This document shows, piece after piece, positions 1-64,000 of a DNA stretch of 64,000 bases; the first letter of the stretch is position 1; each line of letters starts with the position of its first letter. Both the position numbers and the translations under genes were made by a program. Location of the stretch: positions 930,001 through 994,000 of the forward strand of contig JAMZAV010000151.1 in the NCBI GenBank assembly GCA_024449915.1, given 5' to 3'. This DNA comes from Sweltsa coloradensis. Taxonomy: Eukaryota > Arthropoda > Insecta > Plecoptera > Chloroperlidae. The notes under the pieces are model-generated. The model made no database searches. It saw nothing but the letters and a program-made list of their open reading frames with translations, and was not told where the DNA came from.

Positions 1-91
1 GCCCCTCCTCCCCATATCCCCTAGGCTAGAGTGGCACATTATGACCCAACAGTTGACGCGCCCTTAATCCAAATAAACCAAAAGCCAAAAA
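1..91 (+). repeat. Repeat family A, 3' end fragment
   Basis: The first ~90 bases (CCCCTAGGCTAGAGTGG, a TTATGACC-type core, then CTTAATCCAAATAAACC) recur with small changes near 2955, 11600, 13800 and, in reverse, near 30290. The best copy is 13497-13895, so this is the right-hand end of a dispersed repeat cut by the window edge. No coding sequence is visible. The class of element is unknown. Confidence 0.75.
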
Positions 92-1847
92 TGGTATAAT
101 ATACCATTGCAACAATAGAATTTGTCTTTCTTTCTTGTACCGGTAGCCTACATTAAATTTAACCAAAAATAAAACATAGGCCTAGGGCAAAAATTATTTT
201 AAAGATAATTTTCTTCATAGAGTAAAATAAAATAAATTATTTTAAATTTAAAACAAATTATGATTTCCATATTTTTACCTGGCTGTAGACCCATGTAGTT
301 TTCTTGTTTTCTTGCAAAAACATTTATTGAAGTATGGACACAAAAAATTAACAATGTGATAGTGACTAGAGAATGTCAGCTACACTCTTTCATGCTATTG
401 TGTTAAATTGGAGGGGAAATATATCATGCATGTATTAGCGAGTATTAGAAGATAGGGAAAATTGCCAACATTATTCTAAATTATACGTTGTACCTACCTA
501 TAGAAAGCTATACAGTAATTTGACGACTACTAAAATGTAAAATTACTTTATACTGTGATATTCATGATATGTACTATGTAGTAGTATTATAGATAGTGTG
601 TAGATTGGGGATTTTACAGAATTATTTCTCAAGCCTTGAATAAAGTATTATTGAAAAACAATAAACATGTATTTTTAAAGCAATATTTGTATTTGTAAGT
701 TACATATTGTAAGTTGTCATACATTTGTAAACATTATAATAAGATAAAGTGTTTTAAAAAATGAGATGCCCAATAAAGAATCACAAGTATTTGCCATAGA
801 GTTGTATACAAGTATTTATTGTAACCCCTTCATAAGTACTAGCTGACTTAACATTAGTGGTATGTAAATAGTACTTAGATGTATGCAACTACACTACACT
901 ACCAACAAGAGGTATGTTGTCTCTTAACTTAAGAGGAGTCGCTGAGGCTAACGCGGAGAGGAGTTTAAGCGCTCGGCTTTCTGTATTTTTTATTTGTTAA
1001 ACGTTTAATAACATCGTTATCATGTTTCATGTGAGCGTTGATAAAGAATCAATCTTCGATATCCAGTAATTGTATTCCTTAATTCATTCATCGATTTTGA
1101 ATGAAAATATTGTGAAATCTCCTTCATTTACTCAATTATTTATTCCAAGTGTACAGATTTTTGTACACAAATTTTCATACCTGATCTAATCATTTAAAGC
1201 ATTGTGAACAGGCAGTTTAATTGTGGGAATTGTAAGATAAACAGTATAACAATAATGAATGACCAACCAATACATTGTGGGGGGTTCCCTCACTCGTTTA
1301 TGGATGGCGAGTGAATTACCTAAATGATTTAGTTGAAATTATTTTGCTAGTAGGTCCTCCTGTGAATTTTTATACCTTGTGTTAAGTATGGAAGGCCCTA
1401 TAACTAAGTACTGTAATAACTTTCCATTTTCCATGTTTTCCACCATTTCCTGTCTAGCTTAGTATGGTTGGTAGTTGCAATATTTAATAAAATAATATAC
1501 ATTAGTATTAGTGTGATGTCATTTAATCAGGCCCGCTTATGGCAACGCCCAGTTTTGACTCCAAACAGTTTCGTTCCCATAAGAAAACAATGGGTAGTAT
1601 TTTTGACGAAGTTTTAAAAGTTTACACTTTTTAGTATTTGTATTATCAAATTATAGGTCTACTAATAGGCCTACAATACTACACAAAGGCTTATCATTTT
1701 TGTGTTATTATGTCAAGCTACGAGTCTATGAAGTATTGCTGTATTTGAGTACAGCAGGCTGCGCCAAAGTTTGTTTGGAGTCAATTTTCTACGTTGCTAA
1801 GGGCAACCAGTTGCGTGACGTCACCACTAATTTATTATGTATAAGCA
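92..1847. other. AT-rich intergenic stretch, nothing recognised
   Basis: I see no gene, no convincing splice-linked ORF and no RNA gene here. The stretch is AT-rich and contains short polyadenylation-like words and several GGCCTA words. A TGACGTCA (CRE-type) word lies near 1817, just outside the element that follows. Confidence 0.5.
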
Positions 1848-2440
1848 CTGTTACACTATCAACTTGTTTCATTTGTTGACGAGGACGGCACTATGTTGAC
1901 AAGAAGTTGAACAAGTTCAACTTTTAAGCAATGTTGACCAGATGTTGACGAAAGTTATAAAAATCGTATCCGTTACAGATAAGACATAAACAATAATGAT
2001 GGGATGAGTAAAAAATGGTAAAAAAGTTTTCCAACCGAGCCTCAGACCGGCAACCATTCGCGTGGTGTGTGTGTGGTAGCCGTGCGCGCTAACCGTTAGG
2101 CCAGCAGCAATCTCAAACTCAAGGGGGCTCAAGGGGTACTAATGAGCCCCTTCAGATACACGCGCCGACTCCAAGATGAACATAAAATCTTTGGAATGGC
2201 AATTACAGCACTTTAAACTCTTTTAAAACCTTCTGCCAATACTGGTACTTTTTTAATGTTATTCACAGCTGTATACATCATATGTACGTAATTACTATCT
2301 ATCTTGGTATGAAACACTTTCGAGGTGACAGTTCTCTCGATGGAATGTTCCAAAGTCTCCGTCAACAGTTGATGGAGGTGACACACACACTGAAAGCAGT
2401 CTTGTCAACAAGTTGCGTTAACGAGTTGATAGTGTAACAG
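1848..2440. mobile_element. Inverted-terminus element with GTTGAC motif array (element I)
   Basis: The left end starts CTGTTACACTATCAACT. The right end is its near-perfect reverse complement (AGTTGATAGTGTAACAG, 2424-2440). Just inside both ends the word GTTGAC or its complement is repeated (for example TTGTTGAC, ATGTTGACAAG, ATGTTGACCAG and ATGTTGACG on the left; GTCAACAG and TTGTCAACAAG on the right). No transposase ORF is present, so this looks like a non-autonomous DNA element. The superfamily is not assignable by eye. The centre holds a tRNA-SINE-like segment. Confidence 0.65.
2020..2110 (-). repeat. tRNA-derived SINE-like segment
   Basis: Read on the minus strand, the stretch contains GGCCTAACGGTTAGCGCGC, which resembles a tRNA A-box region. 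It is followed by a degenerate B-box-like stretch and an A/T-rich tail. It does not fold as a full tRNA by inspection, so a SINE head inserted inside element I is more likely than a tRNA gene. Confidence 0.4.
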
Positions 2441-2884
2441 GACTTTATAGAAGGATTAACAAAATTAAGTTCCAAGAGATAACATTATTTTCATTAGCCG
2501 AGAGACCGAAGCGACCTTGTGCTGTTTTTACAAATTTGTGGTGGGTGCTGTTAACTTTTAAGATTCAAACTTACAAGAAAAGTGAAAACTTGGTACCGCT
2601 ATCGGGTATCGATGATGTCAATTGTCTTCACAGCCTTGCTGACAAACTGTCACAAACTTGAGACGCACATACGAACATACGACAGTATGGCAAAGGTCTA
2701 CCAAATCTACACGAGCAAAAAACCTGCTCACAGGAGATTCAATAGACTTGTCTTCCTTGTGTTTCTGTCTGTGCTTTCCATTGTAATTAAATGCATTTCA
2801 AAATACGTTCTATAATGCCATTTTGGTGAATAGAGTAAAAAATACTGTTTAATTGAGAGTTATGTGAAGTTCCATATTGTGTAA

Positions 2885-3140
2885 GAAAAAACACGACCCC
2901 TGTAAATCTGGGGGTTGCCTTTGGCTAGATTTGTCTATCACGTGTCTGTACTCCTCTCATCTGATATGCTAGAGTAGCGTAGGATGGCCTAACAATTGAT
3001 GTGCCCAAAAACCAAATAAACTAAATTACTAAAAACCACATCAATTAAATTTTAAACATTAATATAGTCAAAGTCAATATGTTACCGGGAACTCAACACA
3101 GCTCGCTCACTCGTCTAACAACATTTGGCATTTTCCTAGT
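2885..3140. repeat. Repeat A fragment joined to an ACTAGGAAAACGC-type terminus
   Basis: The stretch contains the family A core (ATATGCTAGAGTAGCG and following bases). It ends with TTACCGGGAACTCAACAC, CTCACTCGTCTAACAAC and ATTTTCCTAGT. The same order of blocks is seen at 30300-30400. This is a decayed copy of the same composite repeat; it has no coding content. Confidence 0.6.
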
Positions 3141-3739
3141 AGACTCCCACAAGGTTACCTACTACTACTACCTACAGTACATGAGCAGTGAACACAGCCA
3201 ATAGGCTTTTGTATTGTACATATATGTATTGATGTAGTAGCTAACAATAATAAATATACCTGCATGTACTATAAAGAAAGAGAGCTCTACATTTTCATAA
3301 TTTCTTTATAGTAGGGCCTACTTAAGAATGAAAACCAATTTCATTGTAGGCCCTAATATTTCTGGTACATTAGAATTTCACTTTCACTAACTCTTAGAAA
3401 ACTTTTTATTAAATGATTGGACTATAGCTTCGAAACTTAGAATTGCGCCAATATTAAAACCATACGAAATTAGAGTGTACCTATCTAGTAGTTAGTTTAA
3501 TTACAGTTTGTTAAGTAGGGGGCCTACAGTCACTCATAAGTAGGGCCTTTATTAAAAACACTGCAAAACAGAAAAAGTAACTACAGACAGTAATGTAGTT
3601 TTGTTAGAGCTATCGACATGGTACAAGTCCTATCATCATGAAAATACAGGAAAATATACTCACTGATGATAAATTGCATATTATAATTAGTAGTTAGTAG
3701 TAGTAATTTAATCATGAATTGAAAACGTACCAATCATTT
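3141..3739. other. Non-coding stretch, nothing recognised
   Basis: AT-rich sequence with several GGCCTA words. I see no ORF with family resemblance, no RNA gene and no clear element boundary. Confidence 0.45.
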
Positions 3740-4320
3740 GAATTTTTGGATGAGCGAAGCGAAGACTTCAATTTCACTGACCCCCAAAACAATTTAGCTC
3801 GGGTGTTTTTTTCTTTTTTTTTCCTGTCTGTTTGCGCTCTACCGGGCAAACGGCATATGCGATCTTGATGAAAATTGGAGGGGGCCTTCAAAATCTCTGA
3901 ACTTAGACCTGCCACCTTTTTGGGTATAATCGAAGAAATATTTCTCATGAATATCAAACTTTTACGATTTTTTAAAATTTTTTAATGCAATATTATCGTG
4001 ATATTTGGGCCGATTCTGACTAAACGGGTGGGGCTACAACGTTCATATTTTACATGGACATTAAGGTAATGGTGATGTATTGCATTTTGAAAGAAAACTG
4101 AAAAAAATAGCCAGAATCCATAGAATAAAAGTTATAATATGAGTTTTTTGAGCTATAATAACAATTAACAAGTAACAATAGAAACTTGACAACAATCACC
4201 TACAATACATTCAAAAAGCACTTGCAAAAGTAAAGAGATCCCACGCAAACTAAAAACTTGCAGAAAAGCTCATCCATCAACGCGTCTTAAAAAAGCATTC
4301 GCGAAGCGGCCTAGTTTTGT
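3740..4320 (-). repeat. Repeat family B copy (reverse orientation)
   Basis: This copy runs from GGATGAGCGAAGCGAAGAC near 3748 to a degenerate terminus near 4310. It is the reverse complement of the blocks at 60865-61620 and 61685-62415 (shared words CCACCCGTTTGGTCAGAAT and ACATGGACATTAAGG in complementary form). It carries a homopolymer next to CTGTCTGTTTGC, as the other copies do. No coding function is evident. Confidence 0.75.
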
Positions 4321-5154
4321 AGCATGGCTATGGTTGTGAGTTGTGACAAAGGCACATTACTGTCTGTAGGCCTAATAACTTTTTAATGTTTTGCAGTTTT
4401 CTTGAGATAGGGGTCTATGACAAAAAACTGTAATTTTGCAAAATAGTTTTATTTAATATTGAAAATGGTCCACCCCCTTAAGGGCAATGGTTCAACTAAT
4501 CTCCCACCAGAGTGCAGAACGATCGGGGTTTGGCCACAGTTGTCTGGACGTTGATGAAATAGGAATTTTTACTACAACATTACACATAGGGTGTATACAA
4601 TATTATAGTGTTTTATTGTTGCGGTAGGTAGGTGACAAGATTCCCACCAGAATGCAGAACGATCGACGTTTGGTCACCGCCATGTGTAAGTTCCGCTGGA
4701 ACCACAATGTAAAGAGCCCTGTGACCAAACTCCAATCATGCGATCCTGGCGGAGAATACAGGCAAACCAGCTTGGCATTGCCCTGGGCCTATCAGACTAG
4801 AGAAATTGTGAAAATGCTACATCTTTTTCTTGGTCTGTGTGAGCTACAATTGACAATGGTGGTATGTAGGCTGACTGTAAATATACTAACTATAAACTCA
4901 GTTTACCATAGTGAAAATAAAATAAAAAATCTAACATAAAAACTATTAGGTCCTACACAAAATGTTAGGCCTATTAGAACTAAGTGAATAACAATAACAA
5001 TACTAGCCCTAACTTCTTTAACAAATGGTCCCTTTTAAGTGATAGTGAGCAACAATCAATAAAATATTAGGTAGGAGCAACTTTGGCAAGAATGTTTTGA
5101 GCAAATTCTAGAATTCAAAGTAGCACAAGGGACGGAAGGGTTATCTTGTGGAAA
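4321..5154. other. Stretch downstream of SMPD2, with a short internal duplication
   Basis: The block CCCACCAGAGTGCAGAACGATCG near 4503 is repeated near 4645 (CCCACCAGAATGCAGAACGATCG), both followed by a GTTTGG word. The ORF over the second copy has no family I recognise. The SMPD2 3' UTR should lie in the right-hand part of this stretch. A TTTATT word (minus-strand AATAAA) near 4612 is a possible but unproven poly(A) signal. Confidence 0.4.
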
Positions 5155-5925
5155 CTACGTTAAATCATGAGCGACAGCCAACTCCATTGCAAGTTTAGAT
5201 GCTCTTGTGGCATTGACTTCTATTCTATTCCATAAAGTTGCCATAAAAAGTGTAAAACATAACGGAATAGTCACCAACAATCTTAACATGTCAAAAACAC
5301 CGTAGCCGATATAGCCGTGCAAGCAACAGATAAGAATAAGTGCCAGTAAAAGAAGAATCGAGTATATATAGTAATTCCGACGCTCGCTTGAGAGGCGCGG
5401 AAAAGCAGCCACACATTCGTCGATTCCTTCTTTTAGTGCCAACCTCCTCTCACTATTGTTACCTGTCGACATTACCTTGACGCTACTGTTCTCTGGCAGA
5501 CACTGCACCTTAAGGTTCACTAGAACCGCCTCATGATCCGAGTAGCTAAACCTACACTGAGGCACCCTCTCAGGCAGAGGCAGGCTATATTTCGACAATT
5601 GAACATGACATCTGGATCCTGTTTTGTACATGATATAATCGATTCTCTTTCCGGTCGTAGAAACCTTCACAGCTTTCGGGTCCGAGTAGCTGTTTTGAAA
5701 CGACTCGTTTGTTCCCTGATCGTCCGCGTTACCGGTGTCGTGGAGGCCCGCTTGATAGCAAATAATCCGATGCGGCAGGTCGTTGGGCTCGGTGTTCAAA
5801 TCACCGCCGAGAACAACCATGTCGGCACTCGCAGACGTCATATGAATGAACTGGGCAGTGTCAAACGCCTGAAGGACCCGATGACATTTGTACATATCAC
5901 ACGTCCGATCGTACTCTGCATGAAG
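5155..5925 (-). CDS. SMPD2: SMPD2 exon 4 (stop codon)
   Basis: Terminal exon from LHAEYDRT to TAG (5157-5155), residues 135-390. It carries GGDLN, RIDYIMYK, SDHEAV and the two membrane segments. An antisense ORF at 5533-6027 is a shadow of this exon. Confidence 0.93.
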   Translation of the reverse strand, partial: LHAEYDRTCDMYKCHRVLQAFDTAQFIHMTSASADMVVLGGDLNTEPNDLPHRIICYQAGLHDTGNADDQGTNESFQNSYSDPKAVKVSTTGKRIDYIMYKTGSRCHVQLSKYSLPLPERVPQCRFSYSDHEAVLVNLKVQCLPENSSVKVMSTGNNSERRLALKEGIDECVAAFPRLSSERRNYYIYSILLLLALILICCLHGYIGYGVFDMLRLLVTIPLCFTLFMATLWNRIEVNATRASKLAMELAVAHDLT

Positions 5926-8900
5926 CTGGAAGCAAATAAATACCCAAATAAATTAGTACATGAAATCAGCAATATAAATCATAGTTGTCAATTGTCATAT
6001 GTTGTCCTTAAAACTGTTATGAGTTGACTCATGTATGATATTACTGGACACTGATAGGCCTACTGGTGCCCTAGGACCTACATCATCTTAATATTACATC
6101 TTAAAGTTATGACTTTTTTCCCGCAACATTCATATTTCATAATATTAGAGATGCAATGCCCAAGGACAGAATTTGAAAGTGGGGACAAAGTTAAAAGACG
6201 AGTCGGTAGACCAAGAGAGAAGTGGAAAGATCAAATAAGAAATGATATACAGGAAAGAGGTGAGAAGTGGGAAGAAGTCGAAGCAGGCGCGGTTCTACGG
6301 GGCGGCCCGATTAGGCCCGGGCCGCCCTTAAATTCTCTGTTAATTATTTCAAAATTTATATAAATTCTTTTTAATACGTCTTCTATAATATGGAAAGAGT
6401 TGAATATGTCTCATTGTTTATCAGCCAACTAAAATTATATTTCATCAGATCATCCATGTCCTTGTGGATCAGAGAAAAACTGAAGTTGTCGGCACTTTGA
6501 ACCCCCTTCTCCCCCAAGCCCCAACTGCACCGCCAATCCTTCAAACATTACCAACTACAATGAGCAGGTCAAAGACTCGACCTGCAGATAAGATATGAGC
6601 CCTTTTATGACGTGCCGATAGACAGTCGGGCACTTGTCGGTGCTGAACGATGAGCGTCTTTCAAATCTCGGTATAATCTCCTGCGAGTACGAGCTTAGTG
6701 GGCAGCTCATGGAAAACCCCGACCCATCGATAAGTTTGCATCTATAAAAGATCGACGTTTACAGTTAACCTTGTAAATTAAACAGGCACACAGACATTAT
6801 TTCTGTGGAATAAACTGTGAAACTTAAGTTGATAACAATTTATGCACTTTTATTTTAAAGCCGTTTAAGGCTATTCAATATAAATTATCTAATTTATGTA
6901 CCTATGCATCTATCTATGACAGTGTAGCTAATTCCGTTAGACATAGTTATACTTTTTTGTATAAACAAACCTTGTCCCCTTGTCCCCCCGCGTCATCCCT
7001 TACGTCCCTCCCTTCGTCTCGATTAGCCAAGTTGCACAAATATGAGAAGTTAAGCAATATCCAATCAATCAATTTTCTAAACCAACTTGCACGTTGAAAG
7101 AATTTCTGTGCTTTAAACCAAATTTTTCTAGTTTGTGAGATAAAAATAAAAATAAAAACTATGAATTTAATATATTGAGCCTAAAAAATATACCCATAAA
7201 TCCTCCCTTGAAATCTCCGTAGAGTCAAAATTAGACCTTCTTAAAAGCATGTAAATAAAAAAACGCCCTGCGGGGCATTTCTGGGGGCGTTCCCCCCCAG
7301 ACCCCCCCCGGCCGGACTTTAGTTGGGCCTCCCCAAGTTTGGGGGGCTAGAACCGCACCTGAGTCGAAGCAAGGAAACTGTGGGAAGACAGAAGTGGATG
7401 GCGTGAGTTGGTGGGAAGAAGTGCGAGTGAACCTGAAGAGGACATGACAGGCCTGGCAAGCCGGTGTTAACAAATCATAAAAGGCCCTAGAAAATTGGTG
7501 GCTATAGCCACCCCCTGACCTAACTCAAGTTGGAAACAGGAGTCAGAAATATATATATATAATATCAACATCGACACCATTTTTATACCTTAATCAAAAT
7601 CAATATAGGCCTATCGATATCATGATAAAGCCTATACAGAATCAATCTAGAATTAATTCAGAAATAAAAAAATCTATCTTGGCCGGGTATCGACCCCAGG
7701 TCTTCTGATTGCCAGTCCGATTGATTTCTATACAGGCCCCTAATCAATTACCGGTACACTTACGGGAGCGTTTCCCAAAAAATGAAATCGATAAATATAA
7801 TATATTATATTGCTTCACTTTGTTCGTTCCAATTTCTCTTAGTTGGGTAAAGGGAAAGAGGTAGTAATTTTTTATTATTATATATATTTATTTAGTGGTA
7901 TTTACACCAAATAATCTTGGGCATCACAATTTAAACCATAATTAAATCATAATTTATAAGCCGATCATAACTAACGACCTTACATGGGCAGTGTAGACAT
8001 GAATCGAGAGTCCAGCATGTCGAACTCTGCATAATCCAACGCCTTTGCCGCCAAACCAATCCCCATGTTGTATCTTATGAACGTAGCCATTCACTGCCCA
8101 CTGATGGAAGAAAACTTCCTCTATCGGAAATTTGGATAGAACGCACAGGCCAGAACCCACAACACCACTGTAAAATAGAAATGAAAACAACTGTTAACAA
8201 ATATTATTTACTACAATTCAGAAATTAAAAAAGTCCGCCCCAACCGGGAATCGAACCACGGATCTCCGGACTTTTTTAATTTCTGAATTATAGTAAATAA
8301 TATCAATTACACCTACGGGAGTGTTTCCCGACTAAACAAATCGAGAAATAGCTGTTAACAAATTGCACTACACACTACACCAAGATGAGACTAAATTTAA
8401 AGCCAACCCTGTAAGCACCGACGCCATCGACGAGTGAATAATGTCCAATAATAGACCGGCATATTTAAGTGAAACACTGATACCAGCTGCATCGGTAATA
8501 GTTTTACCCAAACTACTATCAATTATTTTTAAACCGAACGTTCACCACAAAACTTGTCATGCTACACGTGACTGATTCAATTTAGGCTGGTAGATTTACC
8601 AATGTATTGTTATTAGTTGTAAATGGTTAGGCCTATCCTATCTAGCTAGCTTACCTGTAGAAGTAATGCGAGTATGGTAAATGTTCACAAGCTTTCTCTT
8701 TTATCTTGATGTAGTCATCCTCGGACCAGACTTCTTGCAAACACACAATGTCGTATTTCCCCAAGGATAACTCGCTAGCAATAGCATCCATTCGCTCTGT
8801 ACGATCCTTTGAAATTACAGGGATTCCCCTGTGAATACAAGTTGAACAATTTAAAAGAATTGTTACGACAAAATAGCATCGGGTAGTAGCCAACTTTATT

Positions 8901-10876
8901 ATTTATTAATTAATTTATCATATTACAAGTTGCATCAGAGCATACACTTCACAAACAAGAGCAAATAATTGCATTTGTACCTCAAACATCAACCAATAGA
9001 TCAATATAGTCCTAGACTTAGATAACCTAAAATATATCTAGATGAGCATAGCAAAGATTGCAGTTTGACTACGCAGACAAAAATAGCTCGAACCATTAAT
9101 GTCTTCACGAGACAAACATTATTACATTGTATATTGTATTTTGTCTGGAAATATTAGGCCTACTACCTATGTCTGTATGGCTACTACGCAGAGTCGCTAT
9201 ATAAAATACTGAACTGAATTGAATTGAATGAACTCGGCACGCTCGTAAGCACCCAAATTAAGATGTAGGGCCTACAATGCTCTGGAGAAAAATTGAAACT
9301 ATAGGCCTATATACGCAAATTCTAAAATGCACATGACAGATATTTTTATGCAGAACAACATACCCTACAACAAACAGAATTGCTAGGGCCTATATGTAAT
9401 AAACCCTACTATTCACCAATGCAGACTATGCATAAAGTCGACCCGACAGGAGCAACCTCTTCTTGTTCCCGTTGCGTCGACTTTCTGCATAGGCCTAACC
9501 CGCCTAACCATGGTGTATAGTAGGGTTTATTACAAACATCAATTCTGTTTGTTGTATGTTGTTCTGAATAAAAATATCTGTCGTATGCATTTTAGAATTC
9601 TCGTATGTAGTTTCAATTTTTCTCCAGAGCATTGTACATCTTTATTTGAGTGCTTACGAACGTGCCATGTACATGCCTGTCTCTTGAAGACTCTTAAGGA
9701 CGCTCTACAACAGCCTGGCAAGAGCTTCCCGTTATCGTTACAGTTAGCTACCGTACCGGGCAATGTAAAATCATACGCAATATTCCTATTGCCGTTGCAG
9801 GGCCTCGTTCCCCGTCTGTTGTAGAGCGTCCTTTCAAGCTGATCCACAGTAGGCCGCCAATCACTACGTATATCACAGCACTCAATCCGAATTGACTCAA
9901 GTCGGTTCGAGTTCAATTCGGTTTGAGTCTCTTGATATACACACTCGATTCGCATTGAAGTCAATCCACTTTCCAAAGTGGACTGACATGAGTAAATTGC
10001 TTGATATACAGTTCAATACGCATTCAATACGGATTGAAACCTGCCTTAGAGATTTAGATTTCAGTGAATACCATTATTAGGCAGGCGGTGTTTATTACAT
10101 GTTTACGCATGTTTACAATAAAATGGCGTCTTGGAGGCTTTAATGAAGACATTAGGCTTTATATTTACGTAGCTGTAGGTAGAGATACAAGTACATAGTA
10201 TTTTCAAGTGTTATTCATAGAATCTTGTAGCATCAAATTAAACTGCCACAACAACAACTTCAATTCGAATCGAAATAGGATTGAGGAAGTCGTTTCGAAT
10301 GTCCGTGATATACACTTCCAAGTCAAACCGAATTGAACTCAAACCGAATTCAGTCAATTCGGATTGACTGCTGTGGTATACGTAGTGCATGATAACTGTA
10401 ACTAGGACTAGGGTAGGCGGAGGTCTATAACGATATTCTTGAATTGTACAGTGCACAATAACCCGGAAACTAGGCCCTGCAAAGGTAACGGGAATATTGG
10501 CTATGATTTAACATTGGGAAGCTATTGCCGGTCTGTTGTGGGGGATTAGGCCTAATGCCAAAGAGCAGAATGGTTACCTAGACTAATAAGTGAGGTTATG
10601 AATATGAATATAGCCTAGCGCCTAGGCATGGCGCCAGCCCACAGCTCCGCCCAGGCTGAACTGCTCACCTACTCCTAGGAGGTTATATACTATCTTTGCT
10701 CTAGGCTGGCAAGGCATAAGCCTAGGTCTACAAATAAAGCCAAACTGCTGCAAGGTTAATCCCCTATAGAAGAATTAATTAGGGCCTATAAGTTAGCCTA
10801 GCCCTAGGCCTCTACGCTCCGTTCAAACATACCAGCAATTCAAAGTCAGCACACTAAAATCAACTTCTAACGGCAT
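5155..10876 (-). CDS. SMPD2: Neutral sphingomyelinase (SMPD2-type), four exons
   Basis: Predicted Mg2+-dependent phosphodiesterase of the DNase I/endonuclease-exonuclease-phosphatase fold that cleaves sphingomyelin to ceramide and phosphocholine at intracellular membranes (family knowledge). Minus-strand exons are 10876-10833, 8828-8655, 8167-7984 and 5925-5155. They join in frame to 390 codons, against 423 in human SMPD2. Visible family signatures: LNCWGIP across the exon 1/2 junction; the metal-binding Glu in LQEVWSE (about residue 47); HGDWF (107-111); TAHLHAEY across exons 3/4; GGDLN (174-178); RIDYIMYK; and SDHEAV with the catalytic His about 265. Two hydrophobic segments (about 320-340 and 345-366) match the family's C-terminal membrane anchor. 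All junctions are GT..AG. Introns contain a LINE remnant split by a hAT element, tRNA-SINEs and palindromic elements. Confidence 0.93.
6150..6284 (+). mobile_element. LINE reverse-transcriptase C-terminal remnant, left half
   Basis: The plus-strand frame reads RRVGRPREKWKDQIRND then EERGEKWEE-like residues, the tail found after the thumb of many non-LTR reverse transcriptases (GRPxxxWxDQIxxDLxERG). The frame is cut at 6284 by a hAT element and resumes at 7363 in the same reading sense (KLWEDRSGWRELV, then a stop). It lies in the last intron of SMPD2, in antisense orientation to that gene. Confidence 0.75.
6285..7362. mobile_element. hAT-family DNA transposon relic
   Basis: The element is bounded by 8-bp direct repeats GTCGAAGC (6277-6284 and 7363-7370), the target-site length of hAT transposons. 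Termini are inverted: AGGCGCGGTTCTA at the left, TAGAACCGCACCT near the right end. Removing the element and one repeat reconnects the host LINE frame. A short frame at 6631-6747 (NDERLSNLGIISCEYELSG) resembles the C-terminal dimerisation region of hAT transposases; the rest of the coding sequence is lost. Confidence 0.85.
7363..7500 (+). mobile_element. LINE C-terminal remnant, right half and 3' tail
   Basis: Continues the LINE from 6284: KLWEDRSGWRELVGR, stop near 7469, then a 3' UTR word (CTAGAAAATTGGTGGCTATAG, CCCCCTGACCTAA) that also ends the minus-strand copy at 17410-17460 next to a (TAA)n array. This identifies the two as members of one LINE family. Confidence 0.7.
7635..7795 (-). repeat. 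tRNA-derived SINE copy
   Basis: Read on the minus strand, GGGTCGATACCCGG lies in a T-arm-like hairpin, followed by a T run and TTTCTGAATT. The outer words TTCAGAAAT and ACTTACGGGAGCGTTTCCC are shared with 8204-8335 and partly with 30003-30100. I infer a dispersed tRNA-derived SINE family, not a functional tRNA. Confidence 0.6.
7984..8167 (-). CDS. SMPD2: SMPD2 exon 3
   Basis: Acceptor TTTTACAG, donor GTAAGG. Encodes residues 73-134: SGVVGSGLCVLSKFPIEE and HGDWFGGKGVGL are very close to family consensus. Ends in phase 0 on the conserved TAH. Confidence 0.93.
8197..8335 (-). repeat. tRNA-SINE copy framed by a 37-bp inverted repeat
   Basis: The minus strand contains a tRNA-like T-arm and acceptor half (GTGGTTCGATTCCCGG, TTGGGGC) at about 8236-8262. 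It sits between arms that pair over ~37 bp with a single mismatch (ATATTATTTACTA..AAAAAAGTCCG at 8200-8236 and its complement at 8271-8307). The right end shares ACCTACGGGAGTGTTTCCC with the copy at 7640-7790. It has no anticodon arm, so it is not a tRNA gene. Confidence 0.65.
8395..8530. repeat. Repeat family D copy
   Basis: The stretch has AACCCTGTAAGCACCGACGCC, then GACCGGCATATTT and GCATCGGTAATAG. It resembles 16655-16790 (AACCCTGTTGATGCCGACGCC, GCATCGATAGTACCACC) in block order. It is a short non-coding dispersed repeat of unknown class. Confidence 0.5.
8655..8828 (-). CDS. SMPD2: SMPD2 exon 2
   Basis: Acceptor TTCACAG and donor GTAAGC. Encodes residues 16-72, including the conserved GIPVISKDRTERM and LQEVWSE blocks; Glu in the latter is the expected Mg2+ ligand. 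Ends in phase 2. Confidence 0.93.
9236..9668. repeat. Long imperfect palindrome
   Basis: The left arm (about 9236-9440) and the right arm (about 9475-9668) are inverted copies. Paired words include GGCACGCTCGTAAGCAC with GTGCTTACGAACGTGCC, GCTCTGGAGAAAAATTGAAAC with its complement, and AATAAACCCTACTAT with ATAGTAGGGTTTATT. The centre is itself inverted (ATGCATAAAGTCGAC / GTCGACTTTCTGCAT), leaving a loop of roughly 30 nt. It lies in SMPD2 intron 1. No coding content; a foldback element or hairpin-RNA locus are both possible. Confidence 0.75.
9697..9834. repeat. Short inverted repeat with copy beyond element II
   Basis: AAGGACGCTCTACAACAG (9698-9715) is inverted as CTGTTGTAGAGCGTCCTT (9817-9834). 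The interior block ending GCAGGGCCTCGTTCCC also has a diverged inverted copy at about 10463-10540 on the far side of element II, so this is a layered inverted-repeat region. Confidence 0.55.
9863..10386. mobile_element. Inverted-terminus element with TCAATnCGnATTGA motif array (element II)
   Basis: The termini are ACTACGTATATCACAGCA and the complement of ACTACGTATACCACAGCA. Inside each end is an array of near-palindromic 14-mers: TCAATCCGAATTGA, TCAATACGGATTGA, TCAATTCGGATTGA and variants such as TTCAATTCGGTTTGA, separated by GATATACA words. There is no transposase ORF. Element III (39308-39805) has nearly the same termini but a different motif array. Confidence 0.65.
10833..10876 (-). CDS. 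SMPD2: SMPD2 exon 1 (start codon)
   Basis: A 44-nt exon encodes MPLEVDFSVLTLNC plus the first two bases of Trp15, followed by donor GTATGT. The phase (2) matches exon 2 exactly and recreates LNCWGIP, the start of the catalytic domain in this family. It was too short to appear as an ORF and was found from the expected LNCW motif. Confidence 0.88.
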
Positions 10877-11105
10877 GTTAAGACTATCTACCATAATAAT
10901 TATTATTCTCACTAAAAAATAATTAAAAACAAAATACGTCAACGTCAGCTAAAGAAAAGTCATAACAAATAACACTGGACCGAAAAACAGCTGGGATGTC
11001 AACAGCGTGACGTAACGTTTCATGGTTTCCGGTTCCGGAATCCACAGCCTTGGCGAAACATAAAACGCGGGAAAAATTAAGCACATACGTGGCACATACA
11101 GTCAT
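10877..11105 (-). promoter_or_regulatory. Probable SMPD2 promoter and 5' leader
   Basis: Immediately upstream of SMPD2 exon 1 is a locally CpG-richer block containing GTGACGTAACG (CRE-like, near 11006), GGTTCCGGAATCC (ETS-like, near 11030) and AAACGCGGGAAAA (E2F-like, near 11062). There is no TATA element at an obvious distance. The promoter role is inferred from position only. Confidence 0.45.
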
Positions 11106-11509
11106 TAATTTGATTGTATTTTGTGTATTTGTTAATTGTTTATTTATTTATTGGTTGTTTGAATGTTACCAATAGCATACATTAACATATTATACAAACA
11201 TCTGGTACTTTTCATTACAATCCTGCAACGTGTTAAACACGTTTTCGACAAAACTACCTTAAAAAATTCTCTGCAGAACCCCTCCCGACGTTTCCCGTCT
11301 TTGACTTTATTTATTTATTTTATTAACCCTGAAACTCCATGCTATAGCCACAGATAATGAATAATTATATTACACTAATCTGTTATCTGTGCTATCATCT
11401 GCCAAAAAGCAACTTGTTCCAATCTTTGTGACTGTTCTGCTGAAAATGAAGGCTGCAGTCATTAGGTTAGTGTATTTATGCATTAAGTCTTTGAACTTTG
11501 GGCCTCAAA

Positions 11510-12116
11510 TATATACGATGACAAAGACGAAGACGACCACGACACCGACGTGAGACCCCCTTACCCCTTTTCCTCCACCTACCCGTGGCTGGTTCTGACC
11601 ATGGGTATTTCCTGCCATATCAGTTACGCTAGAGTGACGCATTATGACCGTACGTTACGGTTGATGCACCCTTAGTGAAATTAACTTTCTCCCAACCCAA
11701 CCATATCCCCCCACCATTTATCATCCGACCGCGTGCCCTGATGGTTGAGTCGTCGTACTTCGAATCCGAAGTTTTCAGGCTCGAGAATCCTGTCACGGTC
11801 GCTTCTTTTAAACTTTCTACATTTCTCATTCGAAGTAATTTGGTTAAACAAATTTATTTCTCCTCAAACACATTTCATTTTTCATACAAAAAAATAATTT
11901 GTTTTGCCCCGTCTGGGTCCGGGGTAAAATTTGCCCCATGACTCTGCTAGTCGTTAATAAAACATACAAATTCTATCTCGCAAACATCAAAGTAGGAGAG
12001 TATATTACTCCTCAAAATTAGAGGCGAGCTCTGGTTTTCGTCGTCGGGGACCGCTCCCCCCTCTTCGACGACCACCACCACAACGACGACGACGACCATG
12101 ACAACACGAACGATAC
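11510..12116 (+). repeat. Repeat family A, two fragments around unique sequence
   Basis: 11530-11680 matches the end of repeat A (GGCTGGTTCTGACCATGGG, CGCTAGAGTGACGCATTATG). 11905-12110 matches its start (CCCCGTCTGGGTCCGG, TATTACTCCTCAAAATTAGAG, GGCGAGCTCTGG, a run of GACGAC triplets). The order is permuted relative to the full copy at 13497-13895, so these are two separate insertions or a rearranged copy. Confidence 0.65.
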
Positions 12117-12214
12117 ATTTAATTTAAACTTGGCCCTCATTTTAGATCTCGATGCTTCTGAGGGTGCTAGCTTTTCTGTTTTTTACAAAAGTTTTTGTAT
12201 GCGTGAGAATTATT

Positions 12215-12997
12215 TTTGGATGAGCGTAGCGAGCGTAGCGAGCGAAGCGAAGATTCCATTTCACTACACTGGAGAAAAAAATCCGGAATGTTTTTTTTTT
12301 CTTTTTTTTCTTTTTTTTGTATTTTTGTCTGTTTGTTAGCACGATTCCGGCTAAACCGATACTCCGATTGCGATGAAATTTTATTGAGACCTTCGAAATC
12401 TCTGACTTAGAACTGCACGTTTTTGAGCACAATCGAAAAAAAAATTCCCATAAAAATCGCAATTTTACGATTTTTTTCGATTTTTAAAAAATTTCTTCGA
12501 TTTATAATACCTACACGCTTTGTCCGATTGTAATGATTTTTTCACAGAACCTTTATTTTATGAATTTATATATTCGTGGAAAATTTAAGCGCAATCAAAT
12601 AATTATTTCTCATAAAAATCGCAATTTTACGGGGTTTTTCTTTTTTAAAACAATTCTTTGACAAATAACACCTACATTCTTTATCCGATTGTAATGATTT
12701 TTTCACAGAACCTTAACTTTATGAATTCATATATTCGTGTAAAATTTGAGCACAATCGAATAATTATTTCTTATGGAAATCGAAATTTTACGATTTTTTT
12801 CTTTTTTAAAATTACGATTAACTAAAAAAATTAAAAATTAAAGTTAATTTTTATTTATTTTAAATTATTTTTAAAAAAATCATCAACTTAGTAATGATTT
12901 TTCACAGAACAGAAAATTCACATAACACATGGCAGCTCAATGCACCAATTACGCTCATCCAACAACGCGGCGGGACTTAAGCGTTTTCCTAGTAAGT
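12215..12997 (-). repeat. Repeat family B variant with three internal tandem copies
   Basis: Starts TTGGATGAGCGTAGCGAGC and ends GCTCATCCAACAACGCGG, CGGGACTTAAGCGTTTTCCT. These are the same terminal words as 60865-62415. The middle (about 12440-12800) has three diverged units of roughly 175 bp, each with TCCGATTGTAATGATTTTTTCACAGAACC-type blocks. ORFs here are low-complexity Phe/Lys shadows. Confidence 0.7.
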
Positions 12998-13210
12998 TTA
13001 TATATTGCATATTATCCTATTATTCAGAAATAGCGATAGCCGCAGGTTGACTCTACGTTAGATGGCTGGCAGTGAGTTATATATAGTTGCATTTGTTATT
13101 GTTGTAAAAAGCTATACAACACACGCCCGACATTTCATATCCCTGTTTGTATTTTTATTTGGTAAGTAGCTATAGTTGTGTTTTAGAGAGTGCTTGTTTT
13201 GAAGAGAAGC

Positions 13211-22429
<9,219 letters not shown>

Positions 22430-23027
22430 AACGATCCCGCGACAATGTCCGGCTTCCTGAAATACTTGAGTAAGATACCTTTGTGGGCTCATTAATTATC
22501 CAGGCTATGAAATACCTCTCTGAAATTGCTCTGAAGTTTGAATTTTGCAACTAAATGTTTTCATTTCTTTCTATCCTCCCACAATAGTATCACTTCCACA
22601 TCCTGCCAACTCTCTCCTCTTGCCTCTAAGTCTCTCTTATTTCGCTATTATCATAAGTAACATAATATGTTTGCCACCATATCGAGTTATAATACATACA
22701 CGATAATGTCGAATCTAGTATGCTGTGCTCAGACAAAGACAATGGAAACTATTTCTAGTCAAAGAGAAAAACTAAGCTCCTTGATAACAAAGTTGACGTT
22801 CAACTCTTCAGTAAACACTTATTTAGAAAACAGTACCAAAATACGGTAATTATGTCTAACGTTTCAGTAACTGACATAGTTATTCTATTCTTTAATCGGT
22901 AGCTATTTTGTTAAAGTGTTTAAATGGAATTATATGAAATGTATTTTAATATTTGCGTGTGAGTAGGTTTTCAAGTTATGTTGCTCGATGCAACCAGTTT
23001 TCTGGTCCAGTTGGAAATGTTCCTAAA
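22430..23027 (+). other. Spacer between MAO-like gene and bestrophin gene
   Basis: About 600 bp between the two plus-strand genes. It must hold the MAO 3' UTR and the bestrophin promoter and leader. A short LINE fragment (22558-22640, minus strand, TTTCTATCCTCCCACAA and CCTCTTGCCTCTAAGTCTC) is embedded. I see no canonical AATAAA near the MAO stop and no TATA box near the bestrophin start. Confidence 0.5.
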
Positions 23028-23098
23028 ATGACAGTGTCATACACGTTAAATGTAGCGACATGCACGGGCTTGGGCTGCTTCTGGAAGCTTCTTTTCAG
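23028..23098 (+). CDS. Bestrophin exon 1
   Basis: Starts ATGACAGTGTCATAC, giving [16 protein letters not shown], the near-invariant bestrophin N-terminus. Donor GTAATG, phase 2. Too short to appear as an ORF on its own. Confidence 0.92.
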
Positions 23099-23317
23099 GT
23101 AATGGTTGATGGTGTCAAAAACACAATGAGTTTACAATAGAGATATATATTTTTTGACATTGATGGTCGACATGGCAGTCTGTTAACTTTTTCATTTAAA
23201 AGATTGAACTTGGGATGGTTACCAAATAAAAAGCCTTGTCACATGTAGTAAACTGCTCTACATTTTACACAGTACATTAGTACATTTACGTTTGCCTTTC
23301 ATATGAGAGAGAGAGAG

Positions 23318-23366
<49 letters not shown>

Positions 23367-26300
23367 ACGTCCTTCGTCTCTTGCTTGCAGGTGGAAAGGC
23401 AGCACTTGGAAACTGCTGTGGATAAACCTGGTCGTGTTTGTTGCTTTGGTCGCTGCCATCACCATCCTACGTGTATACATTCTCAGTGAAGCACATCAAG
23501 AGTAAGTGAAATGTATAATTAGTGCCTATTTGTAGCCTCAATTTTAACGTAAACGCCCACTTGAAAGTTGGACCATGCAGCACACCATTGCTGTAGGTAG
23601 GCCTACATTGAAGTTGACGTATTTCCACAATCGTCAAATTCAATGTTTTTCTTAGTAGGCCTACGTACGTAGGCCTCAGTGTTGTTCGTCAGTTGTGTTG
23701 ACTTTCAAGATGCCTACTTTATTACCTACCTATTCAGTCTATTATAAAGGCCTAATGTTTATATACGACTTACTTGGGTTACGTACAAAGGCCTACATAT
23801 CTACATTGGGGACAACGGGACGTGGCACAAACCATCACATTATACTAAAATAACTCAATTAACGTATAATGACAGACGTTAAGCATTCGTCACATATAAA
23901 CCATCGTTCTTGTTTCTTTGCGTAGGAATTTTCAAAAGATAGCTAACAGAATGAAAAGGGACAAAGAAATGATTCCCATGGCCTTTATTCTTGGATTTTA
24001 CGTGAACCTCGTGATCACAAGATGGTGGAGTCAATACATGAAGATGCCCTGGCCCGACGGCATGGCCATGTACATCAGCACCCTGATATACGGCCAGGAC
24101 GACCGGGGCCGGCTAATCCGCCGGACGCTGATCCGGTACTGCAACCTGGCCTTGGTGCTGGTACTGCGCCTGTTCAGCACGCAGATCAAGAGGAGGTTCC
24201 CGACCTACGACCACATGGTGGAAGCCGGCCTGCTACAGGTGTCCGAGCAGCGCATCATAGAGGAGCTGGATCACAAGTCGAAACACCCCAAGTACTGGAT
24301 GCCCCTGGTGTGGGCAGCGAGCATCATCGTCAAGGCCAGGAAGGAGGGGAGGGTCAGGGATGATTTCTCCATGAAGACGCTTGTGGATGCAGTGAATACC
24401 TTCCGTGGTGCATGCGGGGGTATGATCGACTACAACTGGATATGCATACCGCTCGTCTACACGCAAGTGAGGGACGGAACTATAGGCTAGTTGGTACAGC
24501 ACAGTAGGGGTTAGGGAGAATCCTAGACATGGAAACTCGCCATCCAATGAATTGTCCGCAATTTTGGTGAAATCTATACATAAAAACTGAGAGTATACAT
24601 TTTTGTATTTGTAATTATAATTAAGAAAACTAGTATGAGGGGTGTTTATGACAAACTTGTAGTAGGCTTACATTCAATTCTCATAAAACAGTAACTCGTC
24701 AGTAGCTCACTTTATCGTGATGAATGTGATAAAATTGAATGGCTCGAATGCCTGATACCATTCTTCGTCATGCAGTCAATTTCTGTAAGAGGAACTATTG
24801 GATCTCTCGTAATGAGATACGTTGATTTAATCTTATTTTTAAGTATTAGGTTATTCTACAGAGTGCACATTTCCGTAAGATTAAAGGAGTGGGTTTCAAC
24901 GGTAGAAACTATGCGTGTCGATCCTTGCAGTCGTAAAACAGAAAGAAAGTTACATCGTACCCGGCACCTCCACCAAAATTGTAGAACTTTATTTTACATT
25001 GAGGCAGCATTAAGTTTTTAACTTACATTCTTTTTCATCGGTAGCAATCTCAAATTATTACTCTTTATAGCAATGAACGTAGAAACAGTGGCGTGCATAC
25101 CAATAGATCCACTAAGTGCAAAGTACAATAACACAGCATGCTATACTTTCTGGTTAGCCATCTCTATCACAATAGTAGTGGGTACTTCAATAGAGTAGGC
25201 CTTTTGTTTATCAATATATTATATTAATTTTGTATATTATTATAATTTTATTATGTAATTTATTGTAGAATATTTCTCTAAAAAATGAAAGGAGGCTTCC
25301 AAAATCAGAACGTATTAGATGGGTACCATGAAGCCTACATTTATGTATAACGCATAAAGGGGAGGAGTATATTGTTAGAATAACGAAGCCTGATTGATCA
25401 ATGACTTGTTTCTTGAGTCAGCGTGAAATATAACCATCATGTTTGTTGTAGGTTGTCACTCTTGCTGTGTATACTTTCATCGTCACTGCGATAGTTGGAT
25501 CGCAGGCTAACGTCGATCCTCATGACACACATTCAATCTATATACCGGTATTCTCATTCATGCAAGTAAGTATTGGCAACCATGTTTTTTTGGACTCTGA
25601 AATACTAAATATAAAATAGTGGGTAATATATTCTGGGAAATGTGATTAGTTTTCATAAGTTGAAATCTTCTTCAACGCAGCTTTTCTTCTATATGGGCTG
25701 GCTCAAGGTCGCAGAGACCCTTGTCAATCCATGGGGTGACGACGATGACGACTTTGAAGTAAACTGGATGGTGGACAGACATTTACAGGTAGGACTAAGC
25801 GTGATATTATCCACAGGCAAATATTTATAATTTTATTTCAAATTATTATATATCCTTTACATCTCTAGCATACCAAACTATAGAAAATAATGTTGGATTT
25901 TGGAATTGCATAGTTTTTGTGTTGATAACAATATCATCATCATTATCCATCGCCGTTTCCTGCTTCTGGCAGGGTCAGCTTGGGTTAAGCAACCACATTT
26001 TTTCACTTCTTTCTATCTTCTCATAATCGTATCTCTTCCACATCTTCCCAACTATCTCCTCTTGCCTCTTGCAATAACAAAAAAATACCTATTATTACCA
26101 TGCCTGAGCTAGCAAGCCGGTGTAAATAAACGTCGTGTACTCGAAAAACCGAACCAAACTGTCTTTGAAACACGACACATCGGATTACATCGGGAAGTAA
26201 TATATGGATTCGGTTTCAGACCATCTCGAACTTGAGTTTATCTTTTTCTTTGTGTTTGTCGTTTATGGTGTTTTTTATTTGATTTTGTTTTTATAATCTT

Positions 26301-29300
26301 TCCTTGTCTTCTATGCGATTCATTTAAATCCGTTTCATTTAACAATTTTAATAATATTTGCACACTTTGAATAGGCCTATATTATCAAAAACTGTAGTCT
26401 AATAAATAAATAAAAATAGAAACAAATTCGCATTTAGAGTCTACCCACTCAGTTATACAGGCTAACTGATTTTCAGTAAGATCCAATGTTGTAATGTTAT
26501 AACAGTATTTCAATGTTAACCTAACGACAGTAGATTTATTTATTTGACATCTCCTATCCTATTCAGTTATAAAAACTGATTTACAGAGTAGTAGATAATT
26601 TAAATTAATTTAAACAGTGCCTCCACCGGGAATTGAATCCGTGCCCCGGGCTAGGCTAAAACCTCGTGGGTATATACATATTTATGTCTAATACAAGACA
26701 GCAATATCGCAGTATTAGTCAGATTTGAAATGCAACGCTGTGTCAGTTACAGGTGTCCTACATGATAGTGGACGATATGCACCAGGAACACCCCGAGATG
26801 TTGAAGGATCAGTACTGGGACGAGGTGTTCCCCGCCGAGCTGCCCTACACCCAGGCGTCGAAACACTTCAACTTCCAGCCCTCGTCCTCGTTCAACCTCG
26901 CCATGGATGACCTGATCGGAGACAGGACGGCAGCCAACCGGGGCGAGCAAGACGACGACAGTGTGGGGGACGGGGTAGGTTCATTACCTGTCGCACCCTG
27001 CTGGCTGACTGACTGACTGACTGACTGACTGACTGACTGACTACCTGTCTGACTGTCTAACTAACTAACTGACTGGCTGACTGACTGACTGGCTGACTGA
27101 CTGACTGACTGATTGTCCAACCACGGCTATTTACAACTTCTAGACCCTCAGAACCTTATAAACCACAATATCAGTCTGGTAATAAAAGTAAAAACAAGTG
27201 TTACATTCTGACATTGTAATAGAGAGCACAATCTTCTACCTTGTTTACATTGATTTCAGAATGACCTCAGGGAAGACTCGGTGAAATTATCTTCGATGAG
27301 GAAAAGTATTTCCAAGGACAGCAAAATGAGTCACCGCAGTTCGCATATTGGTAAGTAGACCCTATTGCCTCCATTAATTTATAGTTTATATGCTAAAGAA
27401 AAACAACAAATTAATTAAAATAAATTTTAATGTGTTAAACAAAAGGGACGTGGAAGTAAGAAATTAACCTTTAACTTCCTTGCTCTTATAGGCCTACAAC
27501 ATATCTCTAGTGAGCCACTGTTGGTAAACCTTAAAATTATTCGATAAATAACAAGAATATATGGCAAAAATAACGATTCAAATCATAATCTGTTACTTTT
27601 CATCATCATCCATCTCCGTTTCCTGATGGTTGATCCAGCTTGGGTTTAGCAACCAAATTTTCCACTTTTCTCTATCCTTCCTCAATCGTATCTCTTCCAC
27701 ATCTTCCCAGCTCTCTCCTCTTGCCTCTAAGTCTCCTGATATGGTATCTCTCCATCTCTTCCTTGGTCTTCCCCGTCTTCTTTTTCCTTCTTCAATCCTT
27801 ATTTAAATCATTCTCTGGAACTTGGGCATCCTATATTCCACCAATCGTTTCATACGTCCATTCCATCTCAATCCCAGCATTACTTTCGTTACTTATGTCG
27901 TCGTACAGTTACATGACTATTCACTCCCAATATTATCACACCCTAACCATAGTAACCTAAACAGGGGCAAGTTAATCCTGGACAGGTTTCCTACTAGATC
28001 AGAAGAAACTACACAAGACAAAAAGTCCAGGAAGTCTCGGAAGCTAGGAGTAGGAGCATCTGACAGTCGGATAATTCCTACTAGATTACAATAATGAAAT
28101 GTGTTTTCAGACAAGAAGTCCAGGAAGTCTCGGAAGCTAGGAGTAGGGGCATCTGACAGTCGGATAATTCCTACTAGATTACAATAATGAAATGTGTTTT
28201 CAGACAAGAAGTCCAGAAAGTTTCGGAAGCTAGGAGTAGGAGCATCTGACAGTCCGATGTTGTACGAGGCGAACTCCGACAGTTTGTCGTCTATCTTTGC
28301 TTTGTATCCTCCTCACTCCAACAAACCTCCTACTGAGGTAAGTCGGTTCATCTTTTTTGTCATCGTTCGTACAGTCGTAGTCGCCGCCAGGGCGGTCGTC
28401 GAGGGGAGAGGGAGGGGTTCTTGACAACGACTGCCAAAATTATCTTTTACTTTAGGGGAGTCTTACATACTTCTTTACTTTCCAGCGGATGTTTGCGACA
28501 TGGAATGTTTTCATATACCCTGGGTACACCAAGTCCTTAAAGCGGGATTATGCTTAAAACCCTGTAATCATAATAACAATAAAAATATAATAATGTTTAA
28601 TTAGCACAAAAGTAAATGTACAACTATGCTGGCCTATCTATTTTTTCTTGTGTGATATACCCAATTGTTGCATGCAATATATGAATCACTTTTCAGGACG
28701 AAATGTTTCGCATGTCCGAAGAGTCGATGCCCCTGTCACAAACCACGTCTGAGCCAGCTGAAGTTACTTTTATCGAGGAAGATGAGGAGGAGCTGGGTAT
28801 AGAAACTCATCTACTTCACCAACAATCATCGCCTATTTGGGTGCCGGTACGCTACATTGTCCACTATCCACTATTACTCTCATTATTCTACACCGTCGCT
28901 ATTCAGAGTTGCGAATACCTTCAGTACATGAATTGGCAGTTACAATGTGTTTTGTACAATACTATAAAATATGGGATATGATGTTATTGTTTTTAAACTC
29001 TACAATATTACGATTATTTTACCAATGCATCGGATATAATATAATAAGTATGTGCTTGAAATTGGTTTTAGAACTACTTATGTAGTCAACCTTTGATTAT
29101 ATCAGTTTAAAAATAACGTTATTGGGATGCTTGAAAATAAGCATATATATTTCTTATTATGTAAAAGATAATACTAAATTTAAAGCAATCTATGATTCCA
29201 TTACAGGAAATAAAAAAAATGAGCGCACTAACAACAGCTTACTTTCAGACAATGACAAAGTGGTTTAAAAGTGTTCAAAGTATCCCTGTTATTAACTGGC

Positions 29301-31789
29301 TGCACTGTTTTTTTTAATCACAGGAATATGTAACTGATTTGGTACCCGTGGACTTATCGTTGCCAGACAGTGAAACTGACACTTCTTTACTTGCTAAAAG
29401 TGCGAGCAGGCAGAAGCTTACTACAGACATTAGCTCTATTGGGAGCTCGCAGAAGTCTGCTTATAGTAGATCTGAGATCTCAAACAGCGACAGGTAAGCT
29501 GTGAATCTATATCTATTATTCAAAGAACCTGAAAAATAATGATTAGTGGAGGAGGGAGCGCGGCGACTGAAGTCTAAAATTCAACTCCAACGGCACTAGA
29601 TCTGTTTTTTTGTCTGTGACTTTGCTCAAGAATGGCCGAACGGCTGAACAGATTGCACAGACATTTTAAACAGACATCCGGTACAAGTATTTAGCGTGCA
29701 GTTAACATTTTGAGCCAAATCCGTTGCGATTTGAACCTACCAGACATAATAAATTGAAAATATGATGAAATGTTTATAAGATGTAATTTAACGACAATGG
29801 TTTTGTTCTTGAAAACACATTTTCATGGAATAATTTTTAGAATGTCAGTCGGTGACCACTGACCAAGTTGTGCCGAATCTTGCACGCTGAAGGTTCCCCA
29901 ACATTCCGCTGGGAGATTGAGTAAACCTAGCAATCTTTACACATATTTTGTACTGGCTATGTTTTCCATAGTACTGTATGCAATTCAAAACATGTTCTAG
30001 AATTTTTTAATACTACAATCCAGAAATTACAAAAATCTATCCCAACGTCTGTTTGAACCTGATTCTCCCATATTCCGGGTATACAGGCGCTTATAGCCAA
30101 CTGCAGACTAGGAAAACGCCTAATTCGTTGTTAGACAAATGAGCGAGTCATGTGTTGAGTATCAGGGAACATTTGCATTTTTATAAGTTGATTGATATTA
30201 TATAAGGTTTAAAGTTTAAACGATAGGGTTTTTAAGTTTAGTTGGTATAAGGGCGCGTCAACTGTAAGGCCATAATGCGCCACTCTAGCCTATGATAGGC
30301 TAGAGATGCCATAGGTAGGGTGAGGAAAGGGAATGTTACCGGGTACTCAACACAAGGCTCACTCACTCGTCTAACAACGACTTTGGCGTTTTCCTAGTGC
30401 TATTGATTGATCATGTTGGATTACCAAAGTGCGTCTATAATCGGGCAAAATGTGTGTGACAAGATAAATTAAGAAGATCATTCTTGAGAGGATTTATTCA
30501 AACACTTCATACATATTACCGCATATTAGCACATTCTAGAATGCCAAAATAGTTTTTAATTAAAGTATTATCAAAGACCCTGGACCCTGCACCTCAAAGT
30601 TCTAAATATCCCCTTGGACAAAACTTTTTTGTTACTTAAAAAAAAGCATTGTTTTGAGTTTTTACAACAGTATTCGAAAATATTTTTGCACATTTCATTT
30701 CAAAGCTTAGAGTTGAGGTGTAAAGTTAAAGTTTCAAAAGAAATGTTATACCATTCTTGCACTATTTACAAGGATTTTTGTTTTATTGACTGTATAACTA
30801 TACCTTGACCGAGGGTTAATTAAAATGATAGTGAATTTGGCCTTTATGAAAATTGGGTTTATTCTGTTATCCACAGGATTGAAACGCAATCACCTAAACG
30901 TAGTACCTCCAGAGTAAGTCTTGGCGGGGTTTATACCGAATCAGGCAAGGAGAGCCTCACAGACGCTTCATCACAAGACGTTAAGCCTACTCTAGAGAAA
31001 CGCGTCAACTTTGCTGACGACCCTGAATTCTCCGACGATCAAATGGTGTCGGTTCTCCCGCCTTCTACGTCTTGCGCCAGCTTCACTCAACCGACGACAA
31101 CCCTGGTGACGACCACCCCCCAGACCGAGACAACCACCTCCACGACTCAGGCAGGCACCAGTGCAGTGTCCAGCAGCAGGGTAATCGACATGCAGGGGGT
31201 TGATACAGGCCCAGACGTCTCCATCAAGATAGAAGACCTTGACGCCGAGACACCAGGTTAGAAGTGTTTGTTTTTCACAATAGCTAAAAATTCGAAATAA
31301 AGTCGAAATTTGGGGTTGAAAAGCTACAAAGTCGAAAAAGAATGTTAAATGCTAAATACAGTCAAAATACATGTTTATTAAAGTAAAATATATTTATTTT
31401 GCAATTTTGGGCCAAAAGGTGCTTTTATTACTGCTAATTGCAATGAATGGTCGTTAAAAAGTCCGCTTCAAAGTAAATTTGATTCTATCTGCTGCAATAT
31501 ACACCTAGTATGCTATCACACAATTTTTAGACATACAGAGGAAATCAAAAATCAAAAACTTTCTAAACGCTAAATTTGGGAAATAATAAAACTATTTTCA
31601 AACATCTCTACTCCAGGTCCAAGCAGCGAGCATGTCAAGCCAATGTGGAGAGGTTTCCAAGGGCTCGAGTCTATCACTGAACAGCCGGAAGTTATTGAGG
31701 GTGCACAGTCAGATGAGAAGACAGATGAACCGAAGAAGCCACCAGACTCTGAAGAAGATGGAGGGGGACCGTCGACATCTTCCAGCTAA
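23028..31789 (+). CDS. Bestrophin chloride channel, twelve exons
   Basis: Twelve exons (23028-23098, 23391-23501, 23926-24466, 25452-25565, 25681-25788, 26753-26974, 27260-27350, 28204-28337, 28697-28846, 29324-29493, 30877-31256, 31617-31789) join in frame to 754 codons. Bestrophins are pentameric Ca2+-activated Cl- channels. Visible: N-terminal [10 protein letters not shown] (Ala10 of the Ca2+ clasp); TM1 about 32-50; the neck [11 protein letters not shown] with Ile77, Phe81 and Phe85 matching human BEST1 76/80/84; [34 protein letters not shown] (aperture region); [11 protein letters not shown]; and the acidic clasp WGDDDDDFE (Asp 299-303). After residue ~390 comes a long Ser/Thr/Glu-rich tail without recognised domains, variable in this family. 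The paralogue (BEST1-4) cannot be assigned. Confidence 0.94.
23308..23364. repeat. (GA)n microsatellite in bestrophin intron 1
   Basis: A nearly pure GA dinucleotide tract ending 26 bp before exon 2. It lies just upstream of the branch-point and pyrimidine region, so length changes could influence splicing; this is an inference. Confidence 0.95.
23391..23501 (+). CDS. Bestrophin exon 2
   Basis: [20 protein letters not shown] then a hydrophobic run to YILSEAHQ, residues 24-60: TM1. Acceptor GCTTGCAG follows a (GA)n tract (23308-23364). Donor GTAAGT, phase 2. Confidence 0.92.
23926..24466 (+). CDS. Bestrophin exon 3 (pore)
   Basis: Residues 61-241 with the neck, TRWWSQY, and the cytosolic helices up to IPLVYTQ. 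It is distinctly GC-rich against the AT-rich introns. Donor GTGAGG, phase 0; reading on into the intron gives RDGTIG and a stop. Confidence 0.95.
24920..25060 (+). repeat. Repeat family C copy in bestrophin intron 3
   Basis: Shares TCCTTGCAGTCGTAAAACAGA, TTACATCGTACCCGGCACC and TTATTTTACATT with the copy at 15985-16130. Same orientation. Confidence 0.7.
25452..25565 (+). CDS. Bestrophin exon 4
   Basis: [18 protein letters not shown], residues 242-279: TM3 and following loop, ending FSFMQ. GT..AG borders, phase 0. Confidence 0.93.
25681..25788 (+). CDS. Bestrophin exon 5 (calcium clasp)
   Basis: [19 protein letters not shown] then the five-Asp cluster and [12 protein letters not shown], residues 280-315. 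Human BEST1 has Glu at the first of these acidic positions; here it is Asp. Confidence 0.95.
25920..26120 (-). mobile_element. LINE C-terminal/3' fragment
   Basis: The plus strand reads TTCTATCTTCTCATAATCG, TCTCTTCCACATCTTCCCAAC and CTCCTCTTGCCTCTTGCAAT. Its complement encodes a remnant of the [18 protein letters not shown] tail seen in the other LINE fragments. It is an old copy in bestrophin intron 5. Confidence 0.6.
26531..26665 (-). repeat. tRNA-derived SINE copy in bestrophin intron 5
   Basis: On the minus strand the head has GGCACGGATTCAATTCCCGG, containing a canonical B-box (GATTCAATTCC), and GGAGGCACTG. The tail has CAGTTTTTATAACTGAAT and a TAAATAAATAAA run. Headless relatives are at 14140-14215 and 20645-20745. 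It is SINE-like, not a tRNA gene, because the anticodon domain is degenerate. Confidence 0.65.
26753..26974 (+). CDS. Bestrophin exon 6
   Basis: [20 protein letters not shown], then [16 protein letters not shown], residues 316-389, the belt that wraps neighbouring subunits in the pentamer. Donor GTAGGT, followed by a (GACT)n tract. Confidence 0.94.
26998..27118. repeat. (GACT)n microsatellite in bestrophin intron 6
   Basis: Runs of GACT/CTGA tetranucleotides with a few substitutions (CTAACTAACT, GGCTGACT), starting 24 bp after the exon 6 donor. Confidence 0.95.
27260..27350 (+). CDS. Bestrophin exon 7
   Basis: [20 protein letters not shown] and [10 protein letters not shown], residues 390-419; basic and Ser-rich, resembling a phosphorylatable regulatory stretch. 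Phase 1 donor GTAAGT. Confidence 0.85.
27598..27880 (-). mobile_element. LINE C-terminal/3' fragment in bestrophin intron 7
   Basis: The complement encodes a [24 protein letters not shown] stretch followed by [10 protein letters not shown] and a degraded 3' end. Same family as 6150-7500, 17410-17890 and 25920-26120. Confidence 0.75.
28018..28255 (+). repeat. 93-bp tandem triplication across an intron-exon border
   Basis: Units start at 28018, 28111 and 28204, exactly 93 bp apart. Each contains the exon 8 start (AAGTCCAGGAAGTCTCGGAAG or variant). Units 1 and 2 then run into TCGGATAATTCCTACTAG, a TAA, and GTGTTTTCAG, the acceptor of the next unit. Unit 3 continues into the real exon. Units 2 and 3 follow intact acceptors; unit 1 follows only ACACAAG. 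Confidence 0.95.
28204..28337 (+). CDS. Bestrophin exon 8 (third copy of a duplicated border)
   Basis: [20 protein letters not shown] to NKPPTE, residues 420-464. The acceptor and first ~50 nt are tandemly triplicated upstream (28018, 28111). Only this third copy continues in frame without a stop. Confidence 0.88.
28530..28600 (-). repeat. SINE tail fragment in bestrophin intron 8
   Basis: CCTTAAAGCGGGATTATGC followed by TTAAAACC and an AT-rich run. This matches the tail of the SINE embedded in the (TAA)n arrays at 17226-17238 in complementary reading. Confidence 0.55.
28697..28846 (+). CDS. Bestrophin exon 9
   Basis: [20 protein letters not shown] and an acidic EEDEEELG run, residues 465-514. 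The donor GTACGC is weak, so the exact 3' border is less certain. Confidence 0.78.
29324..29493 (+). CDS. Bestrophin exon 10
   Basis: [19 protein letters not shown] then a Ser-rich stretch to SNSD, residues 515-570. Acceptor AATCACAG, donor GTAAGC, phase 2. Confidence 0.82.
30003..30100 (-). repeat. Diverged tRNA-SINE relative in bestrophin intron 10
   Basis: Shares ATCCAGAAATTACAAAAATCT with the SINE copies at 7635 and 8197. The tRNA-like block is decayed. Confidence 0.45.
30107..30400. mobile_element. MITE-like element with ACTAGGAAAACGCC termini
   Basis: The left end ACTAGGAAAACGCC..TTGTTAGAC..GAGCGAGTCATGTGTTGAGTA is inverted at the right end (TACTCAACACAAGGC, CTCACTCACTCGTC, GGCGTTTTCCTAGT). 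The interior includes a reversed repeat A core (GCGCCACTCTAGCCTATG). About 290 bp, no ORF. Located in bestrophin intron 10. The relative at 2885-3140 retains one end. Confidence 0.7.
30877..31256 (+). CDS. Bestrophin exon 11
   Basis: [18 protein letters not shown] through a Thr/Ser-rich region ([20 protein letters not shown]) to DLDAETP, residues 571-697. Acceptor ATCCACAG, donor GTTAGA, phase 1. Confidence 0.83.
31617..31789 (+). CDS. Bestrophin exon 12 (stop inside tandem repeat)
   Basis: [19 protein letters not shown] to GGGPSTSSS and TAA (31787-31789), residues 698-754. The last codons belong to the first unit of a 67-bp tandem repeat. Confidence 0.85.
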
Positions 31790-32009
31790 CGCTTGCTTCT
31801 AATGCACAAGTGCTTTGCCCACAACCTGTGCACGACCGTCGACATCTTCCAGCTGAAGCTTGCTTCTAATGCACAAGTGCTTTGCCCACAACCTGTGCAC
31901 GACCGTCGACATGTTCCAGCTGAAGCTTGCTTCTAATGCACAAGTGCTTTGCCCACAACCTGTGCACGACCGTCGACATCTTCCAGCTGAAGCTTGCTTC
32001 TAATGCACA
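31767..32009 (+). repeat. 67-bp tandem repeat spanning the bestrophin stop codon
   Basis: Units start at 31767, 31834, 31901 and 31968 (the last is partial). Each begins GACCGTCGACATCTTCCAGC. The first encodes the protein's C-terminal residues and the TAA; the other three carry TGA at the same place. The repeats after the first are 3' UTR. Confidence 0.95.
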
Positions 32010-32204
32010 TGTGACTTGAAACTGAAAGAACAAAACCAATTCCAATTATAGCAGGCTCATGCTATCCTACAAGTTATTTTTAAGAACAGCGTAAGGCCTA
32101 GTTATTACGCCTACAATACTGTCATGTAACTTTGTGTTATTTTGATAAAAATACCAGTAGATTTAGATAATTTATTTTTACTACTATTTATTCACAGAGA
32201 GTTG

Positions 32205-32469
32205 AATAAATTATATTTATTGTATTATAAAATTAATATTATGTTTTATTGAGTTATCGTTTGGTAATAATTAGTTATAGTATTATAATTCATATGCCCG
32301 GTCATAAGAAAACTAAACTTGTATTGTGTATTCTCATAGAAAGTTTGATTCTTTTAGCCTTTTAAGTTTAATTGTGTAAATATATCTTCAAATCATATCC
32401 TACTTTGTATCTGTACTTTTTAGAAGCATTTCTCTTGTATATAAATTCATAAGTTATCTCTAGAATAAA
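32205..32469 (+). terminator. Bestrophin poly(A) signals
   Basis: AATAAA occurs at 32205-32210, followed by a T-rich stretch, and again at 32464-32469 (AGAATAAATTG), followed by a GT/T-rich stretch. Both lie in the expected range downstream of the stop codon. Which is used cannot be told. Confidence 0.5.
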
Positions 32470-32519
32470 TTGTAAACGAGTTTATTGTTCGATTCCATAT
32501 ATTTTTTTAATTTCAATGC

Positions 32520-32727
32520 AAATGTCTAGGGTTTAACTACCGGGGGGGGGGGGGGGGCGGGTAAAAGTAAAGCTACGACGTTAAGGACCTACGCATCCGT
32601 TTCAGGCGCTATACGGTTGTTTTTGTTGGTGGAAACGAGTTTCTAGCAGCACTTCCGTGACGTCACAGCCAAGATGGCAGCGCCCACAAATCTCTACTAA
32701 AACTACCGTATACTCATGTGTATAGTA
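32520..32727. promoter_or_regulatory. Promoter-like block without an identified gene
   Basis: After a poly-G run (32542-32558) lies CACTTCCGTGACGTCACAGC, then CAAGATGGCAGCGCCC: ETS-like, CRE-like and YY1-like words within ~50 bp, common at animal housekeeping promoters. The ATG opens a nine-codon frame only. It may belong to a gene whose exons I did not find, or to a mobile element. Confidence 0.3.
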
Positions 32728-33360
32728 GTAGTAGTAGTAGTATATCTTTATTAGCATTTTTGCTATTTTACATGTCATACAACACATTATCATCACATAT
32801 CATAAATTATGTATAATTATAAAACAATCAAATTCACCATCATAAAGAACATAGGCTACAAAATATGGCTAGTACAATTGATCACATTATATTAGCCTTA
32901 ACTCTTGCAATAATCTTCATCCATTAATTTATATGTTATGTAAACATACTTGTCAGCATATCTATGCTTGTCAGTCACTTACAAGATACATCAAGGACAA
33001 AATTATAGATTTTTTGAGACTTGTAACAAAATACAATAATAATTAAAAACAATACAATACAATTTTGGTTACAAGGATGAGCATAAAGTCTTACATCTTT
33101 CAGACATTAGTCTGGTTGAGTCCAGAAATCTTCCGTTTCAGTAATCATAAAGTAAGCCAGTAAACATCAAGAAACATAGGCCTACAAAATATAGGCTAGC
33201 ACAATTTATCACATTATTGAGCTCTAATAACTCTTGCAATAATCTCCATCCATTATTTTACATGTTATATAACATACTTGTCAGTCACATAAGTAAGTAG
33301 TAACAACATACAATAATAATAATGAGAAACAATACAATACAAAATATGATTACAAGGTGA
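32728..33360 (-). mobile_element. LINE 3' UTR fragment with internal duplication
   Basis: Begins (minus-strand 3' end) with a TAGTAGTAGTAGTAG run and TATCTTTATTAGC. A block with ACATAGGCTACAAAATATGGC, TCTTGCAATAATC and ATACTTGTCAG (32850-32965) is repeated as 33172-33292. It resembles the 3' end design of the LINE at 33661-38280. No coding part. Confidence 0.6.
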
Positions 33361-33660
33361 GCATAAAGTCTCATTGAAACAACACGTGCGCGACGCTGTA
33401 AACGCACCTTTCCACTTAAACTTGAACTTCTGAAATTCGGCTCCATATCTAAACACAAAACCGTTCATTTGCGGTTTCTGGCTTGCACATTATGATAAAA
33501 AAGTGTTTCGTCTTCTAGAGATCCAGAGCTTTCAGAACAGTTTCTTGAGTTATTCTTTTCTATTACGTTTGATGGAGTGATTGAATCTGAGTCACGAGAA
33601 AGAACCCAGATGGCGAGTGGGAGAATTGTAAAAATGACTCGTGATTGGTCAACAGCTAAG
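33361..33660. other. Unassigned stretch between two LINE tails
   Basis: Moderately GC-rich (GTGCGCGACGCTGTAAACGC near 33386). No recognised ORF or repeat. It may be original host sequence between two insertions. Confidence 0.4.
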
Positions 33661-33769
33661 AATAGAGTAGAGTAGAGTAGATCTTTATTCACTTAAGACT
33701 AATACATGTACAAGTATACACCTCTTCGTGAAGAGGGAGTGAATAGTTCCTAAGGCTAAAACATGGTAA

Positions 33770-34715
33770 AAAATGAATAATAAAATAGAATGCATATTTC
33801 ATGTGAATCAAGTTATATGTATATTACTAGTATGGTATACTAGTATTGAGAATTGAAGTTGTTTGAATAGATTAATTGAGTATTGAAATGAAAAAATGAA
33901 ATGAGTAATTGGTTTGATATGATACAATACGATGTTATTTAGGATGAATAATAATATAAAACACTAGCATTTGATATGATATAATGATTATGAAATGGAA
34001 TTAGTATTGTATTTAATATATACGTGTAGTAGTACGAATCTATAAGGGGCAGTTTGTAGTGGACATGGTAAATTTAAAAATTTACTAAATATAAAATGGA
34101 TAATCAAAAAAATGTGTATTTTATGTTAATCAAGTTATATGTATTATTAGTATAGTATACAAGTATTGAGAATAGAAGTTGTTTGAATTGATTAATTCAA
34201 TAATGAAATGAAAAAATGAAATGAGTTATCGATATGATATAATACAATACGATGTTCATTAGGATGTATAATAATATAAAACGCTAGCATATGGTATGAT
34301 ATGATTATGTATTATTGTTTTATGTTTAATAGGGATTAGTATTGAATTAAAAATAAACGTGTAGGGCCTATAGTACGGATCTATAAGGGAAAGTTTGTAG
34401 TGGAGAACAAGGTAAATTTATAAATTTACTAAATATAAAATAAATAATCAAATAGAATGAGAATTTCAATGAGAATCAAGTTATATGTATAGGCCTAGTA
34501 CTAGTATGGTATACTAGTACCGGTATTGAGAATTGAAGTTATTTGAATTGAATAATTGAGTATTGAAATGAAAAAATGAAATGAGTAATAGGTAGCCTAT
34601 CCTATGATATAATGATTATATGAAAGGTATTATTATTGAATTTAAAATATATGTGTAGGGCCTAGCCTATAGTACGGATCTATAAGGGACAGTTTGTAGG
34701 GAGGACAAGGGTTAA
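33770..34715 (-). repeat. Three ~300-350-bp tandem units in the LINE 3' UTR
   Basis: Shared words recur in order three times: AATCAAGTTATATGTAT, AGTATTGAGAAT, AATGAAATGAAAAAATGAAA-type text, ACGTGTAG and GATCTATAAGGG (about 33770, 34090, 34440). Units differ by small indels. The units have diverged at similar levels. Confidence 0.85.
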
Positions 34716-35016
34716 TCTGTTAGGAATTCATTTAGTGAGTAAAATGATCTTTCTACTAGAAATGCTTTTAATTTGCTAATAAATGTAGTATGATTTTTGA
34801 TGTCTCTGATGTGTTTTGGCAGTTTATTGTATATGGAGAGGCAGGCGTATATAGGTCCTTTGGAATATTGCGAGGTTTTATGATGGGGGACATGGATGTT
34901 AGAAATTGCACGGGTGTTATAAGTGTGGATGGATGAGTTTTTAGGAAAGTATTCTGAATGTGTACGTACAAAAATAGCGGCAATTTGTATAAGGGTACTT
35001 ACCAGGGTAAGAATGT

Positions 35017-36380
35017 TTAATTTGGGGAAGATTTTACGGCAGGATCTCTGCCATGAGGATCCTGTGATGATGCGTATAGCTCGTTTTTGGAGTAAAAGAC
35101 ACGATTAGCTTGTGGTGACATACCCCAGAATAGAAGCCCGTATGAGATGTGCGAGTGGATGTGGGCATGATATATTAATTTCAATATGTGGCTGCTAACA
35201 ATTGGCTTCATCCTCCTGAGCATAAAACACCCACTATTTATTTTGGAGCATACTCTTTCGATATGAGCAGACCAATCAGGTTCTCCGAGAGTGTAATGCT
35301 AAGAAATTTCACGTTGTCAGCTCTCATAATGTTTTTGCCATCAATGCGAATTAGGGGACTACTCTGAGGGGGGCTAGAGGTGGAGTGGAAGTTAAGGTAC
35401 ACAGTTTTGGTTGGTGGAAGGGAGAGAAGGTTATTTTTACAGTATTCCGACATTGCGTTTGCTTGGACATTTGAGTTATGTATGAGTTCTGCAAGCCCAT
35501 CTCTGGTTGCAGTTAAGAGGTGACTTGAGTCATCTACAAATTGCGTCAGTATGCCTACGTCAAATGTGTTGGGCATGTCGTTTACATAAAGTAAGAAGAA
35601 TGGGGGCCCTAGGACCGTTCCTTGGGGCACACCACAGACAAGTTTAAGGGGTCGGAGTGAAATTTAGTAATTGTATCATTTTCATCGATATCATCAAGTT
35701 CTACTACCTGGAAACGGTCTGATAGAAATGATGCAATCCATCTATTGGCTATACCTCTGATACCTAGATATTCCAGTTTTGAGAGAAGTATACTATGGTC
35801 AATTGTATCAAACGCCTTACTCAAGTCGTAGAATATTCCAATAGCCAGGTCGCCATGATCGAGTGCCTTGTAAAGTGCAGATAGGAATGAGAAGATGGCA
35901 CTTATGGTTGATTTGCCCTTTGGAAACCGTGTTGATTGCTTGCAAGAATATTGTGTTTGAAAGGAAGGATGACAGACGGAGTACATGATTTTTTCGAAAA
36001 CTTTAGAGAAAGATGAGGTTAAGGAAATTGGCCTATAATTGTTAGGATCTCGGTTGTTACCTTTGTGCTTATATATGGGTATTACTTTGGCCTCTTTGAG
36101 CTTGGAGGGGAAGGTCCCTGTGCAAAAGGAGGAATTGATGATAAATGCTAGTGGGTGAGATATAATACTTCCACATTTTGCAAGAACAGATCCAGGAACA
36201 TTGTCTAAGCCTGCAGAATGTTTGTTATTCAGTGTTTTGATGATATCGGCTACTTCATGATGGGTGGTTGGATGGAGAAAAATTGAATTAATTTCCTGCT
36301 TATTCTCGATGATACCAGGAATGAGGTGATTGGTTTGTGTCTGAGGTCGACTGTTTATACCAGCATTGATAAAGAACTCA
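35017..36380 (-). pseudogene. LINE ORF2 reverse transcriptase, frameshifted
   Basis: Fingers and palm are recognisable: KSTISAIFSFLSALYKALDH, YDLSKAFDTIDHSILLSKL (motif A), IASFLSDRFQ, PQGTVLGPPFFLLYVNDMP (motif B) and FVDDSSHL (active-site FVDD in place of YADD). Thumb: IYHAHIHSHISYGLLFWG. The frame changes near 35620 and after 35240, so no full protein can be made. The clade is CR1/L2-like by motif style; this is an inference. Confidence 0.85.
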
Positions 36381-36381
36381 T

Positions 36382-37566
36382 TTAGATGATTTGATATACT
36401 TTTGGGTCAGAGTTTGGAATTCCGCTAATGTTGATCGTAAGTTGATTTTTAGGACTAGGGGCCTTAGTTTGAGCATTGATAATCTGCCATGTAGCTTTCG
36501 ATATGTTATTTGCAGAAGATATAACCTGATCATGATGTTGTCGTTTAGCTTGTCTGATGTTAAGTGCATGACCTTTTTTTAATGTACGATACTCATGTTT
36601 AAGTTGATGGTCGTTGGGTAATGTTTTGCAATGGTAGTGTAATCGTCGCAGTTGTTGGCCCTCTGCTTTATGGCTGTTTGATAACCACGAACTAGGGTTT
36701 TTTTGCTTTTGCCTTTGCCTAACCAAGGGGAATGCTGTGTTAAAATAATGTAAGAAGATCATTAAGAATTGGTTGAACATCTGGTTGGTATCGGTCATAG
36801 TCAGCAAGTCAGACCATTCTTCACTACTAAGTAAATTTATAAAGTGATTTGTATTGCGTTTGCTAAATATTCTAGAGAAACCCCAAGTGGGAGAGGCATT
36901 TATGGGCGAACTGAGTTGCATGGTTATGGCACAATGGTCTGAGATGTGTGGGTGAAGGGTATTTGTTTTGTAAAGGGAAGGGTCTAGAGAGGTTATGATG
37001 TTGTCGATAAGTGACTGACTTGACCCAAGTGTACGGGTGGGTGTTAGAATTGTTTCGTGTAAGTTAAATGAGTGTATAAGATCAAGGAATAGGTCGCGGG
37101 CTCGTGATTTGGAAAGAAGATCAATATTAAAGTCGCCGCATAGGGCTATTTTTGCCTTAGGGAATCGTTTTGTGACGTTTATAAGGGTCTCTTCTAGTTT
37201 ATCTAAGAATATTGAGAGTTTGCCTAATGGAGATCTGTATATGGACAGTATGGTGATGCGGCAGTATGGTAGATGCCAAAGGCAACCAGTACATTCAAAA
37301 TCCAATTCAGAGCAGATTGACTCTAGGCCTAGTATTGGCTCTATGTTTAGGTGTGGTTTAGAGAGGATTGCTACCCCACCATGTAGATTATTAGATCTAG
37401 CATAAATTGTAATGTTTGCATATCCTGGCATGCAGAATTTAGTACTAGATGCGGGGGTGAGCCAATGTTCTGAGATACAAATAACTTCGGGAGATTGACT
37501 CTGAAAGAATTGTTCGAGTTCCTCCATTTTGTTGTTGACCGATCTAACATTAAGTGCAAGTATCAT
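36382..37566 (-). pseudogene. LINE ORF2 endonuclease domain (intact 394-codon frame)
   Basis: An APE-type endonuclease that would nick target DNA to prime reverse transcription. Visible motifs: LNVRSVNNK (Asn), ICISEHWL (metal-binding Glu), ILSIYRSPLG, LCGDFNIDLL (Asp/Asn) and ISDHCAITM (catalytic His). A linker leads toward the RT. The frame is open throughout, better preserved than the RT, which is broken; it is part of the element at 33661-38280 and not a host gene. Confidence 0.88.
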
Positions 37567-38280
37567 AGGATTATGAGTTAATAATATTTTGGGATTTGGA
37601 GATGTCTTGTTGGTCTTAGAAGAAAGGGATGGTTGGGGGGCGGAGGTAGATGCTCTGGAGCTGGGGGATTTAGCAGTTTTTACATTGTTGTGAAGGCTAG
37701 GGATTGGTTTGGTTTTAAATTTTGGTGTGTTTGTGGAAATGGTTTGAATTCCACTGAAAGAAGAAGATTGATTTTGTTTAACGTGGGGTGTTTTGTTAAC
37801 TGTGTTTTTATCAGTATCGATAAAGACATTATGGCTTGGTTTGTAAAACTAGTCAACTAGGTCTAGATTTGGATTTTTTACTTGTGTTTTTAGATGTCTT
37901 TAAATGAAGAGGAGGAGATCTAACATTTAAGAAGGCCACCATTCGGTTTGCTGACGGCTGCCGCGCTAATTTTTGTCCGGTGGGTCAAAACTATACCCGG
38001 ACTTTACCAAAAACAATAGCATGCTGGCAACCTATTTCTAGGACTCGACCTACGTTTTCATATATTTTTCTAAAGAACAACACATTTTTTTGTAGGAAAC
38101 CAAGGTCCTCTAAATCTCCACGCACTTACCGAAGGTCTGCTTTGAGATTCAGTAGACCTGGGAGGATCTCTCGCCGAAGAAAACTCTTTAATCTATTCTA
38201 TTCAAATATCGGTAATCTTTTTTGTATTGAGGTATACGGTAATATTTTTATTAATTTAGCATTATAAAGGACTCACGACT

Positions 38281-38700
38281 CAGCTAATAAATTGTAGAAT
38301 AATATGGAGATTAGAAAGGGATTAAAGTGATTGTGGGGTATTGTTTTTTATGATTGTAGCTGTATGGCGAGTGAAAGCAAAGGTAAGTGTAATTATTGTA
38401 ATAATAATATTGTAATAACTTTAATAGACGAATGATTTGTTTAAATATATTACCTGTTTTATAGTTTCATTGTTTGCTACTTGGTCCTTATCTGTGGTGA
38501 AAGCAAATACGTCCATTACAGTATTTTGGTGAAATTCTTCATTTAAAGTATTCGCGCCAAAAGTCCGACTGCGCTACGGTGGTGGCCTGTGTCAAGGTGG
38601 CAGTGAGTTTTTTAATTTTTCCTTTGACAGCTGGCCTGGCACTGGCAACACTGCAGTGTCAGAGAAAGGTTGATTTGACTCAAATTTTATTGTGGTCAAA
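38281..38700 (+). promoter_or_regulatory. Region upstream of GLMP exon 1
   Basis: Contains GCGCCAAAAGTCCGACTGCGC (near 38560), a locally GC-richer patch about 140 bp before the proposed start codon. No TATA box. A promoter role is inferred only from position. Confidence 0.3.
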
Positions 38701-38802
38701 ATGTCATTATTTGACAATAAAAGGCGTAGTGTGAATAGATTAATACAAATTTGTTGTACAATATTAACATTAGTTTCTCAAAGTTGTTCAATCGATAGAA
38801 AG
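38701..38802 (+). CDS. GLMP: GLMP exon 1, signal peptide
   Basis: 34 codons: MSLFDNKRRSVNRLIQICC, then TILTLVSQSCSIDRK and donor GTAAGC. A basic start, a hydrophobic core and small residues fit a signal peptide. Joining to exon 2 gives DRKLISSINPGC, the expected start of the mature GLMP. The link across 19 kb is inferred from phase and family fit; a transcript would settle it. Confidence 0.68.
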
Positions 38803-41800
38803 GTAAGCTTGTCCAGCTCAAGTTCTTGCTGGAGATATTTCAGCCAGGCTGTCTTGACTTTTAGAGGTTATTGTTAGCCTGTTAGGCCTTCTACAAAGGC
38901 TCGCATAGGCCTAGGGCCTAGGCACTAGAGCTAGGACTAGCCTTTGTGTAGGCCTAACCTAAACATCTGCTTGGGCTATCCTAGGGTCTAGGCCTATTTA
39001 ATTTACTAGGATAACGACAAAGTTGGCTAAGGATTAGACTCTGACTTCTTAGCTAGGCTTAGCTTAGGCCCTAGGCCTAGGGGCCTGGCTGTGGCGGCTT
39101 TGTGTATCCAATCCCTGAGGTTACATCCTGCCTCTAGGGCCTAGGCCTAGGGCTAGTCATTAGGGCCTTGCTAGGCCTAGCCTAGCCTTAGCATAGTGAG
39201 CCTATATGCTCACTATGCTCATCCAATGTAAGTAAGTAAGTAAGTTTTATTTCCATACACATAGCATATTACATTATAACACTTTGTGATGACCTCTAGG
39301 TTTATATTGACTACGTATTACAGGACGTCCAAAGCGGTTTGTTCAAAACGCTTTGAAAGGAATCGGGTGGAAATACGCACCGTATAGCCGTATATCAAAC
39401 AACCCAAACTGATTTCTAGTTTCAAAGTGGATCCAACATGGCTGCACTACAGGCCAGCCATAACCTCTTCGTCATAGAATTAATAATTATCTTCTACTAG
39501 CTTTGACGTCGCAAGGTTGAAAATTCAAAGGAAGTGAGCGAAACGGAAGCCTTTACTGCCAATGCTTGAAAAACAAACAACAGATCGCAGGAGGTGGCGA
39601 GATGGCGTGGGCGTGGCGTACGGAACCGCTTTGAAGTGTATATCAGGTTCAAACCTTCGGATCGAATACTCCAATTCGCTTCCCTAAAGTGAATTGGATC
39701 GGAATCGCTTTGGGTCAAATTCGATTTGTATATCAGACTCGGCAATCGTTTTGAACCAAAGTGCATTCGTTTAATGCGAATTAAACCTGCTGTAATACGT
39801 AGTCATTGTCTGGAATAGTATTTATTAAATTTTTCCTAAACAAATAAAATTTTTTATTGAGGTGTTTGGAAAGGTGCAAAGTATGCAATTGGGAGATATT
39901 CCCTCACAATTATTTCTGTCCTAAAATAAGTTACTTAATAATTAATGCCTAAGTCTTGTTTGTACATATCATAACAATTTTACTGTATGCTTATGTTGGC
40001 TATTTATTGAATTTTAGTGCCTCGTATATAAGAGAATACGAATGAAACGAGAGAATAATTATTTATCTAGTTTTTCTTGTGGCCGAGATTGGTTTCAATT
40101 TAAGGCAGTATACATCAAGCGGTTTAGGGCCTATGACAAAGATAAGACATAAGAGACTAAAAATACAAACAATATTAATATAATACTCCGACTTAAATGA
40201 TCTAGATAAATAAGACAAAATATAAGTCAAAATTTAAGATACAACACAAAGAAATGGGCCTATTATAAAATATATCTTAACCTATTTGTGGAATATAAAC
40301 ATAATAATCATAGTACACTATATCTATACCTAACCTCTTATTAAGAATTTTAGTAGAAAGATAACAGTGTTATAGTAGTTTGTCCTTCAAAAATTCCTCA
40401 ACAGAGTAATATGCTTTGTTACATAGAAGTTGTTTTAGTTTGTATTTAAAATTGCTCATACTAGAAATGGCTTTTAGACTTGTCGGCAGCTTGTTTAAAT
40501 AATTTAGAACTAATATAATTCGAGTTTAGTTGAGAATGTGTTCGCTTGAGATAATTAGTGTGTATGTTGTTTGCTTGTCTTGTGTTATGGCTGTGAATGC
40601 TATTATTCTTGTCAATTTCTTCATTAATCATAGATTTTTTTAAATTTAGTATGGATTGAAATATGTATAGACTGTAGAAAGTGAGTACGTATTTTGTGTT
40701 TGATGAAGTGTGGCTTACAGTGAGGTTTAATGTAAGAATTTTTCTTTTGTTTTTGTTTGTGTTGTTTATTTATTTATTTATTTATTATCCTTGCAAACAT
40801 GTGGTTACATGGTGGCAAGTTCCTAAAATTAACATTTTAAAATTGTACAAAAATATAACATTCACATTCATTTTCTTCATATCTTATATTACATCTAAGA
40901 CACCATCATCAAAGCAACATCAAACATCAATGAAATCAAATCTACATCAGATCCAAATCAATATCCTCCAAACACCTTCTAAACATTTTTACCGAGGATT
41001 CCTCAACAGCTGCTGCTGGCAATTGATTCCATTCTACAATTGTTCTATTTAAAAAAGACCACTTCCCAACATCCTTCTTTTTTAGTTACATTTCAATTTC
41101 AGGTCATGGTCTTTCCTCCCTTTGTATAATCCTTTTTCAATTTTATTGCTTATCTCATTCCATCCCTGTATTCCATTCATAGCACGAAACAGGTTGCACA
41201 GCCTGTTTCTCCCTCTCCGTAATTTTAAAGAATCCCATCCTAAACCTTCTATCATTTCATTTACACTGTCATACGTTCTTATCCTCCTTCCCTTGGAATC
41301 AGTTACCCATCTCCACCTTTTGACCTTCCCAGTTACTCTCCTTGCTGCTAATCTCTGTACTTTGTTTAGGGCTTTGATATGACCGTCCTTATAAGGGTCC
41401 CATTTAGCACTTGCATATTCCAATATTGGTCTTATAAGAGATTTATATGCTTTATCCTTAATTTTTGTGTGAACCCCTTGTAGCTGCCTCATTACAAAAT
41501 TTAGAGCTTGTATTGACTTTTTACTTACATATTCCACATGATGCCCCCAATCCAAATTGTTATCTATGAACACTCCCAAGTATTTGTAATTGATGACAAC
41601 ATCTAGTGTTTTTACCACACAGCTTATAGTTTTTTTCCGCTTTTTTCTTTGCTCTATTAAATGAAATAACCTTACATTTACTCACATTTAAACCCAATTT
41701 ATTTATATCTACCCATTTTTTCAATTACTGTTAAATCTTCTTTAATTATAAGAACATCTTCATCTTCCTTTATTTCCCTATATAACACCCCATCATCTGC

Positions 41801-44800
41801 AAAAATTCGAATTTTGGATTTTATTCCTACTTGTATGTCATCTTTAAATATAATAAACAAATTTGGTCCTAACACACTGCCTTGAGGTACTCCTGAAGTT
41901 ACTTTAATCTCTTCAGAAATTACTTTTCCCACTCTGACTCTTTGAGTTCTATTTCTCAGAAATTCCCCAACCCAGTTCACAATTTTATTATTTCTTATTT
42001 TGTTTCCAAATTTCTCCATTAAAAGCTTATGAGTTACTTTATCAAATGCTTTTTGAAAATCTATAAATATTGCATCAATCCTACCATTATTATCAAGTGT
42101 GTCAGCTATGTCCTGAGTAAACCTGTTATCTGAGTTTCACAAGAATAACCCTTTCCCGGAACCATGTTGTGTACTCCTGATAATCCTTCTCAATCTTCAA
42201 TAATGTTCTTAATCTTCACATCCATAATCCTCTCCATTATTTTACACACTAAAAACGTATGACTGACAGGTCTATAATTACCTAGTCGTCCCTTCACCTT
42301 TATAAATTGGAACAACTATTGCTTGTTTCCACTGATCTGGCAGTTTTCCCTGATTTATAGATGTCTGAAATAATTTCTTGAAGTATGGCACTATTCCCCA
42401 TCCAGCTGCTTTAATAAATATATTAGTTATTCCATCTGGCCCTGGAGATTTATTTTATTAAGTTTTCTAATAACACTAATGATATCATTATCAGTTATCA
42501 CTACCTCACTATCATCCCAATCATTATTTTTACTTTCATATCCCCCAATACCTTCAGGTGGAAAACTTTCCCATAGTATTGATTAAGGGAGCCTCCGCCT
42601 TCTCACTGTCCGTTATAAAATTCGTTTCTATTTTCATCAACTAATGTGGGCAAATCTACATGTCTCTTTTGGCTATTTACATATTTATACATACTATTCC
42701 AACTTTCTTGCCGGTTTTGTTCATTAAACATACTCTCCAAATATTTATTCTTTGCATCCTTCTTTAATTTATCAAATTTGATTCCTTAGCTCCCTTTATT
42801 TTATTCTTGACTAACCCTGAATTCCGCTTTTTATTATAAGTTTTCTTATTTTTATTTTTAATCTCTTAACTTTTTTAGTATAAAAATCGGATCATTATTT
42901 AATTTAATAACTCTCTTTGGTACCAGTTTTCTCTCAATTCATGACAATTTTAACAAATGTATTCCATATATATCCAAATCATGCCATTCATCTTCATTCC
43001 AACTATCAAATCGTTTTTCCCAAATTCCCTTTTAATAGCTTTTTTATCAGCTTTATAATAATTCCATTTAATTTCTGCCTCCAATCTACAACTTTTACCA
43101 AACTCCACTCCAATTTCTACAATAGGCACCTTGTGATCACTTATTCCGTCGATTATTTCCGTCCTTATCCACATAGAATCAGGACGAAGCAACACGACAT
43201 CTAAAATATTATCTAATCCATGTTTGCTTAGTCTCGTACCAAGTTCAACTGTTTGAGTAAACCCTTCTTCCATTATTTCCGATATTATTTCTTGTTTCTT
43301 TCCACCACTTATGGTACCAGCTTCCCATATTACTTGTGGCAAATTTAAGTCCCCAGCTATAATACAATTTTGGTACATACTAATCTGCTTGACTCTTTCT
43401 CTCAGATTCTCTAGACATTCCAAACCTCCGTTTGGTGGGCGATAAATAGCTATTAGGTTGACAATTAAATTACTCCCTAATCGTAATCTCATACACATCA
43501 TTTCATGTAAATCATCAACCCATTTAATGACTCCTTCAACTCCATTCTTAAGTCCAATCATTATCCCTCCCCCATGTCTATTTCTATCTCTTCTATGCAG
43601 AATGTATTTATCAATTGACAGCTCGCTGTTGAGGAATCCTTGATCCAACCAAGTTTCAGAAACCCACTACTACTGAAGGTTGATAAACCTCCAATAAAGT
43701 TCGAAAACTTTCAATTTTGTTGCATATACTGCGGCAATTGACTACCATTACAGTGAAACCTATTACATTAGCATGTATGGCAGATTCAAAAATATGTCTG
43801 ATACCAATATTCATGCTCATCTTTCCACTAATTTTGAATAGCCGAATCATAATTTTTATAATTTTTTATAAAAAGTCACAGTATTTGGAATCTGATTGCT
43901 ATCATGTAACACTTCTGTAATGGTATTAAAGTGACCACTCATTCAATCAGTTTCCGATTGTACATCTCCGCTCACAGATTGCCCCTGCATTCTTTGTACT
44001 AAGCCCACATACATATCAGTTAGTACATCACAACCTCTGAAGTTAGGGTGAAGGCCATCCTTCCCTAAACAATCGTTTTTCATCCAGAAGTTAGGGTCTA
44101 CAAAAACACCACCTAGTTCCTCCACTACCAATTCAATTTCATCATTTAACTTATTAATATCATCTATACTCATGTCAGATCTTTGTACTATTCCCACCAT
44201 TCCGAGCTTGAACGTGGGTATTTTTGTTTTAATACATTTAAAAGGTCCCAGGTTTTTACTTATAACATTATTTTTTACCCCAGCCCCTTATACTTTTTGT
44301 CCCTACATGACATATGACATTTGGGAAAGTTGTCTACAATATTGTTGCAATGCTGATTCTTTATCATGTTCGTCATTTGATCCATCCTTATCCCCGGTCT
44401 ACAATCAACAATCCACTTTTCCTCTCTTTTTCTAGCAATCTTCTGTATGTTGTATAACATTGAATCACCTAAAATCAGGTATCTTTTTTTCTCAGTAAAC
44501 TTCCTTTCTCCTAATGTATGTGTATCACACAAGCCTTCAGTTGGTACAGAGTGTATATTATTTATAACTCTACTCCAGTTATAAATCTTAATTGTAATAC
44601 CTGTACTATCAAAAACACGATAAATTAATTGCTTTACCTGCATCCACTTGAGTTTGTCCCAACCGCAGCCGATTTTTGGCATGGCGATTTCCAAAATACC
44701 TTTACTTATACAATAATCCTTCATTGCAGTTAGACACTTGTACATAATGTGAAGGCTCGGCTTATCTTTTCTTGTCAATTTTGTTAATAAGGTAAAAGAT

Positions 44801-47800
44801 AGGAGTACTCCTAACATCTTCAAGTACAGCAATATCACCCACCATCTTGTTTTGGCGAAGAAGTTCTTCTTTCTTCCCAATCTTGTGGTTGATGGATGCA
44901 GCTAATCCCCTGGACATAACGAAATCTTCACCCACACAGAGTGCCAATGCTGTTTTCTCTTCAGCGACCCAAAAAGTCTCCCTGCGTCATTGAATTACGG
45001 TATCACATCTAGTCTTCATTGTCACTGTCTTCTTGTCACTTTTATGTTTAGCAGATAGACCTGCTAGACCCATCATCCTTGGCCCTTCTTCTTGTTGCCT
45101 ATTGGTACCTTGTTGCTCATGGTCAGTCTGTAGTCCCATCCTCACTTTGTCATTGTGGCTAGGTCTAATTGTCTCTCCTTTATGTCTTCACACATATTAG
45201 TGAGCCTATTTTCTAGTATTTTTTCTCTCCTTCTGTTCCTCTTCTAAATCTTCTCCGAAACTCAACAGTCCTATTTTTGTGTTCCCAACTTCCTTTTCTA
45301 AAGAGGAATACGCTTTTTCTAGGTCAAGCTGGATGTTCACCACTTCCGTAGTACAATCTTCCACCACACCTTTCATCCTACTATACACTCTATCCATCAC
45401 ACCGGCTTTCCTTCTTCACAATTCGTCGCTGTTTCTAGCCTCGCTACCTTTCATTCAATTGCTGTATATTAATGTTCATCCTATTTATTGTACGCAGCGC
45501 AACTTTTAACTGTTTCGAACTAAAACAGCAGTTCATCATTCGACTACTGTGTTTTTTTCTCTTCTTCTGAGCTAGTAGGGCTACCTTTCCCATCTTCTTA
45601 CATACTTGCTTGTCTGTCTTTATGCCTGGCTCTTGTGCTAGTCCTAGATGTGTCGATGTATCGGCTATCCCCTCACTGTTTACGTTTAGTTCAATGTTTA
45701 GCCCCGTCTAGACACAAACCCAAAACTGGTGACTTTTCATCGTATACCGGTAGCCCTACTTCAGCTGAGCTTAAGGCTAGTCCTAGGCTTAGGCTTGACA
45801 CTGTACTTGCTATGCCCTTATTTATTTCAATGCCTAGACTCTTGTCTAGCTCACTTTCACAAACCACACCACCAATTACATTTATTCTCTCGACTATACT
45901 CCTTCTTGTTTACTCCTGCACATTTGAAATGTCTCCAAATGGCACACAAAGTACACTGGACACCGTACCGGTACCTAACTTCTTTTCCACACTCCGAACA
46001 CTTACAAATTCCATTTTTTTTATTTGACACTTCTAAAACTGTCTTCAAAATCACCATCCTTGTCAGCCATCGGTCTAATCTGGTCTAATCCAGACTTAAA
46101 AAAGCAGTGTATCTTAAGTTGGCAATTGAACTAGAAGACCTTCTCTCTTCCCAAAATTCTTGGAGCCTTGCTCACTCAATTGTTTCAAATATTTTGTTTT
46201 ATTCATGCAAACAGCTAAATTTCTCAAAATACTTTTTTTTTAAATCTCTCGTAGTTATCACACCTATTCATAGAAACTGAAGATAAACGATAGTATCAAT
46301 TAAACTTACAAATCTTCATATTCTGGTCACGAAATTATCCCACAGCACAATGTAGAACTCAAAATAAGTCATTTTTAAACATCCTAAAATCAAATTTAAA
46401 ACTCACACAACTCACAATACACAATAAATTGTTGTGGTTAGGCTTAGGCCTACTCCCGCCTACATTCATAATTCACTTGCCTGCCACATAATTGCCAACA
46501 AAATTTAGTTTGAAGCCCAGTCTGTTACTAGGCTGATCCAGGCCTAAATTGTCAAGTTCAGAAAAAATGTTTATTCTCAAGAAAAATACATTCTTGACTT
46601 GATAGCCTAAGCCTACATCTAGGACGTTTCTGAATACTGCCAAATCTTAGGTCTTGGTCTTGATTTACGTTGTAATACGTCACGAACTATGTCACCCATG
46701 ATGTATGATGTCACAAGTGCGTGCACACGATCAAGACTTAACAAATCAAGTAGGCCCTAATAAAAATAGTCTAAGAATCAAAAGTGCACACTAGATTCAG
46801 GTCTAGAACATGGCGGACATTATTAACATGTGTTTACATTTAACGTTTCCATACGGTACCAAATTTGATTCTGTTTTATTTATTATAATAAATCCTACCT
46901 ACATTTAATAACTTAGGCCTATTTGGTTACTCAACGTGATTTGGAAGTGTTTTGTTTCGATCATCTCCCGAAGTCGCTAGGCCTATGTTTAGTAATAAGA
47001 ATGAGATTGAGTGTGGTATTTTCAACGAGCCTAGATCAAGTAATAAGACCTAGTAATAGGCCCTTAGACCAAGAACAGTTAGGGTTGCCAACACGTCCGG
47101 AATTTTTCCGGACAGTCCTGATTTTGATGGCCTGTGTCCGGGAAAAAGGAATTGCCTCATCCGGACGGCACTTTGTCCGGAATTTGTGAAAAAGTCATAT
47201 TTTACTTTCATTTATTGAATTTTAGAGTATTGCAGTGAATTAGTGTTTTTTTCTCTCTAAAGTTGGTACATCAGTTGGGTTTTGGGAAATTTTGGGAAAA
47301 AAAGTTAGTTTTTTTCATGTAGCCGCCTTTTCGTAGTCCTACTCCTAGCTAGTCGTGCTCGTGACCTCTATGCTCGTGACTGCCTGTCCACTACCCCTCC
47401 CTAACCCCTTGTATTGTATGCGCACTTTGGGGAGGCGCAGGGCTACAACATGAGATTTCAGTTTAGATTAGTCCGTTGTTAGCGACCGTGGCCAGACGTG
47501 TCGGCACTGAACGTACAGTGAGGCGATTTTCCTGTGCTTTCTGTCGGATTGTTGCATCGTGAATGGAACTGGTAGGCAATTCGCCTCCCAAAAAGAATAA
47601 TTAAAAATTGGATATATCCAAGTCATTGAATCTTTAAATTACGTATCCGGCTGTTTTGAAGGTTAAAAGGGCCAAAAAATTTTCGCCTCCGCCGGCTGGG
47701 GCTTCGCCCCAGAACCCTTGTGTGCCCACTAAAATTCGAGATTTGTCCGGAATTCTAGTTGACCCAAGTTGGTAACCCTAAGAACAGTAGGCCTATTTAG

Positions 47801-50109
47801 ATTTTTAAACTTTAAACTAAACTAAAGGACTAGCCTAAGTTACAAATAATACCTAATAATAATAATAATAATAATACGGTAATAATAATAATAATAATAA
47901 TAATAATCATAACTCAGTTCCAACTATGTCGGGTTGAGTAGTGGTTTTCCACCATTATTAGGGCATGCAACTGTAGTAGGGCTAAGCTTGCCAGACTCGG
48001 CCCGTATTTTTAAAAGTCCAGTTAAAGTGGCAAGTAAATTTAACGACACTAACTTGTTTTCACTATGGCAACCACCAATCAAAAGCTTTTAAATATTTAG
48101 ACAGGACTAACTGGCAGATAAAATTTTAAAATAGACATTGAAATTTGGACCAGTGTTTGTTCCCATGTTTCCCCAAAATTTTTGCCCTCTCCCTCTCTTC
48201 TGTCCCCCCCAACTTAACTCTTGCCACATGCTCCCACACTTATCCGTTTTTTCCAAGTCCTTTTTAATTAATCTTTCCATTTTTCTTTGGCCTTCAAACT
48301 CTTTTTTTTTCCCCCTCTTGCGCTTAAATTCTTGTCTTAGAATCCCCCTCTCTGCCCATCCTTCTCATATGTCCGAACCATCTTTTGACTTTCTTTTCCC
48401 ACGTAAACCTCAATCTCTTTTCCCCCTTCCCTTTTTTGATTAATTACTTCTTTCTTCTCCTCTTTGTTGTAACTCCCTTGAACCCCTTTTTAAAAACTTC
48501 ATTTCTGCTACTTCCACGACTCTCTTCTTTTGTTCTCACTCCCATGTTTCTGCCCCTACGTTTTTAGCGCCTACCTGGTAAAAATATGCCTTGTACAGCA
48601 AAATTTTAAATTTTTGTGGGAACAACTCATTCCAGAGTACCTACTAGCTTTCTCACCAATTGACGTCTTGAAATGTACCCGCCTCCTGACGTCACGAGGC
48701 AACATGGCGGAATGAATGGGTATAAATCCTCATTTCCCAAGTTGCCGCCTGCTTCACGGCGCAACACTTATCACGCTCTAACTTTTATTCTATTCATTAT
48801 TTGGACAATATTTAAATGAATAATATTTAGCAAATATAGGCCTATCATTCATTGTAATAGTGATTATTTCGATTTTTTGACAGTGTCGTTAGCTTGTTAT
48901 AACAATGTACGGATCATAGATGTGAAAATTATCAGTGACTTAAGTTTTCTCAACAATTTATTTGACAAAAAACTACTGATCGGATTTCGACAAGACCTCT
49001 TTAAAAATATGCATCAGACTGTTTAAACAAGAAATAAACTAACTTTCTAGATAGAAAGTGCACTGAGCAAAACTTTGAAGCATAGAGTAATATGCAGGGT
49101 AGGTATGTGTTTTTATCTAAAATACGCACTCTTGACGTGCGGATGAGCCGTGAAAAAGTGTACGCTGCGTATTATTCTATGCTGTAAATTTTCGTTCAGT
49201 GCACTTTCTATCTAGAAAGTTAGTATATTTCTTGTCTAAACAGTCTGATGCATTTTTACAAAGAATTCTTGTCCGAAATCCGATCAGTAGTTTTTTGTCA
49301 AATAAATTGTTGAAAAAACTTAAGTCATTGATAATTTTCACACGTGTGATGCGTAGGCCTACATTGTTATAACCAGCTAACGACTGTGTCAAAAAAATCG
49401 AAGTAATCACTATTACAAGGAATGATATATTTGCTAAATATTATTCATTTAAGTATTGTTCAATTAATAATGAATAGAATAAAAGTTAGGGCATGATAAG
49501 TGATGCGCCGTTCAGCAGGCGCCAACTTGCGAAATGAGGATTTATACCCAATACTAGTCACGTGACCTATCGATCATCTTAAGCTTCACCCATTTTGAGT
49601 CGTCAATTGGTAAAACCCTTCTGCATTTTGCACTCTAGAGTCTAGATACTTCCCTACCCACTTTTGCATCGTTTGTCAATATACTTCCCAAATATTTAAA
49701 TTCTTCTTTTTCTTTTTAGACTTCTCCACGGAGTACAATATTTTCCCGATCTCTAGGCCTGCACTTTGTCTTCTTTTGCATATGCAAACATTCACTCATT
49801 TTCTGATTGGTTTTCAGACCAAACTCTGTAGGCCTTGTAACTTCATTCCATCTGTCCACCTTCTCCTGCACTTCTCTGGCACTCTCACCCCAAATCAACA
49901 CATCGTCCTCAAACACTAAGGTTCTTGTGTCCCACTCCCTTCCATCTGTATTTGGTTCCACTCTTCTTACAATTTCGTCCATTACAACAGTAAAGAGTGT
50001 TGGAGATTCTGACCTACTCTTATCTGTCTGTACGCAACTTTCACTCCTTTGATACATACTTTGTATCCTGTCTATTAAACCTCTTCCAACTCCTTTTATT
50101 TCAAGACAC

Positions 50110-50185
<76 letters not shown>

Positions 50186-51623
50186 CATAATAATAATAAT
50201 AATTATAATAATAATAATAATAATCCACGCGCTGGAAATATTAACTCGTCCTACACTTACTAAACACAGAATGCATCATCCTAAATCAGCAATAGAGAGA
50301 TTGACACTTCCAAGAGAACAAAGGGGGACGAGGCCCAATTGATCTGAACAACTTTTTATTATAAACAACGAGACATTTTAAGAAAATATTTTTTTACAAA
50401 GAGCAATCAATCAACACTGCATAGGGGTGTGGTGCTAGCTGATTAAATCATAACTCCCCTCAATCTAGCAACGAAAATGTCAATCTACAAGGGAAACTCA
50501 TAACTGACGCTTCAAAAGGGTTACGTCTCTCAGAAAAGACCCTACACAAGAGACATTATGATGAACTACACAAAGGTCACGTAGATATTAAAGCATCAAA
50601 TAGGTGGTTAAACAACGGGAAACTATTTGAAGAAACAGAAGGTTTTATGCTGGCTATTCAAGACAGAGTGATTGAAACGAAAAATTATAAAAATACATCA
50701 TACAAGATGCGACAGTAGACGATCAATGTAGAAAATGAAGTGTAAGGGGTGAAACAATCGAACACATCATATCCGGGTGCCAGTCACTATGTCAAACGGA
50801 TTACCTCTACAGACATAACCAGTAGCTAACATTATTCACCAAAAAACTAGCAATCAAGTACAACCTCATTGATACACACACACCTTACTACAAATAAAAA
50901 CCCGGGGAGAAAGTACTAGAATTAGATGAAAAGATTTCAAAATTATATTACGACCGCACAGTTATAACAGACCAAACTATACATCACAACAGACCGGATA
51001 TAATTATAATTGACAAGAAGAAACAAGAAACTTACCCTTATTGACGTTGCTGTCCCAATGTGCCATAACGTCGAGACTACATGGAAGAAAAAAATTGACA
51101 AGTATAGTGAACTTGCAATTGAGATCAAGAAGATGTGGAAACAGAAAAAGGTAAATACAATCCCATACGTGATATCGGCTAATGGCATCATACCGAAGAA
51201 GCTACATGAAAGCATTAAACAACTAGATCTTCCACCCAAATGTTTACATCGAGACTCAAAAGCAGTAATACTCAACGTGTAGAATAGTTTGTAAATTTCT
51301 AAACTAAGAATGATACTTCGAGTTTCCCGAGACAGCTTCCATCCTGACAGGGTTTTTTTTCGTGGTTTCCCATAGTCCGAAGAGAAATGCTAGGATGGCG
51401 ACGAGAAATCGGCCACGACCGTACCCCGCAAAAAGAAAACATCATCTCCCAACTATATTATAAAATGACTTATTTTAGTTAGAGTTAAGACAAGTAATAA
51501 TGTAGGTATGTAATATAGATACACAGGGAAGTACTTGACGTAAGTCCGTACAACATGTTAGCCCCGGGTTTTGACCGGGGTTTGTATGAAATACACCCAA
51601 AAAAATAATAATAATTATATATA

Positions 51624-51655
<32 letters not shown>

Positions 51656-54600
51656 ATTATTATTATTATTATTGTAGATAGGTACATTTCTTTCTTCATA
51701 ACCTTACATATTTCATACATTCGACCTTCCACAAACTGCGCATGCAGCTTATCTGTGGAACTATTTTTATTAAAGATAAGGATTTATTCACTACTGAACA
51801 CTTAACCTAATATAATTGAAATTTGATTTATTGAAATTACCGACTGTGAGTCTAAACAATGTGAGGACAGAAGTAGGAAAAAATTCATTTGTGGGGTCTG
51901 CAGTTAAGATTTGGAATGGTCTGGATAATAAGGTTCTAACCCCCTACCCGATAACATAGCATTTTTTCAAAAAGGTTAAAAGAATTTTATAAATTCAAGG
52001 ACTGGCCTGAAATGGCCAAATTAGTGTTATATTCTAGGTACTTCTAGTAGATAATAGCTGATAATCTTATTTTCATATTACATGTTTTTTTTTTCAATAA
52101 TACATTAAAATGTAAATTGTATCTAAAAACTGGATGTTGTAAATGCTATACTATATCCCCTGTAACAGAGCAAAAGAGCTCAAAACATGGTCAATAAATA
52201 ATGAATGAATGAATGAATAATTATATAAAGTTTGACATTATGAATAAATTTATGAATGAACAGAATAAAAGAAAATTGATAAATACCTGAAAAACATAAA
52301 ATATGAAAATCACATAACCACAATTTCCTCACTCAACTATAATATTTTTTTGAAGCAAATATGTCATTAATTTAATTTTTATATCTCAAAATGAATCTAA
52401 TTCTTTAATTTCTGGAAGAATCTTATTAAAATTAAAGGTACAGAGTAGCTTAACGATCTCTTCCCATATTTATTGTTAAAGGGTGGTAACTGGTAAATTC
52501 CTGCACTTTTGCTCGAGTTGAAGGCTTGTGGTCAATAAGAATGTTATATTTTTTGTCAAAGAAATGCTTTAATAACAGCTTATAAACAAAGATTTCCCTA
52601 ACTGGCAAAACATCAAATAGTAAATACAAATCCGAGACACATCTCCCATCAACGATTTCTCTTTCATTCATTATTTTTATAATTTTATTTTGTAATGATA
52701 TTAAATTTTTAAGTTGCGAGTAAGACGCATTCCCCCAAGCCGATATACGGTACGATAAAACTGACTCAGCTAGAGCAATATATACCATTTTAAGGTATTT
52801 AAATGATAAGATATCTTTTACGGCTTAAAGCTGATAAGCACAAGATCTTAGTCTATTGCATAGTTTCCCTTTTTTGAATACCCCAGCAATATTTTCGATC
52901 TATTTCAAGACCTAAATGGGGATGGCTGTAACATGAAGTAATTTTTGTCTGGCATAAACATATAAACAAATCTTTGCCAGCGTTTCCTGTGCAAACAATT
53001 AAAATCGTGAGCAATTACCTCTATATGGCATTCCGTCGCGTTTAAAGGTGGGCAGATATGCACAATTCTAGTTTTTTTCCGCGTTGATAATGAGTTCATG
53101 TCATGGTTCCATTTCAAGAGATTAAAAAAATCTGCCTGCAAATATTCTACTGTTAGTTTGACGTTCTTATGTATTGCTAATAATGCAGCGTCGTCCGCAT
53201 AAAAAAAAAGAAAAACACTTGACAATATATCTGACCATAACGTTGACATATATTTACATATAGTTGAGGCCCAAAATTTGACCTTGTGGTACGCCACTGC
53301 GACATGATTTGCTTCACTAATCACTATACACATCCCTACTTTTACTTTTAGTTTCCTATTCAACAAATTGTTTTCAAACCACGTTAAAATCATACCTCGT
53401 ACGCCTATTTTTTGTAATGCATCTAAGAGTACTTATAGTGTGATCAAGGGTTCAAAGGCTTTTTGAAATCTATGAACATATGACAATTACTATCAAGTTT
53501 GGAGTTTATTATGTCAGAGAACGATCTTAACAGGTCTTCTGTGCTTTTTCCTTTTTTGAAATCCATATTGTTTTTCTTTAATTATATTTAATTTTGTCAT
53601 ATAGTTTATTAAACAGTCAGCTACGTATCTTTCTAATATTTTTTCAATGCTTGGCAATATTGCAAAAGGCCCCGTAATTTTTATAGTCGAAATGATTGCC
53701 CTTTTTTTATATTGGTCTTATAATTTAAATTTTCAGCTCATCTGGGAAATTTTTCCTTCTTTTATAGACAAGTTTATAAACAACGCTATTACCGGACTTA
53801 TTGATCTGCAATGATCTGTAAAACTTTCATTCTAATTCCATCAATGCCAGCTGTTTATCACTATTCATACTATTTATTATATCTTTTAACTTTAGCTACA
53901 CTAACCGGAGGAATGTACATTGATTGGAGCTGCCTATCATATGCATCTTCTCTCGTAGCGTAATCAACACATTGGATGTCACACCCGGGGGATTGTACCT
54001 ATTTTCAATTTCGTCAACAAAAGTATTAGCGAATGCGTCTACTATGTTTGGTATTGTTTCGCGTTTACCGAGGTATTTATCTATAATTTTCCTCTACTGA
54101 TTTTTGTTTTTTTCTACCAACAAGACTATTGATGTTTTGCCATGAGTCCTCATACTGTTTCTATCTCTTTCTATTAGATTTAAAACAATATTGCCCTTTT
54201 TTCTTTTAAGTATTTTTTTGTTAAAAGTATTTCTTAACTTCTTGTAATTATTCTATACACATTCTTAAACACACTTAACTGTGGACACTTTTCCATTTTT
54301 TAAACGCCCTGGTCTCTTTCTTTCATTAATTTGAGGAGTTCTTTTGTCACCCACGTTTTGCTTACTCTTTGTTTACCCTTTTTCTCTCTAGTGTATGAAG
54401 CCTTATCATAAGCCAATTTAAAATTAATGTAAATTGCATCATATAATTTGGGTACAGTTAGTAGCTACAAGTAAATCTTCCCATTTTTAAAACCCTTCAA
54501 AATTCCCGATAATTTTTCTCGTCGATGCATTTTTTGGGAAACACTTTATGCTCGTCATTGTTTTTGTTTATCTCAATACCGGTCGATACGGCTACACATA

Positions 54601-57600
54601 ATGATCACTGACTTTAGTTGTATATACAACTGATTTGAGAGTCAGGTCAATACCTCGAACGTAAATATGATCTAAACATGTACTATTAAGCCGGTCGTGT
54701 ACTATCTCCTCCCTTGTCGGTTTTGTGATGCATTGGATAAAACCATTCTGCTAGCATTTACTGATACAGTTGAACTTTATCATCATGGTTATCAAGTGTG
54801 TTAATGTTGATGTCCCCCAAATATATACAGTATTGTTATTGTTTTCCTTTTTCCCGTAGGTTTCTATTGCGTTTATATAATCTGACTTTGTGATATAGTT
54901 GGGCGGTCTGTAAACGCCTAGCAAGGTTACATTTTCGTTTCCTACAAATAGTTCCCCTAAAATACCCTCAAAATTACAAAATATAACTTCTTCTCTCTTA
55001 AACGTTAATTTATTACTTACATATAAAATTAATCCGCCACCTCTTTTTAAGGTTCTTAATTTAAAAAAAACAATTATACGGGTCATTCTCAAACGTAATG
55101 GCCATATTGAAAAAATGCTTGCAAGAAAAAATTATAACATAAAATTGGATGCCTCCTTTAAAAGTACATTATCCAATAATTTGTTCTTACAGCCCTAAAA
55201 AGGGTTTATCTAAAAACAAAAATTTTTACATACAAGCATTTTAATCAATCCAAGTGTACGAAAAGGTCATAACTGTTACCGGACATAAAAGTGACAATTG
55301 ATGTAAGAAGTTATTTATTAAATCTATATTCATGTGCACAATAGTTTTAGTTTCATTATCACACAAAAATAATACATTCAATAAAATATACATTTTTATT
55401 TTAATCACTTTTTATAATACCAAAAAGTCAAGAAAGTTACTCAAATTTCAAAACCTGGTAATTAACTTACTAATAATGGACAAATGGCAAATCAAATTTT
55501 ATCAAGATCACTGTTAGCAATGAAGTATTAATATTATAAATAAGATTAAAAATGTGATTCAGTTATTTTAAACTTTAAATAAGACTTAATTTAATAATTA
55601 GCTCGGGTAACGGTGTTGACAAAAAGTAACAGTCTTGACAAAAAAGTTACTTTTCTAACAGTAATTACATTTTTCCAAGATCATGTTGCTTGTTAGTGTA
55701 CAAATCAGTCAACCTAAAGATAAAATCCATCTAATCCAACAAGTTTGTGTTGAGTTTAAAGTAAAGAGACACTACGGGTAACGGTCTTGACAAAAAGTAA
55801 CATTCTTGACAAGTGATCACTGAAAATCAATAAAAACAAGTGTTTTGTTACTTTTGAGTATGGCAATGAATTACAACCTCTCCCTTCAAAACACATCTAC
55901 AGTTGCAGGAAATTAATGCAGTAATCCACGATGCCCTTGTAATGTTACTTTTTGAAAGTAAACATACCTGACAAGTAACATGCATGACATTTCAACTTCA
56001 TTAATTCATTAGCTGTTAACAATCCCATTTGAAAAAGTAGGGTTATGTTGCTATGAGCTGGAACTTGATTGTAACTTAACTCAATTGTTAAATAAATATT
56101 AAATACAAATTAAATTGTTTTATCTTGGTAACATTCATGACATTGAATTAAAATACTCACCGTTAAAATGTTTACTTTTCAATTTTAAAGAGTTCTCATG
56201 TCAAAACAAACCAAACTTCCATGATGCCATGTCAGGAGCTGTTCTTCTTCTTCTTCTAGATTGATCCACTGCCTTCTTGAAAAATTATTTAAACTCTTTT
56301 ACAATGGTAACAGTCATGACATTATTATGATTGCCACATTAGGGACAAACACTTTCCACTAGTTATTGTTTGAAAATGTAAATTGTTAAAAAAAGTCACT
56401 AACACACAGTTATTAACTGTTATTTCTGCATTAATTCCAATCTAGAGACTAAATAAATTTTAGTCTTAAAGTCAAACATTTTACAAAAACACTTCTGGTT
56501 TTGAGGATAGGGACATGGGTTTTAAACACATTTTGCAATACCCGACATTGAATTAAAGGTCAAGCTTACAAGATAGAAGTGCAAAAATTCATGGAGCTAA
56601 TAAAAACTATAAGTATTCTGAAAATGTACAACCAAAATTTATGCAAATCAATATCTTGATCTAAAAAAAAAATAATATTAAGGTGGGACAGCACAAGGGT
56701 CATTTTATTTGAGAATGACCCATACCCTTCTAAATGAAATAATACATTTTCTTCTAATAAATTTACTTCACTAAGTAGTACAACATGAAATTGTTGTATG
56801 TTATCATGTAGAATAACCTGCAACTCGTCCCAGTGTTTTTGGATAGACCGTATGTTTACATGCAATGCACTGATACCGCTAATGTTTGTTTCACACCAGC
56901 CGTTTAGATCGTCTGTAGATTCACATAAAACGTCTTCAAAGTCATCTTGTAATGTATGCATGCAAACGATTTAGTTATTTTAATTGATCAATTTGATCAA
57001 CTGTTTTGATCTTAATCACGTGGGGCGTATCTTCGTCTTTTCGAGCAAATATACATCCGTTCCGGTACCAAACAAACTTGTGTCTCGTTGCTTTAGCCTG
57101 TTGCTTCACTAGCCAAAATAAGTTCCGATAGTAAGGAGAGAGGTGTTCGTTTATGAAGATGGTCAGGTCATCCTTTCTTAATACATTCTGAAGGATGTTG
57201 CTATTTTTAATAGAAATATTTTTCTTAGCAATCAAGAACTCTTCTCTTTTTTTACGGGACACAAGCTGTGCTACTACCTTAGGGGGGTAATCCTTGTTTC
57301 TGGATGGAACTCTATGCACAGCTTCTATATCCGAACTCTCGAGTCGTATTTCCAGATGATTAGCAATACCTATCACTATACTTTCAATGTCTTCGTTTTC
57401 CTGTTGTATAATGTTAGATATCTCCAAGTTCTTGTTTCTTCCGTATTGATCGAGTTGTTGTACTTGATTTGCTAATTCAGCTATAATCTTATCCTTTTCC
57501 TCCCCTTCATGAATTAAGTTTTGAATTGTTTCCTCGTTTTTAACCACCTTCCCTTGCAATTCTTTGATTAGTAATAACTCATTCTTCATTTCCTGAATGT

Positions 57601-57668
57601 CACTCTTCAGCTCATTTACTACTTTCAGTACTTCTTGTAGTGTCGCAACCTGCAACTCACCTTGACCT

Positions 57669-57734
<66 letters not shown>

Positions 57735-60700
57735 GTTTCATTTTAATTTACAGCTTATATCGAGCATCAACCCTGGCTGCAATGAGGTGCCGGTATGCAA
57801 TGGGACACAGAGTCCGTTCACAGTGATCCATGTCACTGCTGTTGGACCAAACGACACTCTCCATTACCTATGGGATTTTGAAGGGAAACCTTCGATACTT
57901 TTGGCGGTAACTTCACATTCAGCCAATCTCACCATTGACTGGGAGAAATTTCTTTGGGGAAAAGAGAGAGGTGTGAGATTTTCAGAAAAACCATTGTACA
58001 CATTCGGTATCATCTTAAATAAGGTATGGGTACCTACCTACCATAATTAAACATTATTCTTTGATAACATTGGTACTGGTATATATCTAGGCATATTGTT
58101 TCTAAAATTCATATCTCTGCTCTCAGTACTGTTTGTACCTACTGTAATGTAGCAGAGAATGTCTCACATAGACTACAAAGTCTATTGACCTGTAATTCTT
58201 ATTGATCTTCAATTCTCATTTCATTTACTCCTTCTTTGCCTTTTCTTTGAAAAGATATTTTCAAATTTATTTGACTAATTCGGTACAGGTATTCAATAAA
58301 GATATAAAATATTACGATTTAAATCTTGAAATCTTTGGTCCATCATGCAAAATTATGACAACAGTACGATGGGTCATTCTCCAGATTAGGGACAAAACGA
58401 AGATGAAAAAAAAATATTTAAAAGATTTTTTAAATTACATCTTTTGCACATTTACAGGTTCTCCTAATATTGCTTAAGTAACTCCTTATGCTAGCAGAGA
58501 TCAAAAATAGTACTGTTGAAAATCTCTTCCTGTCACAGAGTTTTTGCATGGAGAATTGAAGTGCAATAATAAAAACCAAATATTTATACAAAATAATAGA
58601 ATTCTAGTAATAAAGAATAAAGCACAATATAAGTTGAGACAGTTAAATCAGATTCTATAAACATGTAAAAACACAAAAAATCATCTCCGTGGACAAAATC
58701 AACTCCATGGTCCTGTTTTGGGCATGGAGCTGATGACCATGGAGCTGATAAAAGTGTGCATATTGCAATAAAAAAAATCTCAATTTTGAGGTTATGAACA
58801 TGTGCTTTTAAAGGTTAGTTTTTAACTCAATGGTATAGTTAAAAATACACTCCAATTAATGGTTTTTAATCAATCTCTACAATCTAATGATGTCATGGAG
58901 TTGATGATGAATAAATACACTCCCCCATTTATCCGGATGTTTTGAGTTATATAACACTTATAGCGTTCACAGTTCATGGAGCACCATACATGTAAATTCA
59001 TAATGGCAGCTATACCTTTACTTCCACTTCCTGTTTGGACTGACCTGCCACCTGGTGGGTTTTTATCGCAACTTAAAGGCATGGCCATGGAGCTGTTACA
59101 CTCCATGGGTGACCAACATTCGAATGCTTTAAAAGTCATTAAATATTTATTTGTTTGACATAATAACTTATTTAAAGTAACAAGTATATTATTTCAGTTA
59201 TTTAGGTATATAATATTATATTAACACATGATATCATTATTAAAATTATAAAAGAACTTGGAGAAATGCTACTGGGGACAGGCATGGAGCTAATGTTCAA
59301 GGCTTTAACTTTCAGTTTTTGTCATTATAAAATTATATATTCATATGTTCTATGAAAGGCCTATGGTCAAATAGTACACATTATTATTTGTTTTAAGGTG
59401 TAAAAATAAAATTCAAAATAAAAATTTTGAAGCATAATATTAGCCGAGGACACAATTTGTCCCTAATCTGGAGAACGACCCATATAAGGCCTATTATATT
59501 CCTTCTCTAACTGACTATGTTGTGTTCCAGATCTACGAGTATAATGACGTGAATAACACTGGAATCTTGGACTTCAACACTAGTTCTGTGATTGAACTTG
59601 ATACTAAAGAATTTTACTGGAAGAGGACTGCCTTTGTACAAGATGAAAAAAGTATTGTTCTAAAAATGGAAGGAACAAACTCTTCAAGAAACGGGTCATT
59701 GAAAATAATGGTATGCAGATGCTTAGTTGGCCTACCGTACTGAACTCTAAATCTTTTGCATAAATCAGATATAGGCCTACAGTGCATAGATGCATGCGTT
59801 CAAAGATGGTTTTATTTATTTATTTATTTGTTTGTTTTATTAGCCTGTTGATAGGTACATACATAGTACAAATATAGGCATCGTCACGTAATACTAAGCT
59901 AGATATAGGCTGATACAATAATAAAATAATAAGATATTTATTTACATAAATAGATAATGTTTGATCTAAGTAAATAGTACATAATTTTGTATATTGTACA
60001 TAGTACAGATATATACATTGTCAAGTACTGTTATACTTAAATAGATGTAGACTAATACAATGGTAGAATATTTAAATAGATATTATTAGGCCTACGAAAT
60101 TTTACATATTTACAAGAACCAGGGGAGGAACACTAGGTTTGACTGGGTGTATGGGTAAGATATTCCTGCAATGTATAGAAACTGTTTTCAACAAGGAAAG
60201 TTTTCAGGTTATGCTTGATGAGTAATCACGATGAGGAGGAAGCACTTTATCTGGGAGTTTGTATAGAGGATGGATGACAGGACTAGTGAGGGCCTTCAGA
60301 AATTAGGGATAGTATTGTGGGAGGAAGATGAATAAGCTTGGAGATCTAGTTCGGTGGCTATGTATCTGGATGTTTTGTATTAAAGGGGAATTTTGTTGGT
60401 TTGGCGAACAAAGGGTGCGGCAAAGTCTTTATTAGCAGGCCCAGTGAGCGTTTGAGCTCTACTTTTTGAAGAGAGTTGGCGACACGTGTGCCAGGGAGAC
60501 TAACTCAAATATTCGTATTATTCTTTTGAGGTAAAAAATTCTTTTGGTTGGGAATCGCACCCTAAAAGAGGATGCCATACGCTAGGTGGGAGTGAATGTG
60601 GGCAAAGTAAACAATTTTAAGAATTTCTGGTGTAATTATATATGACAATTGTCTGAGCATGTAACAGCCGCTAAGAATTTTGGAGTCTATCTATCATTGT

Positions 60701-62780
60701 TATTATCGGTAGGCCAAAATATTACACTTACTATGCAAATATAATTGAGTGAAACAGGAAAGCAGGCTTTTTTGGTTGGGAGGTGGGAAGGAATGTGTAT
60801 GTTTGCAAGGAAGTGTGAACAAAATATAATTAACCAAGCTCATTGTGGGGCTAGCATAAATTACAAATACTAGGAAAACGCTAAAGTCCCGCCGCGTTGA
60901 TGGATGAGCTTTTTAAAATTTTTAGTTTGCATGGGATATCTTTACTTTTGCAAGTGCTTTGTTTTGCTGCCTACGCATTGTAGGTGATTGTTGTCAAGTT
61001 TCTTTTGTTACCTGTCAATTGGTATTATTTACTGTAAAAAACTTATATTAAAAGCTTTATTTCTATGGATTCTGGCTAACTATTTCAACTTTTTCTTTCA
61101 AAAGGTACTACATCACCATAACCTTAATGTCCATGTATAATATGAACGTTGTAGCCCCACCCGTTTGGTCAGAATTGGCCCAAATGGCACGAAAATATCG
61201 ACAAAAAAAAAATCAAAAAAACTTATATTAAAAGCTTTATTTCTATGAGATTCTGGCTAACTTTTTCAACTTTTTCTTTCAAAAGGTACTACATCACCAT
61301 AACTTAATGTCCATGTATAATATGAACGTTGTAGCCCCACCCGTTTGGTCAGAATTGGCCCAAATGTCACGAAAATATGCACTAAAAATAAAAATAAAAT
61401 CGTAAAAGTATGATATTCATGGGTTATTTCTTCGATTATACCCAAAAAATCAATACACTCTAAGTTCAGAGATTTCGAAGGTCCTGTCAAATTTTCATCA
61501 AGATCGGACATGCCGTTGCCTGGTAGAGAGTTAACAAACAGAAAAAAAAAAAAAAAAAAACACCCGAGCTAAATTTTTTGAGGGGTCAGTGAAATTAATC
61601 TTCCTTCGCTCATCCAACCAGTAGTACATAGTTTAAATAACCAACTAATTTGTTTAAACAATTCGGCCTACTATCTATTCTTAAATACCTAGGAAACACT
61701 AAAGTCGCCGGTTGGGATGAGTTTTAAAGTTTTAGTTTGCGTGGGTATTCTTTTTTGGCACTGCTGTGTTTTGCGCCTACGCATCAGTGATTGTTGTCAA
61801 GTTCTTGTGGTTCTTGTTAATGGTATTTTAACCTTCAAAATTAATTAAAACTTTTTCTTGATTCTGGCTGCTTTTTCAACTTGTTCTTAAAGGTACTATC
61901 AATGACCATGACCTTAATGTCCATGTATAATATGAACGTTTAGCCCCACGTTTGTCAGAATGCCAAAATGCAGTAAGAAAATAGGAAAAAATAAAGGAAA
62001 ATTTGCTATTAAGCTTATTTCTATATATTCTGGCTAACGTTTTCAATTTTTTTTTCAGAAAGCAATACATCACCCTTACCTTAATGTCCAGGGTGAAATA
62101 TGAACGTTGTAGCCCCACCCGTTTGGTCAGAATCGGCCCAAATGTCACAAAAATATCGCACTAAAAATCGAAAAAAATCATATAAGTATGATATTCATGA
62201 GAAATATTTCTTCGATTGCACCCAAAAATGTAGCAAGTCTAAGTTCAGAGATTTCAAAGGTCCGCTTAAATTTTCATCAAGATCGGACATGCCGTTTGCC
62301 CGGTAGAGAGCGAACAAACAGACGGAAAAACAAAAAAAAAAAAAAAAAAAAAACTCGAGCTAAATTTTTTGGGGGGTCGGTGAAATTGAAGTCTTCGCTT
62401 CGCTCATCCAATCACTGGAAAATTGAAATATGAACCAACCTGAAATAGGCCTAGCTCTATCAACATTAAGAAATAAGAAAGCAGATCTGAGATACGGCAT
62501 GGATTTGAGCCCAAGCCGTAAGTTTGAATTGAGTTTGACTATGTTTCAGGTAAACGGGTTTGGTTTTCGGGAACACAGCGAGACCCTACCGCATCTACTC
62601 CACTCTGCCAACAGCACTCTGGTCGAGATTGAAATCGACGGATTGGAAACCGAGCCAACTTTTAGTAATTCACGTTTTGCTGTCGAGTTTGTACTGGCAA
62701 GCGTTGACCCAGTCAACAAGGCAATGACTATCGATGTGAGGAAGAGCTTGGATGATGAACAAACACCGGGCGTGTTCACT
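38701..62780 (+). CDS. GLMP: GLMP-like lysosomal membrane glycoprotein, 5' part (partial)
   Basis: GLMP is a heavily glycosylated type I lysosomal membrane protein that partners and stabilises the transporter MFSD1 (family knowledge). Exons 38701-38802, 57754-58023, 59531-59710 and 62550-62780 are all phase 0 and give 261 codons; the luminal C-terminal part and transmembrane helix must lie beyond the window. Family signatures: NPGCNE; the VTAVGPNDTLHYLWDFEG block; ANLTIDWEKFL; FxEYNDVNNT-like text; DTKEFYWK; NGSLKIMVNGFG; ETLPHLLHSANSTLVEIEI; and SLDDEQTPGVF. Eight or more N-glycosylation sequons are visible (such as NGT, NDT, NLT, NNT, NTS, NSS, NGS, NST). Exon 1 is a signal-peptide-like segment; the first intron is about 19 kb and packed with transposons. 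Confidence 0.86.
38876..39222. other. TAGGCCTA-dense non-coding stretch in GLMP intron 1
   Basis: A concentrated run of AGGCCTAGGGCCTAGGC-type text with many overlapping GGCCTA, CCTAGG and CTAGGC words. The lesser cluster is 10540-10830. No ORF or fold that suggests an RNA gene. Confidence 0.7.
39224..39300 (-). mobile_element. LINE 3' tail remnant
   Basis: A GTAAGTAAGTAAGTAAG run then TTTTATTTCCATACACATAG. Read on the minus strand it is an A/T-rich 3' end with a tetranucleotide tail, like the other LINE tails of the window. Confidence 0.45.
39308..39805. mobile_element. Inverted-terminus element with TTCAAAnCG-type motif array (element III)
   Basis: Termini TGACTACGTATTACAG and CTGTAATACGTAGTCA are perfect inverse copies of 16 bp. 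Internal words are AGCGGTTTGTTCAAAACGC, GGTTCAAACC, AATTCGCTT, CAATTCGATT-like variants, separated by TATATCA words as in element II. No transposase ORF; a short ORF on the minus strand is a by-product. Confidence 0.7.
39806..40369. other. AT-rich intronic stretch, nothing recognised
   Basis: Low-complexity AT-rich sequence in GLMP intron 1 with no recognised ORF or repeat boundary. Confidence 0.4.
40370..40740 (-). mobile_element. LINE C-terminal fragment of another family
   Basis: The minus strand encodes SSMSNFKYKLKQLLCNKAYY and SVEEFLKDKL, followed by a stop near 40375, the typical C-terminus of a widespread non-LTR family. The rest of the frame is degraded. Confidence 0.6.
41082..42700 (-). 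pseudogene. LINE ORF2 reverse transcriptase, broken frame
   Basis: Recognisable: WVGEFLRNRTQRVRVG, SGVPQGSVLGPNLF (motif B), IFADDGVLYR (FADD active site), YKYLGVFIDNNLDWGHHV, SLIRPILEYASAKWDPY and LNKVQRLAARRVTG. The terminal 178-codon frame (41618-41082) is intact to its stop; upstream parts (42700-42020) have many frameshifts. Confidence 0.86.
42950..43850 (-). pseudogene. LINE ORF2 endonuclease domain
   Basis: VMVVNCRSICNKIESFR (Asn), then after a break HGGGIMIGL, LIAIYRPPNGG, IIAGDLNLPQV (Asp/Asn) and GISDHKVPIV (catalytic His). The ETW-type Glu region is at the frame break near 43656, where the reading frame changes. It belongs to the element at 40763-46100. Confidence 0.85.
43943..46088 (-). 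pseudogene. LINE ORF1: PHD finger, coiled coil, macro domain, SGNH hydrolase
   Basis: Read 5' to 3' on the minus strand. (1) 46057-45857: CSECGKEVRYRYGVQCTLC, IWRHFKCAGV and KCNWWC, a C4HC3 PHD-like finger. (2) 45400-45206: heptad-like coiled coil. (3) 44947-44560: ALCVGEDFVMSRGLAASI, KEELLRQNKMVGDIAVLED, FYLIN, then (after a frameshift near 44765) KPSLHIMYKCLTAMKDYC, MPKIGCGWDKLKW, ITIKIY: an OARD1/TARG1-like macro domain with the GCGxD aspartate that is catalytic in human OARD1. (4) 44500-43990: YLILGDSMLYNI (SGNH Ser block) and GKDGLHPNFRG (Asp/His block). PHD plus esterase in CR1-like ORF1 is known; the macro domain is the unusual part. Confidence 0.82.
46101..47079. other. Intronic stretch, probable LINE 5' region and host sequence
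   Basis: No ORF with family resemblance. The left part may be the 5' UTR of the preceding LINE. ACATGGCGGACATT (near 46808) is a YY1-like word. GGCCTA words are frequent on the right. Confidence 0.35.
47080..47779. mobile_element. Non-autonomous hAT-like element
   Basis: Ends TAGGGTTGCCAACACGTCCGG on the left and GGTAACCCT on the right, with TTGTCCGGAATTCTAG just inside. Flanked by AAGAACAGT direct repeats (47071-47079 and 47780-47788); an 8-bp core fits hAT. The interior has TCCGG-rich subterminal words on both sides and no transposase. Confidence 0.82.
47850..47910. repeat. (TAA)n array at a LINE 3' end
   Basis: (AAT)n with one CGG interruption, adjoining the 3' end of the minus-strand LINE that continues to the right. 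Confidence 0.9.
47911..48654 (-). mobile_element. LINE C-terminal region (left half of a split copy)
   Basis: The minus strand encodes, with frameshifts, a post-thumb tail (RWFGHMRRMGRERGILRQEF, GQRKMERLIKKDLEK, MWQELS) and the 3' end word AACTATGTCGGGTTGAG next to (TAA)n. The copy continues beyond the foldback element, at 49612-50100. Confidence 0.7.
48655..49611. mobile_element. Large foldback (palindromic) element
   Basis: Two ~440-bp inverted arms around a short loop (about 49105-49150). Outer words ACCAATTGACG (48655) and CGTCAATTGGT (49601); inner pairs include GGGTATAAATCCTCATTTC with its complement, CTACTGATCGGATTTCG and CTTTCTAGATAGAAAGTGCACTGA. Arms are about nine-tenths alike by eye. 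ORFs inside are by-products of symmetry. It splits a LINE copy. Confidence 0.85.
49612..50100 (-). mobile_element. LINE reverse-transcriptase fragment (right half of split copy)
   Basis: SESPTLFTVVMDEIVRRVE then LVFEDDVLIWGESAREVQE and VDRWNEVTRPTEFGLKTNQ: palm motifs B-C and thumb start. The catalytic FADD reads FEDD, so an active-site residue is mutated. Plus-strand ORFs are shadows. Confidence 0.82.
50109..50224. repeat. (TAA)n array
   Basis: About 110 bp of AAT triplets with a few ATCATAATT changes, directly joined to the plus-strand LINE that follows. Confidence 0.95.
50225..51600 (+). mobile_element. Restriction-like-endonuclease LINE, C-terminal part, in (TAA)n
   Basis: Plus-strand, 5'-truncated non-LTR element. 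In order: NRWLNNGKLFEETEGFMLAI, QDRVIETKNYKNTSYK, a degraded Cys-His region (CKG..IEHIISGCQSL), RTVITDQTxxxNRPDIIIIDK, and LIDVAVPMCHNVETTWKKKI. The RPD..DKK..LIDVAVP layout is the PD-(D/E)xK endonuclease of R2/R4-type elements. The 3' part ends in AAAAAAATAATAATAATTATA. Both flanks are TAA-rich, as for Dong/R4-like elements, which target TAA repeats. Confidence 0.75.
51601..51675. repeat. TAA/TTA-rich array after the LINE
   Basis: AATAATAATTATATATATT followed by (TTA)n to 51675. Its orientation changes in the middle, so it may be the LINE tail joined to a second TTA array. Confidence 0.85.
51790..52235 (+). mobile_element. LINE C-terminal and 3' tail fragment (plus strand)
   Basis: The plus strand encodes NNVRTEVGKNSFVGSAVKIW then NGLDNKVL, the usual C-terminus of many non-LTR ORF2 proteins, then a 3' UTR ending GGTCAATAAATAATGAATGAATGAATGAATAA. 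Confidence 0.72.
52450..55079 (-). pseudogene. LINE ORF2 remainder: endonuclease end and reverse transcriptase, broken
   Basis: Endonuclease pieces RTLKRGGGLILYVSNKL and LLGVYRPPNY; RT pieces FYADDAALLAIHKNV (YADD active site, 53190 region) and LAESVLSYRISAWGNASYSQ with LISLQNKIIKIM (thumb). Between 53400 and 54750 only short frames remain. Strongly decayed relative to ORF1 of the same element. Confidence 0.75.
55080..56721. mobile_element. DNA element with GGGTCATTCTC termini and RGTAAC-N4-WTGACA array (element IV)
   Basis: Left end GGGTCATTCTCAAA and right end TTTGAGAATGACCC are inverted, flanked by ATAC direct repeats (55076-55079, 56722-56725). Seven same-strand copies of RGTAAC-N4-WTGACA lie inside (55606, 55625, 55777, 55797, 55974, 56127, 56306). 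No transposase ORF. It interrupts the endonuclease of the LINE at 52440-57655. Confidence 0.82.
56975..57655 (-). pseudogene. LINE ORF1 with coiled coil and FP25K-like C-terminal domain
   Basis: An open frame of 226 codons. Residues 1-75 form a long coiled coil (heptads around VVNELKSDIQEMKNELLLIK). 76-140 are an RRM-like segment (LEISNIIQQ, VEAVHRVPSR-like, VVAQLVSRKKREEFL). 160-226 (TIFINEHLSPYYRNLFWLV then HKFVWYRNGCIFARKD) resemble the C-terminal domain shared by baculovirus FP25K and many LINE ORF1 proteins. The frame is uninterrupted, so the copy is not very old. Presumed RNA-binding chaperone role. Confidence 0.82.
57672..57735. repeat. (TAA)n array before GLMP exon 2
   Basis: A pure AAT array ending ~18 bp before the exon 2 acceptor and starting ~17 bp after the LINE 5' end. 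Confidence 0.95.
57754..58023 (+). CDS. GLMP: GLMP exon 2
   Basis: Residues 35-124, from LISSINPGCNEVPVCNGT to GIILNK, containing DTLHYLWDF and LTIDWEKFL. Acceptor TTAATTTACAG lies right after a (TAA)n array; donor GTATGG. Confidence 0.9.
58371..59481. mobile_element. DNA element with GGGTCATTCTC termini and CATGGAGCTGATG array (element V)
   Basis: Left end GGGTCATTCTCCAGATTAGG and right end CCTAATCTGGAGAACGACCC form ~25-bp inverted termini, with GACAA continuing inside. Inside are at least six CATGGAGYTGATG-like words (58723, 58738, 58894, 59096, 59283 and the inverse at 58703). No transposase. Lies in GLMP intron 2. The terminal 11 bp are shared with element IV, but interiors differ. The target duplication is not clear. 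Confidence 0.8.
59531..59710 (+). CDS. GLMP: GLMP exon 3
   Basis: Residues 125-184: IYEYNDVNNTGILDFNTSS, TKEFYWKRT and NSSRNGSLKIM. Acceptor GTTCCAG, donor GTATGC. Confidence 0.9.
59815..60700 (-). mobile_element. LINE 3' fragment (relative of 33661-38280)
   Basis: The 3' tail is a TTTATTTATTTATTTATTT run at 59813. Further right the minus strand encodes FAHIHSHLAYGILF, matching AHIHSHISYGLLFWG of the LINE at 33661-38280. Frames are broken. In GLMP intron 3. Confidence 0.7.
60865..61620 (+). repeat. Repeat family B copy in GLMP intron 3
   Basis: Starts ACTAGGAAAACGCTAAAGTC, CCGCCGCGTTGATGGATGAGC and ends CGCTCATCCAA. An internal segment with CTTATATTAAAAGCTTTATTTC and ATGAACGTTGTAGCCCC is tandemly repeated (about 61040 and 61222). 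A poly-A run follows GTTAACAAACAG. Confidence 0.8.
61685..62415 (+). repeat. Second, diverged repeat family B copy
   Basis: Starts CTAGGAAACACTAAAGTCGCC and ends CTTCGCTTCGCTCATCCAA; contains two internal GAACGTTGTAGCCCC-type blocks with small deletions. The pair forms a head-to-tail array ending 130 bp before GLMP exon 4. Confidence 0.78.
62550..62780 (+). CDS. GLMP: GLMP exon 4
   Basis: Residues 185-261: VNGFGFREHSETLPHLLHS to SLDDEQTPGVFT. Acceptor ATGTTTCAG, donor GTAAGT, phase 0. The next exon is not found in the last 1.2 kb. Confidence 0.9.
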
Positions 62781-64000
62781 GTAAGTCATTTAGTAAACCT
62801 TCTTATCAACAATGTCAGTTAAGAGAGAACAGGGCACACGTTGACAGTTGACAATAGCTACCTGTTCGCTCAGCCGGGAAGAATCCAATGTACGTTTGTG
62901 AAACTTTACATAAGTTATCAATAAAGCATGTACATGGACAGCCCTTTCAGTCGTAGATTATCAATATTTCATGTCAATCAGCCAGGATCAATCCACAAAT
63001 ATGGTAATTTTTTATTTTTTTTAACAAAATACAAAAATCATTTTTTTAAATTGATATTTAAAAGTTTTTTTTTTAAATTGTTTCTATAGAGTCCTATATT
63101 TCCACTTCTGTGACTACTACCTACCCAAAATTTCAAACATCTCTGTGTTGTCAGTCGGGCGAGCAAATAGGAATCTGCTTAAAACGCATGTCCTACTGTA
63201 TATCCTCTTAAGCTTACACTAGTCGAGGAAAGTCACTGCTCAATGTCCCAATCGAGCTATAGCCACCGAATGGGCAATATTTAATAAACTAACGCTCTCT
63301 AGAAATGTTTCTGTAAAATGTCCCCACACTAGTGATAGTAGGCAGGTCCCATAAGAAATCTAGCCATGTTTTGTATAGGCCTAGGTAGTAAATTTAGTTG
63401 TGCCTAAGGGAAGTATTTTTTATTTCCAGTCCAATTAAAAAATTAGATTTCCAGTTTTAATTGGATGCAGATCTAAAATGTAGGCCTATTCTTTTACCTG
63501 TTTTTAGTTTACTGTATGTGTATGTGACCTCGGGCTTATTTAAAAATATCAAGTTCAAAACGTGGGTTTTGGCCATTATTCAAAGCCATTTGTCATACTA
63601 TTGTGTTTATAACACATTGTTTAAAATCTTATTGACCAAAATAGTGGTGCGGCCATAACTCGATGGTGGCCTAAAATAGAGTAATACGGTAGTGGGGAGG
63701 ATGTTTTTAAAACATTTCATATACGTTTGGCCCGGAGAGCTTAAGCTTACCCCGGGACACCGTGCCAAATGATCAAACAGTGCTCATTGTTTTCATAGAA
63801 GAATTTGGCACGTTGTGGGTGAAGAATTCACACGTCCGGTCCACTACAATGACATACAAGTCAGGACCACGTACCCCCTGGACTGGTGGCAGGAGGCCCC
63901 AGAGCAAAGACAACTTTCACGAACGCCACTGGCTATCATTTTGGATAGCTAGGAAGAAAAATGATTGATGAATCAAGCTTTCGGCATAGGAGAAAGATAT
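62781..64000. other. GLMP intron 4 start and unresolved right edge
   Basis: No further GLMP exon is visible. 62781-63690 is AT-rich with nothing recognised. Near 63770-63955 two overlapping plus-strand frames exist; one reads WHVVGEEFTRPVHYNDIQ then TTYPLDWWQE, with a faint hAT-like PLDWW word. Neither frame fits the phase-0 splice from exon 4 using the nearby acceptor TTTTCATAG. I cannot identify it. Confidence 0.4.

Follow-up and report, generated by a model that had tools for sequence, protein, structure and literature searches.

A TARG1/OARD1-type macro domain as an integral part of the ORF1 protein of LINE retrotransposons in Sweltsa coloradensis

A retrotransposon ORF1 in which a macro domain lies between a PHD-like finger and an SGNH esterase raises the question of whether a module acting on ADP-ribose belongs to the element itself and, if so, what it might do there. 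The ORF1 concerned is found in a 64,000-nucleotide stretch of Sweltsa coloradensis DNA (contig JAMZAV010000151.1, positions 930,001 to 994,000; hereafter the window), the minus strand of which carries a decayed LINE copy with, in order, a PHD-like finger, a coiled coil, an OARD1/TARG1-type macro domain, an SGNH esterase and then an endonuclease and a reverse transcriptase (RT). Its features, in window coordinates, are as follows.

40777..46415, minus strand: LINE copy, approximate ends (extent of nucleotide identity with copies from other contigs)
43943..46070, minus strand: ORF1 with ATG at 46070, frame-shifted and now spread across several frames (open reading frames and the open counterpart L008)
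45857..46084, minus strand: frame with the PHD-like zinc finger (Pfam PHD, E 0.0007, 20 bits, cut-off 24; profile A1 against BPTF PHD 2ri7, 0.0016)
45206..45415, minus strand: predicted coiled-coil stretch (sequence pattern; helix in the counterpart P0001)
44762..44986, minus strand: N-terminal half of the macro domain, with the K84 equivalent in YLINK (frame translation and TARG1 match)
44275..44901, minus strand: C-terminal half of the macro domain (D125 equivalent, GCGWD) and N-terminal half of the SGNH esterase (ILGDSM) in one frame (translation, TARG1 match)
43943..44287, minus strand: C-terminal half of the SGNH esterase, KDGLHPN (profile A1 against the ZfL2-1 ORF1 esterase 4c1b, 2.3e-13)
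42950..43666, minus strand: ORF2 APE-type endonuclease (Pfam Exo_endo_phos_2, 2.9e-11)
41699..42136, minus strand: ORF2 reverse transcriptase (Pfam RVT_1, 1.3e-14)
41082..41681, minus strand: ORF2 portion downstream of the RT catalytic motifs (frame translation)
43767, minus strand: alignment break against the L026-type family, which has another ORF1 and a similar ORF2 (same base in L026, L052 and L054)

Identity to a copy on contig C587 runs from 40777 to 46365, and to one on C18 up to 46415. The whole element (about 40777 to about 46415) extends beyond the interval given in the first-pass annotation. All motifs named there were located by frame translation on the minus strand, in the order and at the places described, and Pfam recovered the APE-type endonuclease and RT downstream of ORF1. 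The proposed C4HC3 PHD-like finger is present in its frame, but its Pfam score lies under the cut-off and the strict C4HC3 pattern does not fit; the finger spacing in the window family is CxCxxC, which fits the loose pattern only.

As the window copy is decayed, its macro domain and its SGNH esterase are each split over two frames. Searched as separate frame pieces, they gave weak Pfam matches (Macro, 0.0062, 16.9 bits, cut-off 22; Lipase_GDSL_2, 0.071); joined with an X at the frame slip, the macro halves reached 23.1 bits, above the Pfam cut-off of 22, and matched human TARG1/C6orf130 structures at E 3.5e-25, in agreement with the macro assignment made from the sequence alone. The ORF1 profile matched TARG1 at E 3.4e-58. 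For P0001, a further protein with the same architecture as the window ORF1, an AlphaFold2 model placed the macro domain at residues 241–380 (mean pLDDT of ten-residue blocks 78 to 97) and residues 122–212, in a position like that of the window coiled coil, in one long helix. Structure prediction likewise gave a TARG1 fold, the first eight PDB matches to this macro domain all being TARG1 (4j5q, 1.5e-15), with TARG1 carrying ADP-ribose (4j5s_C) at 3.7e-15 and a TM score of 0.92 by target. Thus, the nearest solved structures by sequence and fold are those of TARG1, and chance similarity of motifs was rejected on these matches.

Lys84 and Asp125, the dyad of TARG1/OARD1/C6orf130 (a hydrolase of the ALC1-like class), are both kept in 29/29 single-frame macro domains (28 loci from 12 of 14 families, plus P0001); the retention of the second, the GCGxD aspartate, had already been noted in the window copy. 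They are also kept in all 17 later rows reaching them, several of which are places already counted among the 29, while two further rows do not reach them. The macrodomain of the antitoxin DarG is ALC1-like as well (NCBIfam DarG, 5.7e-9; PDB 5m3e, 4.0e-9), but a DarG-type domain was rejected, the score being 35.7 bits against an NCBIfam cut-off of 250 and the full dyad being present in the LINE domains, whereas DarG retains the lysine alone (PMC7050489). From its sequence, the LINE macro is predicted to remove ADP-ribose tags. It might instead only bind ADP-ribose and hold the RNP at breaks or at chromatin bearing the mark, since macro domains can be readers (PMC7050489) and the adjoining PHD finger is a reader fold; as a pure reader would not need a catalytic dyad, its retention in all of the above domains and rows makes this reading improbable.

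Other copies were found to carry the macro domain too, as would be expected of a part of the element. A genome search returned 154 match rows, and the 44 places with a readable macro domain fall into 14 families with the domain at the same position in ORF1; one locus of the window family, L008, has a naturally open ORF1 of 708 aa. A protein search with an alignment of six ORF1s recovered P0001 again and nothing else among 7997 candidates scored. As many copies and families carry it at one position, the macro domain is part of the element. The alternative, in which a stray OARD1 retrocopy or exon came to lie in a single LINE copy, was rejected on the number of rows and families, the open L008 ORF1 and P0001, and we give it next to no probability. 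The LINE domain is a TARG1/OARD1-type macro domain integral to the element.

The order macro, SGNH, endonuclease and RT was full at 18 of 48 loci, shorter but consistent at 28 and different at 2; 40 of these places (L009–L048) were picked from the 154-row list for long open frames and a spread of identities, so that the counts favour intact copies. The window copy is L001, and rows WIN and L001 are one place in the residue, finger and domain-order counts. Among rows reaching the respective columns, the endonuclease catalytic residues were kept throughout (E 29/29, D 28/28, N 28/28, D 24/24, H 24/24, with the window copy included twice at most), as were A, D and D of the RT xADD motif (each 20/20) and, in 16 of 17, the motif-A aspartate. 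Those of the SGNH domain were S 43/43, G 45/45, N 44/44, D 36/44 and H 44/44. The C4HC3 finger followed the strict pattern at 11 of 21 places and the loose one at 10 (22 rows, since the window copy appears again as L001), and Pfam PHD was detected in three of six open ORF1s with E up to 0.01. By their endonuclease residues, RT motif and dispersed collinear copies the elements can be assigned to the APE-type LINEs, and by the SGNH fold and catalytic residues their ORF1 can be placed in the esterase type (Type IV); we take their clade to be CR1 or L2, which is a guess.

LINEs of the CR1/L2 type with an esterase (SGNH) and/or PHD ORF1 were reportedly described by Kapitonov and Jurka in 2003. Such LINEs share with the present elements an ORF1 with a PHD or PHD-like finger, a coiled coil and an SGNH esterase, followed by an APE endonuclease and RT (PMC3905857, Schneider 2013; PMC4120745, Metcalfe and Casane 2014), as well as a reticulate evolution of ORF1. 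The ORF1 parts described comprise PHD, RRM, CCHC, coiled-coil, transposase-22, zinc-finger/leucine-zipper and esterase (PMC3905857, PMC4120745), whereas here a TARG1-type macro domain stands between coiled coil and esterase. The string 'ADP-rib' is absent from both texts, and words beginning with 'macro' are absent from PMC4120745 and occur once in PMC3905857. The view that an ADP-ribose module is not standard in a LINE ORF1 agrees with the parts of the literature examined, in which we found no mention of one. TARG1 itself is a free cellular enzyme of one domain, whereas its LINE counterpart is built into the ORF1 protein of a retrotransposon.

A rooted tree united the LINE macros in one clade beside eukaryotic OARD1 (support 97/94). 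The first-pass annotation had proposed a captured host gene. Scans of viral contigs (80 of 84 loci kept) and prokaryote contigs (39 loci) gave matches to the macro part alone (query residues 337–515), and 12 of these 119 loci served as outgroup in the rooted tree, 8 of the 12 also in the AU-test tree. In a second tree including elements of other architectures the 14 main LINE rows by themselves had a support of only 71/34, and AU tests rejected neither a single origin of all element macros (p 0.39) nor one of all LINE macros (p 0.44), so that there may have been one capture or several. A eukaryotic OARD1-type gene as the source of the LINE macro would fit these trees; the donor may have been a gene of this host, but a search with scallop OARD1 (P0094) recognised no host OARD1 gene among the 150 candidates scored of 694. 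Two of the listed candidates, inspected as possible genes, were LINE copies, C8 rearranged and C718 of L047 type. Comparison of dN/dS across copies, by Nei-Gojobori and rough at dS above 1, gave 0.18, 0.18 and 0.13 for the macro domain in the three between-family pairs with high but measurable dS; some families have thus diverged under purifying selection. For twelve recent pairs, with dS below 0.12, the ratio lay between 0.09 and 1.61, which carries little information on current constraint.

The same type of macro domain was found in three architectures besides that of the window, namely two other LINE arrangements and one Ty3/gypsy-type Pol, in which it lies between RNase H and integrase. 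Rotifer LTR retrotransposons with captured extra ORFs are likewise retroelements that share enzymatic modules, GDSL esterases among them (PMC5408684, the text of which has no words starting 'macro' or 'ADP-rib'). Within the LINEs, the ORF2 tree has two deep lineages, and ORF1 was swapped between LINE lineages, as seen from trees, shared blocks and the alignment break at 43767. In the ORF1 tree, L008 stood in for the window copy in row WIN, and the comparison of the window with L026 was picked after identities had been seen, so that its AU test was not blind. L011 and L016 share a block of 305 bp (98.4%) spanning the macro only; L016, lacking the N-terminal half of the domain, may be a lone chimera.

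With regard to function, our best explanation, to which we give an even chance, is that the macro domain of ORF1p would strip ADP-ribose from nicked target DNA, new cDNA or bound proteins during insertion. ORF1p would be carried within the RNP to the insertion site, where the nick made by the LINE endonuclease would activate PARP1/2/3; the tags that these enzymes would place on DNA ends, on single-stranded DNA and on proteins would be removed by the macro domain, letting priming, cDNA synthesis and joining proceed. If the mark is laid down by the host against the element, the same chemistry would be counter-defence. TARG1 reverses thymidine-linked ADP-ribose on single-stranded DNA, K84A being dead (PMC8501950), and clears both telomeric DNA tagged by PARP1 (PMC11102865) and ADP-ribosylated DNA ends (PMC5725667), and PARP1 and PARP2 are active at L1 integration sites (PMC8535693, citing Miyoshi 2019). 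However, PARP1/2 aid L1 integration (PMC8535693), so that an eraser might also hinder it, and the model requires the tags to be taken off once the helpful signal has acted. Further points counted against it are the range of TARG1-type substrates (proteins, DNA ends, RNA ends and O-acyl-ADP-ribose; PMC7050489), any of which might be the substrate here, and the loss of human TARG1 G41, the position being G in just 3 of the 29 macro domains.

Like coronaviruses and alphaviruses, the LINEs are genetic parasites that carry a macro domain, and in both cases the proposed role is reversal of ADP-ribosylation by the host, whereas the viral domains sit in the polyprotein of an RNA virus and the chikungunya match to the LINE macro is much weaker (3.3e-6). 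These viral macrodomains belong to another class than TARG1, and the LINE macro, being TARG1-type and not of the MacroD type of these viruses, makes it rather unlikely that its task is the removal, in the viral manner, of ADP-ribose put by antiviral-type PARPs on element RNA or RNP proteins. Such a role would accord with ZAP/PARP13 associating with and restricting L1 RNPs and recruiting other PARPs (PMC4441479), and with reversal of RNA-end ADP-ribosylation by TARG1 (PMC6582358). It would also accord with the presence of viral macro domains among the structure-search matches, and of this macro type in both LINEs and a Ty3/gypsy-type element, each with an RNA stage.

We consider it improbable that the macro domain reverses silencing by removing mono-ADP-ribose from chromatin repressors such as SIRT6-modified KAP1, with the PHD finger targeting chromatin, as KAP1 is vertebrate-type and TARG1 may be unable to cleave the linkage that SIRT6 forms. 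In its favour, the finger resembles histone-reading PHDs such as that of BPTF, and SIRT6 represses L1 via mono-ADP-ribosylation of KAP1 (PMC8535693).

On a wider scale, and with a probability that we put somewhat short of even, unrelated retrotransposons (several LINE lineages and a Ty3/gypsy-type LTR element) may have built a TARG1-type eraser of ADP-ribose into the proteins with which they replicate and may trade it as a cassette, since retrotransposition would quite generally be impeded by ADP-ribosylation of nucleic acid, whether at the site of insertion or within the RNP. This would be an arms race of PARPs and transposons parallel to that of PARPs and viruses. The finding would add another enzyme to the ORF1 proteins of LINEs, the roles of which have long been in question, and the macro domain offers a clear marker for tracking ORF1 swaps between LINE lineages. 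It would make testable whether ADP-ribosylation of nucleic acids limits target-primed reverse transcription and, if the proposal is true, ADP-ribosylation would be, besides a repair signal, a battleground between genome and transposon to which the elements bring their own eraser.

The first-pass annotation had described, on the minus strand and in one direction, a PHD-like finger, a coiled coil, a macro domain and an SGNH hydrolase ahead of an APE endonuclease and a reverse transcriptase (RT). All were present at that place in this order, the coiled coil being likely, and the features of this LINE copy are as follows.

Features of the LINE copy in the window
~40777 to ~46415, minus: LINE copy, both ends approximate
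46070 (ATG) to 43943 (end), minus: ORF1, interrupted by frame slips and stops
45857-46084, minus: PHD-like finger, the first ORF1 part in order
between PHD-like finger and macro domain, minus: charged stretch, likely a coiled coil
44762-44986 and frame 44275-44901, minus: macro domain, split over two frames
frame 44275-44901 (in common with the macro domain) and 43943-44287, minus: SGNH esterase
43942, minus: start ATG of ORF2, after the ORF1 end
42950-43666, minus: APE endonuclease (Pfam 2.9e-11)
41699-42136, minus: RT (Pfam 1.3e-14)

Taken singly, the ORF1 pieces of the window scored under their Pfam cut-offs because the domains are split between frames. With an X placed at the slip, the macro domain reached 23.1 bits with Pfam Macro (cut-off 22) and matched structures of human OARD1 (TARG1, C6orf130) at 3.5e-25, while the sole NCBIfam family matched was DarG, with a score far under its cut-off. 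A profile (A1) built from six open ORF1 frames, one of which (L027) is without the N-terminus, matched TARG1 (3.4e-58), the esterase of zebrafish ZfL2-1 ORF1 (4c1b; 2.3e-13) and the PHD finger of BPTF (0.0016), so that profile searches bear out an OARD1/TARG1-like macro domain. Pfam at E up to 0.01 recognized Macro in all six frames, Lipase_GDSL_2 in four and PHD in three; the Macro score of L008, an open copy of the window's family, was 20.4 bits, under the cut-off of 22. Structure prediction with AlphaFold2 agreed with this assignment: for the 595-aa protein P0001, which has the same architecture as the window ORF1, the macro domain is predicted with pLDDT means of 78 to 97 over ten-residue blocks and is preceded by a predicted 91-residue helix, the esterase part is poorly modelled, and the first eight PDB matches of the model are TARG1 entries.

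Several further features were seen in the window. Directly 3' of the LINE copy's end, a minus-strand frame (40461-40769) without a Pfam match resembles by eye the C-terminus of an ORF2 from another LINE (HNTRQANNIH). An RT-like fragment (49716-50108, minus; RVT_1 0.00014, under cut-off) adjoins a long TAA repeat, and a frame at 56975-57742 (minus) ending in Baculovirus FP domain 2 (3.5e-13) is possibly another retrotransposon ORF1. Pieces of a bestrophin (23900-24490, plus; 9.8e-70) and of an NCU-G1-type lysosomal protein (62427-62822, plus; 4.3e-24) point to an animal host.

The macro domain belongs to the LINE element. Searching the genome (1.449 Gb, 16,871 contigs) with the window piece spanning macro and esterase gave at least 154 match rows among the best 150 of 575 candidates scored, with several rows at some places and one being the window. 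In L008, all four parts lie in one open ORF1 of 708 aa, and ORF2 begins five bases later. In the 48 loci read (L001, the window copy, to L048), the order macro-SGNH-endonuclease-RT was complete in 18 and shorter yet consistent in 28, many fetched short (12 macro-SGNH-endonuclease, 13 macro-SGNH, 3 macro alone); L015 has an additional RT upstream, and in L034, which carries an insertion of ∼1.3 kb ahead of ORF2 on its contig, no endonuclease was recognized. Many other copies carry the macro, against the reading that an OARD1 retrocopy merely landed here. At 75% identity, 45 macro rows of at least 100 columns at 44 places fell into 14 clusters, whose representatives share 36-66% identity. With scallop OARD1 as query there were at least 150 matches (150 of 150 scored, from 694 candidates); their frames are 138 to 1325 aa long, and some of the matches coincide with those of the window piece.

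The catalytic dyad of TARG1 consists of Lys84 and residue 125 (written Glu125 in PMC7050489; the sequence has Asp), of which DarG is described as retaining the lysine alone (PMC7050489). In P0001 and 28 single-frame LINE macros, which represent 12 of the 14 clusters, Lys84, Asp125, Asp37 and Gly123 were conserved in 29/29, extending to all of them the retention of the catalytic aspartate noted for the window copy, while Ser35 was conserved in 6 and Gly41 in 3. Among later loci, both dyad residues were conserved in the 17 rows reaching the sites, two rows falling short. SGNH, endonuclease and RT residues were also largely conserved, the SGNH aspartate being Y in 8 of 44; judged from these macro and SGNH active-site residues, ORF1 would likely have two working enzymes. 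Selection on the macro was compared in 23 pairs, seven of them saturated. Three had high yet measurable dS, with dN/dS ratios of 0.18 (L020-L023; dS 1.31, dN 0.23), 0.18 (L027-L028; 1.69, 0.30) and 0.13 (L018-L020; 2.60, 0.35). Twelve recent pairs (dS < 0.12) gave little informative ratios of 0.09 to 1.61, the macros of L022 and L038 had no difference at all, and the ratio of 0.56 between window and L008 is as expected for a decaying copy.

ORF1 and ORF2 have different histories. The ORF2 tree groups the window family with L026 (100/99), which has another ORF1; this pairing is rejected by ORF1 (p-AU 0.0021), and a grouping of the window with L011 and L016 was rejected by ORF2 (p 7e-82). In three copies, each on a contig of its own (C1785, C4008, C2713) and two of them with insertions, a window-like ORF2 (82-85% identity) follows an ORF1 of the L026 type or the esterase end of one. 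Base 43767, 175 bases into ORF2, is where each of the three begins to align to the window. L014/L015 and L021/L022 have a common ORF2 (83-85%) and a blastn match in ORF1 of just 202 bases at 68%, and in L018 the N-terminus resembles that of the L014 family (73-80%) and the esterase that of the window (72%). Reticulate evolution of ORF1 is already described for CR1/L2 elements (PMC4120745); the ORF1 moved here bears a macro. A 305-bp block of 98.4% identity, covering macro sequence only, was seen in the otherwise very different copies L011 (3253-3557) and L016 (3875-4179).

The same macro type was found in three other element architectures, each known from one locus read. In the LINE L187 (G000:C1180), ORF1 has the order SGNH-macro and lies ahead of an endonuclease frame; the macro scored 20.1 bits in Pfam (cut-off 22), 145 bits with the LINE macro profile and 1.2e-31 with scallop OARD1. 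In the LINE L188 (G000:C14451), SGNH, macro and endonuclease lie within one 1039-aa frame; Pfam at E up to 0.01 gave no Macro there, and the macro matched TARG1 at 1.6e-33 and the SGNH part 4c1b at 0.0086. L186 (G000:C7309:36300-40800) is a Ty3/gypsy-type Pol frame of 933 aa with RT, RNase H, macro, integrase zinc-binding and integrase core domains, in which the OARD1-type macro (residues 441-574; Pfam 16.9 bits, under cut-off; TARG1 6.5e-28) lies between RNase H and integrase. In the window, a second LINE (35238-37848, minus) with endonuclease (6.4e-10) and RT frames resembles by eye the ORF2 of L187; macro and SGNH profiles had no match in its surroundings.

As for the proposed capture of a host gene, one branch (97/94) of an unrooted tree separates 21 LINE macros from 25 OARD1-type proteins. 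With 12 macros from prokaryotes or viral contigs as the root, one clade (100/99) unites the LINE and OARD1 rows, and inside it 14 LINE macros form a clade of their own (97/94). These trees fit a eukaryotic OARD1-type gene having been captured once. When the other element types are included, support for the 14 LINE rows alone drops to 71/34, and a group of the main LINE rows and three relatives has 97/92; an SGNH-macro pair is placed deeper, and the gypsy-type macro sits on a long branch among the OARD1 rows. One origin for all element macros was not rejected in this tree (AU test, p 0.39).

Among the papers listed by literature searches, none describes, by title and beginning of abstract, a LINE or gypsy-type protein with a macro domain. 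In the text available, neither a word beginning with 'macro' nor 'ADP-rib' occurs in Metcalfe and Casane 2014 (PMC4120745; 448 elements) or in a rotifer paper (PMC5408684), and Schneider 2013 has one 'macro'-initial word, its context lying outside the portion available, and no 'ADP-rib'.

The process in which the macro would probably act starts with the nick made by the LINE endonuclease in the target. During L1 integration, PARP1 and PARP2 are described as gathering at nicks and helping via RPA (PMC8535693); PARPs ADP-ribosylate DNA ends and single-stranded DNA, which TARG1 reverses (PMC5725667; PMC11102865), and TARG1 also removes the thymidine-linked ADP-ribose made by DarT (PMC8501950). 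An eraser borne by ORF1p could reset ends and cDNA after the helpful signal is over, or might instead undo marks placed as defence. The macro's location, next to a LINE endonuclease and in another element next to an integrase, is consistent with a role in DNA joining. Protection of RNA or of the RNP fits equally, since RNA ends are also reported as TARG1 substrates (PMC6582358) and L1 RNPs are restricted by ZAP/PARP13, PARP1 overexpression being without inhibition in the same paper (PMC4441479).
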